Below, piece after piece: positions 1-64,000 of a DNA stretch of 64,000 bases. Positions within the stretch are counted from its first letter, which is position 1. Every line of letters starts with the position of its first letter. Origin of the DNA: Bdellovibrio sp. ZAP7 (lineage in GTDB: Bacteria; Bdellovibrionota; Bdellovibrionia; Bdellovibrionales; Bdellovibrionaceae). Below the pieces are notes generated by a model. It made no database searches. It saw only the letters and a program-made list of their open reading frames with translations, and was not told the origin of the DNA. The translations under genes were made by a program, and so were the position numbers. Location: contig NZ_CP030082.1 of assembly GCF_006874645.1 (NCBI RefSeq), forward strand, positions 2,914,001 through 2,978,000. The letters run 5' to 3'.

Positions 1-1109
1 TTTGGAAGGTACTTGCATAGCAGGAAAAAAATCACGAAGCCAAATAAAATACCCAGCGTTCCAAATACCATCATCTGACGAATCAGTGGAATTCCGCTAA
101 AGGCTAAAATTCCCAACCCCACCAACGTCGTCAAAAATCCGACAAGATTTGATTTCCAGGTTTGCTTTGATTCCTGATTGAAAGCTCCGTGCAATCCATA
201 ATCAACGGCAAGTCCCACGATTCCTGAACCGAACGCCAGGGTCAAACCATGAATGCTGCCATAAAAAAGTTCTGTCACCCAGCCTGCCAAAAACATGGCG
301 ATGGCAACCGGAGGAAATAAAAGCAAAGCCCCCACGCGGCCCTTTAAAACCAGGAAGGCAATAAAGCCCACAAGAACAGCGACCCCCACCCACGAGACAA
401 TTTCCATGTCTTGGTGAACTTGTTTCTCGTTGGAATAAGATGCCCCATGAGCACCGACCAAATGAACATTCTCAAATTTCTTAAGATCTTCCATCAGATC
501 TTGAACGTTGGTCATTTTAGGTTGAACTGCAAATTGCAAAGGAATCACCAGGCGCTGAGTTTTTGGCTCTAGCAAGAATCCCTGTTCACGGGTAAAGGCT
601 GCTGGAGTCATGGCCTGACTTTTTTGCAGATAAATCTGCCATTGATCCGTCGGGTCCATGCGCTTGAGATTAAAGAAATCTTTTTTATCGGAGCTTATGA
701 AGCTTAATTCTGCCATCGCGCTCTGAATGGCGTCTTCATAGTGTTTGGGTGATGCGGCTGTGGCGTGGAAGTTTTCGCGCAATACCAGATCCTTGGACCA
801 CTCCTCCAAAGTGCCAATAAATCCACCCAGGTCGTCACCGCAGATCAATCTTTTGACACTTTTACCTTGGAACTTTTGAAGCTCCGTACACAACGACTGC
901 GCTTTTTCAAAGTCAGCCTTCCCGCCCTGCGGGTTGATAACTAGAAAATTCCACCAGAAAACTGGAAACTCAGTTTGCGAGTACTGCAGATACTTAAGAC
1001 TTTGTGGAAAAAAAATATCCACCGAATCATCGATTTTAGCCTGAGCGGAAGAAAGGAAGAAGACTGTCAGCAAAGACAACCCCAAAGAAACAAACTTTAG
1101 CGAGCGCAT
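1..1109 (-). CDS. MMPL/RND-family exporter of the polyene cluster (partial, C-terminus off the window)
   Basis: The reading frame runs from an ATG at 1109 to the window edge with no stop, so the C-terminal part is missing. The protein opens with a hydrophobic signal or membrane segment, then a long extracytoplasmic domain of about 200 residues, then a block of at least five membrane helices. Within that block lies GLAVDYGLH, the G-x-x-x-D-Y signature of RND/MMPL and sterol-sensing-type transporters. Such exporters accompany aryl polyene clusters and are thought to move the lipid-like product out of the inner membrane. The start overlaps the end of the LolA-like gene by 13 bp, so the two are co-transcribed. 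The export substrate is inferred from context only. Confidence 0.8.
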   Translation of the reverse strand, partial: MRSLKFVSLGLSLLTVFFLSSAQAKIDDSVDIFFPQSLKYLQYSQTEFPVFWWNFLVINPQGGKADFEKAQSLCTELQKFQGKSVKRLICGDDLGGFIGTLEEWSKDLVLRENFHATAASPKHYEDAIQSAMAELSFISSDKKDFFNLKRMDPTDQWQIYLQKSQAMTPAAFTREQGFLLEPKTQRLVIPLQFAVQPKMTNVQDLMEDLKKFENVHLVGAHGASYSNEKQVHQDMEIVSWVGVAVLVGFIAFLVLKGRVGALLLFPPVAIAMFLAGWVTELFYGSIHGLTLAFGSGIVGLAVDYGLHGAFNQESKQTWKSNLVGFLTTLVGLGILAFSGIPLIRQMMVFGTLGILFGFVIFFLLCKYLP

Positions 1110-1723
1110 GTTTCATCTTTCGCGATTGCAGTGCTCTGCTTTTTCATGCCTAGAAATTCAATGCGAATTTCATCTTTGGATTTTTCCAAAATCAAAACTT
1201 TCTTAACCAAACCCGCTTTATCAATTTCCAATGTGGACGATTCAAAAAAGGCCTGAGCAGACTTCTTCGGCGTCAGCAGGAACAAGCCGCCTTGCTTTTG
1301 TATATTGAATTCTTCCGCAATTCGCGACTGATTCATGGTAATAATTTTTAACAAACTTGCGATCTGATCACCGGCCTCACGTCCGACCTCTGAAAATTTC
1401 AAATTTTTTCTTTTTAGCGGAGTTCCCGAGTCCACGACGATGCCCACGCCATCGATACAAATATTCGAGGGCTTGGGTTTTTCAATATTCCAGTGAAACA
1501 CCGAGGTTTCCGGGGTTGGGCGTAAAACCTGGAAGTTCCCTTCGGTTTTGATTTCGACATCCAGCTCTTTCAAACTTTTGGACTGCTTAAACTGTCCACT
1601 GAGTTTCGTAAACTCCGCCAACTTCAGATCCTTCAAGGCTTCCGCGTCTTGCGTTGCAGCAAGGCAAATCTGAGCAACGACAAAGGAAACTAGAATAATT
1701 AGAATTTGTGGACGGACTCTCAT
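1097..1723 (-). CDS. LolA-like periplasmic carrier protein of the polyene cluster
   Basis: This 208-residue protein has a clear signal peptide (MRVRPQILIILVSFVVAQICLA) followed by a mostly beta region consistent with the LolA/LolB fold of the outer-membrane lipoprotein carrier family. Proteins of this type occur in aryl polyene clusters next to the MMPL exporter, and are assumed to ferry the hydrophobic product or a lipoprotein across the periplasm. An upstream in-frame start at 1891 exists, but the ATG at 1723 is preceded by TTTGGAG and begins directly with the signal peptide, so it is preferred. The gene lies first in a minus-strand operon, diverging from the carrier-protein gene. Fold assignment is by residue pattern and context, not by alignment. 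Confidence 0.65.
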   Translation of the reverse strand: MRVRPQILIILVSFVVAQICLAATQDAEALKDLKLAEFTKLSGQFKQSKSLKELDVEIKTEGNFQVLRPTPETSVFHWNIEKPKPSNICIDGVGIVVDSGTPLKRKNLKFSEVGREAGDQIASLLKIITMNQSRIAEEFNIQKQGGLFLLTPKKSAQAFFESSTLEIDKAGLVKKVLILEKSKDEIRIEFLGMKKQSTAIAKDETCAR

Positions 1724-1775
1724 AAAAAACTCCAAACGAGTTGAATTGGAAGCAATTTGATATATCATCTCGCCT
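1724..1775. promoter_or_regulatory. Divergent promoter region between the export and synthesis arms of the polyene cluster
   Basis: Only 52 bp separate the start of the LolA-like gene from the start of the first carrier-protein gene. The stretch is AT-rich (TTTGATATATCATC) and must carry both promoters. No convincing pair of hexamers with 17 bp spacing was identified on either strand. Co-regulation of the export and synthesis arms follows from the arrangement. Confidence 0.4.
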
Positions 1776-2051
1776 ATGGAAAAAGAACAAGTTCGAAATG
1801 ATTTAACTTCCAAGGTCATCGATATCATCTTCACAACATTGAATTTGAAACACATCGACAAATCCAGCGTCAATGCGACAACAGCGATCACTCAAGGCGG
1901 TTTGAACCTGGATTCCATCGATATTTTGGAGCTGATCGTGAATTTCGAAACAAGTTTTGGAATCAAACTCAACGAATCTGAATCCTACGCTCAGCATTTC
2001 CGCAATATCGGTTCCATCGTCGAATTTATTGAAACCAAGCAAAGCCAATAA
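1776..2051 (+). CDS. Acyl carrier protein (first of two)
   Basis: This 91-residue protein carries the phosphopantetheine attachment motif GGLNLDSIDILEL, with Ser47 as the predicted modified residue, and the four-helix pattern of acyl carrier proteins. It would tether the growing polyene chain, parallel to the two carrier proteins of known aryl polyene systems. It is the first gene of the plus-strand synthesis operon and ends one base before the start of the first ketosynthase, implying coupled translation. No phosphopantetheinyl transferase is in the window. Which of the two carriers receives the aryl starter cannot be told from sequence. Confidence 0.9.
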   Translation: MEKEQVRNDLTSKVIDIIFTTLNLKHIDKSSVNATTAITQGGLNLDSIDILELIVNFETSFGIKLNESESYAQHFRNIGSIVEFIETKQSQ

Positions 2052-2052
2052 C

Positions 2053-3219
2053 ATGAAATCCATCAAGGTTGTCGGACTGGGAGCTACCTGCGCTAACGGA
2101 GTGAACAAAGAAGAAATCTTTGCCTCCATCAGCCAAGGCTCTTCCGCCATTCTTGATTCGGGACTGGCCACTCTTTCTGATTTACAGTGGCAGGAAATTT
2201 CCAAAAATGTCCCTGCAGAATTTCATGACAGTCGTTGTTCTTTACTGAATGTTCACAGCCTGCGCGCAGCCCTGCAAGATTCTGAATGGAGCCAGGAAGA
2301 CCTCAAAGCGACGGGATTTATTTTCGCCTCCACAACATCACAGATTGATCAGTGGGAAAAGCATTTGCCGTTTTATAAAAAGAATGGCTACGACTTAGAA
2401 AAAATTAAAACCAGCGTGGCCAATCAATCCTTAGGCACACCCGCTTTGCGGCTGGCCGAGTTTTTCGGAATCAACGGACCTGCTTCATTGATCACATCCT
2501 CCTGCACAGCGTCTTTGCAAGCCATTGCCATGGCGACTCTTTGGATTCGCACAGGCAAAGTGAAACGCTGCGTGGTTGGTGGCACTGAAATTCAAAGTGA
2601 TCTTACACGAATTGGTTTTGGATCCTTACGCCTGCTTTCAAAAGAAAATGCCAAGCCCTTTGATAAAACCCGGACCGGAATTAATCTGGGTGAAGGCAGT
2701 GCTTTTCTGTGTCTGGAGCACGGGGATCTTCGTTCTGACAAGGCCTGGGGCTTTGTCAGCGGTGTTGGTCTTTCAACGGATGCTCACCATCCGACGTCTC
2801 CTCACCCTGAAGGAATGGGATCACAGCGTGCGATTCAAATGGCGCTGCAAAATGCAAAGCTTTCAGCTTCCGACATTGCATGGATTTACTCTCATGGAAC
2901 GGGATCTCCGGCCAATGACCTGGCCGAAGCAAAAGCCATTAATCAGGTCTTTCCACAGAATCCCTTTGTGACTTCGACCAAATCCAGTCACGGGCATACT
3001 TTAGGGGCATCCGGAGCTTTGGAATCTGTGCTGGGCCTCATGGCTATGAAGAAACAACAGATTCTTCCGACAGCTTATTTTGAGAATGCCGATGAAAATA
3101 TTTATCTGCAAATCCCCAAAAAGACCGTGAATCACAAGTATTCGCACTTTCTGAAAAACAGTTTGGGTTTTGGCGGAATCAATGCCGCTGTCGTTTATTC
3201 TGCGGAGGCGCAAGGATGA
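2053..3219 (+). CDS. Beta-ketoacyl-ACP synthase 1 (condensing subunit of a KS-CLF pair)
   Basis: This 388-residue thiolase-fold condensing enzyme has the complete FabF-type active site: nucleophile Cys151 in SSCTAS, His281 in HGTGS, and Lys310 with His315 in KSSHGH. It would catalyse decarboxylative Claisen condensation of malonyl-ACP with the growing chain. The ATG at 2053 is chosen because it follows the carrier-protein stop by one base; an upstream start in the same frame lies inside the carrier gene. Its TGA overlaps the ATG of the next gene by four bases (ATGA), as for the ketosynthase and chain-length-factor subunits of type II polyketide systems. The best functional parallel is ApeO of aryl polyene synthesis, by context. 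Confidence 0.9.
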   Translation: MKSIKVVGLGATCANGVNKEEIFASISQGSSAILDSGLATLSDLQWQEISKNVPAEFHDSRCSLLNVHSLRAALQDSEWSQEDLKATGFIFASTTSQIDQWEKHLPFYKKNGYDLEKIKTSVANQSLGTPALRLAEFFGINGPASLITSSCTASLQAIAMATLWIRTGKVKRCVVGGTEIQSDLTRIGFGSLRLLSKENAKPFDKTRTGINLGEGSAFLCLEHGDLRSDKAWGFVSGVGLSTDAHHPTSPHPEGMGSQRAIQMALQNAKLSASDIAWIYSHGTGSPANDLAEAKAINQVFPQNPFVTSTKSSHGHTLGASGALESVLGLMAMKKQQILPTAYFENADENIYLQIPKKTVNHKYSHFLKNSLGFGGINAAVVYSAEAQG

Positions 3220-3734
3220 AGCTTTTAGCTGAAAATACTTTGCGCACAGCTGACGTTGATATGGATTCTTTGGATCCATCCTATCGTCGTGCGACGCTGA
3301 ACATGGCTCTGACGACTTTGACGGCGGAAAAAGTTTTAAAGACTCTGCCCAAGGGAGTTTCCAAATCTGATATATCATTCGTGGTGGCAACTCATTTTGG
3401 TGAAGTGAATTCGACCTTGGAATTCTTAAATACCTATCACGAAACCAAAACTCCCCGTCCGATTCTTTTCCAGAACAGCCTGCATAATTCCACATTGGGT
3501 TTTGCAAGTATTCAGTTAGGATTGACCGGTCCATGCATGACTGTCAGCTGCGACCGGGAAACCGTAAACGCCGCCCATGAAATGGGTAAAAATCTTCTGA
3601 CTCTGACACCCTATGTCCTTATCTCCATTGTTGATTGCGTTCCGGATGCACTCACTGAACACTATCTGGAGAAGTTCCCCTTTTTGGGTGAACACTTAAA
3701 TGAAGCGACCAGCTATCTATACGCAAGGGCCTAG
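3216..3734 (+). CDS. Chain-length-factor-like ketosynthase half-domain protein
   Basis: At 172 residues this is less than half the length of a ketosynthase. It contains the pattern NSLHNSTLGFASIQLGLTGP, which matches the N-terminal thiolase half of ketosynthase-like proteins (the Ketoacyl-synt_2 type). The His and Lys blocks of the C-terminal half are absent, so it should not condense on its own. In aryl polyene systems a comparable inactive partner (ApeC) forms a heterodimer with the condensing ketosynthase and sets chain length; the four-base ATGA overlap with the upstream ketosynthase supports such a pairing here. Functional assignment is inference from fold, size and gene order. Confidence 0.7.
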   Translation: MKLLAENTLRTADVDMDSLDPSYRRATLNMALTTLTAEKVLKTLPKGVSKSDISFVVATHFGEVNSTLEFLNTYHETKTPRPILFQNSLHNSTLGFASIQLGLTGPCMTVSCDRETVNAAHEMGKNLLTLTPYVLISIVDCVPDALTEHYLEKFPFLGEHLNEATSYLYARA

Positions 3735-4412
3735 ATGTTTTTCTTTCGCAAAAGTTCACTGATTGTCAGACGCATTCACTCTGCAAAGAATGAAATCTAT
3801 CTGACGTTCGATGACGGCCCCAGCGAAGATCTCACTCCCCAGGTTTTAGATCTGTTAAAAGAGTTGGATGCCAAGGCAAGTTTCTTCGTCATTGGCTACG
3901 AGGCTCGCAAGCATCCCGAAATTTTGAAACGTATTGTAAGCGAAGGTCACGGGCTTTTTACGCACTCGCTGGATCACGCTTACAGCAACTATTTTCGCAG
4001 CACTGCTTACGTCAAAAATTGGATTGAAAATTCCCTGGCGGATTTGAATCACCAATCCGGTCAGCCCCATAAGGCTTTTCGTCCCCCCGCAGGCGTCATC
4101 ACTCCTCCTTTAGTTAAAGCCGCGGAACAGCTGCAATGCCCGTTGGTCTTGTGGAGTCATCGATTTTTTGACACTGCTCACGAGTTCACCGAAGACAAAG
4201 CTCAAGCAAACCTCAAGCTCTTGCAACCCGGCGATATTATCTTGCTGCATGACCGACAAAACACTGGTCGCCAGGAATTATTTTTGAAAACCCTGCGCAA
4301 ATATTTGCAAGATATCCAGAGACAGGGATATCGTTGTGCGTGTTTATCAGACCCGGTTTTACAAGAAGAGGTTTTGCATGCAAGTCACTCCCGTAACAAC
4401 GCCAGCAGCTAA
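3735..4412 (+). CDS. NodB-type carbohydrate esterase 4 (polysaccharide deacetylase family), no signal peptide
   Basis: The 225-residue protein has all the main family-4 motifs: TFDDGP with Asp26 and Asp27, the metal ligands His77 and His81 in HSLDH, RPPAG around residue 116, and LLHD near residue 172. These enzymes remove acetyl groups from N-acetylated sugars through a divalent metal. There is no signal peptide or membrane segment, so it should act in the cytoplasm, unlike peptidoglycan deacetylases. The ATG abuts the stop of the previous gene. A role in trimming a sugar-containing head group or precursor of the polyene is possible but unproven. Confidence 0.8.
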   Translation: MFFFRKSSLIVRRIHSAKNEIYLTFDDGPSEDLTPQVLDLLKELDAKASFFVIGYEARKHPEILKRIVSEGHGLFTHSLDHAYSNYFRSTAYVKNWIENSLADLNHQSGQPHKAFRPPAGVITPPLVKAAEQLQCPLVLWSHRFFDTAHEFTEDKAQANLKLLQPGDIILLHDRQNTGRQELFLKTLRKYLQDIQRQGYRCACLSDPVLQEEVLHASHSRNNASS

Positions 4413-5457
4413 GGAATTGCTTCCCCAGGATGCCAAATTCATGGCGCAGTTTATTGCGATGGCGCCCTTTGTTTTTCAGACGGCTGTCTGCTTGCGTGAC
4501 TTTGGAATCTTGAATCTTCTTTGTGAAAATCCTGAGGGGCTTTCAGCCGATAAGATGCTGGAGAAAATCAACCTCAGCCGTTACAGCTTGAATGTTTTGC
4601 TGGATGCGGGCGAAAGCTCTGGGATCGTGTTAGAGAAAAATAGAATCTGGACGATCACACAAACAGGAATGTTCTTGGAAAAAGACGCTATCACGCGAGT
4701 GAATATGAACTTCTCCCAGGACGTTTGTTATCAAGGACTGTTCAATCTAAAAGACGCCTTGGAGACGAACACTCCGTCAGGCCTTAAGGTGTTCGGAAAT
4801 TGGTCAACGCTTTATGAAGGTCTTTCCAGCCTTCCGGAAAAAGTTCAGCAAAGCTGGTTTGAGTTTGACCATTTCTTTAGCAGCGACAGCTTTCCTCGCG
4901 CTCTTCCTATTGTCTTTAAAGATATGCCAAAGAAAATTTTGGACGTCGGTGGAAATACCGGAAAATTCGCTGTGGCGTGTACAAAGTTTGACAGCGATGT
5001 GACTGTCACAATCGCCGATCACCCGGGACAAATTGAAATGGCTAAGGCCAACGCGGCCAGCAATCAAGTGGCAGAACGCGTTCATTACCATGTAACTGAT
5101 CTTTTGAAAAAAGATGCAGCACTACCACAGGGTCATGACGTCATCTGGATGAGTCAGCTTCTCAGCTGTTTTTCAGACGAAGAAGTGGTGATGATTTTGA
5201 AAAAAGCACGTCAAGCACTGGGTACCGGCGGCAGTCTGTATATTATGGAGACTTTCACTGACAATCAAAAATTCAATACAGCTCGGTTTTGCCTGGATAT
5301 GACGTCGCTGTACTTCACGGTGATGGCGAATGGAAATAGCCGCATGTACCGCAGCGAAGAGTTTTATAAACTCATTGAAAAAGCAGAGATGAAAATCGTC
5401 GAAGAACACCCCTTCATTCGCTTGAATCACACCATCCTCAAATGCGTACCAGCATAG
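4378..5457 (+). CDS. SAM-dependent methyltransferase with winged-helix dimerisation domain
   Basis: The 359-residue protein has an N-terminal helical, winged-helix-like region, as in O-methyltransferases of the plant/polyketide type, followed by a Rossmann domain with SAM motif I, ILDVGGNTG, near residue 187. In aryl polyenes the aryl head is often O- or C-methylated, so this is the likely tailoring enzyme. The ATG at 4378 is preceded by AGAAGAGG six bases upstream, better than the in-frame ATG at 4336. It overlaps the end of the deacetylase gene by 35 bp. The methyl acceptor cannot be deduced from sequence. Confidence 0.8.
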   Translation: MQVTPVTTPAAKELLPQDAKFMAQFIAMAPFVFQTAVCLRDFGILNLLCENPEGLSADKMLEKINLSRYSLNVLLDAGESSGIVLEKNRIWTITQTGMFLEKDAITRVNMNFSQDVCYQGLFNLKDALETNTPSGLKVFGNWSTLYEGLSSLPEKVQQSWFEFDHFFSSDSFPRALPIVFKDMPKKILDVGGNTGKFAVACTKFDSDVTVTIADHPGQIEMAKANAASNQVAERVHYHVTDLLKKDAALPQGHDVIWMSQLLSCFSDEEVVMILKKARQALGTGGSLYIMETFTDNQKFNTARFCLDMTSLYFTVMANGNSRMYRSEEFYKLIEKAEMKIVEEHPFIRLNHTILKCVPA

Positions 5458-5543
5458 CTTTCTATCGCTAACGCATGAAGTTATGTTGTTTAACTGAAAT
5501 CGTTATTATACGATTATTTTTCATTCGTATTTTGGAGTTTTGA
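5458..5543 (+). promoter_or_regulatory. AT-rich spacer before the second ketosynthase, possible internal promoter
   Basis: This 86-bp AT-rich gap interrupts an otherwise tightly packed operon. It contains the inverted repeat AATCGT-TATTAT-ACGATT at about 5499-5516, which could be an operator or a weak promoter element. A clear sigma-70 pair was not found. Confidence 0.3.
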
Positions 5544-6761
5544 TTGAAGGTTTACGTTACCGGCACAGGAGTGATTTCCTCTCTGGGCAACAGCACAAAA
5601 GAAATGTTCGGCTCTCTGATCGAAGGTAAAAGCGCCGTTCGTCCCATTCCTGCGTGGAATAATCTTAATGGCTTGAATTGCCGTCTGGCGGCTCCTGCAG
5701 CTCCCTATGATAATCGCACTCTGCCTCGCACAGTTCGCAGAACTATGTCACCCATGTCAGAGATGACAGCTCTCGCTACTCAGCAAGCTTTAACGGAAGC
5801 CGGTCTTTCCGTTCAAGAAATGGATTTTTCAAAATCATTGTTATCCGTGGGTTCAACCACGGGCAGCCCCATCGGCCTTGAAGAATACTTTCAAAAGATT
5901 TCTGAAAACAATGGCGTGCAGGGACAATCCGGAACGGCCTTCTTTAAAGTCATGAATCACTCTGTTGCATCCAATGTGGCTGTAGCATTGGGATTCAATG
6001 GTGCCGTGATTTCCCCGAGCAGTGCTTGCGCTACTTCAGCTCAAGCCGTGATCCTGGGCTGGGAACTTATCAAAGCGGGTCTTTACGACATCGCTATTTG
6101 TGGTGGCGCGGATGAGCTTCACTACCTCAGTGTCGCCGTTTTTGATTCTGTCTATGCAGCCTCTCGTGGATATCACGACTCACCTTCGGCCACGCCTCGT
6201 CCGTTTGATAAAAAACGTGATGGTCTGATTGTGTCTGAAGGCGCTTCGATTGTTATCCTGGAAAGCGAGCGCAGTGTTGCTAAACGTGGCGCCAAACCTT
6301 TGGCTGAATTCTTAGGCGGCGCTTACCGTTGCGAAAGCTCACACATGAGTCAAAGCAACGAAGTGCAAATGCACCATGTAATGACAGCCGCTTTAGAGCG
6401 TTCTGGAATCACCAAGGATCAAGTTGAGTATGTCAGCGCCCATGCAACAGGAACAATGCAAGGTGATGCGGCTGAAGCAATTGCTATTGGCAATCTGTTC
6501 GGAAAACAAGTTCCAGTGAGTTCTTTGAAAGGTCACTTTGGTCATTCGATGGCGGCGTGCGGAGTGGGCGAATTAATCGCCAGCATGCAGATGATGAATG
6601 AAGGTCTTTTGATTGGCACCCGCAACCTGCAAGAAGTCGCCCCTGAATGCGACACGGTCATGCACTTGCAAGCAAATCGCAAAGTGAATGCCAACATCAC
6701 CCTTAGCAATAACTTTGCTTTCGGTGGCATCAATACAAGTTTTGTTATTAAGAAAATTTAA
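5544..6761 (+). CDS. Beta-ketoacyl-ACP synthase 2
   Basis: This 405-residue FabF-type condensing enzyme has an intact active site: Cys162 in SSACATS, His300 in SAHATGT, and Lys329 with His334 in KGHFGH. It starts with TTG, supported by GGAG seven bases upstream and by the typical N-terminus MKVYVTGTGVISSLG. Unlike the other two ketosynthases it is not followed by an overlapping half-domain partner, but by the second carrier protein after 18 bp. It may be the stand-alone ketosynthase of the system, comparable to ApeR, which is thought to act early on the starter; that comparison is by context only. Confidence 0.88.
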   Translation: MKVYVTGTGVISSLGNSTKEMFGSLIEGKSAVRPIPAWNNLNGLNCRLAAPAAPYDNRTLPRTVRRTMSPMSEMTALATQQALTEAGLSVQEMDFSKSLLSVGSTTGSPIGLEEYFQKISENNGVQGQSGTAFFKVMNHSVASNVAVALGFNGAVISPSSACATSAQAVILGWELIKAGLYDIAICGGADELHYLSVAVFDSVYAASRGYHDSPSATPRPFDKKRDGLIVSEGASIVILESERSVAKRGAKPLAEFLGGAYRCESSHMSQSNEVQMHHVMTAALERSGITKDQVEYVSAHATGTMQGDAAEAIAIGNLFGKQVPVSSLKGHFGHSMAACGVGELIASMQMMNEGLLIGTRNLQEVAPECDTVMHLQANRKVNANITLSNNFAFGGINTSFVIKKI

Positions 6762-6779
6762 ACAGCACGGAGTGAGTCA

Positions 6780-7043
6780 GTGAACCAGTACAGCACGCAA
6801 GTCGTAGACATCGTTAACAACATTCTTCATGAAAAATTTGAAGTGCCTAAAGATGCATTGGTTCCCACAGCGAATCTTAAAGAAGACCTGCAATTGGACA
6901 GCTTGGATTTCGTGGATATGTTTATTTTGTTGGAACAAGAAACCGGCAAAAACCCACAGAACGTAGACTTTATGAAAATCAAAAACTTAGGCGATATCTA
7001 TCAATTGGTGAGCGAACTTACAGTTCAAGAAACTGTAAACTAA
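6780..7043 (+). CDS. Acyl carrier protein (second of two)
   Basis: An 87-residue carrier protein with phosphopantetheine motif LQLDSLDFVD (Ser41). Translation starts at GTG 6780 with GGAG seven bases upstream. It is the last gene of the first plus-strand operon, and its final 26 bp overlap the 3' end of the minus-strand dehydratase gene, so the two transcripts converge. Two different carriers in one cluster suggest one for the starter or shuttle role and one for elongation, as in other aryl polyene systems; which is which is unknown. Confidence 0.9.
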   Translation: MNQYSTQVVDIVNNILHEKFEVPKDALVPTANLKEDLQLDSLDFVDMFILLEQETGKNPQNVDFMKIKNLGDIYQLVSELTVQETVN

Positions 7044-7404
7044 TATCCGCCAAGGGTTTATCACCCTCGCAGCTCACCCACGACACGTGGTACGTATCTG
7101 CAGGGACACCCGCCTGATCTTTCAATTCTTTTTGAATTTTCACCAAGACTTTATCATTCGGCGCCACGGGATTTTTAATTCTAAAGCTTGAGATGTTACT
7201 CAGCAGATTTTTCGACTGCATCATCTCTTGAACAAAGTGCTGACTGATATCGATCATGGCCACAGCGGGAAGAACGGGCATTTGCGGAAAGTGTCCGGAA
7301 AAATAAGGCCAGGCGGGAGAAGGTTTTATCTCCACTTCAAGCGCTTCGTCACTTTTTGTGCGAATCGTATATGTCCCTGAAAGTTCCTTGGCCAAGTCAA
7401 TCAT
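7018..7404 (-). CDS. FabA/FabZ-like hotdog 3-hydroxyacyl-ACP dehydratase
   Basis: The 128-residue protein has a single hotdog domain with the motif FSGHFPQMPVLPAVAMID, matching the catalytic His and helix entry of FabZ/FabA dehydratases. In aryl polyene systems a comparable dehydratase (ApeI) introduces each double bond. Two starts are possible: ATG 7404, taken here because it begins the hotdog core, or TTG 7446, which would overlap the divergent ketosynthase gene; neither has a strong ribosome-binding site. It stands alone on the minus strand between two plus-strand operons, convergent with the carrier protein. Confidence 0.82.
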   Translation of the reverse strand: MIDLAKELSGTYTIRTKSDEALEVEIKPSPAWPYFSGHFPQMPVLPAVAMIDISQHFVQEMMQSKNLLSNISSFRIKNPVAPNDKVLVKIQKELKDQAGVPADTYHVSWVSCEGDKPLADISLQFLEL

Positions 7405-7434
7405 AGGTGAGAAAATACACCCGGAGGAATCCCT

Positions 7435-8592
7435 GTGTACATTCAAAATTATTCATGCACCACAGCAGCGGGATTCGGCACTCGCGCCCTGATGTCAGCT
7501 CTCTATTCTGGGAAAGACTGCTCCGTCCCGGTCGAAAGCGGCGGGCGCGTGTGTTATCTGGAACAGAAACCAGAAAAAACTCAGACGTACAAAAATATAT
7601 TCGTAAATGCGTTTAAGCAACTCACGTTGTCGGTGCGCGAAGGCCTTTCCCAAAATGCACACGGTGACATCTCGAAAAGCCGCGCAGCCTTGATCTTTGC
7701 TTCCACTAAAGGTTGTATCGAGGATTTTATCTGGGAAGCCACAAGTGAGAACATCCGTGAACTGCAGGATCCGTTCACAGATATCTACCAGGAGTTCACC
7801 GAAGCCATGGGGGAACTTGAATGGACACTTCACTGTAACGTCAGCAACGCCTGCGCATCAAGCCACGTCGCCTTGGAATATGCTCAAGATCTTTTCGCCT
7901 CGGACCGCGCCGAATATGCACTGATCATCGCAGGCGACCTGATCGGACCGTTCATTTACAAGGGATTTCAATCTTTGAAAGTTATTTCGACTTCGGGAAA
8001 CCGTCCTTTTTCAGGTGACCGTGAAGGTTTACAATTGGGCGAAGCCATGGCCATGCTTTTACTTTCTAAAGAAAGAAAATCACCTAAAGATTTAAAAATT
8101 ATCGGCGTTGCTAGTGATACTGAAGGGTCTTCTATCACTCGTCCCTCGTTGAATGGACAGGGGCTTTTGCGGGCAATCGAGAAAGTAAACACTCAAACGG
8201 AACTTCATCCAGATCTCGTGATCGCTCATGGCACGGGAACCAAGTTTAATGACTCCGCAGAGGAGAAAGCTCTATTGCAGTTTTTGAACTCTATTGACCT
8301 CAAAGAAACACCTATTACCAACACAAAATGGAGCATCGGCCACACGTTGGGTGCGAGTGGTTTGATTGATGTCATTGCGGCCTGTGAAATTTTAAAAACT
8401 CAAAAAGCTTTTCGCATTCAAAACACGACAGCTAAAGAGCCGGGTTTTGAGGGAAATTATCTGACAGCAAATAGCGATATCGAGAAATATCGCCGCTTCC
8501 GCCAAATTCTTGTCACATCATTGGGCTTTGGCGGAGTTCACGCGGCCTGCGCTATCAGTTCCGAGGAGATAATCAATGAAGCTCGTCGTTGA
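7435..8592 (+). CDS. Beta-ketoacyl-ACP synthase 3 (condensing subunit of a second pair)
   Basis: The 385-residue ketosynthase has a complete active site: Cys140 in SNACASS, His265 in AHGTGT, and Lys298 with His303 in KWSIGH. It begins with GTG at 7435, preceded by GGAGGA six bases upstream. The protein is more divergent than the other two ketosynthases around the dimer interface. Its last 17 bp overlap the next gene, which encodes a small thiolase-like half-domain protein, so it probably forms a heterodimer, echoing the pair at 2053-3734. Three ketosynthases with two paired partners is more than the usual aryl polyene set. Confidence 0.88.
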   Translation: MYIQNYSCTTAAGFGTRALMSALYSGKDCSVPVESGGRVCYLEQKPEKTQTYKNIFVNAFKQLTLSVREGLSQNAHGDISKSRAALIFASTKGCIEDFIWEATSENIRELQDPFTDIYQEFTEAMGELEWTLHCNVSNACASSHVALEYAQDLFASDRAEYALIIAGDLIGPFIYKGFQSLKVISTSGNRPFSGDREGLQLGEAMAMLLLSKERKSPKDLKIIGVASDTEGSSITRPSLNGQGLLRAIEKVNTQTELHPDLVIAHGTGTKFNDSAEEKALLQFLNSIDLKETPITNTKWSIGHTLGASGLIDVIAACEILKTQKAFRIQNTTAKEPGFEGNYLTANSDIEKYRRFRQILVTSLGFGGVHAACAISSEEIINEARR

Positions 8593-9028
8593 TTTAAAAA
8601 ACAACTCCGAACCTGCCTGGAGTGCGAAAATTGATCGCTGGTATCAACTGGATGAAGTGGGTTATGCATTTTGCGAAGCGCTTTATCAATGGGAAAACTT
8701 GAAAGACGAGACTCATCCTGATGTCATTTTCCTGGCGCTACCAGAAGCCTCGAATGTCGCGGATTTTGATTTTGTTTCTACAGGAGCATCGAGTCCCGCC
8801 AAGTTCGTTTTTACTCTACCGAATATTTGTGCCGCGGTGATTTTTCAAATGTTGGGTTTTAGCGGAAAAGTTTATTGTCTGAATAAAGGGGCTGCGACCA
8901 TTGAGTTTGCAAAACAAGAAGCCCAAGAAATGGCAAAGGCCGGAAAAACCGCGTGGGTTTTTGCCAGCCCTGCAAAACTTCAGAATGAAGGCCGCGAAAT
9001 TGAATTCGAAGCCTTCTCTGCAAAGTAA
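8576..9028 (+). CDS. Small ketosynthase-like (chain-length-factor-like) partner protein
   Basis: This 150-residue protein shares the half-thiolase pattern seen at 3216-3734: FTLPNICAAVIFQMLGFSG aligns with the segment NSLHNSTLGFASIQLGLTG there, followed by a strand and a helix of similar length. No catalytic Cys-His-Lys set is present. It overlaps the upstream ketosynthase by 17 bp, which suggests coupled synthesis and complex formation. I infer a chain-length or scaffold role by analogy with the first pair; no specific family name can be given with certainty. Confidence 0.5.
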   Translation: MKLVVDLKNNSEPAWSAKIDRWYQLDEVGYAFCEALYQWENLKDETHPDVIFLALPEASNVADFDFVSTGASSPAKFVFTLPNICAAVIFQMLGFSGKVYCLNKGAATIEFAKQEAQEMAKAGKTAWVFASPAKLQNEGREIEFEAFSAK

Positions 9029-9031
9029 TTA

Positions 9032-9496
9032 TTAGAAACTATATGCCAATCCGATACCAGGTGCTTTGGGATCCGGCAGGATGTAAGCTTTCACACCGCT
9101 ATCCACTGGAGTTGCTCCCGCCCAAGCATCAACGATTTCCCAAATGTGGAAACCTAACAAAACACCAAATCCAACAACCGCCAAACCACCGTTGCTGCAT
9201 TTAGTTTCTTTGTAACCGTAGGCATCTGTTTCTTCTTTGCAAGTGTTTGCCCCGGCAATTAACATCGCAAGGCCCGCAGACTCCGTTGCCGTGAAGATCC
9301 AACCTTTATCAGCGTAACGACCTTGAACACCATGACCGATACCAAAACCCAAAGTAGAAGCCAGAACGCCACCCGTTACGTACTTGCCAGTCGCTACTGG
9401 AACTTTCGCCGAGCTCGTGCTCACTTCTTCTTGAGCGTGAGCAAGGGAGAAAGACATTGCGATAATTGCTGCTGTAAAAATCTTAAGTAGTTTCAA
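9032..9496 (-). CDS. Secreted or membrane protein of unknown function within the polyene cluster
   Basis: The 154-residue product has a signal peptide ending in SLAHA, then two glycine/alanine-rich hydrophobic segments (around VTGGVLASTLGFGIG and GGLAVVGFGVLLGF) and a pair of cysteines flanking an acidic loop. I do not recognise the family; the Gly-rich hydrophobic pattern resembles small porin-like membrane proteins, but this is weak. The start is TTG 9496, preceded by AGAGGTGG, rather than the longer in-frame start at 9523. It lies 14 bp downstream of the ligase gene in the minus-strand operon, so it may serve polyene export or anchoring. Confidence 0.6.
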   Translation of the reverse strand: MKLLKIFTAAIIAMSFSLAHAQEEVSTSSAKVPVATGKYVTGGVLASTLGFGIGHGVQGRYADKGWIFTATESAGLAMLIAGANTCKEETDAYGYKETKCSNGGLAVVGFGVLLGFHIWEIVDAWAGATPVDSGVKAYILPDPKAPGIGLAYSF

Positions 9497-9510
9497 AATC
9501 CACCTCTTTA

Positions 9511-11205
9511 TTATTGCCCACAATATAATTTGAGCCCCACCTGAGCAAGAAGCTTTTTGTCGTTAAACACTTTTCCGTTCACAACTTTAAGTGGCCCGAA
9601 ATCGTGAGTACAGGTGGTTTCAATACGAATCATGTCGCCCGGTTTGTGATCGACATCAATGAAATCAAACTGCGCATTTTTAACTTCGGCAATAAACGTC
9701 ACACGCCCCTTATAGGCCGGTTCAATTCCCAAAATATCATTGGCAATCACACTGTAACCGTAGGTTTGTGCGATCCACTCGATGCAGGAGCTTTCGCGAA
9801 CTTTACCGTCAGAAAAGTAACGCCCTTGAGCTTGCAACGTCACTTGGCCCACACCTTGACCTTTTTTAAATTCCGTCACATCATCAATCCACACCGCTCC
9901 ACCCTTATGAGGCAGCAAGTATTTCATGTGTTGCACGGACATTGAATCGCCCCACGCGCGTTCGCGTAAAACTTTTTTGATACCCTCAACACGATCGAAC
10001 TTAAAATTCGCATTCAGCGGAATATCTGAAAAAATAATATTCGAAAGAGCGGGTTTAATGCCAACGGATTCTGCTACCAGTTCCGCGATTTGAGATTTAA
10101 GTGTTTCTTTATCTGAAACATCACCTTGAATGATAAAGCCAATGTCTTCACCTAAACGCTCATCGAACAAAGACACCGCCATACATCGGCAGAAAAAGTG
10201 CGAAGCGATTTTTCCTTCCAGCACTTCCATGGGAAGCTTCAATCCACCACGATTCACGACCAAATCAGTGCGACCGTTAAAAGTGTAACGAGTTTTCCCA
10301 CTCTCTGAATGAGGCTTTAATGAATCTTTCAACAGAATTTGTCCGGCGTGCTTAAGCTCACCGTTTTCAAAAATACCGGCACAGGCATTAGAGCCCTCGA
10401 AGTAAATGCCTTCTTCCTGAACCTTGACACTGACACCCGAAAGGACATAGCCGATATCCCCGTCTTCTTGTGGTGGAACTCCTGGCGGCAAATGAGTCAC
10501 GCCCGGAGAAGCTTCCGTTGCGCCATATCCGATACTGGGTTGTTCGATATTTAAAATCGAGCGCATTTGCTGCCACAAATCGCAAGTGGCCATCGCTCCG
10601 CCAATAATTGAAGTATAGGATTTATTTGGGATGATGTGTTGTTTTTTTACGAATTGAATCAGATCCACGAAATGCGTGGGCGTTCCTAGCGTCAAAGTGT
10701 TGGCGTCGACTTGTTCAAGCCACAGTTGATGAGTTTGTCGGGAGTACGCACCTTCAGAGAATATGATTTGCGCATTATTTAAAACGGCCTGCATATAACC
10801 CAGAACCAAACCGAATGTGTGAGTTGGTTGAGGATAAGAGAACACCTTTTGAATGCGCTTTGTATCGTACAACTCACGAATGGCCGAAAGCGAAGTTGTG
10901 ACGTTTTCTTTAGAATATAAAACCAGCCGATTCACGCCGCTGGTAGTTCCCGAAGTGAAGACTCCCAAAACCGCCGATGCGATGATTTTCGTTTCGGAAT
11001 CAGTCAGAACGCGCGGAGTTTGTTGAGTCAGCTTTTTGATATCCTCGGGCCACTCACCATGAAGTTGAAATTCCGGAAACATTTGTAGAAATTGAAAATC
11101 CCGGTGGTAAGGAGGAACCATAATCACAAGCTCACCAGACTCCCAAAACCTTTTTAAAAGACCTGGCAATTCCTGATGATGAGTTCCCCGCCACAGATGA
11201 ATCAT
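9511..11205 (-). CDS. Adenylate-forming aryl-acid ligase fused to an ApeP-like hotdog dehydratase
   Basis: Two domains are fused in 564 residues. Residues 1 to about 425 form an adenylating ligase: phosphate loop FTSGTTSG at 83-90, GYGATEASP near 220, FNGRTDLV, and the C-terminal lysine segment NANFKFDR near 400. Residues from about 428 form a hotdog domain beginning MKYLLPHKGGAVWIDD, which resembles the ApeP type of dehydratase. In aryl polyene systems the ligase (ApeH) activates the aryl acid and loads carrier protein, and ApeP dehydrates intermediates; here both would sit in one chain. The ATG overlaps the stop of the ammonia-lyase gene by one base. Confidence 0.82.
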   Translation of the reverse strand: MIHLWRGTHHQELPGLLKRFWESGELVIMVPPYHRDFQFLQMFPEFQLHGEWPEDIKKLTQQTPRVLTDSETKIIASAVLGVFTSGTTSGVNRLVLYSKENVTTSLSAIRELYDTKRIQKVFSYPQPTHTFGLVLGYMQAVLNNAQIIFSEGAYSRQTHQLWLEQVDANTLTLGTPTHFVDLIQFVKKQHIIPNKSYTSIIGGAMATCDLWQQMRSILNIEQPSIGYGATEASPGVTHLPPGVPPQEDGDIGYVLSGVSVKVQEEGIYFEGSNACAGIFENGELKHAGQILLKDSLKPHSESGKTRYTFNGRTDLVVNRGGLKLPMEVLEGKIASHFFCRCMAVSLFDERLGEDIGFIIQGDVSDKETLKSQIAELVAESVGIKPALSNIIFSDIPLNANFKFDRVEGIKKVLRERAWGDSMSVQHMKYLLPHKGGAVWIDDVTEFKKGQGVGQVTLQAQGRYFSDGKVRESSCIEWIAQTYGYSVIANDILGIEPAYKGRVTFIAEVKNAQFDFIDVDHKPGDMIRIETTCTHDFGPLKVVNGKVFNDKKLLAQVGLKLYCGQ

Positions 11206-12764
11206 TATTTCCTCAATGCCTGTTGTTGCATGGTTTGAGTCAGATTTAAGATTTCTTGTCCCAGACTGCGATCATAATTCACAAAGCTCACCTGGCTTCG
11301 CACCATCGAGTAAACCTTTTGAGACTTTTCACTTTGAAGTTTGATGTCTTTTAAATCCAAGGCTTGAGCCAGACAAACCAACTGCATCGCCAGAATTTTG
11401 TAAACGCCTTCAAGCATATCCAAACACGTCATTGAAGCACTCATGCCCAAAGAAACTTTGTCCTGGTTATGGGATTCAGACGAGCGCGAGAAAATTCCAC
11501 TGGGAATGGAACGTTGAATGACTTCACTGGTGATGGCACCCACTGTTTGGTGCAGACCTTTCAGTCCATGGTGCATATGCTGTTCATTTGCCGGAATTGA
11601 TTTGGTATCGATCAAATTCGCAGACAAGCCGCGATTGAATTTATCACTCACCAACATCAACACCTGACGGTCTGCCAAATCTGCAATGTGGGCCAGATTT
11701 ATTTTCACGAAATCCATGGCTTGGCATAAATACCCGCCATAGAAATTTCCGCCCATCTCCAAGCCGCCTTCAAAATTTACGACGGGATTATCTGTCACCG
11801 AATTGATTTCGTGCTCAAGGCTTGTCCAGGAGTGTTTCAAATTCTCACGAATCGGGCCCAGGATCTGTGGCACACAACGCATGGAATACGGGTCTTGAAT
11901 GAATTCAGATGTTTTATTTTTAGCCACCGCAACATCCTGGCCGCGAGCAGGACGGTAATTTTCTGCATCCAAAAGCTCACGGATATTTCGAGCACTCTCA
12001 CCTTGCCCAGGATTGGTTTTGGCAACCTCATTGATGAAGGCTCCAAAGGCTTCCTTGCGTCCCCCCAAGATCAAACATTGCCACGCAGCTGCGACTTCAC
12101 AAAGCTCGACGATAAAATCAGTAAGCTTCAGATTATAAAGCACCATTCCGGCCATCGTGGAAGTTCCGTTCACAATTGCCAAACCTTCTTTGGGTTTCAA
12201 TTTGTAAACAGGCAGATTCAATTTCTTAAGAACGTTTTCAGCAGATGTGCGTTGGCCCTTGTGGAAAACTTCGCCGATACCTTGAACTGTTTGTCCGAGA
12301 TAAGCTAGTGGCACTAAATCTCCACTGGCACCTAATGAACCCTCGCAGGGCACCACCGGCAAGACATCATTTTCTAAAAGCAGACACATTCTGGCGATAA
12401 GTTCGGGGCTGACCGCAGAAACACCTTGAGCCAAAGAATTTAAACGCACCAAAAACATGGCACGGGAGGCCTCAGTGGGAATCGTGCGACCTTGGCCACA
12501 GCTTAGATAATTGATCAGATTTTTTTGCAACTGATCCGCGTGATCACTTTGCACATAGTGCGTGGAGTTTTCGCCAAAGCCAGTCGTCACTCCGTAAATA
12601 GGTACGCCCTTATCGATCAGGGTCTTTAAGGATTTAAATGAATATTCGATTTTTTTATGTAGGTTTTCAGCGACAGAAATTTTCGAAAAAAGCTCTCGCT
12701 GAAATACAAAATCAGATAAGTCTTTAACTTTAAGATGCCCTTGCAGCACCAATTCCTTAGCCAT
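11205..12764 (-). CDS. Aromatic amino acid ammonia-lyase (MIO enzyme) supplying the polyene starter
   Basis: The 519-residue protein has the family length and the Ala146-Ser147-Gly148 triad (GSLGASGDLVPL) that cyclises to the MIO electrophile, plus catalytic Tyr57 in IYGVTTGFG. It should deaminate a histidine, phenylalanine or tyrosine substrate to the acrylate. The selectivity pair, by alignment with bacterial tyrosine ammonia-lyase (His-Leu), phenylalanine ammonia-lyase (Phe-Leu) and histidase (Ser-His), is Tyr86-Leu87 in NLINYLSCG. The Leu argues against histidase; the cluster context points to coumarate or cinnamate for the ligase encoded just downstream. It heads the minus-strand operon with the ligase fusion. 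Confidence 0.88.
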   Translation of the reverse strand: MAKELVLQGHLKVKDLSDFVFQRELFSKISVAENLHKKIEYSFKSLKTLIDKGVPIYGVTTGFGENSTHYVQSDHADQLQKNLINYLSCGQGRTIPTEASRAMFLVRLNSLAQGVSAVSPELIARMCLLLENDVLPVVPCEGSLGASGDLVPLAYLGQTVQGIGEVFHKGQRTSAENVLKKLNLPVYKLKPKEGLAIVNGTSTMAGMVLYNLKLTDFIVELCEVAAAWQCLILGGRKEAFGAFINEVAKTNPGQGESARNIRELLDAENYRPARGQDVAVAKNKTSEFIQDPYSMRCVPQILGPIRENLKHSWTSLEHEINSVTDNPVVNFEGGLEMGGNFYGGYLCQAMDFVKINLAHIADLADRQVLMLVSDKFNRGLSANLIDTKSIPANEQHMHHGLKGLHQTVGAITSEVIQRSIPSGIFSRSSESHNQDKVSLGMSASMTCLDMLEGVYKILAMQLVCLAQALDLKDIKLQSEKSQKVYSMVRSQVSFVNYDRSLGQEILNLTQTMQQQALRK

Positions 12765-12803
12765 GCCCTAAACCCCGTAAACGAAAACTATAAACCGGGG
12801 TTC

Positions 12804-12825
12804 AAAGGGGTTGCACCCCTTTTTT
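12804..12825. terminator. Hairpin with T-run between the lyase and TPM genes
   Basis: AAAGGGGT, a TGC loop and ACCCCTTT form an 8-bp stem followed by three further T on the plus strand; the minus-strand side has only a short T-run. It lies 20 bp downstream of the minus-strand TPM gene, so termination of that operon before the lyase gene is likely. Confidence 0.5.
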
Positions 12826-12846
12826 ACTGACACAGCTGCTCAATTC

Positions 12847-13488
12847 TTAACGAATGACCAAGTGATTTTTCAACTGATTATGCCCACCGTCAGTGTGAGG
12901 GAAATGCTGGTGCAAATGCCTACCACAGGCCTCGATGGCCTCATTAAATCCAGCGGCCCAGTCGCCCTTGTTCAGTTGCTCACCCAATTTTGCCAGAACT
13001 TGATTCCAAGTTTCTGGAGGAAGTTTTCCGTTAATCCCCTCATCAGCCAGAATCACCGCTTTTCGCTCCATCACCGAGACAAAAATCAAAATCCCCGTCC
13101 CCTGATTGGTGCGATGAATTTTATTGAGGTAAAACTCCAAGTGAGCACGCTGATGCACCTGATCCACCTCGTCACGCTCGGGAACAAAGATTTTTTGAAT
13201 AAACGGCATCTTCGCCAAGGCAAAAGAGATGTAATAGATGCCAACAACCAAAAATGGCCAGATGTAGACCCATGGAGTCACCCACAGCAAATCTGCAAAA
13301 GGCAATTCCGCGATCACCAAAACCAAAAGCAAAAGAAGAGTTAACGTCATCGGAACATGCCCCACCGAAGAAGAGCTCTTGACGATAACGGGTACAATCT
13401 CACCATCGGTGTGTTCTTCAACTCGATGAACCGTTTGGGAGATTTGTTCAATTTCTTTATCTGAAAGATATTTATCAATCCAAGCCAT
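12847..13488 (-). CDS. Membrane-associated TPM-domain protein
   Basis: The 213-residue product begins with a TPM-type segment (sequences around DGEIVPVIVKSS), then two membrane helices at about residues 46-90, then a domain with GTGILIFVSVMERKAVILAD that matches the second half of TPM proteins. The family is linked in other organisms to envelope or photosystem maintenance and its reaction is unclear. ATG 13488 follows GGAGT at good distance and is preferred over a start 24 bp upstream. It is the last gene of the LemA-TPM-TPM operon, separated from the middle gene by a palindromic repeat. Confidence 0.72.
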   Translation of the reverse strand: MAWIDKYLSDKEIEQISQTVHRVEEHTDGEIVPVIVKSSSSVGHVPMTLTLLLLLVLVIAELPFADLLWVTPWVYIWPFLVVGIYYISFALAKMPFIQKIFVPERDEVDQVHQRAHLEFYLNKIHRTNQGTGILIFVSVMERKAVILADEGINGKLPPETWNQVLAKLGEQLNKGDWAAGFNEAIEACGRHLHQHFPHTDGGHNQLKNHLVIR

Positions 13489-13518
13489 TTTAATTACTCC
13501 GATCACGCGCACACTAGT

Positions 13519-13618
13519 AGCGCGCTGTCAGGAAAGATTTTTCAAGGCGCAAGGAGGAAGCTGCACATTGTACTGCGACGACGCAGCAACGCGGAAAAAG
13601 CTTTCCGGGCAGCGTGCT
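13519..13618. repeat. 100-bp imperfect palindromic intergenic element (MITE/REP-like)
   Basis: The outer 25 bp arms, AGCGCGCTGTCAGGAAAGAT... and the reverse complement of the other end AGCACGCTGCCCGGAAAGCT..., match at about 20 of 25 positions. The interior is GC-rich with its own short inverted repeats. It fills nearly the whole gap between two TPM genes and overlaps the last two bases of the upstream one's stop codon. It codes for nothing evident. See also 59319-59430. Confidence 0.6.
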
Positions 13619-14357
13619 ACCAAGAACCCGAAGAGCCGCCGCCACTGAAACCACCGCCGCCTCCGGACCAACCGCCACCACTGCCACCACCCCAGCCTCC
13701 ACCGCCGAATGTGCCGCCACCATATCCACCACGACCACCCAAGTAACGACCACGGCCGCCCCCGAATCTGCCCAGAATAGAAATGATGATTAAAAGAAGA
13801 ATGATAACGCCAATGGGAATACCACCACCTTTGTCGTCAGAACGATCCTCGGTGGTCATACCTTTTTCGTCAGCAAATTCCTTGTCAGCCAAAGCCATGA
13901 TCTGCGCGACACCGGCATAGATTCCATCGGCATATCTTTGTTTGCGGAAATAAGGAGTGACAACATCGGCGATGATTCGTTTCGCATAGACATCGGGAAT
14001 CGCTCCCTCAAGTCCTTGCCCGACTTCGATGCGCATTTTGCGATCTTGCAGAGCAATTAGGAATAGAACGCCGTTGTCTTTTTTAGCATCGCCCAACTTC
14101 CACTGGTCGGTGATTTTAATAGAAGCTTGTTCAATCGGCTCGCCTTCAAGGCTGTTGATCACCAAAACTTGGATCTGCGCTTTGCCACGTTTGTTGAAAT
14201 CAAACAGGAGCTGCGTCAGATCCTGGCGCATCGAACGTGGGATCACACCCACTTCGTCCATGACAGGTCCCTGCAAGGCAGGAACCTTGAATTCAGCGCG
14301 AGCTTGAAAGCTCGCCACCAAAAGAATGGGCAGCAAAAGCCAAGATAGAATACGCAT
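13617..14357 (-). CDS. TPM-domain protein with glycine-rich C-terminus (YgcG-like)
   Basis: This 246-residue protein has a signal peptide (to QARA), a TPM domain at about residues 25-150 including DNGVLFLIALQDRKMRIEVGQGLEG, a membrane helix around GIPIGVIILLLIIISILG, and a Gly/Ser/Trp-rich tail ending GGGSSGSW. This is the standard layout of YgcG-type proteins, which are usually encoded beside LemA, as here. The start codon overlaps the LemA stop by one base. The role is unknown; co-occurrence with LemA in many bacteria suggests an envelope complex. Confidence 0.85.
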   Translation of the reverse strand: MRILSWLLLPILLVASFQARAEFKVPALQGPVMDEVGVIPRSMRQDLTQLLFDFNKRGKAQIQVLVINSLEGEPIEQASIKITDQWKLGDAKKDNGVLFLIALQDRKMRIEVGQGLEGAIPDVYAKRIIADVVTPYFRKQRYADGIYAGVAQIMALADKEFADEKGMTTEDRSDDKGGGIPIGVIILLLIIISILGRFGGGRGRYLGGRGGYGGGTFGGGGWGGGSGGGWSGGGGGFSGGGSSGSW

Positions 14358-14950
14358 TAGAATTTAACTTCTGGAGCTTTCTCAGCTGTTGCCTTTTCAT
14401 CAGCGGACATATCCCACTGAGGCATCTTTTCGAAATGATACATCACAGAGTTTGTCCAGCTTGTTGGCGGAACAGTTACCAGATTATTAAATTGATTGAT
14501 CGATTCAATATAACGTTGGCGAGCAATTGTAATACGATTTTCTGTGCCCTCAAGTTGAGCTTGAAGATCACGGAAATTCTGATCCGCTTTCAAGTTCGGA
14601 TAATTTTCCGTCACCACCATCAAACGACCCAAAGCTTGGGACAAACCACTTTGCGCTTTTTGATATTCCGCCAATTGTTGAGGTGTCACTTTGGATGGAT
14701 CGATCTGCATTGAAGTTGCTTTTGCGCGAGCTTCCACCACTTGAGTCAAAGTGGTTTCCTCGTGTTTCGCGTAACCTTTTACAACGTTCACCAAGTTTGG
14801 AATCAGATCAGCTCGACGTTTGTATTGATTTGATACCTCTGCCAAGGAAGCTTCCGTCGCATTTTTGGATTGAGGAATACTTTGAATCCCGCATCCCGCT
14901 AGAAATGGCAATACCAGAGACATCAAAAGAACTTTAGACATACGTTTCAT
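14357..14950 (-). CDS. lemA: LemA family lipoprotein
   Basis: The 197-residue protein begins with a lipoprotein signal (lipobox LAGC) and has the LemA core with RRADLIPNLVNVVKGYAKHE, a helical family of unknown function. ATG 14950 is preceded by GGAGG and starts just before the signal peptide, so it is favoured over the in-frame start at 14971. It is the first gene of an operon with two TPM proteins, the usual neighbourhood of LemA. Divergent from the pseudouridine synthase fusion, with 73 bp between the two starts. Confidence 0.88.
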   Translation of the reverse strand: MKRMSKVLLMSLVLPFLAGCGIQSIPQSKNATEASLAEVSNQYKRRADLIPNLVNVVKGYAKHEETTLTQVVEARAKATSMQIDPSKVTPQQLAEYQKAQSGLSQALGRLMVVTENYPNLKADQNFRDLQAQLEGTENRITIARQRYIESINQFNNLVTVPPTSWTNSVMYHFEKMPQWDMSADEKATAEKAPEVKF

Positions 14951-15023
14951 GAGAAAAACCTCCATGTCCATTTCTATCGAATCTCTCAGTGACGCTCAAT
15001 GAAAACCAGTCTATATTGGTCGA

Positions 15024-16592
15024 ATGACACGCACGATTAAGCTTCGCTACACCGAGACAACCGGTTGCATCTTCGTTGACAAGATTGCCGGCCTAAACAC
15101 GCACACTCCAGAGCATGGACAACGTGGTTGCGTCGAAGTGTACGAAGAAGAGTTGGATCGCAAACTATTCGTCGTGCACCGCCTGGATAAAGCGACCTCT
15201 GGCGCTCTGTGTTTTGCTAAAACTTCCGAGGACGCGGCGGAAATCTCCCGCCTCTTCGAACAACATTTGGTAAGTAAGAAATATCTTTTTTTAACTGACA
15301 AGCCGGCAGGTTCGTTAGAATTCACTTATCAATCCCACATCGAAAAAGAAAAAAATAAATTCGTTAGCACCAAAGATAAAGACCCTAATTCCAAAACTAC
15401 ATTCCGATGGATCAAAGCTTTAGGGCGCTTTCAACTATGGGAAGCCATTCCTCACACCGGAAAACCGCACCAGATTCGCCTGCACGCCGAGGCCAAGGGC
15501 ATTCCGATTTTGGGTGATAGTGAACACGGTGGCAGTCGTTTTTATCGACTGTGCTTGCACTCCCACTCTTTGGAGTTCACTTTGCGTGGAGAACCCATTA
15601 AGTTCGAAACAGACCTTCCCGTATGGGCCAAAGATGGCGAATTAAACGAGCACGAGGAAGATCTGATTTTGGCAGAGGCGTTTCAACGTCGCGAGCGTCT
15701 GTACAAATTCACGGAACTGAAAGACGAATGTTTGCGCCTGTCTCATCGCGAGCTCGATACCTACCGTATCGATCAATATGGTGAATACCTTTGGGTGTAT
15801 TGGTACAAAGAAGAGGACCCGTCTGTACCGGATCTTTTGCGCTTTGAGCGCATCTCGAAAAAACTAAAAAAGAAAATCCTGATTCGAAAAATGCTCAACC
15901 GCGGTGACGATCCCAATGCGGAGCTTTTGTGGACGATCGGTCAGACCCAAACAAGCTGGGTCGCCAAAGAAAACAATGTGAAGTACGAACTTCGCAGTGA
16001 CACGGGGCTTTCCCCTGGTTTGTTTTTGGATCAACGTGAAAATCGCCTGTGGGTCAGTGAGCACGCCCAGGACCGTCGCGTTTTAAATCTTTTCTCTTAT
16101 ACCAGCGGCTTTAGTGTCGTTTCAGCCATGGCAGGAGCAGAGGAAGTTTGCACGGTTGACGTCTCTTCAAATTTCCTGGATTGGAGCAAGCGCAATTTCA
16201 TCCTTAACGGACTTGATCCAGAACATGAAAAATATGAATTCTGGAATAGTGACTGCATCTTGTTCCTGAAAGGGACTGTTCGACGTAAAAGAAAATTCGG
16301 TTTAATCATTTGCGACCCACCGTCTTTTGGTCGCTCCAAGAACGGTGTTTTTTCCATTAGTAAAAACTTTGATGAACTTTTAATCAATGCTATGTACTGC
16401 CTGGAAAAAAATGGCTTGTTGTTGTTCTGTACTAACTATGAAAAGTGGACAAGTGGCGATCTGCATTTGCGCTTGGAAAAACTTAAAAGAGAATTCTCGT
16501 TCAAGATTCTGCCTGCTCCCTCCCAAGGAATTGATTTTGAATTGCCGGATCAGGAACCTTTGATGAAATCCATCATCCTTCGCAAAAACTAA
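15024..16592 (+). CDS. RluA-type pseudouridine synthase fused to an RlmI-like rRNA methyltransferase
   Basis: Two RNA-modification enzymes share one 522-residue chain. Residues 1 to about 220 carry VHRLDKATSG, the RluA-family catalytic motif with Asp55, and GKPHQIRLHA. Residues from about 260 form a methyltransferase of the RlmI/RlmK type: FSYTSGFSVVSAMAGA as SAM motif I near 355 and CDPPSFGRS near 430, the motif of 5-methylcytosine or related rRNA methyltransferases. No S4 or PUA domain is visible. Pseudouridylation and methylation of rRNA by a single protein is inferred; the target bases cannot be read from sequence. Confidence 0.85.
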   Translation: MTRTIKLRYTETTGCIFVDKIAGLNTHTPEHGQRGCVEVYEEELDRKLFVVHRLDKATSGALCFAKTSEDAAEISRLFEQHLVSKKYLFLTDKPAGSLEFTYQSHIEKEKNKFVSTKDKDPNSKTTFRWIKALGRFQLWEAIPHTGKPHQIRLHAEAKGIPILGDSEHGGSRFYRLCLHSHSLEFTLRGEPIKFETDLPVWAKDGELNEHEEDLILAEAFQRRERLYKFTELKDECLRLSHRELDTYRIDQYGEYLWVYWYKEEDPSVPDLLRFERISKKLKKKILIRKMLNRGDDPNAELLWTIGQTQTSWVAKENNVKYELRSDTGLSPGLFLDQRENRLWVSEHAQDRRVLNLFSYTSGFSVVSAMAGAEEVCTVDVSSNFLDWSKRNFILNGLDPEHEKYEFWNSDCILFLKGTVRRKRKFGLIICDPPSFGRSKNGVFSISKNFDELLINAMYCLEKNGLLLFCTNYEKWTSGDLHLRLEKLKREFSFKILPAPSQGIDFELPDQEPLMKSIILRKN

Positions 16593-16729
16593 AATAAATT
16601 GCGCAGAGTACCTTTTGCGTTTTCTTAACATACGTCTTTCATTTTTAAAATGAAGCAGTCTTAAGTTGCAAATTAGCACAACTGGATTCAAGGTTTGAAA
16701 CGTTGTTGAACCTTTTCTAGGAGTGAACT

Positions 16730-16936
16730 GTGCAGAGACATGATGTCCGGACCGATGAAGACATGTTCAAAGCAGTTGGCGACAAAGGCGTCAGTATTAG
16801 AGTGGGCGCGGACCGCTCGGCCGCAAACTTCCGTCTGGATCAACAAGAAGACGTCACAACTTTCCATCAAGAAATCCTGAACTTGCTAAATCCCAACAAA
16901 CCTGATGCAAGGAGCACACATGCTCGCCCTCATTGA
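16730..16936 (+). CDS. 68-residue protein resembling the C-terminal tail of trehalose-6-phosphate phosphatase
   Basis: The segment RTDEDMFKAVGDKGVSIRVG followed by SAANFRLDQQEDV resembles HAD motif IV and the end of OtsB-type trehalose-phosphatases (GDDRTDEDMF...). The catalytic aspartates, which lie far upstream in OtsB, are absent: the 137 bp before it has no matching reading frame. Yet the gene has its own AGGAG and GTG start, so it looks expressed rather than a dead remnant. It overlaps the start of the MscS gene by 17 bp. It could be a remnant, or a regulatory or partner domain; the homology is a judgement by eye. Confidence 0.45.
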   Translation: MQRHDVRTDEDMFKAVGDKGVSIRVGADRSAANFRLDQQEDVTTFHQEILNLLNPNKPDARSTHARPH

Positions 16937-18056
16937 ATACTCACTGGTTGATGAAATGAATCGCGGAACTGGTTTTGGTTGGCTTCTGATGCTGGGTATC
17001 GCCCTGGTCGGTGCCATCGTCATAAAAGCCATTTTGAAATTTGCAGAAGCGCGCCTGGTTAAGTACATCACGAAATATCAGGGTATTTGGGACGATATCG
17101 TCTTGCAGTGTCTTGGGGCTACCAAGGCCTTGGTGCTTTTCTTTTGGATTTTGCATCCCCTGGTTCAAAGCACTCAAGCGACCAATGGCAAAAAAATCGT
17201 CTTGCTCCTTTTCGTGTTGGCTTCTTCGCTGCAGATTGCTCTGTGGGGCCTTCGATGTATCCACTTATGGAGAGACGACGTCGTCAAAAAAAGAATGAAG
17301 ACCGATAGGGAATCTGCTTCAGCCATCCGCCTGATTGCTTCAGGCATTCAGGGACTCTTCCTTATATCATTGGTCTTAGTCGGTTTAAGTAATTTAGGTG
17401 TCGACATTGCAGCTCTGATTGCAGGCCTGGGAGTCGGTGGTATTGCTGTGGCATTGGCGGCGCAAAATATTCTGGGTGATCTTTTTGCCTCTCTTTCCAT
17501 TCTGTTGGATAAACCTTTTGTGGTCGGCGACTTTATCGTGTCCAAAGGTGACATGGGTACAGTTGAAACCATCGGCATCAAAACCACCCGCCTGCGCAGT
17601 CTATCCGGCGAAGAGCTCATTTTCTCTAACAAAGATCTTTTAGAAAGCCGGGTTAAAAACTTTAAGCGCATGTGGGAGCGCCGAGCGGTGATGAACTTTA
17701 ACATCGGTTATTTAACTGACACGGCCAAACTGGAAGAGATTCCAAAGTGGGTGAAACAGTTTGTGGATGAAGATTCCCTGCTTCGCTTTGATCGCTGTCA
17801 TTTGATGAATTTTGACGAAGCCTCTTTGAAGTACGAAATCGTTTTTTGGGTGAAAGATCCGGACTTTAATAAATACTTCGATTCGCAGCAAACCTTGATG
17901 TTAAAAATGCTGCGTAGGTTTGATGAAGAAGGGATTACTTTCTCTATGGGGGCAAGACCCTTCCTCATGCAACAGGGAGATTCCAACGAGGAGAGCGTGA
18001 AAACCCTGGTCAAGAGTGACAGCAAGGACAATCGGAGCGAAGCGAGTTCTCACTGA
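16920..18056 (+). CDS. MscS-family mechanosensitive ion channel
   Basis: The 378-residue protein has four or five predicted membrane helices followed by the pore-lining MscS signature GVGGIAVALAAQNILGDL and SILLDKPFVVGDF, then a soluble beta domain. These channels open under membrane tension during osmotic downshock. ATG 16920 is chosen because AAGGAG lies five bases upstream; an in-frame ATG 15 bp earlier overlaps that site. It overlaps the small trehalose-phosphatase-like gene, so both are translated from one message. A possible osmotic-stress pairing is inference. Confidence 0.9.
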   Translation: MLALIEYSLVDEMNRGTGFGWLLMLGIALVGAIVIKAILKFAEARLVKYITKYQGIWDDIVLQCLGATKALVLFFWILHPLVQSTQATNGKKIVLLLFVLASSLQIALWGLRCIHLWRDDVVKKRMKTDRESASAIRLIASGIQGLFLISLVLVGLSNLGVDIAALIAGLGVGGIAVALAAQNILGDLFASLSILLDKPFVVGDFIVSKGDMGTVETIGIKTTRLRSLSGEELIFSNKDLLESRVKNFKRMWERRAVMNFNIGYLTDTAKLEEIPKWVKQFVDEDSLLRFDRCHLMNFDEASLKYEIVFWVKDPDFNKYFDSQQTLMLKMLRRFDEEGITFSMGARPFLMQQGDSNEESVKTLVKSDSKDNRSEASSH

Positions 18057-18066
18057 GACCTGAAAT

Positions 18067-18097
18067 AAAAAAAGGAGCCTTCTCGGCTCCTTTTTTT
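18067..18097. terminator. Bidirectional rho-independent terminator
   Basis: Seven A, GGAGCC, loop TTCTC, GGCTCC and seven T make a strong hairpin with a T-run in both directions. It lies between the convergent MscS and lipoprotein genes and overlaps the last two bases of the lipoprotein stop codon. Confidence 0.9.
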
Positions 18098-18536
18098 ATG
18101 GATAGAAATTGTATTTTATATGAATGCGCTTTTCATCCTGAAGGCCCATTTTAGAGCCACTCAAGAATGCAGGAACCTTACGCTTTACTCTTTTGCGATC
18201 TTTCGGAAAGCGCATATCATCAACGAAACAATCAAAGCGTTCATCCTTACACAGACTCAGGAAATCCCCTGGTTCATTGGCGAACAAATAGGCATCCATC
18301 GCGCGTGCCATCTTATCGCCCAAGTCCAAATCAGCTTGCTGAACTACGATACCGCCACCCGTTTTCACTTGTGGCTTGGCTGAGGTCGGCTCGCCCGGAA
18401 CTTTTTTAATAATCACACGGGGTTTACATTCGGGTGGCAAATCCAGCTCGGGCTCGCAATCACAAAATGTTTTCTTAAGAGTCGCACAAGAGCTCAGTGT
18501 TAAAACCAGCAAACAAAGCCCTAAAACCTTCATCAT
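18096..18536 (-). CDS. Small lipoprotein of unknown function
   Basis: The 146-residue protein has a lipoprotein signal with lipobox LSSC followed by a Cys-rich, proline-rich stretch (CDCEPELDLPPECKP) and a C-terminal domain with two more cysteines (LCKDERFDCFVDD). No known family is recognised. Its start overlaps the stop of the upstream phosphatase gene by one base, so it is co-translated with it. Both are predicted lipoproteins and could act together in the envelope. Confidence 0.7.
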   Translation of the reverse strand: MMKVLGLCLLVLTLSSCATLKKTFCDCEPELDLPPECKPRVIIKKVPGEPTSAKPQVKTGGGIVVQQADLDLGDKMARAMDAYLFANEPGDFLSLCKDERFDCFVDDMRFPKDRKRVKRKVPAFLSGSKMGLQDEKRIHIKYNFYP

Positions 18537-19444
18537 TATTTCTTACCCCAGTTAGACCAAAACTGACCCGCCCCTTTAGGGTTGGCCTTCGCATATTTGT
18601 AAAATTCCTGCACGAAAGCAGCACGCTCTTTTTGATAAAGATATTTCCAGTCGGTTTCCGCTGGAATCGTCATCACATCATAATCATCACTCAGCTTGGT
18701 ATTGCGTTCGATGATGGTTTCAAGTGAATCCTTTTGCGCGTTATGAAGCATATCATACATCACCATAAAAGTGGTCGTACGTCCTTTGCCCGCGCGGCAA
18801 TGAAAGTGCACCCAGTTATTTGCCGGCAGATCACGAACCGCTTGGATAAACAGGTCGACTTCGTTATCAGTGGGACGAACATGATCCGTCACCGTCAAGC
18901 GCAAATACTGATGACCCGCGCTGCGGACCAGGCTTTCTTCAGTTTCAATGCTTTTGATCTCCACACCAGCAATTTGCTCACCGACTCTTAAATCGCCCAA
19001 CAGACGGCGCTCGCGCTGAATGACATCCTCATGACCCAAGTCAGCGTTCGCCCAATCGCGGTCCGCCTGCCAGGTTACTGGCTTATCATTTATCAAACCA
19101 TGGGATTCCTGGCGCAGGTCAAAGACATAAAGCTGCGCTTTTTTCTTTTTCGCGGGTTTCGCGATCTCTTTTAAAGCTGGCGGAGCAAAACTCGCACTGC
19201 CCGACATACTAAGACTGTCATTTTTTCGATAATTCACAGGTTTACGAACATCGTATTTCGTATCGAAAACCAACTCCACTGGTTCGGTGCGAGTGGGTTT
19301 TGTCATAAAGAAGGGAAGTTTGCTTTTTGGGTCAGCTGATTCCGGTTGGTTCGCTGCCACGGGCGTATTGGTAGGTTCTGACGTGACATTTTTCTCTGCA
19401 CAGGCGGCGATCACGAAAGGCAAAAGAAAGATCCATTTTCTCAT
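18536..19444 (-). CDS. Lipoprotein PTP-like inositol-phosphatase/protein tyrosine phosphatase
   Basis: The C-terminal half has the phosphatase loop HCRAGKGRTT (Cys216 and Arg222) and an upstream TVTDHVRPTD that supplies the general acid Asp187. This is the layout of PTP-like phytases, which hydrolyse inositol phosphates, and of some effector phosphatases. The N-terminus is a lipoprotein signal (lipobox IAAC, Cys15) followed by a low-complexity linker. ATG 19444 follows GGAGG and is preferred over one 60 bp upstream. It is followed, with one base overlap, by a second lipoprotein gene, and lies 22 bp after trmH. Confidence 0.78.
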   Translation of the reverse strand: MRKWIFLLPFVIAACAEKNVTSEPTNTPVAANQPESADPKSKLPFFMTKPTRTEPVELVFDTKYDVRKPVNYRKNDSLSMSGSASFAPPALKEIAKPAKKKKAQLYVFDLRQESHGLINDKPVTWQADRDWANADLGHEDVIQRERRLLGDLRVGEQIAGVEIKSIETEESLVRSAGHQYLRLTVTDHVRPTDNEVDLFIQAVRDLPANNWVHFHCRAGKGRTTTFMVMYDMLHNAQKDSLETIIERNTKLSDDYDVMTIPAETDWKYLYQKERAAFVQEFYKYAKANPKGAGQFWSNWGKK

Positions 19445-19466
19445 ACGTCCTCCATATGAGAAAATA

Positions 19467-20183
19467 TTATGCTTTAATCTGTCCTCTTGCAAAAAGTTCT
19501 TCAAGATATTGGAATCCTGAGTCCTGTGTGCGCAAATAGTAATAAGCGCGCAGAATGTCTTGCTCCTGATGGCTTAGGGAAGCATTGGAGCCTCCACGTT
19601 TCATGCGATCTTGAGAAATATGGTACAGACTTAAAGCTCCTGCAACAGAGATATTGAAGCTTTGAACAAAGCCCGTCATCGGGATGATAATACATTCGTC
19701 AGCGGCGGCGACCATTTCAGGGCTCACGCCATTTTTTTCGTTACCCAATACCAAAGCAGCTTTTCCAGAGAAATCAACTTCATGAAGAGGCTTTGAACGC
19801 GCATCTAAATGAGTGACGTAAATTTTGTAGCCCTGACTTTTCAGGTTCTTTACACAGTCCGTGGTGTTCTGCCATTTTTTGACTTCCACCCACTTGTCAG
19901 CTCCTTGAGTGACACGAGCAGATTCTTTAAATTTTTCCTGAGTTTCGATGACGTGAAAATTGCCAAAGCCCAAGCCTTCAGCTGATCTCATAACGGCAGA
20001 AATATTCCCACGGTCATAAATGCTTTCCAAAACGACGGCTGTATCGAAATTTCTTTGCGCGACCACGCGATCAATTTTTAATCGACGGTCATCTGTCAAA
20101 AGCGGCCCCAGTTTTTCCAGAACCACTTGATAATTGATTTTTAAATTAGCATTTATCTCGATATCAGACCCATAAGGAAACAT
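19467..20183 (-). CDS. trmH: SpoU-family tRNA/rRNA 2'-O-ribose methyltransferase, TrmH-like
   Basis: The 238-residue protein has the SPOUT methyltransferase motifs in order: an N-terminal Asn/Arg block (DRGNISAVMRSAEGLG), LVLGNEKNGVS and IPMTGFVQSFNISVAGAL. The last is the knotted SAM-binding site, close to that of tRNA (Gm18) methyltransferase. It would methylate a ribose 2'-hydroxyl of tRNA. It lies 6 bp downstream of the acyl-CoA dehydrogenase gene, so the two form an operon by position although their functions are unrelated. Assignment to TrmH rather than another SpoU member is probable, not certain. Confidence 0.82.
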   Translation of the reverse strand: MFPYGSDIEINANLKINYQVVLEKLGPLLTDDRRLKIDRVVAQRNFDTAVVLESIYDRGNISAVMRSAEGLGFGNFHVIETQEKFKESARVTQGADKWVEVKKWQNTTDCVKNLKSQGYKIYVTHLDARSKPLHEVDFSGKAALVLGNEKNGVSPEMVAAADECIIIPMTGFVQSFNISVAGALSLYHISQDRMKRGGSNASLSHQEQDILRAYYYLRTQDSGFQYLEELFARGQIKA

Positions 20184-20189
20184 GAACGA

Positions 20190-21398
20190 CTACTTGTAAA
20201 GAGATTCAGGATTTTTAGACAAATCACGAGTGATATTTTTTTGGTGGGCTTCCAAAGTACCGCCACCAATTTCTAACAACTTCGCATCTCTCCACAATCT
20301 TTCAACAACATACTCACCCACATAACCGTAACCACCCAAAACCTGGATCGCACGGTCTGCCACGTTTTTCGCCATTGTTGTTGCCACCAGTTTTACACCG
20401 TCTGAATCCAAGCGGTTGCCCTCTTTGTTCAAATCCATGCGGCGAGCCGTCTCGTACACATAGGCGCGAGCCGATTTGTATTCAGCGTAGCTGTCAGCGA
20501 TATAGCGCTGCATTTGACCAAAGTGGTTCAAAGATTTACCGAACGCTTCACGCTCAGTTGCATAGCGATTCATGATCTCGATAGATCTGCGAGCAATACC
20601 CAAGCTCATCGCCGCCAAAGTAAGGCGCTCGATTTCAAGATTGCGCATCATATGCAGCATCGAATCACCTTCATGACCGATAAGGGCCGATTCAGGAACG
20701 TGGCAGTCTTGGAATACAAGTTCTGCCGTGTTCGATCCGCGCATACCCAACTTGTCTTTAATTTTTTGACCGACTTCGAAACCCTTGTGATCTTTTTCCA
20801 CCAAGAATGTAGAGATCATCGCGCGACCGTGTTTTTCACCCGTCTTCGCGTACACCAGAGTTAAATCACAAGGCGTATTGTTTTCATCAATCGTGCCGTT
20901 TGTGATCCACATTTTGCGACCATTCAAAACCCACTCGTTGCCTTTTTTAACGGCGCGAGTTTGCATACCCAGAACATCCGTCCCGATAGCAGGCTCTGAC
21001 ATCGACATAGATCCAACCCACTCCCCAGAGCAAAGTTTTGGAAGGACACGAAGGCGCTGCTCGTCACTGCCATTCACCGCGATGTTATTCACACAAAGCA
21101 TCGAGTGCGCAAGATAGGCCAAAGCAAAACCTGGATCCGATGCGGAAAGCTCTTCATGAACAATGACCGCAGCTGTTGGGTCCATACCCGCACCGCCGAA
21201 TTGTTCTGGAACTGTGATTCCTAAAAGACCCAGTTCACCCACTTTTTTGAAAAGTGCTAAGTTGAATTTTTCAGAACGATCGTGCTCATGAGCTTGAGGT
21301 TCGACTTCAGCTTGCGTGAAAGCGTTGACAGTTTCACGCAACATACTGTGCTCAGGCGTGGGATTGTAAAGATCAAATTCTTTCCAATTAAAGGACAT
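20190..21398 (-). CDS. Acyl-CoA dehydrogenase, isovaleryl-CoA dehydrogenase type
   Basis: This 402-residue flavoenzyme has the acyl-CoA dehydrogenase blocks SMSEPAIGTDV, WITNGTI, KLGMRGSNTAEL and REAFGKSLNHFGQMQ. The usual catalytic Glu in the C-terminal Y-E-G-T motif is absent (EIGGGTLEAH), while Glu257 in LEIERLTLA sits at the position used by isovaleryl-CoA dehydrogenase. It therefore probably oxidises isovaleryl-CoA in leucine breakdown. It starts at ATG 21398 with AGGAG close upstream and is followed by trmH. The 173-bp gap to divergent cinA holds the promoters of both. Confidence 0.85.
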   Translation of the reverse strand: MSFNWKEFDLYNPTPEHSMLRETVNAFTQAEVEPQAHEHDRSEKFNLALFKKVGELGLLGITVPEQFGGAGMDPTAAVIVHEELSASDPGFALAYLAHSMLCVNNIAVNGSDEQRLRVLPKLCSGEWVGSMSMSEPAIGTDVLGMQTRAVKKGNEWVLNGRKMWITNGTIDENNTPCDLTLVYAKTGEKHGRAMISTFLVEKDHKGFEVGQKIKDKLGMRGSNTAELVFQDCHVPESALIGHEGDSMLHMMRNLEIERLTLAAMSLGIARRSIEIMNRYATEREAFGKSLNHFGQMQRYIADSYAEYKSARAYVYETARRMDLNKEGNRLDSDGVKLVATTMAKNVADRAIQVLGGYGYVGEYVVERLWRDAKLLEIGGGTLEAHQKNITRDLSKNPESLYK

Positions 21399-21571
21399 GG
21401 TAGCTCCTACATATATAGAGTTGCGAATCTAGAAAAACCCCGTGAGATCCGCAAGGTATAGCGCCACTAACGCCATGCAATAATAGCAATTTTCGGCCAC
21501 TTGCGGGAAGAATCTGGACGAGTCCCCGCCAGAGGCCTAACCTTGAGGGCGTGCCCGCGAAGGAGAGACAT

Positions 21572-22669
21572 ATGATCGCCTCAGTTTTAGGAATCGGAAC
21601 AGAATTGGTTGACGGCCAAATTGTGAATAAAAATGCAGCCTGGATTTCGGAGAAATTAAAGGCTTTGGGTTTAACGACAAAACTTCACCTTGTTATTCCA
21701 GATGATAGAAAACTCATTTTTGAATCTTTGGATTATTGTGGTCAGTACTCTGATTTGATGTTCATAACAGGTGGCTTAGGTCCCACGTCTGATGATTTCA
21801 CTCGCGAGGTCATTTCCGAGTGGACGGGTCTTTCACTGAAGTGGGATGAGTCTTCTTGGCAGCACATTAAAGAGCGCCTCGAGCCCCGTGGTTACGTCGT
21901 TAAAGATATTCAAAGACAGCAGTGTTATTTTCCTGAAGGCGCGCGAGTCCTTAAAAACAACGAGGGCACCGCCAATGCTTTTTTCGTCGAGGCGAAAGGC
22001 AAAAAGATTTTCGTTTTACCTGGCCCTCCCCGGGAAATTGAATCGGTATGGAATAGTGAAATCGCTGCGTGGTTGGAAAAATCTGTTGAAGGTATGGATC
22101 CCTATATCACCCGCCACTGGGACACCATCGGCATGGGAGAATCAGATGTAGCAACTTTGGTTGAGCAGGCCTTGGCCAATGTGAATGTAGAAAAAGGTTA
22201 CCGCGTTCATCTTCCCTATGTGGAAGTAAAGATGTCCTACTTTAAATCCCAAGAAGAAAAAATGCGCATTCACGTCGAAAACGTGACGGAAGCTTTACGC
22301 GACATCACGGTCACTCGTGACCAACAAGATGTTCCATTGATGCTGTCTTTAGCTTTGAAAAGCTATACATCTCTCAGTATTCAAGACTCTGCAACGGGCC
22401 AGTTTTTGATGAACCGCCTGATGCCCGTCATGCGAAATTTTATGACGGAAAAGATTTGGAGTTTCTCAAGTCACAACATCGATCCAGAAGCGGACATCCG
22501 TTTGATTGTGCTACCAAAAGACGAACACTCCGTTTTCGTAAGTGTCGAGCGCGGGAACAAAAAGTCTTCGGATATTATCGTCGCTCCTTATAAAGCGATG
22601 CCCATGAAAGAACGGCGCGCGCAGTACTTCGCAGAAGCCGCCATGATATTCTGGCTCCGCCACCTTTAA
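21572..22669 (+). CDS. CinA-like protein (molybdopterin-binding-type domain)
   Basis: The N-terminal half matches the MoaB/MogA-type domain of CinA (IGTELVDGQIVNKNAAWI, FITGGLGPTSDD, VLPGPPREI). The C-terminal half, about residues 230-365, is more divergent and lacks an obvious deamidase motif of PncC, so nicotinamide-nucleotide amidase activity is doubtful. CinA proteins act in pyridine nucleotide repair or competence. ATG 21572 follows AAGGAGAG; the in-frame start 21 bp upstream includes that site and is less likely. It is followed by a long terminator hairpin. Confidence 0.8.
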   Translation: MIASVLGIGTELVDGQIVNKNAAWISEKLKALGLTTKLHLVIPDDRKLIFESLDYCGQYSDLMFITGGLGPTSDDFTREVISEWTGLSLKWDESSWQHIKERLEPRGYVVKDIQRQQCYFPEGARVLKNNEGTANAFFVEAKGKKIFVLPGPPREIESVWNSEIAAWLEKSVEGMDPYITRHWDTIGMGESDVATLVEQALANVNVEKGYRVHLPYVEVKMSYFKSQEEKMRIHVENVTEALRDITVTRDQQDVPLMLSLALKSYTSLSIQDSATGQFLMNRLMPVMRNFMTEKIWSFSSHNIDPEADIRLIVLPKDEHSVFVSVERGNKKSSDIIVAPYKAMPMKERRAQYFAEAAMIFWLRHL

Positions 22670-22732
22670 AAGGTGCCAGGTCTTGTTTCTGTAAGCGGCG
22701 TTTCCAGAAACAGGACCTGGCACCTTTTTTTT
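22668..22732. terminator. Long bidirectional hairpin of the GGTGCCAGG repeat family
   Basis: Arms of 15 bp (AAAAGGTGCCAGGTC with GACCTGGCACCTTTT) and 8 bp (TGTTTCTG with CAGAAACA) are broken by one mismatch around a 13-nt loop, and a further T-run follows. It overlaps the cinA stop codon on one side and the DUF2239 stop on the other. The core GGTGCC...GGCACC recurs at 35872-35884. Confidence 0.85.
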
Positions 22733-23315
22733 ATTTCACGTTGGCCAGGGCTTCGCGGCCGACTTTCAGAATATGTTCTTGAATGTCCTTGGGCCAATCG
22801 GCGATCATCTTTTTAAACTTTTTAGTATCGTAGGCGTACATCGCGCGCAGGGCTTCTTCGTAATTCGGCAGATCCCCGGCCATCGCGTGCATGAATTTGT
22901 AAACAGCATCCTGTGCCTGACGGATTTGATCTTTGGCGAAGTTTTTCTTTTTCGCCTCTTCAATCAGTTTACGCAAGGTCACTGATGCTCCACCCGGCTG
23001 TAACGCCAACCATTCCCAGTGTTGCGGAAGCAGTGTTACTTCCTTTGAGACAACACCAAGTTTGGGACGCCCCGGGCCGGCTTTTTTATCTTCCGGTTCC
23101 ACTAAAGATTCGAACCTTTTAGTCACCGCTTCCACGGTCCCACGCAAATCCAATTCCACGGGGGCGCTGGTGATATCATCAAAGATCAGAACGTTTTCTT
23201 TACCATCGTCTTTTAAATATTTTTTTACTTTCAAAGCGACTTGAAGCACGTCACCGGAAGCCACCATCTTAGTCCCAGCAAACGCTGTGCAAGTACGATC
23301 CATTCTTGGTTCCAT
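22731..23315 (-). CDS. DUF2239 family protein
   Basis: The 194-residue protein matches the DUF2239 pattern by eye: TCTAFAGTKMVASGD near the N-terminus, LIFDDITSAPVELDLRG, PGRPKLGVVSKEVTLLPQHWEWL and LRKLIEEA, which appear in this uncharacterised family. It is probably cytoplasmic and may bind nucleic acid or a phosphate ligand, but no role is established. ATG 23315 lies seven bases after AGGAG; the TTG at 23321 is too close to that site. The stop of the MFS gene is 10 bp upstream, so both are co-transcribed from the operator-rich promoter. Confidence 0.7.
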   Translation of the reverse strand: MEPRMDRTCTAFAGTKMVASGDVLQVALKVKKYLKDDGKENVLIFDDITSAPVELDLRGTVEAVTKRFESLVEPEDKKAGPGRPKLGVVSKEVTLLPQHWEWLALQPGGASVTLRKLIEEAKKKNFAKDQIRQAQDAVYKFMHAMAGDLPNYEEALRAMYAYDTKKFKKMIADWPKDIQEHILKVGREALANVK

Positions 23316-23325
23316 ATTCAAACTC

Positions 23326-24588
23326 CTATGCTTCCGCGCGTAAAATCTCTTTTACATCGCGATCAATGAAGTACATCAAAATCAAAGCTGTCACGGACAA
23401 GCCCGTCATCACATAGCCGATAATATCGTAGTGAACCAGTGCGCCCGTGCTGTCTTGGACAACGATCACACCAGCGATAATAGCTCCAAGGCCACCTGCC
23501 ATTTGTTGCAGGGAGGCACTCACCGACATGAACGAACCGCGACTGGCGACCTCAGGAATCGCAGACATCAGTGTTTGAGACGGGATCATGCGCGAAAAGA
23601 TCCCCACGAACATCAACGAGTTCACCAGCATCACGACCGGCAATGGCGTAATACCCAAATGCGTATAAATCAAAACCATCACGATACTGACCAAACTGCC
23701 AAAGATAAAGGTGTTATAGCCGCCAATGGTATCGCTGATTTTACCAACCAAGGGACCAATCAGGATAGAAGCAAATCCCGTCACCAGATAAATCATTGGC
23801 AAGCTGCCATAATCGATTCCCATATTATGAACCGTAAAGGCGCTCGCAAAAGGCATCAGCATAAAGCCACCGATGGAAAGAATCGCAGTGGTCACAAACG
23901 CCAGCAAATAACGGGGCTTTTGCACCGTATGGAGCAAATGCACAAAAGCTTTCTTATCAGACTGCAAAGCCAAGTGCTCCGTCACTGCTGGCATATGGAT
24001 CCAGATAAAAATTCCGGCGATCGCACTTGCCGCAACGATCATCAAAAACGGCGCATGCCATCCCCAGTGATTGGATAAAAACAAACCTGCTGGTAAACCC
24101 AAAATCTGACTGGCAGCAAACGAAGTTTGCAAAAGTCCCATCACTCGCCCGCGTTGGTGTAACGGAAAGATATCTGTGGTGATGGCCAAGACAATGGAGC
24201 CAATCACTCCCCCAAAAAGTCCCGTGACGATTCGGGCTGCTAAAAGCGCATGATAGTTGGGAGCAAGCCCACAGAACAAAGTCCCTGCAATAAATCCGAC
24301 ATAAAAGAACATCAGCAATTTTTTACGGTCAAATTTATCGGCAAAGCCCGCTGCCAAAAGTCCCGAGATCGCCGCACTGATTGCATAGGCTGACACCACG
24401 GTACCAAACTGTGCGGCTGTGATATTCAAAGCTGGCATCAACACTGCCCCTAGCGGAGACAGAATCATAAAATCCAGAATGATTGTGAATTGCAGAAAAG
24501 CTAAAAGCCCCACAACAATCTTTTGCTGAGTCGTAAACTTTAAAGTGCTGGCCTTTGAGACCCCCGGTGATACAGACGTGGATTCCAT
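23326..24588 (-). CDS. Major facilitator superfamily (drug-type) exporter
   Basis: The 420-residue protein has 12 predicted membrane segments and MFS loop motifs, notably GFADKFDRKKLL between helices 2 and 3 and RGRVMGLLQTSF. It resembles the drug:H+ antiporter (DHA1) group of efflux permeases. ATG 24588 with AAAGG upstream gives a natural N-terminus; a longer frame starting at 24654 would run through the promoter. Expression is probably controlled by a repressor binding three ACCCGGGT palindromes just upstream (24618-24682); no regulator gene is adjacent. Confidence 0.82.
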   Translation of the reverse strand: MESTSVSPGVSKASTLKFTTQQKIVVGLLAFLQFTIILDFMILSPLGAVLMPALNITAAQFGTVVSAYAISAAISGLLAAGFADKFDRKKLLMFFYVGFIAGTLFCGLAPNYHALLAARIVTGLFGGVIGSIVLAITTDIFPLHQRGRVMGLLQTSFAASQILGLPAGLFLSNHWGWHAPFLMIVAASAIAGIFIWIHMPAVTEHLALQSDKKAFVHLLHTVQKPRYLLAFVTTAILSIGGFMLMPFASAFTVHNMGIDYGSLPMIYLVTGFASILIGPLVGKISDTIGGYNTFIFGSLVSIVMVLIYTHLGITPLPVVMLVNSLMFVGIFSRMIPSQTLMSAIPEVASRGSFMSVSASLQQMAGGLGAIIAGVIVVQDSTGALVHYDIIGYVMTGLSVTALILMYFIDRDVKEILRAEA

Positions 24589-24617
24589 CTTGAACCTTTC
24601 AATGCGGTTGATGGAAT

Positions 24618-24682
24618 TAATATTACCCGGGTTATATTCAAAAAGCAATATCACCCGGGTAATATTAATTAAACCCGGGTAA
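24618..24682 (-). promoter_or_regulatory. Promoter with three ACCCGGGT palindromic operators
   Basis: On the minus strand TTGCTT (24643-24648) and TAATAT (24620-24625) are separated by exactly 17 bp. The sequence ACCCGGGT occurs at 24625-24632, 24653-24660 and 24673-24680, each flanked by AT-rich sequence; centres are 28 and 20 bp apart. The first site overlaps the -10 and spacer and the second lies just upstream of the -35. This is the layout of a repressor-controlled efflux gene, TetR-type being most plausible. Confidence 0.75.
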
Positions 24683-24719
24683 ATTGTTGATATACCTCAG
24701 GAATGACCTGCAGGAAAAT

Positions 24720-24749
24720 AAAAAAAGCCCCTGTCTTGCAACAGAGGCC
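24720..24749 (-). terminator. Rho-independent terminator downstream of the S1-domain gene
   Basis: Read on the minus strand, GCCTCTGT, loop TGCAAG and ACAGGGGC form an 8-bp stem with one G-U pair, followed by seven T. It lies about 120 bp past the S1 gene stop. Confidence 0.85.
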
Positions 24750-24799
24750 TAGAAATATAAGGAGAAAGTAAGTACGTACCTTTGATCAAGATGGTTCGA

Positions 24800-24858
24800 A
24801 TGTGAGGCGAAGGGCTATCCCCGCAGCGCAGGCGCGCTTTAGCAAGCGGGCCCTTTTT
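24800..24858. repeat. GC-rich intergenic segment sharing a core with the 59.3-kb palindromic element
   Basis: The 20-nt stretch at 24820-24839 (CCCGCAGCGCAGGCGCGCTT) matches 17 of 20 bases of the reverse strand at 59376-59395. It lies in the untranslated tail of the S1-domain gene. The similarity was seen by eye and could be chance. Confidence 0.3.
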
Positions 24859-24868
24859 CAAAGCTTTC

Positions 24869-26068
24869 CTACTTCTTTGGTTTGATCGTCAACCCCTTCA
24901 AAGCGTCGCCTAAAGAGCCAAAGCCAGAACCAGAAGCTGGCTGGTGAGTTCTCCATGAGTGGTCTTCACCCGCACCAGGAACACCTAACGAGATTTTCTT
25001 TTCTTCGAATTTGATTTCGTCGATTTGAACCGCGATATCGTCACCGCGTTTTTTGTTTTCGAACTGAGCGCCGTCAACGTGGTCACGCCATTTTGATTTT
25101 GGCAAAAGACCCGTTACACCCGGAGCGATATTTACGAACAAACCGTAAGTTTCTTTTTTCTCAACTTTTCCGTTAACAATAGTGCCCACCGGGAATTTTG
25201 CGGGAACAGAATTCCAAGGATTGCCGTCGCCGTCCGCTTGCTTCATCGACAAAGAGAGTTTCAATTTGCCGTCAACTTCTTCCATTTTCAAAAGTTTTAC
25301 TGTCACTGTTTGACCAGCCGACACAACTTCTTGAGGGCTGTGCACGCGTGACCAAGTCAGCTCAGACAAGTGGATCAAACCTTCAACACCAGCTTCAAGC
25401 TCAACGAAAGCACCGAATTTTTCCAAACGAGTGATACGACCCTCAAGGATCGCGCCCACTTGAACCTTTTGCATAAAGGCACCTTCGTTTTCAACTTTTT
25501 GCATATCCAAAAGTTTACGACGAGAAACCACGACGTTGCGTTTGTCGAATTGAGTGATCAAGAAATCAAATTTCTTACCAACGTACTCAGAAGCATCTGT
25601 TACGAAACGAGAATCAATTTGAGAGATGGGGCAGAAAGCAGTTTTACCCTGAACGTTCACACGCAAACCGCCGTTAACAACTTCAGTCACAGTTCCAGTT
25701 ACCGGAAGCTCCATATCGTAAGCGTCTTCCAAAGTATCTGTGGTTGCGCCCATCGCGCCTTTTTTAGCCAAACGAACTTCGCCACCTTTTACGGAAATGA
25801 CAACACATTCGATCATATCACCCACGTGATATTTCACTTCTTTGTTTTCATCCAAAAGGTCACGAGTGAAAATCATACCATCAACAGGAGTGCCGGTAGA
25901 TACGAAGGACTCTTCTTTACCAATCGAAAGAATTTCGCCATTGATCTTATCACCAACGCTTACGCGCGTTTTGAAGCCGCCAGCTTCAGATTGCGCAAAC
26001 ATAGACTCGAAATCTTCAAAAGATTTCCCTGTCTCAATATCATCACCAAAAATATCTTTTTTACTCAT
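24869..26068 (-). CDS. S1-domain RNA-binding protein, four repeats (ribosomal protein S1-like)
   Basis: The 399-residue protein has four S1 (OB-fold) domains, for example GRITRLEKFGAFVELEAGVE and GKVEKKETYGLFVNIAPG, whereas proteobacterial S1 has six and Firmicute homologues four. The third repeat is the most canonical. The N-terminus has a short acidic lead (GDDIETGKSFEDFESMF) and the C-terminus a Gly/Ser tail. It could be the ribosomal S1 or an accessory RNA-binding protein; a second six-domain S1 elsewhere would settle this. Start ATG 26068 has GGAGAAG upstream and a terminator follows the gene. Confidence 0.8.
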   Translation of the reverse strand: MSKKDIFGDDIETGKSFEDFESMFAQSEAGGFKTRVSVGDKINGEILSIGKEESFVSTGTPVDGMIFTRDLLDENKEVKYHVGDMIECVVISVKGGEVRLAKKGAMGATTDTLEDAYDMELPVTGTVTEVVNGGLRVNVQGKTAFCPISQIDSRFVTDASEYVGKKFDFLITQFDKRNVVVSRRKLLDMQKVENEGAFMQKVQVGAILEGRITRLEKFGAFVELEAGVEGLIHLSELTWSRVHSPQEVVSAGQTVTVKLLKMEEVDGKLKLSLSMKQADGDGNPWNSVPAKFPVGTIVNGKVEKKETYGLFVNIAPGVTGLLPKSKWRDHVDGAQFENKKRGDDIAVQIDEIKFEEKKISLGVPGAGEDHSWRTHQPASGSGFGSLGDALKGLTIKPKK

Positions 26069-26166
26069 AACTTCTCCGTAAAATGGAACTCTAAGGTTTA
26101 CTCAATCCCCTCTGGAAGAGCAAGGATCTGGGTGCCTGACGTCCTGAATCAACTAGCCAGAGTGAA

Positions 26167-28461
26167 TCAAGCGCAGCCCACCGTCGTCCCGCAATTGGGA
26201 CAACGATAGCAACCACTCGTCAGCACTGTGTCACTGCCACACTCTGGACACTTCACAGTAAACTTTGAAGGCGTTCCCTCAGAGGCCGCCGTGTGTTTTT
26301 TCTTGGTATTTAAAGGCTGGCTCAACTTGCTGCCGTCGCGATAGATCGCCACAGCTTTTACACCCAACTCCCAGGCTAGGAAATAAATGCGACTGATATC
26401 TTCCTCGCTGGCTGAGTTCGGCAAGTTGACAGTTTTTGAAATGGCACCGCTTATAAATGGCTGCACAGCAGCCATCATCGTCACATGACTTTCAGGCGAT
26501 AGAACTCGGCCACCAGGGGCCGCATTGGCACAGTCAAAGACTGGCAAATGCTCCTGCTTAAATTCAGGGCAGCCCTCAAGCGTATTATGCTCGGAGATAT
26601 ACTTCACGATGGTTTCAATTTGCGTGTCGTCGTAATCCAGGACTCGCAATGCGGGAGTCACAGATTGATTTACTATCTGAATCTCTCCGCCGCCGACCAG
26701 TTTTTTAAGTTTGATCAATGAAAAATCGGGTTCGATACCGGTGGTATCACAATCCATTAATAAGCCAATGGTTCCAGTTGGCGCCACCACAGTTGCTTGA
26801 GCATTTCGGAATCCAAATTTGCTGCCATTGTATACTACGGCCTTCCATAAATTCCGGGCGGCATTGTCGAGTCCCTCTGGAAGATCTTTCCAAGAAATCG
26901 CGTTCAAGGCTTTTTCGTGCATCTTCATGACTTGTATCATCGGCGCACGATTTTTTTTAAAACCAGGGAAAGCTCCTTGAGCCCGCGCCATCTCGGCACT
27001 GGTCAAATAGGCTACTCCCGTCATCAGTGAGCTGATTGCCCCGGCCCAGGCGCGGCCCTCTTTACTGTCATAGGGAATGCCTTTTCTCATCAGCAGACTT
27101 CCCAGATTCGCAAAACCCAAACCCAGAGGACGGTAATCATGGGAGTTCTGCGCGATCTTTTCCGTTGGGTAGCTGGAATAGTCGACCAAGACTTCCTGAG
27201 CCACGAATAAAGTTCGCGCCGTGTGAATGAAAGATTCAAAATCAAAACTTCCGTCGGCGTTTAAGAATTTAACCAGATTGATAGAAGCCAGATTGCAGGC
27301 CGAATCATCCAGGAACATATACTCCGAACACGGATTGCTGGAACGAATCTCTGCACTGTTAGGACAAGTGTGCCACTGATTGATTGTATCGTGAAACTGA
27401 ATCCCTGGATCCGCACACATCCACGCGGCGTGGTTGATTTTCTTCCACACGTCAGCGGAAGGAACTTCACGAACCACTTTACCACTGACTCGCGCCAGAA
27501 GTTTCCAGGGCTTTTCATTCTGCACGGCCTTCATGAATTGATCGGTCACGCGAACTGAATTGTTGGCGTTTTGACCAGACACCGTCTTGTAGGCTTCGCC
27601 TTCGAAATCTGCGCTGAGCCCCGCTTCAATCAAAAGCTTCGCCTTATTCTCTTCTTTCATTTTCCATTCAATGAAATCCAAAACTTCAGGATGATCGATA
27701 TCAACGACAACCATTTTAGCAGCTCTGCGAGTAGTACCACCCGATTTGATGGCGCCTGCGCCGCGATCTAAAACTTCCAAAAAGGAAATCAGACCTGAGC
27801 TGTGGCCCCCGGAATTCAATGCTTCGTATTTACTGCGCAAAGTGGAAAAGTTACTGCCGGTACCGGAACCATATTTAAACAAACGTGCTTCGTTTTTTGC
27901 GAGTTCAAAAATTCCGTCAATGGAGTCATCGACGCTTTGAATGAAGCATGCCGAACACTGCGGTCTTTCATAAGCATTTTGGGTCGGCTGAATGGATTTC
28001 TTTTTCGCGTCCCAAGCATAATGCTCGCTGGGTGAATTGATTTTATAAGCCTCAAACAATCCCGCATTAAACCATACCGGGCTGTTGAAAGCTGCTCGTT
28101 GGGAAAGCAAAATGTATTTCAATTCATTCTTAAAAATATCGGCTTCTTTTTTATTTTTGAAATACCCGCCTTGTTTTAGAGCGGAGCCCGCGATTGCCGA
28201 AACCACACGGTTAACTAATTGACGAACAGATTTTTCATGTTGAGTGCGCGGCACACCCGATTTACGAAAATATTTGCTGGCAGCAATTTCTACCGCAAGT
28301 TGTGACCAACCTTCTGGCGCCTCCACATTCTTCATTTCAAAAAATATCTCGCCCTTACGATTCTTGATTTCGCAGTTGATCTTTTTCCACTTGAACATGT
28401 TTTCAGGATTTTTTCCGGGAGGAACAAAGAAGCTAGTGCTATGCAAAGTTTGTTTCTTCAT
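26167..28461 (-). CDS. nrdJ: Coenzyme B12-dependent (class II) ribonucleotide reductase
   Basis: The 764-residue protein is a class II reductase: CSACF near residue 169 gives a redox Cys, SNPCSEYMF gives the radical Cys378 with Asn376 and Glu380, Cys389 is the second redox Cys, and the C-terminus ends in a CPECG...CPNCG zinc-ribbon-like pair. It makes deoxynucleotides using adenosylcobalamin without oxygen. No ATP-cone domain is visible at the N-terminus. The start ATG lies in the 3' arm of a perfect 11-bp inverted repeat, without a good ribosome-binding site, so translation control or a downstream start (residue 22) is possible. No cobalamin riboswitch was seen in the leader. Confidence 0.93.
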
Positions 28462-28491
28462 AGGGATATTGTAAGAGAGTTCCCTATGAAG
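28456..28491 (-). promoter_or_regulatory. Inverted repeat enclosing the nrdJ start codon
   Basis: CTTCATAGGGA and TCCCTATGAAG are perfect 11-bp arms around a 14-nt loop. In the minus-strand transcript the AUG of nrdJ lies in the 3' arm and the only Shine-Dalgarno-like AGGGA lies in the 5' arm. The hairpin could block initiation or serve as an operator for a dimeric protein. Confidence 0.6.
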
Positions 28492-28672
28492 AGAATCTGG
28501 AATAAGACACCCCTACCTACGTCTGGTCTGGCTATCGAACAGACCTACTAAGCCCTCCTGAAATTGATTAACTCTTTGCAATGGAGAGCGTAAATATTAG
28601 GGAACTACTGTTTATTTCGTTTGGAGTCGCCGTTAAGAATAATACCTCACAATTTTTTAACAGGAACGTGAC

Positions 28673-30619
28673 ATGGACCAAAAGACCGAAAAGCGCAAAC
28701 TGCTGATCATCAAGTCTCATCCACAAAGTTTGGGCCCTGTTGAGGGATTTTTGAAAAACCGCGAATGGGAAATCAAAAGCACGCACAACCTCAAAGAGGC
28801 GATGGTATATCTGGTGCAAAACCAACCACAATTCGTCATGGTCAGTATAGACCATCCAAATAAGAAAGTCAGAAATCTTCCGAAAGTTTTGAGTCAGGCA
28901 TTTCCGGTTTGTGTGATTGCTTTCGCTGAACACTCTACTCCCTCGTCTGTTAAAATTCTCAACGACTGCAATTCTGGATACGCTATTTACCATCCGATCA
29001 CAGGTCCTGCCGTTGAGCGGATGGTGAATAAGTATAACAAAGATCAAATTGCCAACCCCCAAGCGGCGGCAGCCAACAGATCCTGGGATGGCAATGGCGG
29101 AAATAGTTCAGGTGTCATCGCGATCCGTGGTGGTGAAGCAGGCGGCGAAGCTTCGGCGACTTCCACACAAAACTTTTTGGCAAATTTGCTGGGTGCACTT
29201 GATAGCAGTGCAACCAGCGGCCCGCCTGCAGGCTTTGCACAAGGCACAGCCGCAGATGGAACTATGACAGCCGTTCAGCCCGGCATGGCTGGGTATATTC
29301 CTCCCACCTCTCAAGATCCGAATGCAAATGCTATCGATAGTGGCGCAGATCAAAATGGAATGAATGGTTTTACGAGTGATAGTGACCAAGACGCACAAGT
29401 CGGTGCACATGGTTTCATGGGTGGCCACCAAAACGGAATGAACAGCGCCGGTGGCAATGCAGCACAAAAGGGTTTTGGCGGTTTTAACGATGGAGCAAGT
29501 GGCAACGAATTCAATCCCAATAGTTTCGGCACAAATGGCGCAAACCGCATGGATCCAAATTTCTCTGATCCCCATGGCAGCAATGGTTTAGCCAATGGTA
29601 ATGGAATGAATCCCAGTGCTCACGGAATGAACGGCGGTTTTGGAAGCGACTTTAATCACAACAGCAGCCCTTCTGCAAACGGCGGTTCGGCAGCAAATCC
29701 GCACGCGCCCGGCTTCATGGGTGCAAATGGAAGTGCCGCCGCATCCGACACCTTGGATCCGAACGATCCAAACTATGATCCCTATGGTGACGGGGGCGAA
29801 GCTTCCTACTCTGCCAGAAAAAAGTCCGACACCATGTGGGCTCCCGTAGATGCTGATGGTAAAAATAAAAAACAACATGTCTTGAAAGAGACCGCTGATG
29901 AAGTCGCAAAAGATCCAGGCTCGCTGATCTTAAAAGGAACTCGAGAGGCGATGGACAAAGCCTGCGTGATCACGGAAAAAAAGCGCAACGTGGGCATTGC
30001 CACCAACGTCGCTTGCATTCTTGTCGAGTCCGGTCGCTTTTCGGGCTATCTGGTTGCGGCGATGGCAGAACATCTGACGATTGATATTCACTTCGTTGAA
30101 AAAATCCGCACTCGTCTGTTTAAGTTTCTATCTGAAAACGGAGAAAACTTGGAACACAACGAAACCATGCCGATCAAAATCAAACAAGTGCCTTTCGCAG
30201 CCTGGGCTGTAGAGCACGCTGAGTTTTTAAGAAAATCAGTGCACAAGGGCAACGAAGTTGCGATGGCCTTCTTTCCCCGCTCCGATCTTAAAGCGGAAAT
30301 TTCGGCTTCACCTGATGAAGAAATGGCAGCCGTCAAAATCCACGAAATGCGCACCGATGTCCCGGTTGATTTCAACCTTTACGTTCATTTGCCGCGCAAC
30401 AACCGCTATGTGCTTTATACTCCAGAGGGCGGAGTGTTTCTTTCAGAACAAAAAACTCGGCTGGTAAATCAAGGCATCACCCATCTTCACGTCTTACGCA
30501 TGGAACTTCAAAATCTGGATAAGTACCGAGCGCAGAACTATTTGAACGATAAAATCGACGAGTACCAGCAGCAGCTCGAAAAAGAGGCAGAAGATATTAA
30601 GAAACCTTTGGCCTCTTAG
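28673..30619 (+). CDS. Degenerate receiver protein with Asn/Gly/Met-rich linker
   Basis: Residues 8-120 look like a response-regulator receiver fold, but the acidic pair is missing (LIIKSHPQS) and the phospho-acceptor position is Ser58 instead of Asp. Residues about 125-380 are a low-complexity, probably disordered linker with repeated GMN and NGMN motifs. Residues about 400-648 form a conserved-looking alpha/beta domain I do not recognise, including VPVDFNLYVHLPRNNRYVLYTP. It cannot be phosphorylated in the usual way, so it may sense protein-protein contacts. It precedes the cysteine desulfurase gene and shares its direction. Confidence 0.7.
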   Translation: MDQKTEKRKLLIIKSHPQSLGPVEGFLKNREWEIKSTHNLKEAMVYLVQNQPQFVMVSIDHPNKKVRNLPKVLSQAFPVCVIAFAEHSTPSSVKILNDCNSGYAIYHPITGPAVERMVNKYNKDQIANPQAAAANRSWDGNGGNSSGVIAIRGGEAGGEASATSTQNFLANLLGALDSSATSGPPAGFAQGTAADGTMTAVQPGMAGYIPPTSQDPNANAIDSGADQNGMNGFTSDSDQDAQVGAHGFMGGHQNGMNSAGGNAAQKGFGGFNDGASGNEFNPNSFGTNGANRMDPNFSDPHGSNGLANGNGMNPSAHGMNGGFGSDFNHNSSPSANGGSAANPHAPGFMGANGSAAASDTLDPNDPNYDPYGDGGEASYSARKKSDTMWAPVDADGKNKKQHVLKETADEVAKDPGSLILKGTREAMDKACVITEKKRNVGIATNVACILVESGRFSGYLVAAMAEHLTIDIHFVEKIRTRLFKFLSENGENLEHNETMPIKIKQVPFAAWAVEHAEFLRKSVHKGNEVAMAFFPRSDLKAEISASPDEEMAAVKIHEMRTDVPVDFNLYVHLPRNNRYVLYTPEGGVFLSEQKTRLVNQGITHLHVLRMELQNLDKYRAQNYLNDKIDEYQQQLEKEAEDIKKPLAS

Positions 30620-30663
30620 GGAATCCTCTTGACCCCGCTTTGTGGCCGTTATTAGCTACTGCC

Positions 30664-31857
30664 ATGGAAAGCACTACTCAGGCTAGCTCAGCCGCTCAGA
30701 CAGCGTCCGATAAAGGACTCTATTTGGATTACAACGCCACAACACCGGTAGACCCTCAGGTTTTTGCCGCGATGGAACCGTATTTCAAAGAGTACTTTGG
30801 AAATCCATCAAGCGCCTCCCATCATTGGGGTTGGACTGCAGAAAACGGCGTGCAAAAGGCCCGTATGCAAGTGGCGTCGTTGATCGGCGCTAAGTCCTCT
30901 GAGCTGACTTTCACAGCGAGCGCAACAGAATCCAACAACTGGGTGATTTTCGGTCTGTTGGCGAAACTTCGCGAAACGAATCCAAACCAGCCCATTCATT
31001 TTATCACGAGTAATGTCGAACACAGTTCTATCGTTAAGGCGATGATGGCGGTGGAAAAGCAAGGTGTCGAAGTTGATTTCCTTCCGGTGAATCAATACGG
31101 CCAGATCGAAATGAAAACTCTTCGCCAAGCGCTCAAACCTCACACAAAACTTGTTAGCTTGATTTGGGTGAATAACGAAATCGGCAGCCTCAACCCGGTG
31201 GTTGAAGTTGCAAAGCTTTGCAAAGAAAAACAAATTCTTTTCCACACTGATGCGACACAAGCGATTGGCAAAGTGCCAGTGAATGTAACCGAGATGGGTA
31301 TCGACTTGATGTCGTTCTCCGCTCACAAAATGTATGGCCCCAAAGGCTCAGCGGCTCTTTACATCCGTGGTAAAGATCCAAAGGTTGAAATCAATCCTTT
31401 GATCTACGGTGGTGGTCAGGAAAAAGGCCTTCGCTCTGGGACTTTGAATGTTCCGGCCATTGTTGGCTTGGGCGTCGCTTCTGAAATTTGCAAAAATAAT
31501 CTGGAAGCAGAAACTGCTCGCATGACGTCTCTTCGCAATTTGCTTTGGTCGAAGCTGCAAGCAGCGACTCCAGGCATTCGCTTGAATGGACATCCGACAG
31601 AACGTTCCCCCATCAATCTAAATGTGACGTTACCCGGAATCACGGTGGAATCATTGGCGCCTAAAATTCAAAAATTGGGAATCAGCACGGGGTCAGCCTG
31701 CAGCTCCGGTTCGGTTAGCATCAGCCATGTCCTGAAAGGCATCGGAATGTCGGCAGAGGATGCTCGCTGCACGTTCCGCATTTCCCTGGGACGCTGGACC
31801 TCTGAAAACGACATCCACCGTGCTGTCGAGATCCTTCACGGCGCCATCCCAACGTAA
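30664..31857 (+). CDS. Cysteine desulfurase (IscS/NifS family)
   Basis: A 397-residue pyridoxal-phosphate enzyme with the family motifs LDYNATTPVD near the N-terminus, the cofactor lysine in SFSAHKMYGPKG, and the flexible-loop catalytic cysteine in GSACSSGS. It takes sulfur from cysteine for Fe-S cluster assembly. ATG 30664 is preferred over GTG 30640 for lack of a ribosome-binding site at either. It lies 44 bp after the degenerate receiver gene and about 110 bp before an IscA-type gene, so a small iron-sulfur group is formed. The subgroup (IscS versus NifS) was not resolved. Confidence 0.92.
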   Translation: MESTTQASSAAQTASDKGLYLDYNATTPVDPQVFAAMEPYFKEYFGNPSSASHHWGWTAENGVQKARMQVASLIGAKSSELTFTASATESNNWVIFGLLAKLRETNPNQPIHFITSNVEHSSIVKAMMAVEKQGVEVDFLPVNQYGQIEMKTLRQALKPHTKLVSLIWVNNEIGSLNPVVEVAKLCKEKQILFHTDATQAIGKVPVNVTEMGIDLMSFSAHKMYGPKGSAALYIRGKDPKVEINPLIYGGGQEKGLRSGTLNVPAIVGLGVASEICKNNLEAETARMTSLRNLLWSKLQAATPGIRLNGHPTERSPINLNVTLPGITVESLAPKIQKLGISTGSACSSGSVSISHVLKGIGMSAEDARCTFRISLGRWTSENDIHRAVEILHGAIPT

Positions 31858-31970
31858 AATATATAATATTTTCAGTATTTTAGCTCACTCATACGGGGGA
31901 TGGAATTGACCCTCCCCTGCTTACGGGCTTTGTGGTAGACTGGCTGAGAATTTATCCCGAGGAGAACCCC

Positions 31971-32297
31971 ATGATTAACATTTCCCCAGAAGCGGCAACG
32001 AAACTAGCGGCTCTTAAAAAAGATGATGGCAAAGACGAAGCTGCATTTTTGCGCGTGGAAGTGAAAAAAGGGGGTTGCTCAGGCCTCTCTTATAAAATGG
32101 ATTTCGATACAACTCCTCGTGATGGTGACAAGATCTTTGAATCCAACGGCCAAAAAATCGCTGTGGATGCGAACTCCATGTTGTACATCTTGGGTATGAC
32201 TTTGGATTTTTCTGGGGGTTTGAATGGCAAAGGTTTTGTCTTCAACAACCCCAACGCCACGAAACACTGTGGTTGCGGTTCCAGCTTTAACGTTTAA
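31971..32297 (+). CDS. IscA/HesB/ErpA-type iron-sulfur assembly protein
   Basis: A 108-residue protein with the A-type carrier layout: GGCSG with one conserved cysteine near residue 37 and a C-terminal CGCGSSF pair. Such proteins deliver Fe-S clusters to apoproteins. ATG 31971 follows GAGGAG six bases upstream, while the longer reading frame beginning at 31932 has no such support. It sits downstream of the cysteine desulfurase on the same strand. Confidence 0.93.
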   Translation: MINISPEAATKLAALKKDDGKDEAAFLRVEVKKGGCSGLSYKMDFDTTPRDGDKIFESNGQKIAVDANSMLYILGMTLDFSGGLNGKGFVFNNPNATKHCGCGSSFNV

Positions 32298-32300
32298 TAT

Positions 32301-32346
32301 ACTCACAATGACTCCATCGTGTCCGTTGGAAACGGGGTCATTCATT
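32301..32346 (+). terminator. Weak hairpin after the IscA-type gene
   Basis: AATGACTCC and GGGGTCATT pair, with a nested CCGTT/AACGG stem, but no T-run follows. It may end the desulfurase-IscA transcript or be an RNA structure in the 180-bp spacer, which otherwise shows nothing. Confidence 0.3.
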
Positions 32347-32476
32347 ACTGTGCCGCCATTTTTTAGACCTACATTTGTAGCAGGAAAAATGTGACCGGCA
32401 CTTTCTACGTCTAGAACTGTTCCACCTGCCCAATGGCAAAATAGGTTTCTTCGCCGTCCGGGATTATCATAGATCC

Positions 32477-32857
32477 ATGGCTAAAAACTTTTTAGAAATT
32501 CACAGCTTACAAAATCTCACTACGGAATTTGAGTTGATCAAAAATCTAAAGGCTCGACCTTTGGAAATTCTGGAGTACGCTGAGAAGTCTTTTACTTTTG
32601 AAGCTTCTCCCCGTATTTGCGGACTGGGAACTATCGTACATCTGGAAGGCAAATTTTATTTCGACGGCGGTTCTCACGATTTTTTAGCCACGGGTAAAGT
32701 CACTCGATGCGAAGCTTTAGATTCAGGTAAACACTCCAAGTACACTGTTGAACTTCATCGTTTTGAAAAAGGCCTTTGGGAGAATTTCCTTAACGCTAAC
32801 ATGCAATCGCAATTGAACACCGACATGTTGTTCAGAGCCATGCGGGAGCTTGATTAA
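32477..32857 (+). CDS. Small cytoplasmic protein, possibly PilZ-like
   Basis: The 126-residue product has no signal or membrane helix. Its second half (RICGLGTIVHLEG...FYFDGGSHDFLATGKVTRC...) has beta strands and spacing that recall PilZ c-di-GMP-binding domains, but the classic RxxxR and D/NxSxxG motifs are not intact. It ends directly before the start of the next gene, a receiver-TPR protein (stop and ATG are adjacent), so the two are clearly one operon and probably act together. Family assignment is a guess. Confidence 0.5.
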   Translation: MAKNFLEIHSLQNLTTEFELIKNLKARPLEILEYAEKSFTFEASPRICGLGTIVHLEGKFYFDGGSHDFLATGKVTRCEALDSGKHSKYTVELHRFEKGLWENFLNANMQSQLNTDMLFRAMRELD

Positions 32858-34114
32858 ATGAAAAATCTGACAGCACTTATCGTCGACAGCTCTCCGTCGT
32901 ATACCAATCTTATTACTGCGGCACTTCTAGAGATCGGCTTGCTTCAAGAAAATATTTTTACAACGAAACGTTATGTCGGCGCTGTGGAATTTCTCACGGA
33001 TACCAAGCCGCAACTTTTGATCACAGAATTTCAAGTCGATGCCAAATTTGGTTTGGAACTTGTGACCATGCATACGGCAAACAGTCCTAATAATATTTCG
33101 ATCATCATGACTCACAATAACTCCAGCTCTTCCATTGCGGAAGCTGCAGAAGAACTAGTCGACGACTATATCGTAAAGCCTTTCCAAAGCGGCATGCTCG
33201 CAAATCGCCTGCGCCAACTGATTGATCGCAAGTTGAATCCCAGCGATTACATCAAAGCGATTCGCGAAGGCAAACAGGCTCTTTTGGATGGCCAATTGAA
33301 AGACGCTGAACACAAGTTCTCGGTAGCCCTACAACATCAGGAAAAGCCCACACTTGCACACTATTATCTGGGTTATACGAAATTCAAAGAAACCGAATAT
33401 CAGTTCGCCACGGATGAGTTTGCGAAGGGCTTAACTTTGCAACCACTTCACTATCGTTGCTTAACCGGTAAATTCGATACTTTCTATGAGCAAAAAGATT
33501 TCGCCAACGCCTATACGGTGGCGAATACCATCATTGAAAACTATCCGATCGGACCTAAGCGTTTGGGACAGCTTTTCATTTCTGCTGTTTTCTCGGGGAA
33601 GTTGGATGAAGTGCCTCACTACTTCCAACTTTTTGCGCAGCTGGATCATAAAACTCCAGAACTTCGCCATGTTTTTTCAGCTGCACTGTTCACTGCCGGT
33701 CGCTCGAACTTAAATAACAAAGCCCTTACCAAAGCGGTGGAGTGTTTTGAATTGGGTGTTCAGGTAGTGGGAGCGGATTCTGAATATATCAGTAAAATTG
33801 TGAAGGTCTTATTGCGTGGAGATGCTCAGGCTGTCAATCAGGCGGCACGCTTTTTACAGCAGTTTCCTTCCAGCAAAGTAGGCAGTAAAGAATATGAAAA
33901 TCTTTACTTCCTGTTTAACTGTAAAACATTGCCGCTTTCCAAAGTTATCGATCAGGGTCGCAAGATGGCAGCACAAAATCGTATGGATGCTGAATCCTAT
34001 GAAACATTCATTCGTCTGTTGATCAGCGACAATAAAACCGTCTTGGCAGAGGATATTTCCGAAAGATATCAGCGGGCATTTCCGAATCAAACGCCATCTC
34101 GCGAGAAGGCTTAA
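32858..34114 (+). CDS. Receiver-like domain with TPR repeats; acceptor Asp replaced by Glu
   Basis: Residues 1-125 form a response-regulator receiver fold (ALIVDSSPS, IIMTHNNSS, DDYIVKPF) in which the phospho-acceptor position carries Glu57 (LLITEFQVD) instead of Asp. Glu there often mimics the phosphorylated state. Residues about 135-410 are helical TPR-type repeats likely to bind a partner. The combination suggests a constitutively active scaffold or regulator. Encoded directly after the 126-residue protein (32477-32857) and convergent with the hydrolase gene. Confidence 0.75.
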   Translation: MKNLTALIVDSSPSYTNLITAALLEIGLLQENIFTTKRYVGAVEFLTDTKPQLLITEFQVDAKFGLELVTMHTANSPNNISIIMTHNNSSSSIAEAAEELVDDYIVKPFQSGMLANRLRQLIDRKLNPSDYIKAIREGKQALLDGQLKDAEHKFSVALQHQEKPTLAHYYLGYTKFKETEYQFATDEFAKGLTLQPLHYRCLTGKFDTFYEQKDFANAYTVANTIIENYPIGPKRLGQLFISAVFSGKLDEVPHYFQLFAQLDHKTPELRHVFSAALFTAGRSNLNNKALTKAVECFELGVQVVGADSEYISKIVKVLLRGDAQAVNQAARFLQQFPSSKVGSKEYENLYFLFNCKTLPLSKVIDQGRKMAAQNRMDAESYETFIRLLISDNKTVLAEDISERYQRAFPNQTPSREKA

Positions 34115-34939
34115 CTATTTCGCGGCTCTTTCAAAGGGAGCTGCGACATGCAAGAATTCACCTAAATGCTGAGCAACGACTTCCGGTTGAGATTTAATCG
34201 CCAAGTGCCCTGCCCCTTGCAAAACAATCATGTCTTCACAACCCAAATGCTGAGCGAACTTTTTGTAAGCATCTTGATTAAACAGCAGATCACTTTCGTC
34301 AAAAATTAAACGGCAGTCCCCGCGATACTTGAAAAGTTTCTTATTCCAAAACTGCCAGTCCTCAGAGCGCAGGATCCAGGAGAAATGATGAATCATGTGA
34401 GCTACAAATTGCAGCTTACGTCCTTTGAGGTGCTCGACAGACACAGCCCCTTCGGATCTTTCGTCTCTGAAAATCTGTGCGGCTCGTTTTAGGAAACTCG
34501 CTCCCATAGGTGTGGAAAGCATCAGATAGATACTTTTCAGACTCAAAGGAATCGAGAAAAAAAATCTTAGCTCTTTAGGCAAAAAGTTTTTCACCGGATC
34601 TGTGACCATAGGATTGATCAAAGCCATCTTATGCACCAAGTGCGGATGCTGAGTAGCCAGTCCCCAGCTTAAAGCGCCCCCGTAACTTAAACCAGCCAGA
34701 TGCACGCGCTCATTCGGGAAATGCTCCTGAATGAATCGCGCCAGTACTTCCACCTGTACGGTGAAAAGCAGCTTATCACTGCTCATATAGACATGACTTA
34801 AATTTGGGATGATTACGCGATATTGAGATTCCAGTTGAGAGGCCACCGTCTCCCAATGATGAACGCTTCCTCCATAACCATGAAGAAGAATAAGGATAGG
34901 CCCTTGCCCGCGTTCTCTGAAAGTAATCTTGTGAGACAT
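34115..34939 (-). CDS. Alpha/beta hydrolase
   Basis: The 274-residue protein has the nucleophile elbow GLSYGGALS, the oxyanion motif LLHGYGGSVHHW, an acidic residue in LIFDESDLLF and the catalytic His in GAGHLA. These are classic alpha/beta hydrolase (esterase/lipase) features; no signal peptide is present. Its stop directly abuts the stop of the convergent receiver-TPR gene. Substrate is unknown. Confidence 0.85.
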   Translation of the reverse strand: MSHKITFRERGQGPILILLHGYGGSVHHWETVASQLESQYRVIIPNLSHVYMSSDKLLFTVQVEVLARFIQEHFPNERVHLAGLSYGGALSWGLATQHPHLVHKMALINPMVTDPVKNFLPKELRFFFSIPLSLKSIYLMLSTPMGASFLKRAAQIFRDERSEGAVSVEHLKGRKLQFVAHMIHHFSWILRSEDWQFWNKKLFKYRGDCRLIFDESDLLFNQDAYKKFAQHLGCEDMIVLQGAGHLAIKSQPEVVAQHLGEFLHVAAPFERAAK

Positions 34940-35034
34940 TCTAGAATCTTATCGGCTTCCATCAAAAGTCATGCAACTGGACCAAATCCCAGTTAGTTAC
35001 CAAATGGTGAAGAAACTCGACCCCAGAAGTTGAA

Positions 35035-35856
35035 CTACTGAGGTTTGGGTTTGTTCGCTTGCTGTTGGTTTTGCTGCTTTTGCTGATTCTGATTTTGCGG
35101 GCGAGATTGCTGCTGTCCTTGATTAGGATTCTGCTTTGCCTGATTGTGTTGGCGGTTCTGATTTTGGTTCTGACCGCCACCTTGTTTTGGCTTTTGCTGA
35201 TTGTGCTGCTGCTTAGGTTGGTTTTGACCACCACCCTGTTTCGCCTGCTGTTGACCCTTTTGCTGCTGACCACCACCTTGTTTTTGGTGTTGGTGTTGCT
35301 TTTGTTTTTGTTGGTTCTGATTTTGTTGCGGGCGATTCTGCTGACGTTGTTGATTAGGTTGCTGTTGTTTCGCCTGTTGCGGAGCTTGCGCCTCTTCTTG
35401 CGATTTTTCAGCTGCTAAGTCGCCACCTGCGGAAGCAGAAACATTTTGCGCATTCGCGGCGGCCTCTTCCACTTTTGCATCCAACAACATCGTGTCGTTC
35501 ACTGCTTTGGATTCCATTTGTTTGCTGGTACGGAAGCCTCTGATTTTCTTAGTTTGATTTTCTGCGCGCTCAACTTGTTCCGTCAAATCCACAGTTACGT
35601 CACCGAAGCAACGAACCTGGCAGCTTAAACGACGGCCGTCGATAAAGTAGCTGGTTCCGATCAGGCTCAATTCCGCTTTACCCGGCGGCAGCACATTGTT
35701 GTCGCCCTCTTTGATACGCACACGGCATTCCGCACAGCTCGGAACACCCTTACAGATAGAGCGGATCTCAAGATGATTTTCCGTCGCAATCTGCAAAAGG
35801 GACTTATCTGGAGTACCTTCGACTTCAATATTTTGCGGAAGAAATTTAATTTTCAT
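35035..35856 (-). CDS. Adrenodoxin-type [2Fe-2S] ferredoxin with long Gln/Asn-rich tail
   Basis: Residues 1-90 form a ferredoxin with cysteines Cys35, Cys41, Cys44 and Cys79 in the C-x5-C-x2-C spacing of adrenodoxin/Isc-type ferredoxins. After about residue 125 the chain becomes Gln/Asn/Lys/Gly-rich with KQGGGQ and QNQ repeats to the end, about 130 residues, probably disordered. ATG 35856 with GAGGA upstream is preferred over a start 27 bp earlier. The gene lies downstream of tyrS with a repeat-bearing spacer between. The tail is unusual for a soluble ferredoxin. Confidence 0.85.
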   Translation of the reverse strand: MKIKFLPQNIEVEGTPDKSLLQIATENHLEIRSICKGVPSCAECRVRIKEGDNNVLPPGKAELSLIGTSYFIDGRRLSCQVRCFGDVTVDLTEQVERAENQTKKIRGFRTSKQMESKAVNDTMLLDAKVEEAAANAQNVSASAGGDLAAEKSQEEAQAPQQAKQQQPNQQRQQNRPQQNQNQQKQKQHQHQKQGGGQQQKGQQQAKQGGGQNQPKQQHNQQKPKQGGGQNQNQNRQHNQAKQNPNQGQQQSRPQNQNQQKQQNQQQANKPKPQ

Positions 35857-35871
35857 ACTCGAATCCTCAAT

Positions 35872-35884
35872 GGTGCCAGGCACC
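35872..35884. repeat. GGTGCCAGGCACC palindrome
   Basis: A perfect 6-bp-armed palindrome, GGTGCC-A-GGCACC, followed by four T on the plus strand. It lies 16 bp upstream of the ferredoxin start. The same core forms the long hairpin at 22668-22732, so it is one of a dispersed family. Confidence 0.7.
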
Positions 35885-35908
35885 TTTTGCTAAACACACC
35901 GCATCCCC

Positions 35909-35928
35909 AAAAGGTACGGCGTACCTTT
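35909..35928 (-). terminator. Short hairpin at the tyrS stop codon
   Basis: AAAGGTAC, loop, GTACCTTT form an 8-bp stem that overlaps the tyrS stop and is followed on the minus strand by TTTTGGGG. Probable weak terminator. Confidence 0.45.
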
Positions 35929-37162
35929 AGACCAATTTCACTTTCGCGAATTTAGTCTTGCTGCCCTTCACGACTTTGCCGTCGATCATTGCCGGCTGCA
36001 GTTTCATTTTACCATCGGTGACTTTTTGACCGTCGATTTGCACGGCGCCACCTTGAACCATACGATTGCCTTCACTGTTCGAGGCCGCAAAGTTCAACTT
36101 AACTAACAACTGAGCGACGCCTAGGCCCTCAGCCGGAATATCATTTTTGCTGATCTCAACCGTTGGAATATCGTCAGGCAAACCCTTGTCGACAAAGATA
36201 CGGTTGAATTCGTCTTCCGCGGCCTGAGCTGCCTCAGCCGAGTGGAAACGTTTGATGATGAATTTTGCCAACTCCACTTTCACAGTGCGTGGATGTTTCT
36301 TTTTGCTGGCAACATCTTGTCTTAACTGTTCAAGTTCCGCAGCCGTAATGTCCGTCAGTAGTTCATACCAACGGTACATCAGATCATCTGAAATCTTCAT
36401 CGTCTTACCGAACATGTCTTTCGGAGTATCGACTACAGATATATAGTTATCCAAAGACTTGGACATTTTGTTAACGCCATCAACCCCTTCCAGGATCGGC
36501 ATAGTCAGGATACATTGTGGTTCTTGGCCATAAGCAGATTGCATCGAGCGACCGACCAAAAGATTGAACTTTTGATCCGTACCCCCCAGCTCCACGTCAG
36601 CTTTCAAAGCCACAGAGTCATAACCTTGAGTCAATGGATACAAGAACTCATGAATCGCAATCGGAGTGCCAGCGCGATAACGCTTCGTAAAATCGTCACG
36701 CTCAAGCATTTGCGCCACAGTATATTGTGCCGCCATTTTTATGAACTCCCCCGGGGTCATCTTGCCAATCCAAGACGAGTTGTACACGATTTCGGTTTTG
36801 TTCGGATCTAGGATTTTAAAGATCTGCTTCGCATACGTACGACCGTTTTCCTCGATCTCGTCACGTGAAAGAACCGGACGAGTTGAGCTCTTCCCTGTCG
36901 GGTCACCAATCGTCGCCGTGAAATCACCAATCAAGAAAATAATATGATGGCCCAGATCCTGGAACGTTTTAAGTTTATTGATAACAACAGTATGACCGAT
37001 ATGAATATCTGGACGAGTCGGATCCGCCCCCAGCTTGATACGAAGCGGAGTGTTCGTTTCCTTAGAGCGCTTCAATTTCTTAAGCATCTCTTCGTCATTA
37101 ATAAACTCAGCAACGCCGAATTTAATTCTCTCTAACTGTTCTTTAGGATCCAAAAAACTCAT
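35927..37162 (-). CDS. tyrS: Tyrosyl-tRNA synthetase
   Basis: This 411-residue class I synthetase has the HIGH motif (HIGHTVV, about residue 54) and KMSKS (KMSKSLDN, about residue 233), a tyrosine-site segment with [18 protein letters not shown], and a C-terminal S4-like RNA-binding domain from about 335 ([21 protein letters not shown]). It is of the TyrRZ type seen in many proteobacteria. Its ATG overlaps the stop of the RNase Y gene, so the two are translated together. Confidence 0.96.
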
Positions 37163-38727
37163 TATCTTGCGTGCTCCACACTGCGAGTCTCACGAACAAC
37201 TGTCACTTTGATTTGGCCAGCCTGAGGAACTTCGCGTTCGATCTTACGAGCGATATCGCGAGATAACATCACGGCCTGGTCATCAGTTACTTTTGCAGAT
37301 TCAACCAAGACGCGAACGTCTTTACCGGCTTGAAGAGCCAAAGTTTTCAAGACGCCATCAAAGCTGTTACCGATGGATTCAAGGTCTTCCAAACGGTGGA
37401 TAAAGGAATCCATCTGCGGACGACGAGCACCAGGGCGCGCGCTAGACAAGATGTAAGCCGCGTGAACAATCCAAGCCAGGATAGAATGAGGTTTTTCCTC
37501 TTCATCATGAGCGCGGATCGCGTGACATACGTCTTCAGATTCAGAATATTTTTTAGCGGCTTCCGCACCAACAAGTGCATAGCTGCCTTCTGCAGTGTGA
37601 TCGATAGCTTTACCGATATTGTGCAAAAGACCCGCACGTCGTGCGAGTTTCACACTCACGCCCAACTCTCCTGCAAGCAAGCCCGCGATGTTGGCAACTT
37701 CAAGTGCTTGGTTCAAAGCATTTTGACCTTGGTAATTACGGTATTTCAAACCGCCAATGATTTTAATCAATTCTGGGTGCATGTTGGGAATACCCAGCTC
37801 CAACACGTGGCGCTCACCCTCTTCTTTGATGGCTTTCATCAATTCGTTACGTTGTTTTTCAACGACTTCTTCAATACGCGCTGGATGCACACGGCCGTCT
37901 TCCATCAATTTCTCGATCGTTCTGCGAGCTAGCTCACGGCGAACTGGATCGAAACCAGAGATAACCACGGCTTCCGGAGTATCGTCGACGATTAAGTCCA
38001 CACCACAGTGAGCTTCCAAAGTTCTGATGTTACGTCCTTCACGACCGATGATTTTACCTTTCATCTCGTCGTTGGGAAGTGCCAAAACGCTGACAGTTCT
38101 TTCGGAAGTGAACTCCGATGCAAAACGCGACAACGCTGTTGCCAAGATACGCTTTGCTTTAACTTCAGATTCTTTTTGAGCTTGCTCTTCGATTTGGGTG
38201 ATTTTTTTAGAAGCTTCGATTTTCGCTTCGTCTTCAATGGCAGCCAACAATTGACGTTTAGCTTCGTCCTGGGACATACCCGCAACGGATTCCAATTTCT
38301 GTTTTAGTTCGCCAATTTGAGATTCGCCTTTTTTCTCAAGTTCTTTGATACGGTTTTCAGAGATCGCGATTTTTTCTTCGCGGTCTTTCATCGTGTTCAA
38401 ATAACGCTCATTTTCTTCCATTTTTTGTTTGAATTGCTGTTCGATTTCTTTCAAACGGCGATCCAATTGAGCTTCTTTGTTTTTCAACGTGGAATTTTGC
38501 TTATGAATGTCAGCTTCCACATTCTTACGGGCGCGACCTTCAAAATCCTTCGCACGAGTCTCAGCGTCTTTTTTTAGTTTCGCTGCTTCAGACTTGGCTT
38601 TGTTAACGATTCGCTCTGCCTCAACGCGTGCAGATTTTTTGCTGTTATTGTCCTGAATGCGTTTCACCATGAAAACAGCGACACCGCCCAAAATTAAACA
38701 GATAATGGCTGTGATTAAAATTTCCAT
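37162..38727 (-). CDS. rny: RNase Y homologue with degenerate HD domain
   Basis: The 521-residue protein has RNase Y architecture: N-terminal membrane helix, long coiled coil (residues 30-190), KH domain ([11 protein letters not shown] near 228) and HD domain. Compared with Bacillus RNase Y, metal-site residues are changed: the first His is Gln340 (GQNALNQ), the HD pair reads His369-Asn370 (LLHNIGKA), GSH is GSY383, SHHGD is AHDEE, and AADAL is AAYIL with Tyr425. The active site is therefore probably lost, while membrane, coiled-coil and KH parts are intact. It may act as an RNA-binding scaffold. It overlaps tyrS by one base. Confidence 0.9.
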
Positions 38728-38749
38728 TTCTTCCTTTTCTCCTCAAGCT

Positions 38750-39313
38750 CTAGTGAAGCTCGTACTGCTGGCAAACGATCAAACCCGACTCCGTGATGAT
38801 GTAATCCATCTTTTCGTCGTGGGCTTCCATGGGTAGTGTCTGTTCTGAAATTTGAAAATCAAAACAAACCCCCACCTTGATTCCTTTAAAGTGAGCAAGG
38901 GTTTTGTCATAAAAACCTTTGCCCTTACCAAGGCGGTTGCCATTCTTATTAAAAACTAATCCGGGAATCAGCAGGCCGTGAATGCCATTGAGATCTATGA
39001 TAGCGGAGTTGGGATCAGGCTCCAAAACGCCAAAGGCGCCCTGGCTGAAACCTGATGCAAAACAAAACTCAAGTTCGTTTCCTTTTGTACGGGGAAACGC
39101 CCAGTCGATATCGTGGATTTGAAAAATCTCATCCACGCTGGCTTCTTGAGCGAGGGCGCGATAGGCACCCCAACATCCGTTCTGCTTAGACATAAAGTCC
39201 TGCAGAAATACATTCAACTGCTGCTGGTTTTGAACAAGACCTTGCGCAAACTCTTGGGCGCAAAGAGATTTATAAAAGGAACGACATTCCTGTTTAGAGC
39301 TCCAAGAGGGCAT
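38750..39313 (-). CDS. 5-formyltetrahydrofolate cyclo-ligase
   Basis: The 187-residue protein contains the ATP- and folate-binding signature GKGKGFYDKTLAHF and a C-terminal strand ending in IITESGLIVC, typical of the MTHFS (YgfA) family, which converts 5-formyl-THF to 5,10-methenyl-THF. ATG 39313 is favoured because GGAG lies five bases upstream, while an in-frame GTG at 39319 overlaps it. It lies 27 bp downstream of zapA, an arrangement conserved in proteobacteria although the 6S RNA usually between them is absent. Confidence 0.88.
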   Translation of the reverse strand: MPSWSSKQECRSFYKSLCAQEFAQGLVQNQQQLNVFLQDFMSKQNGCWGAYRALAQEASVDEIFQIHDIDWAFPRTKGNELEFCFASGFSQGAFGVLEPDPNSAIIDLNGIHGLLIPGLVFNKNGNRLGKGKGFYDKTLAHFKGIKVGVCFDFQISEQTLPMEAHDEKMDYIITESGLIVCQQYELH

Positions 39314-39340
39314 GGGCACTCCAAGAGAGTTACATCAAAG

Positions 39341-39649
39341 TTAGTTGTTCAAAACCTTGTTGTTCTTGGAGTTTTCAAGTTCCAAAGATAGCTGCATCGT
39401 TTTTTCCTCGAGCTTATCGAGTTCACGCTGCGCTTTTCTTTTCAAAAGGATGAGTTCTTCCGCGAGATTCATCGCTGTCAACACAGCGGCATTCTGGAAG
39501 GAACCGTTTTTCGTAACGGCCATTGCTTGATTCATTTTGTTATTAACAAAGTCGACGAGTTCCTGAACTGTGGCATCGTCGTGTGAGGATCTAAGTTTGT
39601 ACGGGACTCCTGCAATGAGGAAATTAAAGTTCTTTTTCTCAGCAGTCAC
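39341..39649 (-). CDS. zapA: Cell division protein ZapA
   Basis: A 102-residue protein with an N-terminal beta region (FLIAGVPYKLRSSHDD) followed by a long C-terminal helix, the ZapA layout that cross-links FtsZ filaments at the division site. Start is GTG 39649, with AGGAG at proper distance. It precedes the formyl-THF cyclo-ligase gene, as in many proteobacteria, which supports the name. Confidence 0.85.
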   Translation of the reverse strand: MTAEKKNFNFLIAGVPYKLRSSHDDATVQELVDFVNNKMNQAMAVTKNGSFQNAAVLTAMNLAEELILLKRKAQRELDKLEEKTMQLSLELENSKNNKVLNN

Positions 39650-39756
39650 CGTGTCTCCTCTTTCAATCGCTAATGGGCTAAACCTTTTAAAACTCTAGAA
39701 AAATCCTAGAACAACACTAAAAAGTATAGCTGTAACGAGAAGCGGTATTCAACCAA

Positions 39757-40365
39757 TTATTTCTTAGTGCAAGTGCAAATAATCCCCAGCTCAGACTCGC
39801 TACTGCAAGACAGGCTGCGCTTTCGCGCCGACCCCTCGAGATTGAACTCCGTCACCTCGTGGAAATTGCGTTTGTAAGTAGAGCTCACTCCATTTAGCTT
39901 CGTGTCAAGATAGGAGTAGATGTCACTTCTGATCGTGGAGTTTAAGAGGAAACCGTTGATAATCTCCTGCTTAGGGTTGGTGCGTTGATTTTTCGTGAGT
40001 GCTATATCTGTAAGCACCCCATCTGCCTGCACCTTTTGAACCGTCAGCTCAATCTTTGGCTTTTTGATCGAGGTGGTTTCATTTTTTAAGATCAGATTAA
40101 ACTCTTGTTTGTCCGCATCCAGATAGTTCACTTTTCTTTGACGCAACTGCGAGCGAACCGTCACGAACTTCTCATCCGCCAGCTCCTTAAGCTTCGTCAA
40201 ATTAACTTTGAACGCCAAACTGTCATCTTTAAGTTCTGGGAAACACTTCAGCACATTTTCGTACGACACCGAAACCGGCGTCGCGGTTGGAGGCGGCATT
40301 TTAGTATTCGGCTGAGCGCTGGCGACCAACGGTGCGAGAAAAATAAAAGGGACGAAGCTTTTCAT
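39757..40365 (-). CDS. Secreted protein of unknown function
   Basis: The 202-residue product begins with a signal peptide (cleavage after ASA) and has a Pro-rich segment near residue 25. Four cysteines cluster at the C-terminus (SCSSESELGIICTCTKK) and one lies near residue 40. No family was recognised. It stands alone between the zapA group and the L,D-transpeptidase gene. Confidence 0.65.
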   Translation of the reverse strand: MKSFVPFIFLAPLVASAQPNTKMPPPTATPVSVSYENVLKCFPELKDDSLAFKVNLTKLKELADEKFVTVRSQLRQRKVNYLDADKQEFNLILKNETTSIKKPKIELTVQKVQADGVLTDIALTKNQRTNPKQEIINGFLLNSTIRSDIYSYLDTKLNGVSSTYKRNFHEVTEFNLEGSARKRSLSCSSESELGIICTCTKK

Positions 40366-40426
40366 CCCTTTATCGAAGCATAGAATTTGTTTTGAGCCAA
40401 TTTTATTTCATTCCGGTGAGGTCGGA

Positions 40427-42220
40427 TTAAAAACTTGAGTTGTTCGCCGGGCTGTTTAAGGCGTCCAGCAAGATGGGATCCTGACCGTAATCATCATCAG
40501 CGAAACCTACTTCTCCGTTACTCTTGGCGAAAACAGTCAAATAGTGCAAATACACTGTGATCGGTTTCGCAAGTGAAACGACTTTCGTTGCGCGAGACTC
40601 AGACTCTGTCTGTGACGGTACGATTTTCAGAATTTCGTCCATGGAGTATCCAGGTTTATCTTTTAGTAAGTAAGCAGCAAGATCCAAGGGTCTTTGCAGT
40701 CTTACGCAACCAGAACTCGCATGGCGGTTCTCATCATTAAATAGATCTCTTTCATTTGTATCATGCAGGTAAATGCTAAAGCTGTTTCCATCCAGTGGGA
40801 ACTTAACCACGCCCAAGGCATTATCGTAACCTTGTTTTTGCACGATAATATAGCGGGCACTTTGCAAGTCCACTTCGGTAATTTTAGTCCAATCAGGATT
40901 TTGAGCAGGGACGTAATTTACGATTTTACCGTTCTTGTATTCTGCCTGCAGCAAATACATTTTGTGCTTATCCAGGTAAGTCGGATCCTTTTGAAGAATC
41001 GGAAGCTTATCCTTGATAGCGATCGATGAAGGCACCGTCCAGGTCGGATTAAACTCGACACGAGAGATTCTACGAATCATTAAAGGAGTTTTTCTAACAT
41101 CACGGCCATTGATTGTCCTGAATTGCAATTTCACGGCTTCCGGAGCCCATTTTTTCTCTTTTTCTGACCAAAGACTATCATCGCGTAAATTGAACTTTGT
41201 CATGGCGACATTCACGAAAATATAACGTGTATCCATTTTGCGTGGAATCCAGCGGTATCTTTCCATATTCAGTTCAATCTGTTTGATTCTTTGCTCCAGT
41301 GGCACATTTAAGTGATTCAACACCTTCGAAAAGTTCGCGCCGATTTTTCCATCGACTTTCAAACCGCTGTTCAATTGAAACGCTCTAAGGTTTTTATCAA
41401 GCTCATCATCAAACACCGGGGACTGATTCGAAATACGGTAACCCAGTTGACTCAATCTTTCCTTAACATCAGCAACGGCAGCGTCCTGAATCCCTTTTGA
41501 AAGCTCTTTCCCCGCAGGCTTGATGACCTTCCAGGATTTATTTGCAAGACCTCGAAGATTTGCCAACGCCAATTTCAAATGTCGATATTCGGGAATAACT
41601 GGGTGAAGTTTCTCAGTTTCTTCAATGAGCAGTTTTGCGGGACCTCTGGCGACCAATTTCAATCGCAACATAAAGTCCTTCATTTCAACTTGGGCCATTT
41701 CGATATTTGGATCAAATTCCTTTGGGTTAAATCTGCCTTTGTAGATGTGATGGGCATATCTTAAATAAGCCTCCGACATTTTAACATCAAGCTCAGCCAA
41801 CTCCTGCACGCTCACATTGCTACCCTCAAAAATCGGGTCCCAGACATGAGCCCAATAGACATCCCAAAGACCATGAGCAGGCGCTTCCTGTAGCAATTTT
41901 CTAAGAGCCACACCCTTAGCATTAGGCTGAAGCGAATTCATATCGATCCACACCGGCTGATAAGGCTCATTCATTCTTTGCTTGGTGTCTTTGTCAATTT
42001 TTACGAAACTATAAAACTCATTCAATTTCTTTGTATTCAACAAAACCTGATAGTTCGCGGCTGCCGGATTGCTGACAGCATCCTGAATCAATCGGGTCAT
42101 CTGTGAGGATTGAGCGTCAGGCACCAGCGCTTGTGCATTACTGAACAACGGAAACAGCAAAAAGATGCCGATGATGATCAGTAGGACTTCGTTGCTGCTG
42201 ATAAAATCTTTCATTTTCAT
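40427..42220 (-). CDS. L,D-transpeptidase, YcbB/LdtD-like, with peptidoglycan-binding domain
   Basis: The 597-residue protein has an N-terminal membrane anchor, a large scaffold region with a PG_binding_1 domain (around KERLSQLGYRI...FQLNSGLKVDGKIG), and a YkuD catalytic domain with HASSGCVRL, holding the nucleophile cysteine. YcbB-type enzymes make 3-3 cross-links in peptidoglycan or modify it. ATG 42220 is chosen because GAGG lies five bases upstream; in-frame starts at 42235 and 42295 are less supported. In predatory bacteria such enzymes remodel predator or prey wall. Confidence 0.88.
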   Translation of the reverse strand: MKMKDFISSNEVLLIIIGIFLLFPLFSNAQALVPDAQSSQMTRLIQDAVSNPAAANYQVLLNTKKLNEFYSFVKIDKDTKQRMNEPYQPVWIDMNSLQPNAKGVALRKLLQEAPAHGLWDVYWAHVWDPIFEGSNVSVQELAELDVKMSEAYLRYAHHIYKGRFNPKEFDPNIEMAQVEMKDFMLRLKLVARGPAKLLIEETEKLHPVIPEYRHLKLALANLRGLANKSWKVIKPAGKELSKGIQDAAVADVKERLSQLGYRISNQSPVFDDELDKNLRAFQLNSGLKVDGKIGANFSKVLNHLNVPLEQRIKQIELNMERYRWIPRKMDTRYIFVNVAMTKFNLRDDSLWSEKEKKWAPEAVKLQFRTINGRDVRKTPLMIRRISRVEFNPTWTVPSSIAIKDKLPILQKDPTYLDKHKMYLLQAEYKNGKIVNYVPAQNPDWTKITEVDLQSARYIIVQKQGYDNALGVVKFPLDGNSFSIYLHDTNERDLFNDENRHASSGCVRLQRPLDLAAYLLKDKPGYSMDEILKIVPSQTESESRATKVVSLAKPITVYLHYLTVFAKSNGEVGFADDDYGQDPILLDALNSPANNSSF

Positions 42221-42854
42221 AGGAACCTCACTCATATCAGTAACTTCCAACTTCTGTGCCACCCGAGCGGGGTTATATTCGCTATGGGCTCGCATATGGC
42301 CGGAGGTAACAAATACTGTCAGCCAGTGACACCTGACGTGACTGTCTCATTCTGAGACGTGGGGCTTGACCCTTCCCGGCGCGTCGGCATATTCCTCAGA
42401 TAGAATCCTTGTTTACCGCCACCGTGGCGGTAAAATATCACTCGCTTCAAAAAAAATGCGTCGACAATTCATCGCGTTTTTTCGCGGTAATCCTCATCCT
42501 AATCCAGTCACAATCATCCTCTTATTTCTCACCGTGATCGTGCTCTCAAATTGCTGTTCTCGCGCTACTTCAATTTGCTAGAAAATTCTGCTAATTGTGA
42601 CTATGAATTTCCGGATCTATTTCCAAAGATTAATGCGTCAATTTTAAATAAATTATTGACGGAAAATTTGAATCTCTACGATTCCCCTTGTGTCTCGAAT
42701 GGTGTTTGAATTTTCTAATAAATGATTTTTTAGTTTTATCTCGAGGAAGAGCCTCCAACGCGTTTTATGAGAGAATTCGCGCCGTGTTGTTTACGCCGCT
42801 GAAAATGCTTTGAAAAACCTTGTGGTATGTTGCTTTCAAATTCGGGAGGTTTGT
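42221..42854. other. 634-bp gap upstream of the HNH gene
   Basis: No convincing gene is seen. It holds the start-proximal leader of the L,D-transpeptidase gene, a perfect 23-bp palindrome (42412-42434), and an AT-rich zone before the HNH gene that contains TTGACG near 42656 but no well-spaced -10. A 71-codon frame at 42366-42581 lacks ribosome-binding support and is dismissed. Confidence 0.4.
42412..42434. repeat. 23-bp palindrome, core also inside the HNH gene
   Basis: TTTACCGCCAC-C-GTGGCGGTAAA is a perfect palindrome with one central base. The inner 15 bp (CCGCCACCGTGGCGG) recurs at 43519-43533 inside the HNH endonuclease gene. It may be a binding or recognition site. Confidence 0.65.
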
Positions 42855-43769
42855 GTGAATTTGAAGTTTCTTAGTGAGATTGAGCTTGATGAAAGAATTA
42901 AAACTTTGGCTCAGCGAGAGCGACATCTTTTGCATGAAGTGCTTTTAACGATTAAAGAAATTGATTCTCGCAAAACTTATTTGGAGCTGGGATTTGGCAG
43001 CCTTTTTGACTATTTAGTAAAGGGCATCGGATATTCTGAAGGAAGCGCACAACGCCGCATCGATGCGACCCGCTTGATTCGCGAAATTCCTGCTGTCGCT
43101 GACAAGATACAAAGTGGTGAATTGAAATTTAATCAAATTTCCTTGGTGCAAAGAGCTGCGCGCGAAATCTTAAAAAATCAATCCGTCAAAGTCACTGCAG
43201 AACAAAAACTTCAGGTATTTGAAGATCTTTGCGGAAAGAGCCATTCGGAATCTCAATTTAAAGTGGCAGCATTTTTTGAATTGCCTGTGGTGCAGTCTGC
43301 TCAACAAAAAGTTCAGGCTGATGAAAGTGTTCGAGTTGAGTTTACACTTTCCAAAGAAGCTTTTGAAAAAATCAAATACGCCCAGGAGCTTTTGTCGCAT
43401 GCGGTGACGACCCAGGATTTGGGTCAGTTTTTGGCATACCTTTCGGAAAAGGTCATCCGTCAGAAAACGGGGTTTAAAAACCAAAACCGGAAAAGCTCTA
43501 CTTCTGATGGCATTTCTACCGCCACCGTGGCGGCAAGAAAGACACCGGCACTTAAGAATGTAAAGCAATTAAGACATCAGCAGCAGTGCTGCCAATATAT
43601 TGATCCGGATACTGGCCGACGTTGCGAAAGCAAATGGCTTCCACAAGTCGATCACAAGCAAAGTCGTTGGGCTGGAGGCAATCATCAGTTGGAGAATTTG
43701 CAGATACTTTGTGCTGGTCACAATAGGCTCAAATACAGAAAAGAGAACGGTGTCAAATATTCGTCATAG
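42855..43769 (+). CDS. HNH endonuclease-domain protein (DUF222/13E12-like)
   Basis: The 304-residue protein has a helical N-terminal part with a swap-like segment (GSAQRRIDATRLIREIP) and a C-terminal HNH nuclease motif around CESKWLPQVDHKQSRWAGGNHQLENLQILCAGHN. Proteins of this layout are often multi-copy in Bdellovibrio-like genomes and may be selfish or phase-variable nucleases. GTG 42855 is preceded by GGGAGG. A palindrome copy lies inside the gene, and a GACA tetranucleotide repeat follows directly after its stop. Confidence 0.78.
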   Translation: MNLKFLSEIELDERIKTLAQRERHLLHEVLLTIKEIDSRKTYLELGFGSLFDYLVKGIGYSEGSAQRRIDATRLIREIPAVADKIQSGELKFNQISLVQRAAREILKNQSVKVTAEQKLQVFEDLCGKSHSESQFKVAAFFELPVVQSAQQKVQADESVRVEFTLSKEAFEKIKYAQELLSHAVTTQDLGQFLAYLSEKVIRQKTGFKNQNRKSSTSDGISTATVAARKTPALKNVKQLRHQQQCCQYIDPDTGRRCESKWLPQVDHKQSRWAGGNHQLENLQILCAGHNRLKYRKENGVKYSS

Positions 43770-43792
43770 AGACAGACAGACAGACAGACAGA
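43769..43792. repeat. Tetranucleotide tract (GACA)5
   Basis: Five perfect GACA units at 43771-43790 begin one base after the HNH gene's stop codon. Slippage here would not change the protein. It is the only simple tandem repeat noted in the window. Confidence 0.8.
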
Positions 43793-43850
43793 AGAAAGGG
43801 TGATTGCGGAAAACGCAAAACTTGGCGGAAGTGCGTCGTTTAAAAATAGT

Positions 43851-43879
43851 CTGCCGCAGGGTTATTACGTCTGCGGCAG
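43851..43879 (-). terminator. Rho-independent terminator of the secreted NlpC/P60-like gene
   Basis: CTGCCGCAG, an 11-nt loop and CTGCGGCAG are perfect 9-bp arms. On the minus strand they are followed by ACTATTTTT. The hairpin lies 11 bp past the stop of the gene at 43891-45618. Confidence 0.8.
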
Positions 43880-43890
43880 TGAATAAGAAC

Positions 43891-45618
43891 TTAGTACGCG
43901 GATAGACGACGAGTGCCCGTTTGTAAGAAACGAACGATGTCCACGTCAGGGGGATTGGCGATGCCGACTCCTGGTTTTGGACCGGTTAACTCGCCCAGCG
44001 AGTAATCCATGCGGGTGTCGTAAGTACGCTCGTACTGATTGCGCAGCCAGCGTTCGGCGTTGTACCAGGCGCGTTTGTTTTGGTTGTCGGGGCAGGATGC
44101 TAACTCTGACGATGATTTAGCTCCCCAGCGCAACTCTGCGCAGTGGTAGGGGTCGAAGCTCATGTCGAAGACTCTTTGGCGAGCTTGTTCTAAATTCATG
44201 GTCACAGCTTGGCCGCGACTGTTTGTATATGAGAACTGACATGCACCTGCATCGCGATTGTAAATCGCTAGCAAATCGCCTCGCAGATTATTTCCGCGAT
44301 ACACGATCGTTGGATCACCCACCTGATAGCGTTGAACCATGCTGCGAGTTTGTGCGAGCAAGTTCATGAACGAAACTTTCAGGCGCGCATCACGGGATGG
44401 CGAAGCGAACTGTTCCCACTCCCCTGTTGTACCGAAAATATTTTGTGGAAGACGGTCCGGATGAGGTTTATTTTGCACGCCCGAACGCAAAGCCACGTCG
44501 ACCGCTTGCACACGATCTTTTAAATTCACGCACAGGTCAGCCACCATGCTTTGCATGTCTTGCAACGGATCGATACGCAATTCACCGTTCGCCAGCATGA
44601 TCCGCAGGTATTCATAGTAATCCACCGCGCGACCATTATAGATGAATTGCCCCTTTGACCACTGTCCATCAGGATCAGGACGGTTTCCATAGAATTGCTC
44701 TAAGCTGTAGTATGGCAATGTGTTGTTCTTAGCTCCCAACACTCGTCCACCGATATAGGCTCCGCTGGAATCTTTTTTTGCCCCCGTCAAAGTCAAAGGA
44801 CGGAAATTTTTAAAGCCAGCACCTTGATAAGGATTGCTGCGCTCGAATTTTGGATTGTACATGCCCGATGTCAAAGTATTGTCAGGATGGGAATCGATAT
44901 AATAAATCTGCCCGTCCGTCGTCACTTTATAAACGACCGCCACGTGACCATTTGGATCATAGATAACAGTACCTGGGCGAATACTGAACCGAGTCAGCTT
45001 CACCGGATAGAAATCAGAGAACATATTACCGTCCTCGGTTCCCATCATACGAAACGTCGCCGACAAAGTCGTATTCGTGATGGTTCCGTTCAACAATGAA
45101 ACTGCATTTGGATAGCGCGAGGCCAAAATCCCAAATCCATAATCGAAATCTTCAATGTTATAGATAAAGGCTTTACGATTTCGACCATTTCCCGCAACCA
45201 CATCGAAACGCCCCGTCACGTAATTTCCAAAAGGTGTGTACCGAATGTCACCGTTATTTCCCGCCACAGGGCGAGCGTTGACTCTGCTTGCAACAGACAT
45301 CGGCAACGCATTTTTCCACGCGTAATAAGAGCGCAGATAATATGGAAGATCCGCGCAATCCGCATAGTACGCGAGACCTGAGGGGTCCGAAGAATAGTAC
45401 GGATTTGCATTACTAGTCAGACATCCTTTGACGGTGTCACACTGGCGATTCTCGACGGCAGCACCTATGCGCGCGATAAAGTTCGAGAATCCCTCTTCGT
45501 CCTGTGTTGACCACTGAGTTTTCGTTACTCTCCAATCCCGGGTAGCGTAAGGACTCCACTGCGCTTGACTCATCGCAGACATAAAAAACATCGCACCAAG
45601 GCCCAAAATCCATTTCAT
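43891..45618 (-). CDS. Secreted cysteine hydrolase-like protein (NlpC/P60-like)
   Basis: The 575-residue protein has a signal peptide (to MSQAQ). A Cys near residue 88 in YADCADLPYYLR, a His in DPNGHVAVVYKV and a following YYIDSHPD give the Cys-His-polar order of NlpC/P60-type amidases or peptidases. The remainder is Tyr/Arg-rich and not recognised. It is divergent from an L,D-transpeptidase gene with a 126-bp shared promoter region, so a cell-wall function is likely. It could be a predation-related wall hydrolase; that is inference. Confidence 0.6.
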   Translation of the reverse strand: MKWILGLGAMFFMSAMSQAQWSPYATRDWRVTKTQWSTQDEEGFSNFIARIGAAVENRQCDTVKGCLTSNANPYYSSDPSGLAYYADCADLPYYLRSYYAWKNALPMSVASRVNARPVAGNNGDIRYTPFGNYVTGRFDVVAGNGRNRKAFIYNIEDFDYGFGILASRYPNAVSLLNGTITNTTLSATFRMMGTEDGNMFSDFYPVKLTRFSIRPGTVIYDPNGHVAVVYKVTTDGQIYYIDSHPDNTLTSGMYNPKFERSNPYQGAGFKNFRPLTLTGAKKDSSGAYIGGRVLGAKNNTLPYYSLEQFYGNRPDPDGQWSKGQFIYNGRAVDYYEYLRIMLANGELRIDPLQDMQSMVADLCVNLKDRVQAVDVALRSGVQNKPHPDRLPQNIFGTTGEWEQFASPSRDARLKVSFMNLLAQTRSMVQRYQVGDPTIVYRGNNLRGDLLAIYNRDAGACQFSYTNSRGQAVTMNLEQARQRVFDMSFDPYHCAELRWGAKSSSELASCPDNQNKRAWYNAERWLRNQYERTYDTRMDYSLGELTGPKPGVGIANPPDVDIVRFLQTGTRRLSAY

Positions 45619-45685
45619 GAAACCTCCAGTTCGTGCCGCGGGGCACTTTTACAAATTCGAATTTTTTAGTCGCCCACAATCCACT

Positions 45686-45715
45686 TTGTGATATACGACG
45701 ACTCGATTTTGTAAT
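45686..45715 (+). promoter_or_regulatory. Candidate sigma-70 promoter of the secreted L,D-transpeptidase
   Basis: TTGTGA (45686-45691) and TGTAAT (45710-45715) are 18 bp apart. A start near 45722 leaves a leader of about 23 nt that carries GGGGGA before ATG 45745. Confidence 0.45.
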
Positions 45716-45744
45716 TTATGCAATTGATCTCGGGGGAACAATCC

Positions 45745-47232
45745 ATGATGAAGTTTATTGGTAAAAGTCGTGTGAACACAGCATTCTGCATGCTAGTTGC
45801 CACTTTGACGCTGAATGCATTTACAGCATCACAATCTTTCGCACAGGCGCAAATTATGGCCGTGGCGAAAAACCAATTGGTTGTTGGAAAAACTTATTTC
45901 ATCGCTGCTGATAACTTGAATCTTCGCAGCTCCAACAATACATCGTCTTCTGACAATATCGTGGGTCAACTTTCCATGAATGACGAAGTCGTTTTGGTAA
46001 ATGCTTTGGGCGAAGGCACTCCCCTTGTTCAAATCAAATTGATCAAATCGAAATCTGTTCCAAGCGACGTCGCGCCTCAATTGTTCGTTTCGAAAGACTA
46101 CTTGTCTGACAAAGTTTATGAAGCTCCGGTTTTGAAGTACTTTGTGATTCAGAACGTAGCGACCGAGAAAACTCGTGTTTACGAGCGTTGCGTAACTTAC
46201 CCAGGCTGCCCTCACAAACTTGTAATGGAAACTGATATGGTTGTGGGCCGCAACGAAGAAGGTACAAAATCAGATCGTTATGCCTACATGACCTGGTTGG
46301 GCCACGCGCGCATCTCTTCATGGGTTAAATTCTACTCTGACGGCATGCAAACTTACCCAAGCTGGTACACTGCGGGTCAGGATCTTAAATCTATTCCTAA
46401 ACCAATCTCTTCCAACTCGTCTCGCGTGATCGGTTCTCGCAAATGGTTGACGAAGCAAAATGGCAAAGACACTGTTTACGGTGCTTTTGGTTGGTATGCG
46501 GCGAAGCTTTCACCTTCTGACGATGTGAACGGTGTGAACAGCCAATGGATGCACGGAACTATTGGTTGGGGTGTAGACGGCTCTGACGCTATCGACATCA
46601 CTCGTGGTTTCTTCATGAACATGTTCTCAAACCCGGGTTCTCATGGTTGCACTCGCTTGGAAAATCGCGCGATCGCTTACCTTCGTGAAATCTTGCCTGT
46701 GGGCACAGACATTTACCGTGTTTATGCTCGTGAATCGACTCGTGAGCGCCAAACAATCCTTTCTGACGACACAGTGATTCCACTAAGCCGTTACAAAGAC
46801 GTTTATAACAACCCAGCACGTTGGGATTACATTCTGTTGACTGATGGTGCGCAAAAATCTGGTGGCTTAAGTGCTGACGCGACAAACATCATCACAAAAA
46901 ACATCCCAGTGATCCAAGGTCAAAACTTCCTTGAACAAGGTAGCTACATGGTGGACCGCTATCCAACGGCAGCTCAGTTGAACTATAAAAATTCAGCGAG
47001 CTCTGGTAAATCCGGGGACCGTTACCGTATTGACTCTGGTAAATCTAAAGAACCAACAAACTTCCGTGGTTACTTCCTGGTGGATGAGGGTCGTTTCATC
47101 GATTACCAGCATCCAAATGCGCAGGCAGTTAAAGGTAAAGTTAAAGTCAGCGGACTTCTTGATTTCAGAACTTCAGTTCCTGAAAGCTTGAAAGCAACTG
47201 GCTACCACTTCCCGCCCAACATCATCTACTAA
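45745..47232 (+). CDS. Secreted L,D-transpeptidase-like protein with SH3b-type domain
   Basis: The 495-residue protein has a signal peptide (to SFAQA), an SH3b-like domain (FIAADNLNLRSS) and a YkuD catalytic domain with WMHGTIGWG and GSHGCTRLENRAIAYLREI, the Cys being the nucleophile. It should act on peptide cross-links in peptidoglycan. ATG 45745 is supported by GGGGGA upstream; a longer frame begins at 45718. It is divergent from the NlpC/P60-like gene and followed one base after its stop by an NAD(P)-binding protein gene. Confidence 0.86.
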   Translation: MMKFIGKSRVNTAFCMLVATLTLNAFTASQSFAQAQIMAVAKNQLVVGKTYFIAADNLNLRSSNNTSSSDNIVGQLSMNDEVVLVNALGEGTPLVQIKLIKSKSVPSDVAPQLFVSKDYLSDKVYEAPVLKYFVIQNVATEKTRVYERCVTYPGCPHKLVMETDMVVGRNEEGTKSDRYAYMTWLGHARISSWVKFYSDGMQTYPSWYTAGQDLKSIPKPISSNSSRVIGSRKWLTKQNGKDTVYGAFGWYAAKLSPSDDVNGVNSQWMHGTIGWGVDGSDAIDITRGFFMNMFSNPGSHGCTRLENRAIAYLREILPVGTDIYRVYARESTRERQTILSDDTVIPLSRYKDVYNNPARWDYILLTDGAQKSGGLSADATNIITKNIPVIQGQNFLEQGSYMVDRYPTAAQLNYKNSASSGKSGDRYRIDSGKSKEPTNFRGYFLVDEGRFIDYQHPNAQAVKGKVKVSGLLDFRTSVPESLKATGYHFPPNIIY

Positions 47233-47233
47233 G

Positions 47234-47926
47234 ATGAATTTTCCCACTGACATTTGCATGACAGGCGCAACGGGGCTCGTAGGTAACGAGCTCCTTTTGC
47301 TTTTGGGGAGTATTGAACACGTAGGCCACGTCACAGTTTTGACCCGCAAGCCTTTGGGTCGCTTTCCAGCGAAAATCGAAAACATTGTTTTAGACTTTGA
47401 TAAACTGGCGACGTCTGCAGCCTCTCTTAAGGCTCATACGTTCATTTGCTGCCTGGGAACCACCATTAAAGTGGCGGGATCACAGGATGCCTTCCGCAAA
47501 GTAGATTATGACTATGTGATGGATTTCGCAAAAATCGCCGAGAAAGCCCAAGCGCAAAAGTTTCTGGTGATCTCTGCCATGGGAGCGAATGCTGAATCTT
47601 CGGTGTTTTATAACCGCGTAAAAGGCGAAATGGAGCGCGATCTTCGTAAGCTCAATATCCCGCAGATTGAAATCTTCCGCCCGTCCCTGCTATTGGGAGA
47701 GCGCAAAGAACACCGTACCGGCGAAGTACTCGCACAAAAACTAAGTCCGGTGATGAATGCTTTATTGATTGGGTCGCTTAAAAAATACAAAGCCATTGCT
47801 GCAAAAGATGTTGCAAAGGCAATGGCTCTGGCGGCTTTGAATTTTAATCAGGGACAATTCATTTACGAGTCTGACGAAATTCAAAGAATGTCAGACTCGA
47901 TCAAATCAGACGTGGGCTTGGAATAA
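47234..47926 (+). CDS. NAD(P)-binding atypical short-chain dehydrogenase-like protein
   Basis: A 230-residue Rossmann protein: GATGLVGNELL is the nucleotide-binding glycine motif, ISAMGANAESSVFYNRVKGEMERDL holds a Ser and Tyr-x3-Lys-like set (YNRVK) and IEIFRPSLLLGERKEHR follows, as in the HTATIP2/YtfG-type group. Its start follows the L,D-transpeptidase stop by one base, so it is translated in the same operon. Its 3' end overlaps ftsY by 21 bp on the opposite strand. Substrate unknown. Confidence 0.75.
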   Translation: MNFPTDICMTGATGLVGNELLLLLGSIEHVGHVTVLTRKPLGRFPAKIENIVLDFDKLATSAASLKAHTFICCLGTTIKVAGSQDAFRKVDYDYVMDFAKIAEKAQAQKFLVISAMGANAESSVFYNRVKGEMERDLRKLNIPQIEIFRPSLLLGERKEHRTGEVLAQKLSPVMNALLIGSLKKYKAIAAKDVAKAMALAALNFNQGQFIYESDEIQRMSDSIKSDVGLE

Positions 47927-49078
47927 AGAGTCCACGAACTCCTGTGCCGAGAACGTGCGCAAATCCTGAATACGCTCGCCGACACCAATCAACTTAATTG
48001 GAATCTGCAATTCTTGAGCAAGGCCGACAGCGACGCCACCTTTTGCGGTGCCGTCCATTTTCGTCAATACGGCACCTGTTAGCTCCAAAGATTTATGGAA
48101 CTCTTTGGCTTGCATCAACGCATTTTGACCCGAGTTCGCATCCAGAACGATCAATGTCTCGTGAGGTGCTTCTGGAATAACCTTCGTCATCACACGTTTC
48201 ATTTTTTTGATCTCTTCCATCAAATTCGCCTGCGTATGCAAACGACCTGCGGTATCCACGATCACCACGTCATAGTTTTGCGCTTTACCTTTGGCAACTG
48301 CATCGAAGGCCACGGCACTTGGATCTGTCACACCTTCTGGCGAGTAGATTTCCACTTGCGCACGGTCTGTCCAAACTTTCAACTGACCTCCAGCGGCCGC
48401 ACGGAATGTATCGCCCGCAGCCACCAAAACTTTTTTGCCCTCTGCCGCCAATTGCGCCGAGATTTTACCAATGGAAGTCGTTTTACCCGCACCATTCACA
48501 CCCACGATCATCAAAACCGTTGGACCACTGGTTGCGAATTGAATCTTAGACAAGATACCTGTCGTCGGAGCCGCTGAATGAGAAGCAGCAAAAATGTTTT
48601 TGATTTCTTCCTTCAGAGAATCACGAACTGTGTCGTAATCCGCGCGTTCTTTGCGGGAAAGCTTTTCATGCAAAGCACCCATCAGACGTTGCACCGTCAC
48701 CGGGCCCAAATCGCTGGTATAAAGAATTTCTTCGATATCATCGAGGTGCTGATTCGCATCACCCGATTTAAACAGATTGCGAATGCGACCGAAAAGATTT
48801 TCTTCCGTTTTTTTAAGAGCATCAGCCAAATCGACAGCTGGCAAATCAGACACGATCTGACCCGTAGAATCCAAGTGAGCCAGAACAGGTTCTTCAACTG
48901 CCATCGTCGGCATTTCACGTTTTACTTCGTGAGTAAGCGCTTCCGTTTTAGCTTCAGCTTTTTGTTCGGAACGCACGCGCTTCCAGAAACTAAAGAAAAT
49001 CACTCCAAAGATGACCGTGAAAAGAACGGCGGCAATGCCGAAGAGAACTTCAATTTGTTGTTCATGTCCTGGTGACAT
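47906..49078 (-). CDS. ftsY: Signal recognition particle receptor FtsY
   Basis: The 390-residue protein has an N-terminal membrane helix (residues 10-32), an acidic linker, an NG GTPase domain with VGVNGAGKTTS, DTAGRLHTQANL and TKMDGTAKGGVAVGLA. It docks ribosome-SRP complexes at the membrane for co-translational insertion. The N-terminal helix is an anchor found in only part of FtsY proteins. It is convergent with, and overlaps by 21 bp, the short-chain dehydrogenase-like gene. Confidence 0.95.
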   Translation of the reverse strand: MSPGHEQQIEVLFGIAAVLFTVIFGVIFFSFWKRVRSEQKAEAKTEALTHEVKREMPTMAVEEPVLAHLDSTGQIVSDLPAVDLADALKKTEENLFGRIRNLFKSGDANQHLDDIEEILYTSDLGPVTVQRLMGALHEKLSRKERADYDTVRDSLKEEIKNIFAASHSAAPTTGILSKIQFATSGPTVLMIVGVNGAGKTTSIGKISAQLAAEGKKVLVAAGDTFRAAAGGQLKVWTDRAQVEIYSPEGVTDPSAVAFDAVAKGKAQNYDVVIVDTAGRLHTQANLMEEIKKMKRVMTKVIPEAPHETLIVLDANSGQNALMQAKEFHKSLELTGAVLTKMDGTAKGGVAVGLAQELQIPIKLIGVGERIQDLRTFSAQEFVDSLFQAHV

Positions 49079-49294
49079 TTCTTCTCCTTAGAATAAGTGC
49101 CGTTTTTCTAACTCACATTTCAGGCGGAGTGAACCCATCTAGCCCTTAGCCCTGAGCGTTACTTTCTAATGCATTGCAGCGCAACTAGGAAGCCGACCAT
49201 GGCCTAGTTTTGTTAAGTATTTGTTAAAAAGAGGCCATGTTTTATCAACCGTCTCTGACTCCACACCGATGAGTTCCTCACATTGGAGGACACC

Positions 49295-50791
49295 ATGTTT
49301 AGAAAGTTTTGGTCTGGGATCCGCGGCAAATTGCTTTTCCTGGCGATACTGCCGGTCTTCGGCTCTGTGGTTCAGGCCTATCTTAGCTTGAATCGCGCCG
49401 AACGCATGAACGCATCGATTTCTGAACTGACTATAAACGTTCTTCCAACCATTGAAACCATGGCTGAAATACGAAAGGCGCGAAATGCCTCACGTCAATG
49501 GTTCTGGTCTTCCATCGTTCATGCCGCGGATGAAAAAGCCCGTATGGCAGGAATTGAAAAGGCCACAGCCGAATACAATATTCTGGTAAAAAACTTTTCG
49601 TCTTATGCAAAAGTCCCCATGGTGGGATTTGAAAAAGAAGAGTACCCAAAAATCCAATCCGTGCTTCCGGAGTACGATCAAGTCTTTAAGAGCATAGCGG
49701 AAAACATAAAAAAAGGAACGCCAGAGTCTTTAGCCGCTGCCACCTATACGATGGATCACCGCTATCTGGAAATCGGAACAATGATTGCAGCCTACTGCGA
49801 TAAAGTTGTTGGGTATTATAATAACTACGGCCACGAACAAAGTGTGAAGACAACGAAAGATTATGCCGAACTAAAGAGCGCGAACATTTGGACGTCCATT
49901 ATTTCGACGGCCATTTTATTTCTGATAACGTTTTTAATGTCGGAATATATAGTAAAACAAGTTTCTTCGGTATCGACCGATCTGACTAAAACTGGTCAAC
50001 AGGTGCGCGAATCCATTGAGCAGCTTTCTAAAGCTGGTGTGACTTTGTCTCACTCGGCAACCTCTGCTGCCGCCTCGCTGGAAGAAACTGTGGCCTCCCT
50101 TGAGGAAATGAACTCGATGGTTCAGATGAACTCAAACAATGCCCGCCAGGCAGCACAACTTTCCCAAATATCATATCAGTCTGCAGAGCGTGGCGAAAAG
50201 GAAGTGCAACTTCTGATCACCTCGATGAAGGACATCTCGCAATCCTCAAAACGCATCGAGGAAATTACAACTGTTATTGACGATATCGCCTTCCAGACAA
50301 ATCTTTTGGCGTTAAATGCTGCTGTTGAAGCCGCGCGCGCCGGAGAACAAGGTAAAGGATTCGCTGTCGTTGCTGACGCTGTTCGGGGTCTGGCACAAAG
50401 ATCCGCCTCTGCAGCAAAAGAAATTTCTAACCTGATCAAAGAAAGCGTTCATAAAATCGATTCAGGAACCCAGATCGCAGATAAATCCGGAGTGGTGCTG
50501 AGCGAGATCGTAAATTCAGTTAAAAAGGTTGCCGACATCAACACCGAAATTGCCGAAGCCAGCTCTCAACAAGCAACTGGTTTGCAACAAATAAATAAGG
50601 CGATGTCTGACCTGGATCAATCGTCGCAAAACAATGCTGCGTCGGCCGAGCAAATTGCCAGCACATCGACAGAGATTCAAAACCAAGCCACAGACGTGGA
50701 AAATGACGTGGCCCATTTAAACATCATCGTCTTAGGTCGTAGAGCCCAAGGCGTTCCTGGTCATAGAGCCGAAAGTCGAAAAGCAGCTTAG
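49295..50791 (+). CDS. Methyl-accepting chemotaxis protein
   Basis: The 498-residue chemoreceptor has two membrane helices (about residues 13-33 and 205-225) flanking a four-helix-type periplasmic sensor, then a signalling domain with the hairpin tip QTNLLALNAAVEAARAGEQG. There is no recognisable HAMP motif after TM2. ATG 49295 follows GGAGGA five bases upstream. It is monocistronic; its stop codon is inside the terminator hairpin at 50775-50804. Confidence 0.93.
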   Translation: MFRKFWSGIRGKLLFLAILPVFGSVVQAYLSLNRAERMNASISELTINVLPTIETMAEIRKARNASRQWFWSSIVHAADEKARMAGIEKATAEYNILVKNFSSYAKVPMVGFEKEEYPKIQSVLPEYDQVFKSIAENIKKGTPESLAAATYTMDHRYLEIGTMIAAYCDKVVGYYNNYGHEQSVKTTKDYAELKSANIWTSIISTAILFLITFLMSEYIVKQVSSVSTDLTKTGQQVRESIEQLSKAGVTLSHSATSAAASLEETVASLEEMNSMVQMNSNNARQAAQLSQISYQSAERGEKEVQLLITSMKDISQSSKRIEEITTVIDDIAFQTNLLALNAAVEAARAGEQGKGFAVVADAVRGLAQRSASAAKEISNLIKESVHKIDSGTQIADKSGVVLSEIVNSVKKVADINTEIAEASSQQATGLQQINKAMSDLDQSSQNNAASAEQIASTSTEIQNQATDVENDVAHLNIIVLGRRAQGVPGHRAESRKAA

Positions 50792-50804
50792 GCTGCTTTT
50801 CGAC
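50775..50804 (+). terminator. Rho-independent terminator overlapping the chemoreceptor stop codon
   Basis: GTCGAAAAGCAGC, loop TTAG, GCTGCTTTTCGAC are perfect 13-bp arms. The stop codon TAG lies in the loop (50789-50791). The T-run is internal to the stem, so termination strength is uncertain. Confidence 0.7.
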
Positions 50805-50857
50805 AGCCCTACCCCGCGAGTTTGGCCAGCCCCCTACAAACTATCTAGAATTTAGCT

Positions 50858-52558
50858 ATGGACATACCACAGCTAATTCATGACCATCCGGAGATCACGA
50901 TCTTCTTTTCGATGTTCATTGGGCACTTGATCGGTAAAATTAAAATCGGTCATTTCTCCTTGGGTTCCGTCGTCGGAACTCTGCTTACGGGACTCGTTGT
51001 TGGCGTGGCCTATGTCCCTGACATTCCCGAAGTGGTTCGCTGGGCTTTCTTTGATCTGTTTTTATTTGCGATCGGTTACTCAGTCGGCCCGCAGTTCTTT
51101 TCCAGTCTTAAAAAATCTGCCCTGCCGCAAATTATCATCTCGGTTACGGTGAATATCGGTGGACTTTTAGCCGTCATTGGCTGTGCGTGGGCAATGCGTT
51201 TTGATACGGGAACCTCTGCAGGACTTCTCTCGGGAAGTTTGACTCAGTCCGCGGCACTCGGTACCGGGATCAGTGCCATTCATGAATTGAATATTGGACC
51301 GGCTGAAAAAGATCGTCTGTCATCGAACGTTCCCGTCGCTGATGCCATGACTTATGTTTTCGGTGATATTGGTTTGATTCTATTATTGGTGGTGATCCTG
51401 CCCGCTATTTTTAAAATTGATTTAAAAAAGGAAAGTGCTGATCTGGAAGAGGCCATGCGCACAGGCAGCTCGGATGACAGTGAGAGTTTCTTTAAGATCG
51501 CCAATAAAGAAACCCTGCGCGCCTATGTGGTGACTTCGACGGACTTTATAGGAAAATCCGTCAAAGATATCGAAACCCAGTTTGTCGCCAACCGAGTTTA
51601 TATTGAGAAAGTTCAACGCGGCGGAAATCTGCAGACCGTCGCACCTGAATTGATTTTAAATCTGGGAGACATCATTACCATTGCCGGATGGCGCCCCGGT
51701 TTCATTCAAGGAGTTGAAAAAATCGGTCCCGAAATCGACAGCAACGAAATGCTTTCCGTCGATCACTCTGAGCGACAAATCTTTGTCGCAAACAAAGAAA
51801 TCGTCGGTAAAACACTTTCTGAAGTCGCCAAACAAGGTCGGGGACTCTTCCTTAAAAAAATTCTGCGCGGTCCCACCGAAATGCCTCTACTTCCAAAATT
51901 GGAATTGCATCACGGAGACATCCTATATCTGATGGGCTCCACAGAAAACTTGGATCGTGCGACCAAAATCATCGGTTTTGCTGAATCGGATCCTCATAAG
52001 TCCGACTTAGCTTTCTTGGCATTCTGCGTGTGCTTGGGCACGGTGCTGGGACTGTTATCTTTTCATGTCGGAGACATCCCATTGGGCTTGGGTTCCAGTG
52101 GTTCGATTTTGGTTGTCGGTTTAATAGCTGGTTGGGCGCAACGACGATTTCCTAAGGTCGGCCGGATTCCTGAACCCGCACAGAAACTTTTGATCGACAT
52201 CGGATTGATCGTTTTTATCGCAGTCGTGGGTTTAAAAGCGGGTCCCAATGCCGTGGATGCAATTAAAGCTGGTGGAGTTATGATGGTGGCAAAAATTCTT
52301 TTCGCAGGAGCCATTAGCACTTTAGTTGGCCCTATTCTGGGATTCTTAATGGGTCACTATATCCTTAAACAAAATCCGGCACTGACTTTAGCATCCTTAG
52401 GTGGCGCCCAAACCGCGATGCCCTCGCTGAATGCCCTACAAGACGCTTCCGAAAGCAAAATCTTAGCTCTTTCCTTTACGCTTCCCTATGCGATCGGCAA
52501 TATTCTGTTAACCTTGTGGGGCCCCGTCATTGTGGCTGTTTCCAGACTGTGGCAATAA
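50858..52558 (+). CDS. AspT/YidE-type transporter with TrkA-C domains
   Basis: The 566-residue protein has two blocks of membrane helices (about residues 15-190 and 385-565) separated by two TrkA-C-like regulatory domains (LRAYVVTSTDFIGKSVKDIE, FVANKEIVGKTLSEVAKQG). This is the layout of the aspartate:alanine exchanger family AspT and of YidE/YbjL. Motifs SGSLTQSAALGTG and ASLGGAQTAMPSLNAL mark the duplicated AAEx domains. The substrate is not known. Confidence 0.82.
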   Translation: MDIPQLIHDHPEITIFFSMFIGHLIGKIKIGHFSLGSVVGTLLTGLVVGVAYVPDIPEVVRWAFFDLFLFAIGYSVGPQFFSSLKKSALPQIIISVTVNIGGLLAVIGCAWAMRFDTGTSAGLLSGSLTQSAALGTGISAIHELNIGPAEKDRLSSNVPVADAMTYVFGDIGLILLLVVILPAIFKIDLKKESADLEEAMRTGSSDDSESFFKIANKETLRAYVVTSTDFIGKSVKDIETQFVANRVYIEKVQRGGNLQTVAPELILNLGDIITIAGWRPGFIQGVEKIGPEIDSNEMLSVDHSERQIFVANKEIVGKTLSEVAKQGRGLFLKKILRGPTEMPLLPKLELHHGDILYLMGSTENLDRATKIIGFAESDPHKSDLAFLAFCVCLGTVLGLLSFHVGDIPLGLGSSGSILVVGLIAGWAQRRFPKVGRIPEPAQKLLIDIGLIVFIAVVGLKAGPNAVDAIKAGGVMMVAKILFAGAISTLVGPILGFLMGHYILKQNPALTLASLGGAQTAMPSLNALQDASESKILALSFTLPYAIGNILLTLWGPVIVAVSRLWQ

Positions 52559-52603
52559 AATGTTTGCAGGAATGCTTTGCCAGGTATCGCTCAATGAATT
52601 GAA

Positions 52604-54928
52604 TTACTGCTGCGCCATTGCGCGAAGATCGTACTGCTCTTTATAAAAGTTCTTCTCAAAACGTTTGAACGATTCCAAACGAACTTCTGAGCCCAAGATG
52701 TCTTTCATACGAGTGACATTTTCTTTTTCAAAGGCGCGCATTTTATCGATGCCGTCTTTGATAAAGTCTGGATGAATTTTATTACGACGCTCTTGAAGCT
52801 CCTTCACTGTCGCATTGGCAGCCGCCAAGACCTGAAGGGATTTGTCTTCATCGATTCGCCATGTTTTTAGCAAGTACTGGGAAGCCGCTTTGTAGAACTT
52901 CTGCTGGAATTCATTATCCCCATAGGTCGCCGTAAAATTACGCGTGTAAATCACAGCATCCGTATAGGAATCCTTCATCTCGTCCACTTGCGGAGGATTG
53001 AAACGACGGCGCTCTAAATCCGCTGCGCGAGCGGCAGCTTCCTGTTGGGCCCTAGTGCCCATTGGATTTGAATCCTTACGAACACGGTCCAAAGCAATCT
53101 CTCCAGCGAAAACGATCACGATACCAGCCGCCAGACCCATCGAAGCCCAACGGACTTTTTCGTTCTTACGTTTTTTAACGATATCCGCAGGTTTTGCCTG
53201 AGTCGCAGAGCTTTGAGAAATCGACGACACACGACCTTCCACAGCTTCCTGAATTTGGTCTTGGACTTTTTGTTTGATCTTATTCCATTCGTTCACTTCC
53301 ACCAGCTGAACGACTTCTTTTTCCACGGCAATATGGATGTCGCGGATCATGCTGGCTTTCTTGTTCATGACATCTTCTACGAGGTCCTGTTCCATTTTCG
53401 CCAGGCGCTGGGACATTTCCAGACGCATTTCTTCCAAACGCTCCTCTTCACTGCGAGCCATTTGGGATTTTTCTTTTTCTAATTTTTCATTCAAGAAAAT
53501 CTTCTGTGCATCGAATTCTTTGAACAAGTGATTTTTCTTGTTTTCCACGTCGGAAATTTCAATCTGCAGGTTGGCCTGTTTGTGTTGAAGTTTTTTAAGA
53601 GCTTCCTCTGTGGCAGCACTGCGTTTCGTGTGATCATCAATCGAGGACTTCAAAGAATCCAAGGTCTGACGGTCAATATCGATATTTTCTTCAAGCTTAC
53701 GCAGTTCAGCCGTGGATTTTTCACGCAGTTCAGTGAACTCACGCTCTGCCGCTTCTTTACGGGAAAGGTATTCTACCTCCGCCGCTTGTTTTCTGCGCTC
53801 GTATTCAGCTTCAGAAGTCTGTTTAAGTTCTGTGGTATCCGCCAAAGTTTTCGCCAACGCGGTACGGGCCGTTTCTAAATCCTCTTTGATCACCGCAAGG
53901 GCGCTGGAATTTTTCAAAAGATCTTCTTTAACCGTAACCAGTTGATCATGGGTTTGCTGCGCTTGCATACGGGCAAATTCGATGATGCGAACAGCTTCAT
54001 CTTTAGCGTCTTTAATCGTCGCCGCATTTTCATTCTGCGCGGTTTGACGAGCTTGCTCTAAAGCTTCCGTCTTCATCTTCTCTGCCGCCAAGGTGGCCTC
54101 AGAGATTATGTCCTCGGCGTCGGCTTTTGCCTTTTGACGAAGTGATTGTACATACACGTCAACTTCTTCACGAAGTTCTTGCGCCATATTACGGGCATCA
54201 TGCAAAAGCTGATGGCCTTGACGTTGGTAGTCCGCCAAAATCGCATCAGCTTCTTTATGTGCCTCTGCGATTCGAGTTTGGTGAAAGATTTCAGCTTGAG
54301 CCTGGGCATCACGGGCTTTTTGATAAATGGCCTGAGTGCGCTTTTCAGCCTGCTTCTCCCCTTCCAATACGATTTGTGCAGCTGCACGTTTGGCATCGTG
54401 GAGAATCTTTTCTGCTTGGAAAGGAGCCTGACTTGGTGCCGGCATTGCGATCGTATCTTCGTGACCGGTCTTTTCTTCGTAATCTAACTTTTTCGGAATC
54501 TTGGGTACAGACAAAGACGGCGATAAAGGATTCGCCTCTTGTTTACGCGCCACTGGAACATCTTGCGCCGGAACCGGTTCTGGTTCAGGTTCGAGTTCGG
54601 GCATGGGGGCTGCGACTTCATCGGTTTCGAGATCGAATACTAGAATGAATTCAGAACGCCCCAGCTGCAGCTTATCGCTGCTCGTGATATTAACGGGTGT
54701 ACCTTGAACCATTTTATTGCCGTTTAAGAAGGTGCCGTTGGAGGAGTTCTTATCTTCGATAAAGATTTGATTCCAACGGCGACTGACGACTAGATGCACA
54801 CGGCTGACGTGGGTGTCATTTAAAGACAGGTCACAATCCAAGGATCTACCAATGGTAAAGGAATCCTTCATCACCTCTTTGGTGATTGCTTGATCCTTCC
54901 TGTGGATGGTTACCGTAAACTTTGTCAA
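52604..54928 (-). CDS. FHA-domain protein with long coiled coil and a membrane helix
   Basis: The 774-residue protein starts with an FHA domain (IGRSLDCDLSLND, SRVHLVV, NSSNGTFLNG; residues 22-95), which binds phosphothreonine peptides. It continues with a Glu/Pro-rich linker, an Ala/Glu/Lys/Gln-rich coiled coil (about 165-570), one membrane helix (about 598-618) and a C-terminal domain of about 150 residues. It starts with TTG. It is the last of three minus-strand genes with MotA- and MotB-like proteins. A link between threonine-kinase signalling and an ion-driven motor is inferred from this layout. Confidence 0.8.
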   Translation of the reverse strand: MTKFTVTIHRKDQAITKEVMKDSFTIGRSLDCDLSLNDTHVSRVHLVVSRRWNQIFIEDKNSSNGTFLNGNKMVQGTPVNITSSDKLQLGRSEFILVFDLETDEVAAPMPELEPEPEPVPAQDVPVARKQEANPLSPSLSVPKIPKKLDYEEKTGHEDTIAMPAPSQAPFQAEKILHDAKRAAAQIVLEGEKQAEKRTQAIYQKARDAQAQAEIFHQTRIAEAHKEADAILADYQRQGHQLLHDARNMAQELREEVDVYVQSLRQKAKADAEDIISEATLAAEKMKTEALEQARQTAQNENAATIKDAKDEAVRIIEFARMQAQQTHDQLVTVKEDLLKNSSALAVIKEDLETARTALAKTLADTTELKQTSEAEYERRKQAAEVEYLSRKEAAEREFTELREKSTAELRKLEENIDIDRQTLDSLKSSIDDHTKRSAATEEALKKLQHKQANLQIEISDVENKKNHLFKEFDAQKIFLNEKLEKEKSQMARSEEERLEEMRLEMSQRLAKMEQDLVEDVMNKKASMIRDIHIAVEKEVVQLVEVNEWNKIKQKVQDQIQEAVEGRVSSISQSSATQAKPADIVKKRKNEKVRWASMGLAAGIVIVFAGEIALDRVRKDSNPMGTRAQQEAAARAADLERRRFNPPQVDEMKDSYTDAVIYTRNFTATYGDNEFQQKFYKAASQYLLKTWRIDEDKSLQVLAAANATVKELQERRNKIHPDFIKDGIDKMRAFEKENVTRMKDILGSEVRLESFKRFEKNFYKEQYDLRAMAQQ

Positions 54929-54967
54929 ACTCGCCTAGCTCCTGGCTGAGTCCCCTTTTTCTTAGGA

Positions 54968-55873
54968 CTAAGCCCCCCGCGCGACTGATGGTGCTTTGTT
55001 GATCTCGTTGTTTAGAGCATCTTCAGCCAAAGCCTCAACAGCATCTCGGTGTTCATCAAATGGTTTTTCGTGATCCGGATAATTATTGTTATCGGCACGA
55101 TACCACAATTGATCAAGGGCACTTTCGAAGCGATCTACCATAGAAACATATGAACGGTCTGGGTTGAACATCGTATTTGAGATATGAGATGCCAATGAGA
55201 ACACGATACCTGCGATAGAAGTCCCCATTGCGAAGGAAATCTCGTGAAGGAAGCGGTCCATGATGTTTTTAGTTCCCTCAAGGTCCTGCATGTTCATCGT
55301 ACCGAGCTCCTGTAGACCACCGGCAATCCCGATGAAAGTCCCGAGGATACCGCCGATAACAAAAAGACCCGGAAGAAGGCTAATAAGGTCGTTCGTACTG
55401 GACATTGGTAAGATACCAAAAATACGATTGAAGCATGGATTGTGCTGGAAGGTCGCTTTTGTGATGTTGATCAACTTTGGCGTCTCTTCAGTCCACTTCA
55501 AGAACTTCAATTGCTTCAAAATATCTTTTACCAACCAAGCACACCCCTGGCGGATCAAGAAAATACGATCGCTGATAGCCATCACTGAATCCGGCTTACG
55601 ACGTTTCATACGATCACGTACTTCAAAGATTTCATAATAAGTTCTCTCTAACATGCGTTTTGAAAGCACATAGAAAGAAACGTCTTTCACTTTGCCTGGA
55701 ACTTCTGCGTGCATATAACGATTCACACGTTTTTCAAATTCAATGGCAAACCATTCATGACGACGTACCGTAAAGTAAATCACCGAACGGAAAAACAATC
55801 CCAGCACGAATACCGCGGCCATCGCATATGGCAGCCCCAGGATAAAATATTGAGCTATAGCAGCCTTATTCAC
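54968..55873 (-). CDS. MotA/TolQ/ExbB-type proton-channel protein
   Basis: The 301-residue protein has membrane helices near residues 10-33, 166-188 and 213-235. The latter two carry LPGLFVIGGILGTFIGIAGGL and EISFAMGTSIAGIVFSLASHI, which match the MotA/TolQ/ExbB and ZorA core. A cytoplasmic helical domain lies between the first and second helix. Such proteins form pentamers around dimers of a MotB-like partner, encoded 12 bp upstream here. No long C-terminal tail as in ZorA is present. Confidence 0.85.
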   Translation of the reverse strand: MNKAAIAQYFILGLPYAMAAVFVLGLFFRSVIYFTVRRHEWFAIEFEKRVNRYMHAEVPGKVKDVSFYVLSKRMLERTYYEIFEVRDRMKRRKPDSVMAISDRIFLIRQGCAWLVKDILKQLKFLKWTEETPKLINITKATFQHNPCFNRIFGILPMSSTNDLISLLPGLFVIGGILGTFIGIAGGLQELGTMNMQDLEGTKNIMDRFLHEISFAMGTSIAGIVFSLASHISNTMFNPDRSYVSMVDRFESALDQLWYRADNNNYPDHEKPFDEHRDAVEALAEDALNNEINKAPSVARGA

Positions 55874-55885
55874 GTCCCACCCCTT

Positions 55886-57526
55886 TTATTTCTTTTGATC
55901 CATTGAGAAGCGGATGATAACCCGCTGAGCTTTTTTACAGTCATTTTGCTTACAGAATTCAGCCGCCGTAGCAACGCCACGGTTCTGAACTTTCATGACT
56001 TCCAGGAAGCTTCGTCCTGAGACCTTCATTAACGACATCAACTGCTTTTGATGATCGAACTTTACGTTCTGATCATCCAACATATAGTTAAAGATCGACT
56101 TCGCACGACGGTACGAAAGGTCCATATTATATTTCAATGCTTCTTTGTCTGCCGGATTATTACTCTTAGGGTCGATGAAACGACCTTGATAAGTCGGAGA
56201 CGCGAATCCCACGATCTCCACTGCAGACACTTTGTCGGAGATTTTCGGATTGCCGAACAAAGAACGTGAGTAAATCGGCATGGCCTTTTCGATCACACCT
56301 TTCATCTCACGCTTCAATCTATCAGAGTCGTTATCGAAGTATTGTTGACCGAAATCCAAAACGACGTCCCCGGTTTGACCATCAATTTCAGCTTTGATAC
56401 CCGCCTTGGCGAATCCTTTGCTGATTTCATTAGCCACGGATTTACGCGCTTCAATTTCTGCACGTGCTTGCGCCAACTGACCTTCTGTTTCGCCAAGTTT
56501 GCCCTTCAAGTTTCCAAGCTCACCTTTAAGATTACCCACTTGCCCTTGAAGATGTCCCAACTGGCCTTTTGCTTGACCCAGTTCACCTTTGGCAGCTTCA
56601 AGTTGTCCACTTGTTTGCGCCAAAGCCCCTTTGGTATTCATAAGTTCGCTATTAACGGCACCCAATTTGCCTTTAACTTCACCCAACTGACCTTGAAGGC
56701 CACGGGCTTCGCCCTCTTTCTGAGCCAGCAAACCTTTAGTTTTATTAAGATCGCTTTGTGTTTGACCTAATTGAGCGTTGGCTTCCTGTAACTGAGCATT
56801 ATATTGAGCGTTCGCATTGCTCAAACGAGCAATGTGAGAATTCGCATCAGCTTTTGCCTGCGCCATTTGTTTTTCAAACTTTGCTTTGTTCAATTTGTTG
56901 GCTTTGTATGCCCACTTCAACTCAGCAACACGCTTTTGCAACTTGTCTTCCGTCGCAGCAATTTGCTGCTCACCCTGGGCAATCAACTGCTTCTTTTGGG
57001 CGATATCTTTGTTCAAATCTGTAATTTGATTTTCTTGATCATCGATTGTGACGTCTTGATCTTTAATCAAGTCATCGCGATTGATGATTTTCGCTTTGGC
57101 CATTTTATTGGCATTCATCACGTTACGAACCATCTGTTGATATTTATTAAGTGCTTTGGCTTTTTTATCGTTTTCCAAAGCTTGCTGCACCAACTTGTCC
57201 TTTTCAGACTTGGCGTCTTCTTGAAGAAGCGTGAGCTTATCCATCAACTCCTGGTATTCCTGCGCTTCGTCCTTCGGCGCCTGGTTTGCCAAATAGTCGT
57301 TCTTCACCGACTCATACATATTGAGTTGATGCTGAAGCTCTTCGACTTGCATCGTAAGCTTTTGATTTTCAATTTGTCCTCTAAGAGCGTCAGTTCCGGT
57401 TCTTAAACTTGCTACGACATATAGAAGTAGAAAGATCGTACTAAGTCCTAAGAATAAGTCTGAATACGATGTCCAGAAGCTATCCTCAGAATGGCCACCC
57501 TTGTGTTTTTCATAATTAAACGACAT
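55886..57526 (-). CDS. MotB/OmpA-type protein with very long coiled coil
   Basis: The 546-residue protein has a cytoplasmic N-terminus and one membrane helix with Asp23 in SYSDLFLGLSTIF, the position of the proton-binding Asp in MotB. A coiled coil spans about residues 45-360, its second half built of repeats such as KGELGNLKGKLGETEGQLA. An OmpA-like peptidoglycan-binding domain ends the chain (GFASPTYQGRF...NMDLSYRRAKSI). The coiled coil is far longer than in MotB. ATG 57526 is chosen over an upstream GTG. First gene of the operon with MotA-like and FHA proteins. Confidence 0.85.
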   Translation of the reverse strand: MSFNYEKHKGGHSEDSFWTSYSDLFLGLSTIFLLLYVVASLRTGTDALRGQIENQKLTMQVEELQHQLNMYESVKNDYLANQAPKDEAQEYQELMDKLTLLQEDAKSEKDKLVQQALENDKKAKALNKYQQMVRNVMNANKMAKAKIINRDDLIKDQDVTIDDQENQITDLNKDIAQKKQLIAQGEQQIAATEDKLQKRVAELKWAYKANKLNKAKFEKQMAQAKADANSHIARLSNANAQYNAQLQEANAQLGQTQSDLNKTKGLLAQKEGEARGLQGQLGEVKGKLGAVNSELMNTKGALAQTSGQLEAAKGELGQAKGQLGHLQGQVGNLKGELGNLKGKLGETEGQLAQARAEIEARKSVANEISKGFAKAGIKAEIDGQTGDVVLDFGQQYFDNDSDRLKREMKGVIEKAMPIYSRSLFGNPKISDKVSAVEIVGFASPTYQGRFIDPKSNNPADKEALKYNMDLSYRRAKSIFNYMLDDQNVKFDHQKQLMSLMKVSGRSFLEVMKVQNRGVATAAEFCKQNDCKKAQRVIIRFSMDQKK

Positions 57527-57830
57527 AACAAACACACCCCACTGCAGCTAAAAGCTTAGCAGGGACTAAATCCGAGTGGGTGTATCATTTATGGAAATCC
57601 CGACCTTTATTGAGTTAAAAACGTCAATTTGTATTCCACCAACTGAGTCTAGGACACGAATGTTCGAAATTTCGTTTAATGTTTATTCACGTTAGTCTAG
57701 GAGACATGAGACTGCCAACAGTTCATTCGTTTCAACAGTTTATGCGCGTTTCCTTGAACATTTTCTCACAGGTGTAAGTTTCTGGAGCGAATTTGTATTT
57801 TGCAAAGCCCCTGATGTGTATCAGGTATCA
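57527..57830. other. 304-bp gap upstream of the MotB-like operon
   Basis: Non-coding on both strands. It must hold the promoter of the three-gene operon, but no hexamer pair with standard spacing stood out. A small hairpin, CCTGAT-GTGT-ATCAGG at 57811-57826, lies just past the DUF5522 stop and may weakly end that transcript. Two similar GTCTAGGA stretches occur near 57652 and 57695. Confidence 0.35.
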
Positions 57831-58025
57831 CTATTTATTATGTGTCTTTTCTCTTTTGTAAGGGCAATGTCTGCAACCGGAGTTACAGCAATGACCACGC
57901 TTTAAGTGGTTCAGTTCGGTGAAGACTTGATAGCCCGTTTTAGGATCGATATAAAAAAGTTTTCCCTCTGAGCAAGCCTGCTCATGAAGTCTTTCGATTT
58001 CTTGTTGTTCTTTTGATTCACTCAC
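57831..58025 (-). CDS. DUF5522 family small protein
   Basis: A 64-residue protein with the family pattern FYIDPKTGYQVFTELNHLKRG and the cysteine cluster GHCCNSGCRHCPY, presumably metal-binding. Function is unknown. It lies 6 bp downstream of the Rrf2 regulator gene and shares its transcript. Confidence 0.8.
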   Translation of the reverse strand: MSESKEQQEIERLHEQACSEGKLFYIDPKTGYQVFTELNHLKRGHCCNSGCRHCPYKREKTHNK

Positions 58026-58031
58026 CGGGAC

Positions 58032-58439
58032 TTAAACTTTTTGTGTGAGCTCAGCGAGTTTGATTTTACTCAGGTAAGCCATCGAGTGATTCTCGAGACC
58101 TGCAGTCACATCGCACATGATTTTTTTCATCGCGCAGGAAACTGCACATTGCTTCAGTGGCTCTTTATCTGGCGTATTCAACAAAGGTTTGCCTGATACG
58201 GCCATGTAGATATCTTTAAGAGTGATATCTTTGCGCTGTTGATTCAAACGCACTCCACCTGCTTTGCCCTTAAAGCTTTCAACCAAACCAGCTTCCACAA
58301 GTTTTGCAAGCAAACGACGAATGACCGTGGGATTTGTACGAATGCTTGATGCCAATACTTCAGAGGTCATGAGCTCACCTTGGTGGTAACTAAGAACCGT
58401 CATGATATGAACTGATACAGAAAATCTTTGATCAAGCAT
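58032..58439 (-). CDS. Rrf2-family transcriptional regulator, leaderless
   Basis: The 135-residue protein has an N-terminal winged helix (VHIMTVLSYHQGELMTSEVLASSI) and a C-terminal Cys cluster (QCAVSCAMKKIMC), so it probably senses redox state, iron-sulfur clusters or nitrosative stress. An in-frame ATG at 58457 is upstream, but ATG 58439 fits better: it lies seven bases after a TATAAT that has TTGTTT 17 bp before it, so the mRNA would start at the ATG itself. Upstream, on the opposite strand, is a nitroreductase gene that may be its target. Confidence 0.8.
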   Translation of the reverse strand: MLDQRFSVSVHIMTVLSYHQGELMTSEVLASSIRTNPTVIRRLLAKLVEAGLVESFKGKAGGVRLNQQRKDITLKDIYMAVSGKPLLNTPDKEPLKQCAVSCAMKKIMCDVTAGLENHSMAYLSKIKLAELTQKV

Positions 58440-58445
58440 GGGATC

Positions 58446-58474
58446 ATTATAGCCCATGACGCAAAATTAAACAA
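58446..58474 (-). promoter_or_regulatory. Sigma-70 promoter producing a leaderless Rrf2 mRNA
   Basis: Minus strand: TTGTTT (58469-58474), 17 bp, TATAAT (58446-58451). The start codon ATG at 58437-58439 begins seven bases after the -10 hexamer. Confidence 0.75.
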
Positions 58475-58552
58475 CGAGAAGCATTTTTTGCCTCCAAAAC
58501 ACCCCTATTTTCAATCATTTGAGGAATAGTCAGTTTAAATGTGCGTTTTACT

Positions 58553-58606
58553 GTTGCATTTAAAGCCAATCGGGTTCATATTGTGCTTGTATCGGTTACA
58601 TTTAAA
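58553..58606. promoter_or_regulatory. Direct repeats in the nitroreductase promoter region
   Basis: GTTGCATTTAAA at 58553-58564 and GTTACATTTAAA at 58595-58606 match at 11 of 12 positions, 42 bp apart (four helical turns). They lie between the divergent Rrf2 and nitroreductase genes and could be Rrf2 operators. Confidence 0.4.
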
Positions 58607-58619
58607 AGGAGTCCCAGAA

Positions 58620-59261
58620 ATGGCAAATAATCAAATCCAAGAAGCTCTTGAGTGGCGTTATGCAGTTAAAAAGTTCGACCCGACTAAAAAAATCTCTGAT
58701 AAGGACTTCAATACATTGTTGGAATCCTTAAAACTCGCCCCCTCTTCTTATGGAGTGCAACCTTGGAAATTCCTGGTAATCGAAAACCCTAAGGTCCGTG
58801 AAGAGTTAAAACCTGTTTCATGGGGACAAACGCAGATCACAGATGCCAGCCATCAAATCGTCTTCTTATATAAAGACGTGATGGATGAGGCTTTTGTACA
58901 AAAGTACCTGGAGCGCATTGCTGAAGTTCGCGGTGCGAGCTTGGAGTCTCTGCAGGGTTTAAAAGACATGTTAATTAATAATCTGGTCAAAGCCCCGGAG
59001 GAAAAAATCAGAGTTTGGTCTCAACGCCAAGCCTATATCGCCATGGGTTTTTTACTGGAAACTGCAGCCCTTCTGAAAATTGATGCCACTCCGATGGAAG
59101 GCTTCAGTGCTTCAGATTATGACCGCATCCTAAAGCTCGAAGGCACCGGATGGAAATCTGTTGCTACCGTAACATTGGGATACCGTCACTCTGAAGATTC
59201 ATTTCAAAATCTTAAAAAGGTCCGCTTTGCTGACGAAGCACTGATTGAATACGTGAAGTAG
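58620..59261 (+). CDS. Oxygen-insensitive NAD(P)H nitroreductase-family flavoprotein
   Basis: The 213-residue protein has the nitroreductase FMN-binding pattern: EWRYAVKKFDPTKKIS, LAPSSYGVQPWKFLVI and a late GYRHSED...KVRF. The family reduces nitro groups, quinones or flavins with NAD(P)H. ATG 58620 follows AAAAGGAG; a longer frame from 58539 runs through the promoter. It is divergent from the Rrf2 regulator, as is common for redox-stress pairs, and ends in a strong terminator. Confidence 0.88.
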   Translation: MANNQIQEALEWRYAVKKFDPTKKISDKDFNTLLESLKLAPSSYGVQPWKFLVIENPKVREELKPVSWGQTQITDASHQIVFLYKDVMDEAFVQKYLERIAEVRGASLESLQGLKDMLINNLVKAPEEKIRVWSQRQAYIAMGFLLETAALLKIDATPMEGFSASDYDRILKLEGTGWKSVATVTLGYRHSEDSFQNLKKVRFADEALIEYVK

Positions 59262-59271
59262 ACCTGTCCTG

Positions 59272-59310
59272 AAAGCTCGCTCCCTTCCTCCGGAGCGGGC
59301 TTTTTCTTTT
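59272..59310 (+). terminator. Rho-independent terminator of the nitroreductase gene
   Basis: AAAGCTCGCTCC and GGAGCGGGCTTT form a 12-bp stem (one G-T pair) with an 8-nt loop, followed by TTCTTTTT. Confidence 0.9.
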
Positions 59311-59318
59311 TATTATAC

Positions 59319-59430
59319 GGTGAAAAAGATCCACCCACTTCGTTGTCGGTGCTTTCCTCGCTCCGAAATACTGGTAAGTACGCCTCCGCTGCGGGAAGTG
59401 CCTCCACCTCGCGGTTGAATCTTTTTGACC
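59319..59430. repeat. 112-bp palindromic element (MITE/REP-like)
   Basis: The ends GGTGAAAAAGATCCACC and GGTCAAAAAGATTCAACC (other end, reverse complement) form an imperfect terminal inverted repeat; the interior is GC-rich with further inverted segments. Nothing codes here. The interior shares a 17/20 core with 24820-24839 and the general layout of 13519-13618. Confidence 0.6.
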
Positions 59431-59546
59431 GTTTAATCAGTTGTAGGCCTGAACTCTATTAACCGTGGGGAGCAGGCCTAAGACATGCAAAGCTCCACAG
59501 GGAATCGGACACCTTGTGGAGCTTTGTCTGTTTTGAATTCTATGAA

Positions 59547-60470
59547 TTAGAAGTAATAGACGTCGAAAGGGATTTGGCCTTTTTGGTGGGCTTTTTCAGG
59601 GCCGCTGCCATAGACTCGAACTTCGATGTATTTTTCTTTCACGATCACAACCACTGGATTCAAGTAGCCTAAACCCAAAGCATCTTTTGGTTTGATCACG
59701 TGCGCTTGGGCGTCGGAAAAGCGGAACTCTTCCAAAAGCTTCAAAGTATCTGTTTCACGGATCGCAGTTTCAAGTTTTGCGTCCATCACTGCGAAATCAA
59801 GATCGCTGGTTTTTTCATAGGCTTTGCCATTCACGAAACTGCCGTAAAGAACGATCGGCGCCTGCCCTTTTCCTTGTACCAGAAATTTTTCCTGCAAACG
59901 CATGGCTGTTAGCAACACGTCCGCACCTTCGATGGCGATCGGCGAATCTGTTAATTCAGAGATGTGTTTAAAATAAAGGTCGAAGGTTTTCTCAAGTGGG
60001 GCCTGGCGCTCGACCATCATGTATTTGAACCATGTACGCACATTAGAATATTCAGAAACCATCACATCCAAATGGCGCTTAAAGAACTTTACTGGGCCGT
60101 CTTTTGAATACTTTAAAAGCTTCACATCGTTATAGTTCTCAAACACCAGCTGCATCATTTCGCGCTTTTGTTCGGGGCTAAGCTTTGCAAAACGAACTTT
60201 TACTAAATCCAAAGATTGCGACTTTTGATCAATGGTCTCAAAGCCCATAAGCTTTTGATAGCGAGCCATAGCGTCCAAAACCTTTTTGGAATTCACATGT
60301 TGCGCGATAAATTTCGCATAGGCTTCAGACTGCGGAGCTAAGTTCGCATCGCTGTCATACTTGGTTTCAAAGACATGAGTGCACATGTACTTAACGGCAT
60401 GAGCCTGACTGACTGTCAGAAATGCCAACGAGGCCAAAAGAATTTTGGAGATTGTGATCGAACTTTTCAT
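59547..60470 (-). CDS. Secreted nucleotidyltransferase-fold protein
   Basis: A 307-residue protein with a typical signal peptide (residues 1-26, ending SQAHA). A C-terminal domain has YGSFVNGKAYEKTSDLDFAV: Gly210-Ser211 and Asp223-Leu-Asp225 are the signature of the polymerase-beta/MNT nucleotidyltransferase superfamily. The N-terminal 170 residues are helical and unrecognised. Such enzymes use ATP or other NTPs, which are not available in the periplasm, so it may work outside the cell or in prey, or may be inactive. Not part of an operon. Confidence 0.65.
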   Translation of the reverse strand: MKSSITISKILLASLAFLTVSQAHAVKYMCTHVFETKYDSDANLAPQSEAYAKFIAQHVNSKKVLDAMARYQKLMGFETIDQKSQSLDLVKVRFAKLSPEQKREMMQLVFENYNDVKLLKYSKDGPVKFFKRHLDVMVSEYSNVRTWFKYMMVERQAPLEKTFDLYFKHISELTDSPIAIEGADVLLTAMRLQEKFLVQGKGQAPIVLYGSFVNGKAYEKTSDLDFAVMDAKLETAIRETDTLKLLEEFRFSDAQAHVIKPKDALGLGYLNPVVVIVKEKYIEVRVYGSGPEKAHQKGQIPFDVYYF

Positions 60471-60596
60471 ATCGGGAACCTAAGAAGCAAGAAGTTCACC
60501 ACTCTAAAAACGATTAGGGCTCAATTGAAGAGACCTTGGGTGTACATAAGGTAAACAGGTGACGCCGCAGGGAAACCCCACCCCCTCTGACTCCAT

Positions 60597-60625
60597 AAAA
60601 AAGGCCCCCTCTCGGGAGCCTTTTT
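60597..60625 (-). terminator. Rho-independent terminator of the ABC transporter gene
   Basis: Minus strand: AAAAAGGCTCCC, loop GAGA, GGGGGCCTTTTTT. The stem is about 10 bp with a T-run of six; it begins just past the stop at 60627. Confidence 0.85.
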
Positions 60626-60626
60626 C

Positions 60627-63600
60627 TTAGACAATACTTTCTTCGATTTCTTCTTTGCTGAGCTCGGAAGGTTTTCTTACCGACTTCACTTCACCCGCGG
60701 CGATTTCAACAATTTGATCGCAGTCGGCGACTGTGCCCAAGCGATGGGCGATGATGAGCATCGTCACTCCCTTAAATGAGGTGCGAATCACCTTTTGCAC
60801 GAGGGCATCCGTCTGCACGTCGACGCTTGCGGTTGCTTCATCCATTACGATGACTTTCGCTTCGGTTAAGAGTGCTCTAGCCAAACACAAAAGCTGTCTT
60901 TGCCCTTGGCTTAGGTTCGCCCCACCTTCGCTCACAATTGCTTGCAACTGCAATGGCATCGTCTGCACGAAATCCCACATCGATGCATGCTGAAGAGCGC
61001 GGATGACCTCCTCGTCCGTGTATTCCTCATAGCGATCAAGATTGCTACGAATCGTACCCATAAACAAAGTCGGATCCTGCGGAATGATCGCAAGACTGCG
61101 ACGCAATTTTTCAAGCTCCACCGTGGCAATATCGATTCCGTCGATTTGGATCGAACCCTCTTCGGCTTCGATAAAGCGGAATAGAGATTGGAAGAACGTG
61201 CTCTTTCCAGAACCTGTACGCCCGATAATACCCACACGACTGCCGGGGGCTACCTCAAAGGAAATACCTTTTAAGACCAGCGGCAGGTGAGCCGCATAGC
61301 GAGCTTTCAACCCTTCCACTTTGATGGCGCCTTTTTCCGGCCACGTTTCACGAACGGGTTCCAGCGGAGCACGCATTACAGAAATTTCAGCAGGAAGATT
61401 TGAAAAATACTTTAAGCGCTCAATCGATGTCATGCGCGATTCCATATCAGAGAACACACGCACACCCCAATTCAAGTATCCCCAGAAGGACAATGAATAC
61501 AGCGTCACCAGGCCCGCAGTACCAGCATCAATCACGCGATAATACGCCGACAGACTGACTCCGATAGCTGTGGCCATGGAAATCATTCCGCCGATCATAG
61601 GAATTCGTGACGAAAACCAACGATTGATCACATAGTGCGAATAAAACATGCGATTGCTGTGAGCGAGCTTTTGATAAAAGTTTTCTGCAAACCAATTCGT
61701 TTTATTAAAGCTGCGGATCACCACCAGCCCCTGCAAGCTCTCTTTGAAATGGGCGAATCGCGGCGAGCGCGCCACACTGTCCATGCGCTTTGCTTCGCGC
61801 GCAGGGCGACGATAGTCTCTTTGTGCGACATAGTAGATCATCATCACTGGAACAATGACGACAATCATCGCCGGCATCAACGTGACGATTAATAAAATCG
61901 AAATCACCACTTGCATGGCACAATGAAGAGCCGAGTCGAAACTCCACTGCAGGTAAATATCCACGGACTCCACGTCGCGGGAAAATCTTTGCAGAATGCG
62001 TCCCACCGGAGTCGAGTCAAAAAAGCGAATCGGCGCGCGCAAAACACTGGCTAGCATTTTGTTATGCATGTCTTTACCTGCCTTGATCCCACGATCCAGC
62101 CAGAACAAGTGATTCATTAAACTGCCACCCAAAACCACGATACCTAGCAGTCCATATATGCCAATCGCAAACAGAGGCGTCATCACCGACTGATGATCGG
62201 TGAAATAAGAAAGCCACGATTTCTGCGCCAATGGAAAAAGGCTCGCAGAAACCGTCCCCACTCCTAAAAGCGCCAGAATCCACGGCTTCCATTTCCTATT
62301 GTCGCCACCTAAAGAGCTGACGTAATCCCAATAGACGGTGCTTTTCACTGCACCCACTTCGCGATCTTCATCTTCAGTCACACGAGTGGCATCTGTTTTC
62401 ACAACAGTCATTGCCGCAGCGGCTTCATGCGCGGCCTTTTCGTGTTCACTGCCTTCGCCTTGAGATTTTGCATGCTCTTGATAGAAACTTTTGAAAGACA
62501 CTGAGGTCTTCAAAAGTTCCTCATAGGTTCCGACGGCGGCGACTTTTCCTTCTTGAACAAAAAGGATCTGGTCAAAGCTCTTTAAATGCTCCAAGCGATG
62601 TGTCGCCACGATACGAGTGGTGTTTTTCCACTCACCGAAAAGCAATCGCTCACACAGTAAGTCTTCGGTACTTCCATCTACTGCAGACAAAGGATCATCC
62701 AAGAGCACGACTTGAGGTTTGCGCAAAAATGCCCGCGCCAATGCCAAACGCTGCTTTTGGCCGCCAGAAAGATTCACACCTTTTTCACCAATTTCCGTAC
62801 GCAGACCACCTGACCATTCCTGCAAATCTCTTTGCAGACAGCTTAAATACAATGACTTTTCAATATCACTGTCGGTGGCTTCCTCCCCAAATTTCAAATT
62901 TTCCAACAAAGAACCATTCACAATGTAGGCTTCCTGGGGAACGTAAGCCATGCGAGGGCGTCCTTGAGATTCAGGAATAAAGCGGATGTGACCTTGGGTG
63001 GGAGCTAGCTCCCCCAAGACACTCAATAGCAGTGTACTTTTCCCCGTCCCGACGGCACCGACAATGGCCAGGGAAGAACCGGCGGGAATTTCCACTGAAA
63101 CGTCTGACAAAACATTGGCCGCTGCTCCCTCGTGTCGCACATTCAAGTGATCAAAGCTAATACCTACGGCTTGCCTTGCATCAACTCGCTCATTAAGTTC
63201 CAAAGACACTTGCGACGCTTGGAAGTACGCTAGCAAACGTCGTGCGCCGACGAAGGCATTCGTCGTCCGTGAAATCATGCGTGAAATATCCCCGAAAGGA
63301 CCTTCCAACAGACCGAACAAAGAAATACAGGTAAAGATCAAAGCGGCATTTAATGTTTCACCACGCCAAGCATGCATCGCTAAGGCCACGAATAACACAA
63401 TCGAAGAGACTCCCAGGTAACCTACGCTGGAAACGACTTCTGCTTTGGCCATACGACGGCGGGCTAAAAGCTCCTTCTCGCGAACCTCGGTCACTTCTTT
63501 CGCAACACTTTTTTCCCAAGCGAAAAACTTCACCACACGAATCGCGTTCATCGCTTGCGTCATCAACGTCACGCGACGGTCACGGTGAAGCATCATCTCT

Positions 63601-64000
63601 TCATCCAGATGTGTGAACTTCTTAGCCACATAATTTGTTAAAGGAGCTAAAGTCAAAAGCACGGCTAAAGCAGCAAACGCCGACCATCCTATATAATAGA
63701 ACAGCATCGTCACCACTCCGATGATCAACATCACATTCGAGAACCAGTCACCCACCACCGAGTTAAAATCAGCAACGTTCTCGCTGTCAGAACTCATGTA
63801 GTTGACGATGTCACCAACCTGATTTTTTTGTCTGGCACTTTGACTTAAGTTTAAGCTGTGCAGAAAAATTCTTTCATTCATCAAATTCATCATCACTTGA
63901 TGGGCTTGCAGAGAGTTAAAGAAATAGTGCTGCATCGCCAGGCCCGAGATAAATCCGCAAAAGCCCAAAAGCACGCCATAAACCATGGCTGGCACCAAAG
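60627..64000 (-). CDS. Full-length ABCC (MRP)-type ABC transporter (partial, N-terminus off the window)
   Basis: At least 1123 residues in the order membrane domain 1 (truncated), nucleotide-binding domain 1, linker, membrane domain 2, nucleotide-binding domain 2. NBD1: GAVGTGKST, LSGGQKQR and LLDDPLSAVD, in which Asp replaces the catalytic Glu. NBD2: GRTGSGKST, LSQGQRQ and VMDEATASVD, intact. This asymmetry and the single-chain layout are those of eukaryotic MRP/ABCC exporters rather than bacterial half-transporters. Codons continue past 64000, so the start is not seen; the ATG at 63998 is internal. The substrate is unknown. Confidence 0.88.
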   Translation of the reverse strand, partial: LVPAMVYGVLLGFCGFISGLAMQHYFFNSLQAHQVMMNLMNERIFLHSLNLSQSARQKNQVGDIVNYMSSDSENVADFNSVVGDWFSNVMLIIGVVTMLFYYIGWSAFAALAVLLTLAPLTNYVAKKFTHLDEEMMLHRDRRVTLMTQAMNAIRVVKFFAWEKSVAKEVTEVREKELLARRRMAKAEVVSSVGYLGVSSIVLFVALAMHAWRGETLNAALIFTCISLFGLLEGPFGDISRMISRTTNAFVGARRLLAYFQASQVSLELNERVDARQAVGISFDHLNVRHEGAAANVLSDVSVEIPAGSSLAIVGAVGTGKSTLLLSVLGELAPTQGHIRFIPESQGRPRMAYVPQEAYIVNGSLLENLKFGEEATDSDIEKSLYLSCLQRDLQEWSGGLRTEIGEKGVNLSGGQKQRLALARAFLRKPQVVLLDDPLSAVDGSTEDLLCERLLFGEWKNTTRIVATHRLEHLKSFDQILFVQEGKVAAVGTYEELLKTSVSFKSFYQEHAKSQGEGSEHEKAAHEAAAAMTVVKTDATRVTEDEDREVGAVKSTVYWDYVSSLGGDNRKWKPWILALLGVGTVSASLFPLAQKSWLSYFTDHQSVMTPLFAIGIYGLLGIVVLGGSLMNHLFWLDRGIKAGKDMHNKMLASVLRAPIRFFDSTPVGRILQRFSRDVESVDIYLQWSFDSALHCAMQVVISILLIVTLMPAMIVVIVPVMMIYYVAQRDYRRPAREAKRMDSVARSPRFAHFKESLQGLVVIRSFNKTNWFAENFYQKLAHSNRMFYSHYVINRWFSSRIPMIGGMISMATAIGVSLSAYYRVIDAGTAGLVTLYSLSFWGYLNWGVRVFSDMESRMTSIERLKYFSNLPAEISVMRAPLEPVRETWPEKGAIKVEGLKARYAAHLPLVLKGISFEVAPGSRVGIIGRTGSGKSTFFQSLFRFIEAEEGSIQIDGIDIATVELEKLRRSLAIIPQDPTLFMGTIRSNLDRYEEYTDEEVIRALQHASMWDFVQTMPLQLQAIVSEGGANLSQGQRQLLCLARALLTEAKVIVMDEATASVDVQTDALVQKVIRTSFKGVTMLIIAHRLGTVADCDQIVEIAAGEVKSVRKPSELSKEEIEESIV

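What the first reader, a model, noticed from the sequence alone, without database searches (positions are those of the whole stretch)
37162..38727. RNase Y homologue that has lost its HD active site
Seen, by comparison with the well-known Bacillus RNase Y sequence: first metal His becomes Gln340, HD becomes HN (Asn370), GSH becomes GSY383, the second His of SHHGD becomes Asp408 and the AADAL Asp becomes Tyr425. KH domain and anchor are intact. Mutating the HD pair abolishes RNase Y activity in Bacillus. Inference: an RNA-binding scaffold or a new activity.
Basis: partly seen in the sequence, partly recalled or inferred. Interest (0 to 1): 0.75.

Follow-up and report, generated by a model that had tools for sequence, protein, structure and literature searches.

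The report
Split RNase Y pair, dead-HD partner
In Bdellovibrio and its relatives the RNA-cutting enzyme RNase Y exists as two genes that have lost opposite halves: this one keeps the RNA-binding domain but has a dead cutting site, while a second gene far away keeps the cutting site but has lost the RNA-binding motif, which suggests the two work as a team.

Summary
The gene at 37162-38727 (-) is a full-length RNase Y homologue with HD-site changes H>Q340, HD>HN370, GSH>GSY383, HH>HD408 and AAD>AAY425. The same genome carries a second RNase Y (contig 2399009-2400589) with an intact HD site but a destroyed KH GxxG loop. The pattern holds across the order. In 42 sequenced 'A' copies (this gene's clade) the last metal Asp is always lost and GxxG always kept. 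In 43 'B' copies all HD ligands are kept and GxxG is lost in 41. Thirteen single-copy relatives keep both. A sits at the ancestral zapA-FCL-rny-tyrS locus. Both genes are under strong purifying selection in every domain, with reciprocal emphasis. Two copies are present in 84 of 88 near-complete genomes of the clade. Best reading: RNase Y was split by complementary degeneration into a membrane-anchored RNA-binding pseudonuclease (A) and a KH-less catalytic subunit (B), most likely acting as a hetero-oligomer. Pseudonuclease status and complementarity are well supported from sequence; heteromer formation is inferred. A distant family shows a partial parallel. No earlier report was found.

The parts
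37162..38727 (-). rny-A: RNase Y homologue with dead HD site (521 aa, ATG start)
38101..38727 (-). Membrane anchor plus ~190-aa coiled coil (aa 1-209), inferred dimerisation arm
   Evidence: Pfam RNase_Y_N; one TM, coil length 190 here vs 191 in partner B; helices 2-149 and 153-211 in the model
37900..38100 (-). KH domain (aa 210-276), intact
   Evidence: Pfam KH_1 35 bits; GxxG kept in 42/42 A copies; KH fold like exosome Rrp4-type proteins, Z 12.8
38035..38046 (-). GxxG loop G228-R-E-G231
37432..37737 (-). HD domain (aa 331-432), fold kept, active site lost
   Evidence: Pfam HD 45 bits; blocks of pLDDT mostly 77-93; VIA-align Z up to 13 to HD domains
37708..37710 (-). Q340: first metal His lost
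37618..37620 (-). N370: Asp of the HD pair lost (codon AAT)
37579..37581 (-). Y383: His of GSH lost
37504..37506 (-). D408: second His of AHH lost
37453..37455 (-). Y425: last metal Asp lost (lost in 42/42 A copies)
37165..37431 (-). C-terminal region (aa 433-521); in B. subtilis modelled as part of the dimer interface
   Evidence: PMC9775385; MamM-CTD-like fold, Z ~10.7
35927..37162 (-). tyrS, abuts the rny-A stop codon; part of the ancestral syntenic block (name from sequence recognition)
38750..39319 (-). 5-formyltetrahydrofolate cyclo-ligase-like gene (FCL), upstream syntenic neighbour; name from sequence recognition, not tested
39341..39649 (-). zapA-like gene, upstream syntenic neighbour; name from sequence recognition, not tested

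Best explanation
RNase Y in this clade has been split between two genes by reciprocal degeneration. The gene in the window (A, at the ancestral rny locus) is a pseudonuclease: membrane anchor, coiled coil, intact KH domain, and an HD fold without a usable metal site. The partner (B, G000:C1:2399009-2400589, outside the window) keeps the anchor, coil and a complete HD site but has lost the KH GxxG loop. [quoted passage not shown] Shown from sequence: the residues, the complementarity, near-strict coinheritance, and purifying selection on all domains. Inferred: catalytic death of A, loss of RNA binding by B's KH, and A-B assembly.
For: Second gene found with intact HD. Residue census: metal residues H340/H369/D370/D425 complete in 13/13 single-copy, 43/43 B and 0/42 A; both GxxG glycines in 13/13 single-copy, 42/42 A and 2/43 B. 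Pfam KH_1 passes its cut-off in all A and single-copy proteins tested and in none of five B; HD passes in all ten. dN/dS in the genus: A KH 0.010, HD 0.024; B KH 0.023, HD 0.013, so no domain is decaying and the emphasis is reciprocal. Order-wide identity: A KH 77%, HD 58%; B KH 40%, HD 70%; single-copy KH 73%, HD 78%. A and B are each one clade (98 and 100; 94/97 and 100/100); A sits at the conserved zapA-FCL-rny-tyrS locus like the single copies. 84 of 88 genomes at least 90% complete in f1, f2 and f9 (minus single-copy f2 lineages) have two copies (counted). Both keep a TM helix and coils of near-equal length. RNase Y is at least a dimer, and an inactive B. subtilis mutant is dominant negative, explained by its authors by mixed oligomers or substrate competition (PMC10303841); coil and C-terminal region form the modelled dimer interface (PMC9775385). 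HD mutations almost abolish activity in B. subtilis, and H374A is inactive in H. pylori. A distant family (f20) has a parallel pair, one copy HHDN and one HHDD.
Against: No direct evidence of A-B contact: A and B are unlinked, and no complex could be modelled here. Rate covariation A-B (rho 0.54) is no higher than RNase E/G with PNPase (0.55), so it suggests at most a shared pathway. Three near-complete genomes show A without B (G254, G273, G298); G254 is 99% complete in 10 contigs, so A may sometimes work alone. In 26 of 42 A copies only the last Asp is changed to Asn, so residual activity in those is not excluded. B's KH domain could bind RNA by another surface.
Confidence: 0.58

Rival explanations
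1. Independent specialists: B is a homo-oligomeric, KH-independent nuclease, and A is a separate homo-oligomeric membrane RNA-binding or degradosome scaffold that does not assemble with B.
For: Genes unlinked; A found without B in G254, G273 and G298; rate covariation not specific to A-B; RNase E/G is also present.
Against: Does not by itself explain why loss of KH and loss of HD coincide in paired copies across the clade, or why both keep matching coil lengths.
Confidence: 0.25
2. A is an inhibitory or regulatory pseudosubunit: it titrates B or substrates, as the dominant-negative HD mutant does in B. subtilis.
For: Dominant negative effect of inactive RNase Y in B. subtilis.
Against: B lacks a recognisable KH domain, so purely negative action leaves open what recognises the RNA; A sits at the ancestral rny locus and is coinherited as strictly as B.
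Confidence: 0.12
3. A retains or has gained another activity at the altered HD site (other metal, other substrate).
For: H369 kept in 42/42 and H407 in 38/42 A copies; HD domain still under purifying selection; Bd1817, a Bdellovibrio HD-GYP protein with Asn for the last Asp, still binds two irons though inactive on c-di-GMP (PMC8177086).
Against: The site is not conserved towards any new consensus: A copies carry at least 12 different combinations at the four ligands, which looks like relaxed active-site constraint.
Confidence: 0.05

Closest known systems
RNase Y (B. subtilis YmdA; TIGR03319)
   Same: Domain order anchor-coil-KH-HD-C-terminal region; full-length family match; ancestral locus in this order.
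   Different: A lacks the metal site; B lacks the KH GxxG. Canonical RNase Y carries both in one chain.
RNase J1/J2 (Firmicutes)
   Same: Paralogous RNase pair forming heterotetramers with activities unlike the single enzymes (PMC6759994).
   Different: Different fold and activity; the passages read do not describe reciprocal loss of two different domains.
HD domain of bacterial GlyRS (beta subunit)
   Same: Among the best structural matches to A's HD domain (Z 12.7-13.3); an HD fold inside an RNA-binding enzyme rather than a hydrolase (own knowledge).
   Different: No close kinship shown (13-20% identity); a shared fold shows no function.
Bd1817, inactive HD-GYP protein of Bdellovibrio
   Same: Asn in place of the last metal Asp, as in 29 of 42 A copies, with no c-di-GMP hydrolysis.
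   Different: Different family; still binds two irons.

Membership tests
RNase Y family (sequence family TIGR03319) | Full-length match above curated cut-off | tested here: met
   599 bits vs 454, 2-514/514
RNase Y family (sequence family TIGR03319) | N-terminal TM anchor and coiled coil | tested here: met
   RNase_Y_N 102 bits; TM and 190-aa coil
RNase Y family (sequence family TIGR03319) | KH domain with GxxG | tested here: met
   KH_1 35 bits; GREG at 228-231
RNase Y (active enzyme) | HD metal residues H..HD..D | tested here: not met
   Q340, H369, N370, Y425: three of four lost
RNase Y (active enzyme) | Endoribonuclease activity | not testable with these tools
   Needs biochemistry
Split RNase Y pair (proposed here) | Complementary partner in the same genome | tested here: met
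   Partner B, HHDD with degraded KH
Split RNase Y pair (proposed here) | Coinheritance of the two halves | tested here: met
   84/88 near-complete genomes with two copies, 39 pairs read in full; exceptions G254, G273, G298, and G203 with B cut at a contig end
Split RNase Y pair (proposed here) | Physical hetero-oligomer | not testable with these tools
   Rate covariation inconclusive; no complex prediction available

The most novel reading that the evidence does not exclude
An obligate heteromeric RNase Y in which RNA capture and cleavage reside in different subunits, produced by reciprocal domain degeneration in a lineage that includes predatory bacteria, with a similar loss begun independently in at least one other family (f20) of the same phylum.
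Probability: 0.5. Interest if true: 0.85.

Novelty: new variant of a known kind. Interest (0 to 1): 0.73.

Why it matters
RNase Y is a main decay-initiating nuclease in many bacteria, yet no solved structure turned up here by sequence, and the roles of its KH domain and dimer are unclear. Evolution appears to have separated the two functions onto two chains and kept them apart across an order. That gives a natural separation-of-function system: it predicts that one KH and one HD per dimer suffice and that cleavage can act in trans within the dimer. It also shows that family models call a probably dead protein 'ribonuclease Y'.

Tried and rejected
(1) Pseudogene or sequencing error: rejected by conservation in the genus and order and dN/dS of 0.010-0.035 in every domain of A. 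(2) A first rate-covariation run with three controls gave A-B rho 0.64; a run with two more controls used mis-picked PNPase frames; corrected, A-B is 0.54, level with RNase E/G-PNPase, so it is not used as evidence for contact. (3) Origin of B: the trees place B outside the single-copy plus A group on a long branch; the AU test of A+B as one clade gives p 0.04, borderline with long branches, so recent duplication versus older duplication or transfer is undecided. (4) A 6S or other RNA in the locus: no Rfam match in 28000-46000. (5) Solved RNase Y by sequence: none at E 0.1 except a weak KH hit. (7) Literature: searches on RNase Y with Bdellovibrio, paralogues, inactive copies and 'two RNase Y' gave no report of such a pair; the Bdellovibrio Tn-seq main text does not mention ribonucleases.

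Full report
OBSERVATION. The ORF at 37162-38727 (-) encodes 521 aa. It is a full-length member of TIGR03319, ribonuclease Y (599 bits, cut-off 454), with Pfam RNase_Y_N, KH_1 and HD matches. H369 and H407 remain. The KH GxxG is intact (G228-R-E-G231).

A SECOND GENE. A search of the window's own genome (one contig, 4.12 Mb) found a second RNase Y at 2399009-2400589 (+), 406 bits, below the curated cut-off. Its HD site is complete (QNQYFHC, MLHDIGK, GGH, AHHFDE, AADAVS), but the segment matching IIGREGRNI reads LFVDPAGANI: the GxxG loop is gone. I call the window gene A and this one B. The genome also has one RNase E/G and no RNase J match above cut-off; RNase E/G and PNPase are present in all 30 relatives tested.

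ORDER-WIDE PATTERN. I fetched and read 42 A, 43 B and 13 single-copy RNase Y sequences from the same order. Single-copy families carry everything: H340-H369-D370-D425 and GxxG in 13/13. In A copies GxxG is kept in 42/42 and the last Asp is lost in 42/42 (29 Asn, 6 Tyr, 3 Phe, 2 His, 1 Ser, 1 Cys); 15 have lost further ligands in many different combinations. In B copies all four metal residues are kept in 43/43 and both glycines of GxxG in only 2/43. Pfam agrees: KH_1 passes in the A and single-copy proteins tested and in none of five B, while HD passes in all ten. The window species is one of the most degraded A forms (three of four ligands lost).

HISTORY. A and B each form one clade (98 and 100; 94/97 and 100/100). 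A is nested among the single-copy proteins, and A and single copies share the block zapA-FCL-rny-tyrS-ferredoxin, complete or nearly so in almost every locus read, whereas B lies elsewhere with variable neighbours. So the copy that lost catalysis is the one in the ancestral place. B is on a long branch outside A plus singles; whether it is a fast-evolving duplicate or an older or foreign copy is not settled (AU p 0.04). Of 88 genomes at least 90% complete in the two-copy clade, 84 have two matches; G203 has B cut at a contig end, and G254, G273 and G298 show A only (counted by hand, checked). No near-complete genome showed B without A. Only 39 A-B pairs were read in full; for the rest the two-copy state, not the residues, is known.

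SELECTION. Within the genus dN/dS is 0.010 (KH) and 0.024 (HD) for A and 0.023 (KH) and 0.013 (HD) for B (close-species set; dS is high at about 0.6-1.1, so values are approximate). Neither dead domain is decaying freely; each protein protects its working domain most. The same reversal is seen in identities across the order. The dead HD of A still folds as an HD domain in the model (mean pLDDT 80), with best matches to HD domains of GlyRS (Z 13.3, rmsd 2.8, 120 aligned), 2pq7 and YhaM.

MECHANISM. B. subtilis RNase Y is dimeric; [quoted passage not shown] HD mutations almost abolish activity, and an inactive mutant is dominant negative, for which the authors propose mixed oligomers or substrate competition (PMC10303841). 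A and B both keep one membrane helix and coils of about 190 residues. The most economical explanation is that a homodimer with two KH and two HD became a heterodimer in which A binds RNA and B cuts it, after which the redundant KH and HD decayed in opposite subunits. Assembly is inferred. Rate covariation does not prove it: A-B 0.54 against 0.55 for RNase E/G-PNPase.

RECURRENCE. In the distant family f20 of the same phylum, one copy is HHDN with KH intact (L007, L009) and the other is HHDD with GxxG kept (L202, L203). This looks like the first step of the same process, on a separate branch for the dead copy. A protein of family f18 (L196) is also HHDN, but its genome is 78% complete and no partner was seen.

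JUDGEMENT. I found no report of it in the held library, which lacks most subscription papers.

Noticed in passing
window 35035-35883 (-): Ferredoxin-like gene next to tyrS carries a long Q/N/K-rich low-complexity tail (71% Q, N or K in the last 100 residues). Orthologues in the same block have tails ranging from none to R/G/N-rich; a tail beside the RNase Y locus might suggest an RNA-related role.
   Followed up: partly
L007, L009 with L202, L203 (family f20): Possible independent, earlier-stage RNase Y split: one copy has lost the last HD Asp, the other keeps HD and GxxG but changes the residue before the second Gly.
   Followed up: partly
L201/L205 (G029:C42:9277-10792): Single canonical-looking RNase Y broken into two frames between the first metal His and the HD pair; assembly error or real frameshift not resolved.
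   Followed up: no
L197-L200 (family f15): RNase Y-like proteins that match the family model only from about position 167-181 on, with intact KH-like and HD motifs: possibly forms without the usual anchor and coil.
   Followed up: no
L196 (G013, family f18): Only RNase Y found in a 78% complete genome has the last HD Asp changed to Asn; partner may be missing from the assembly.
   Followed up: no
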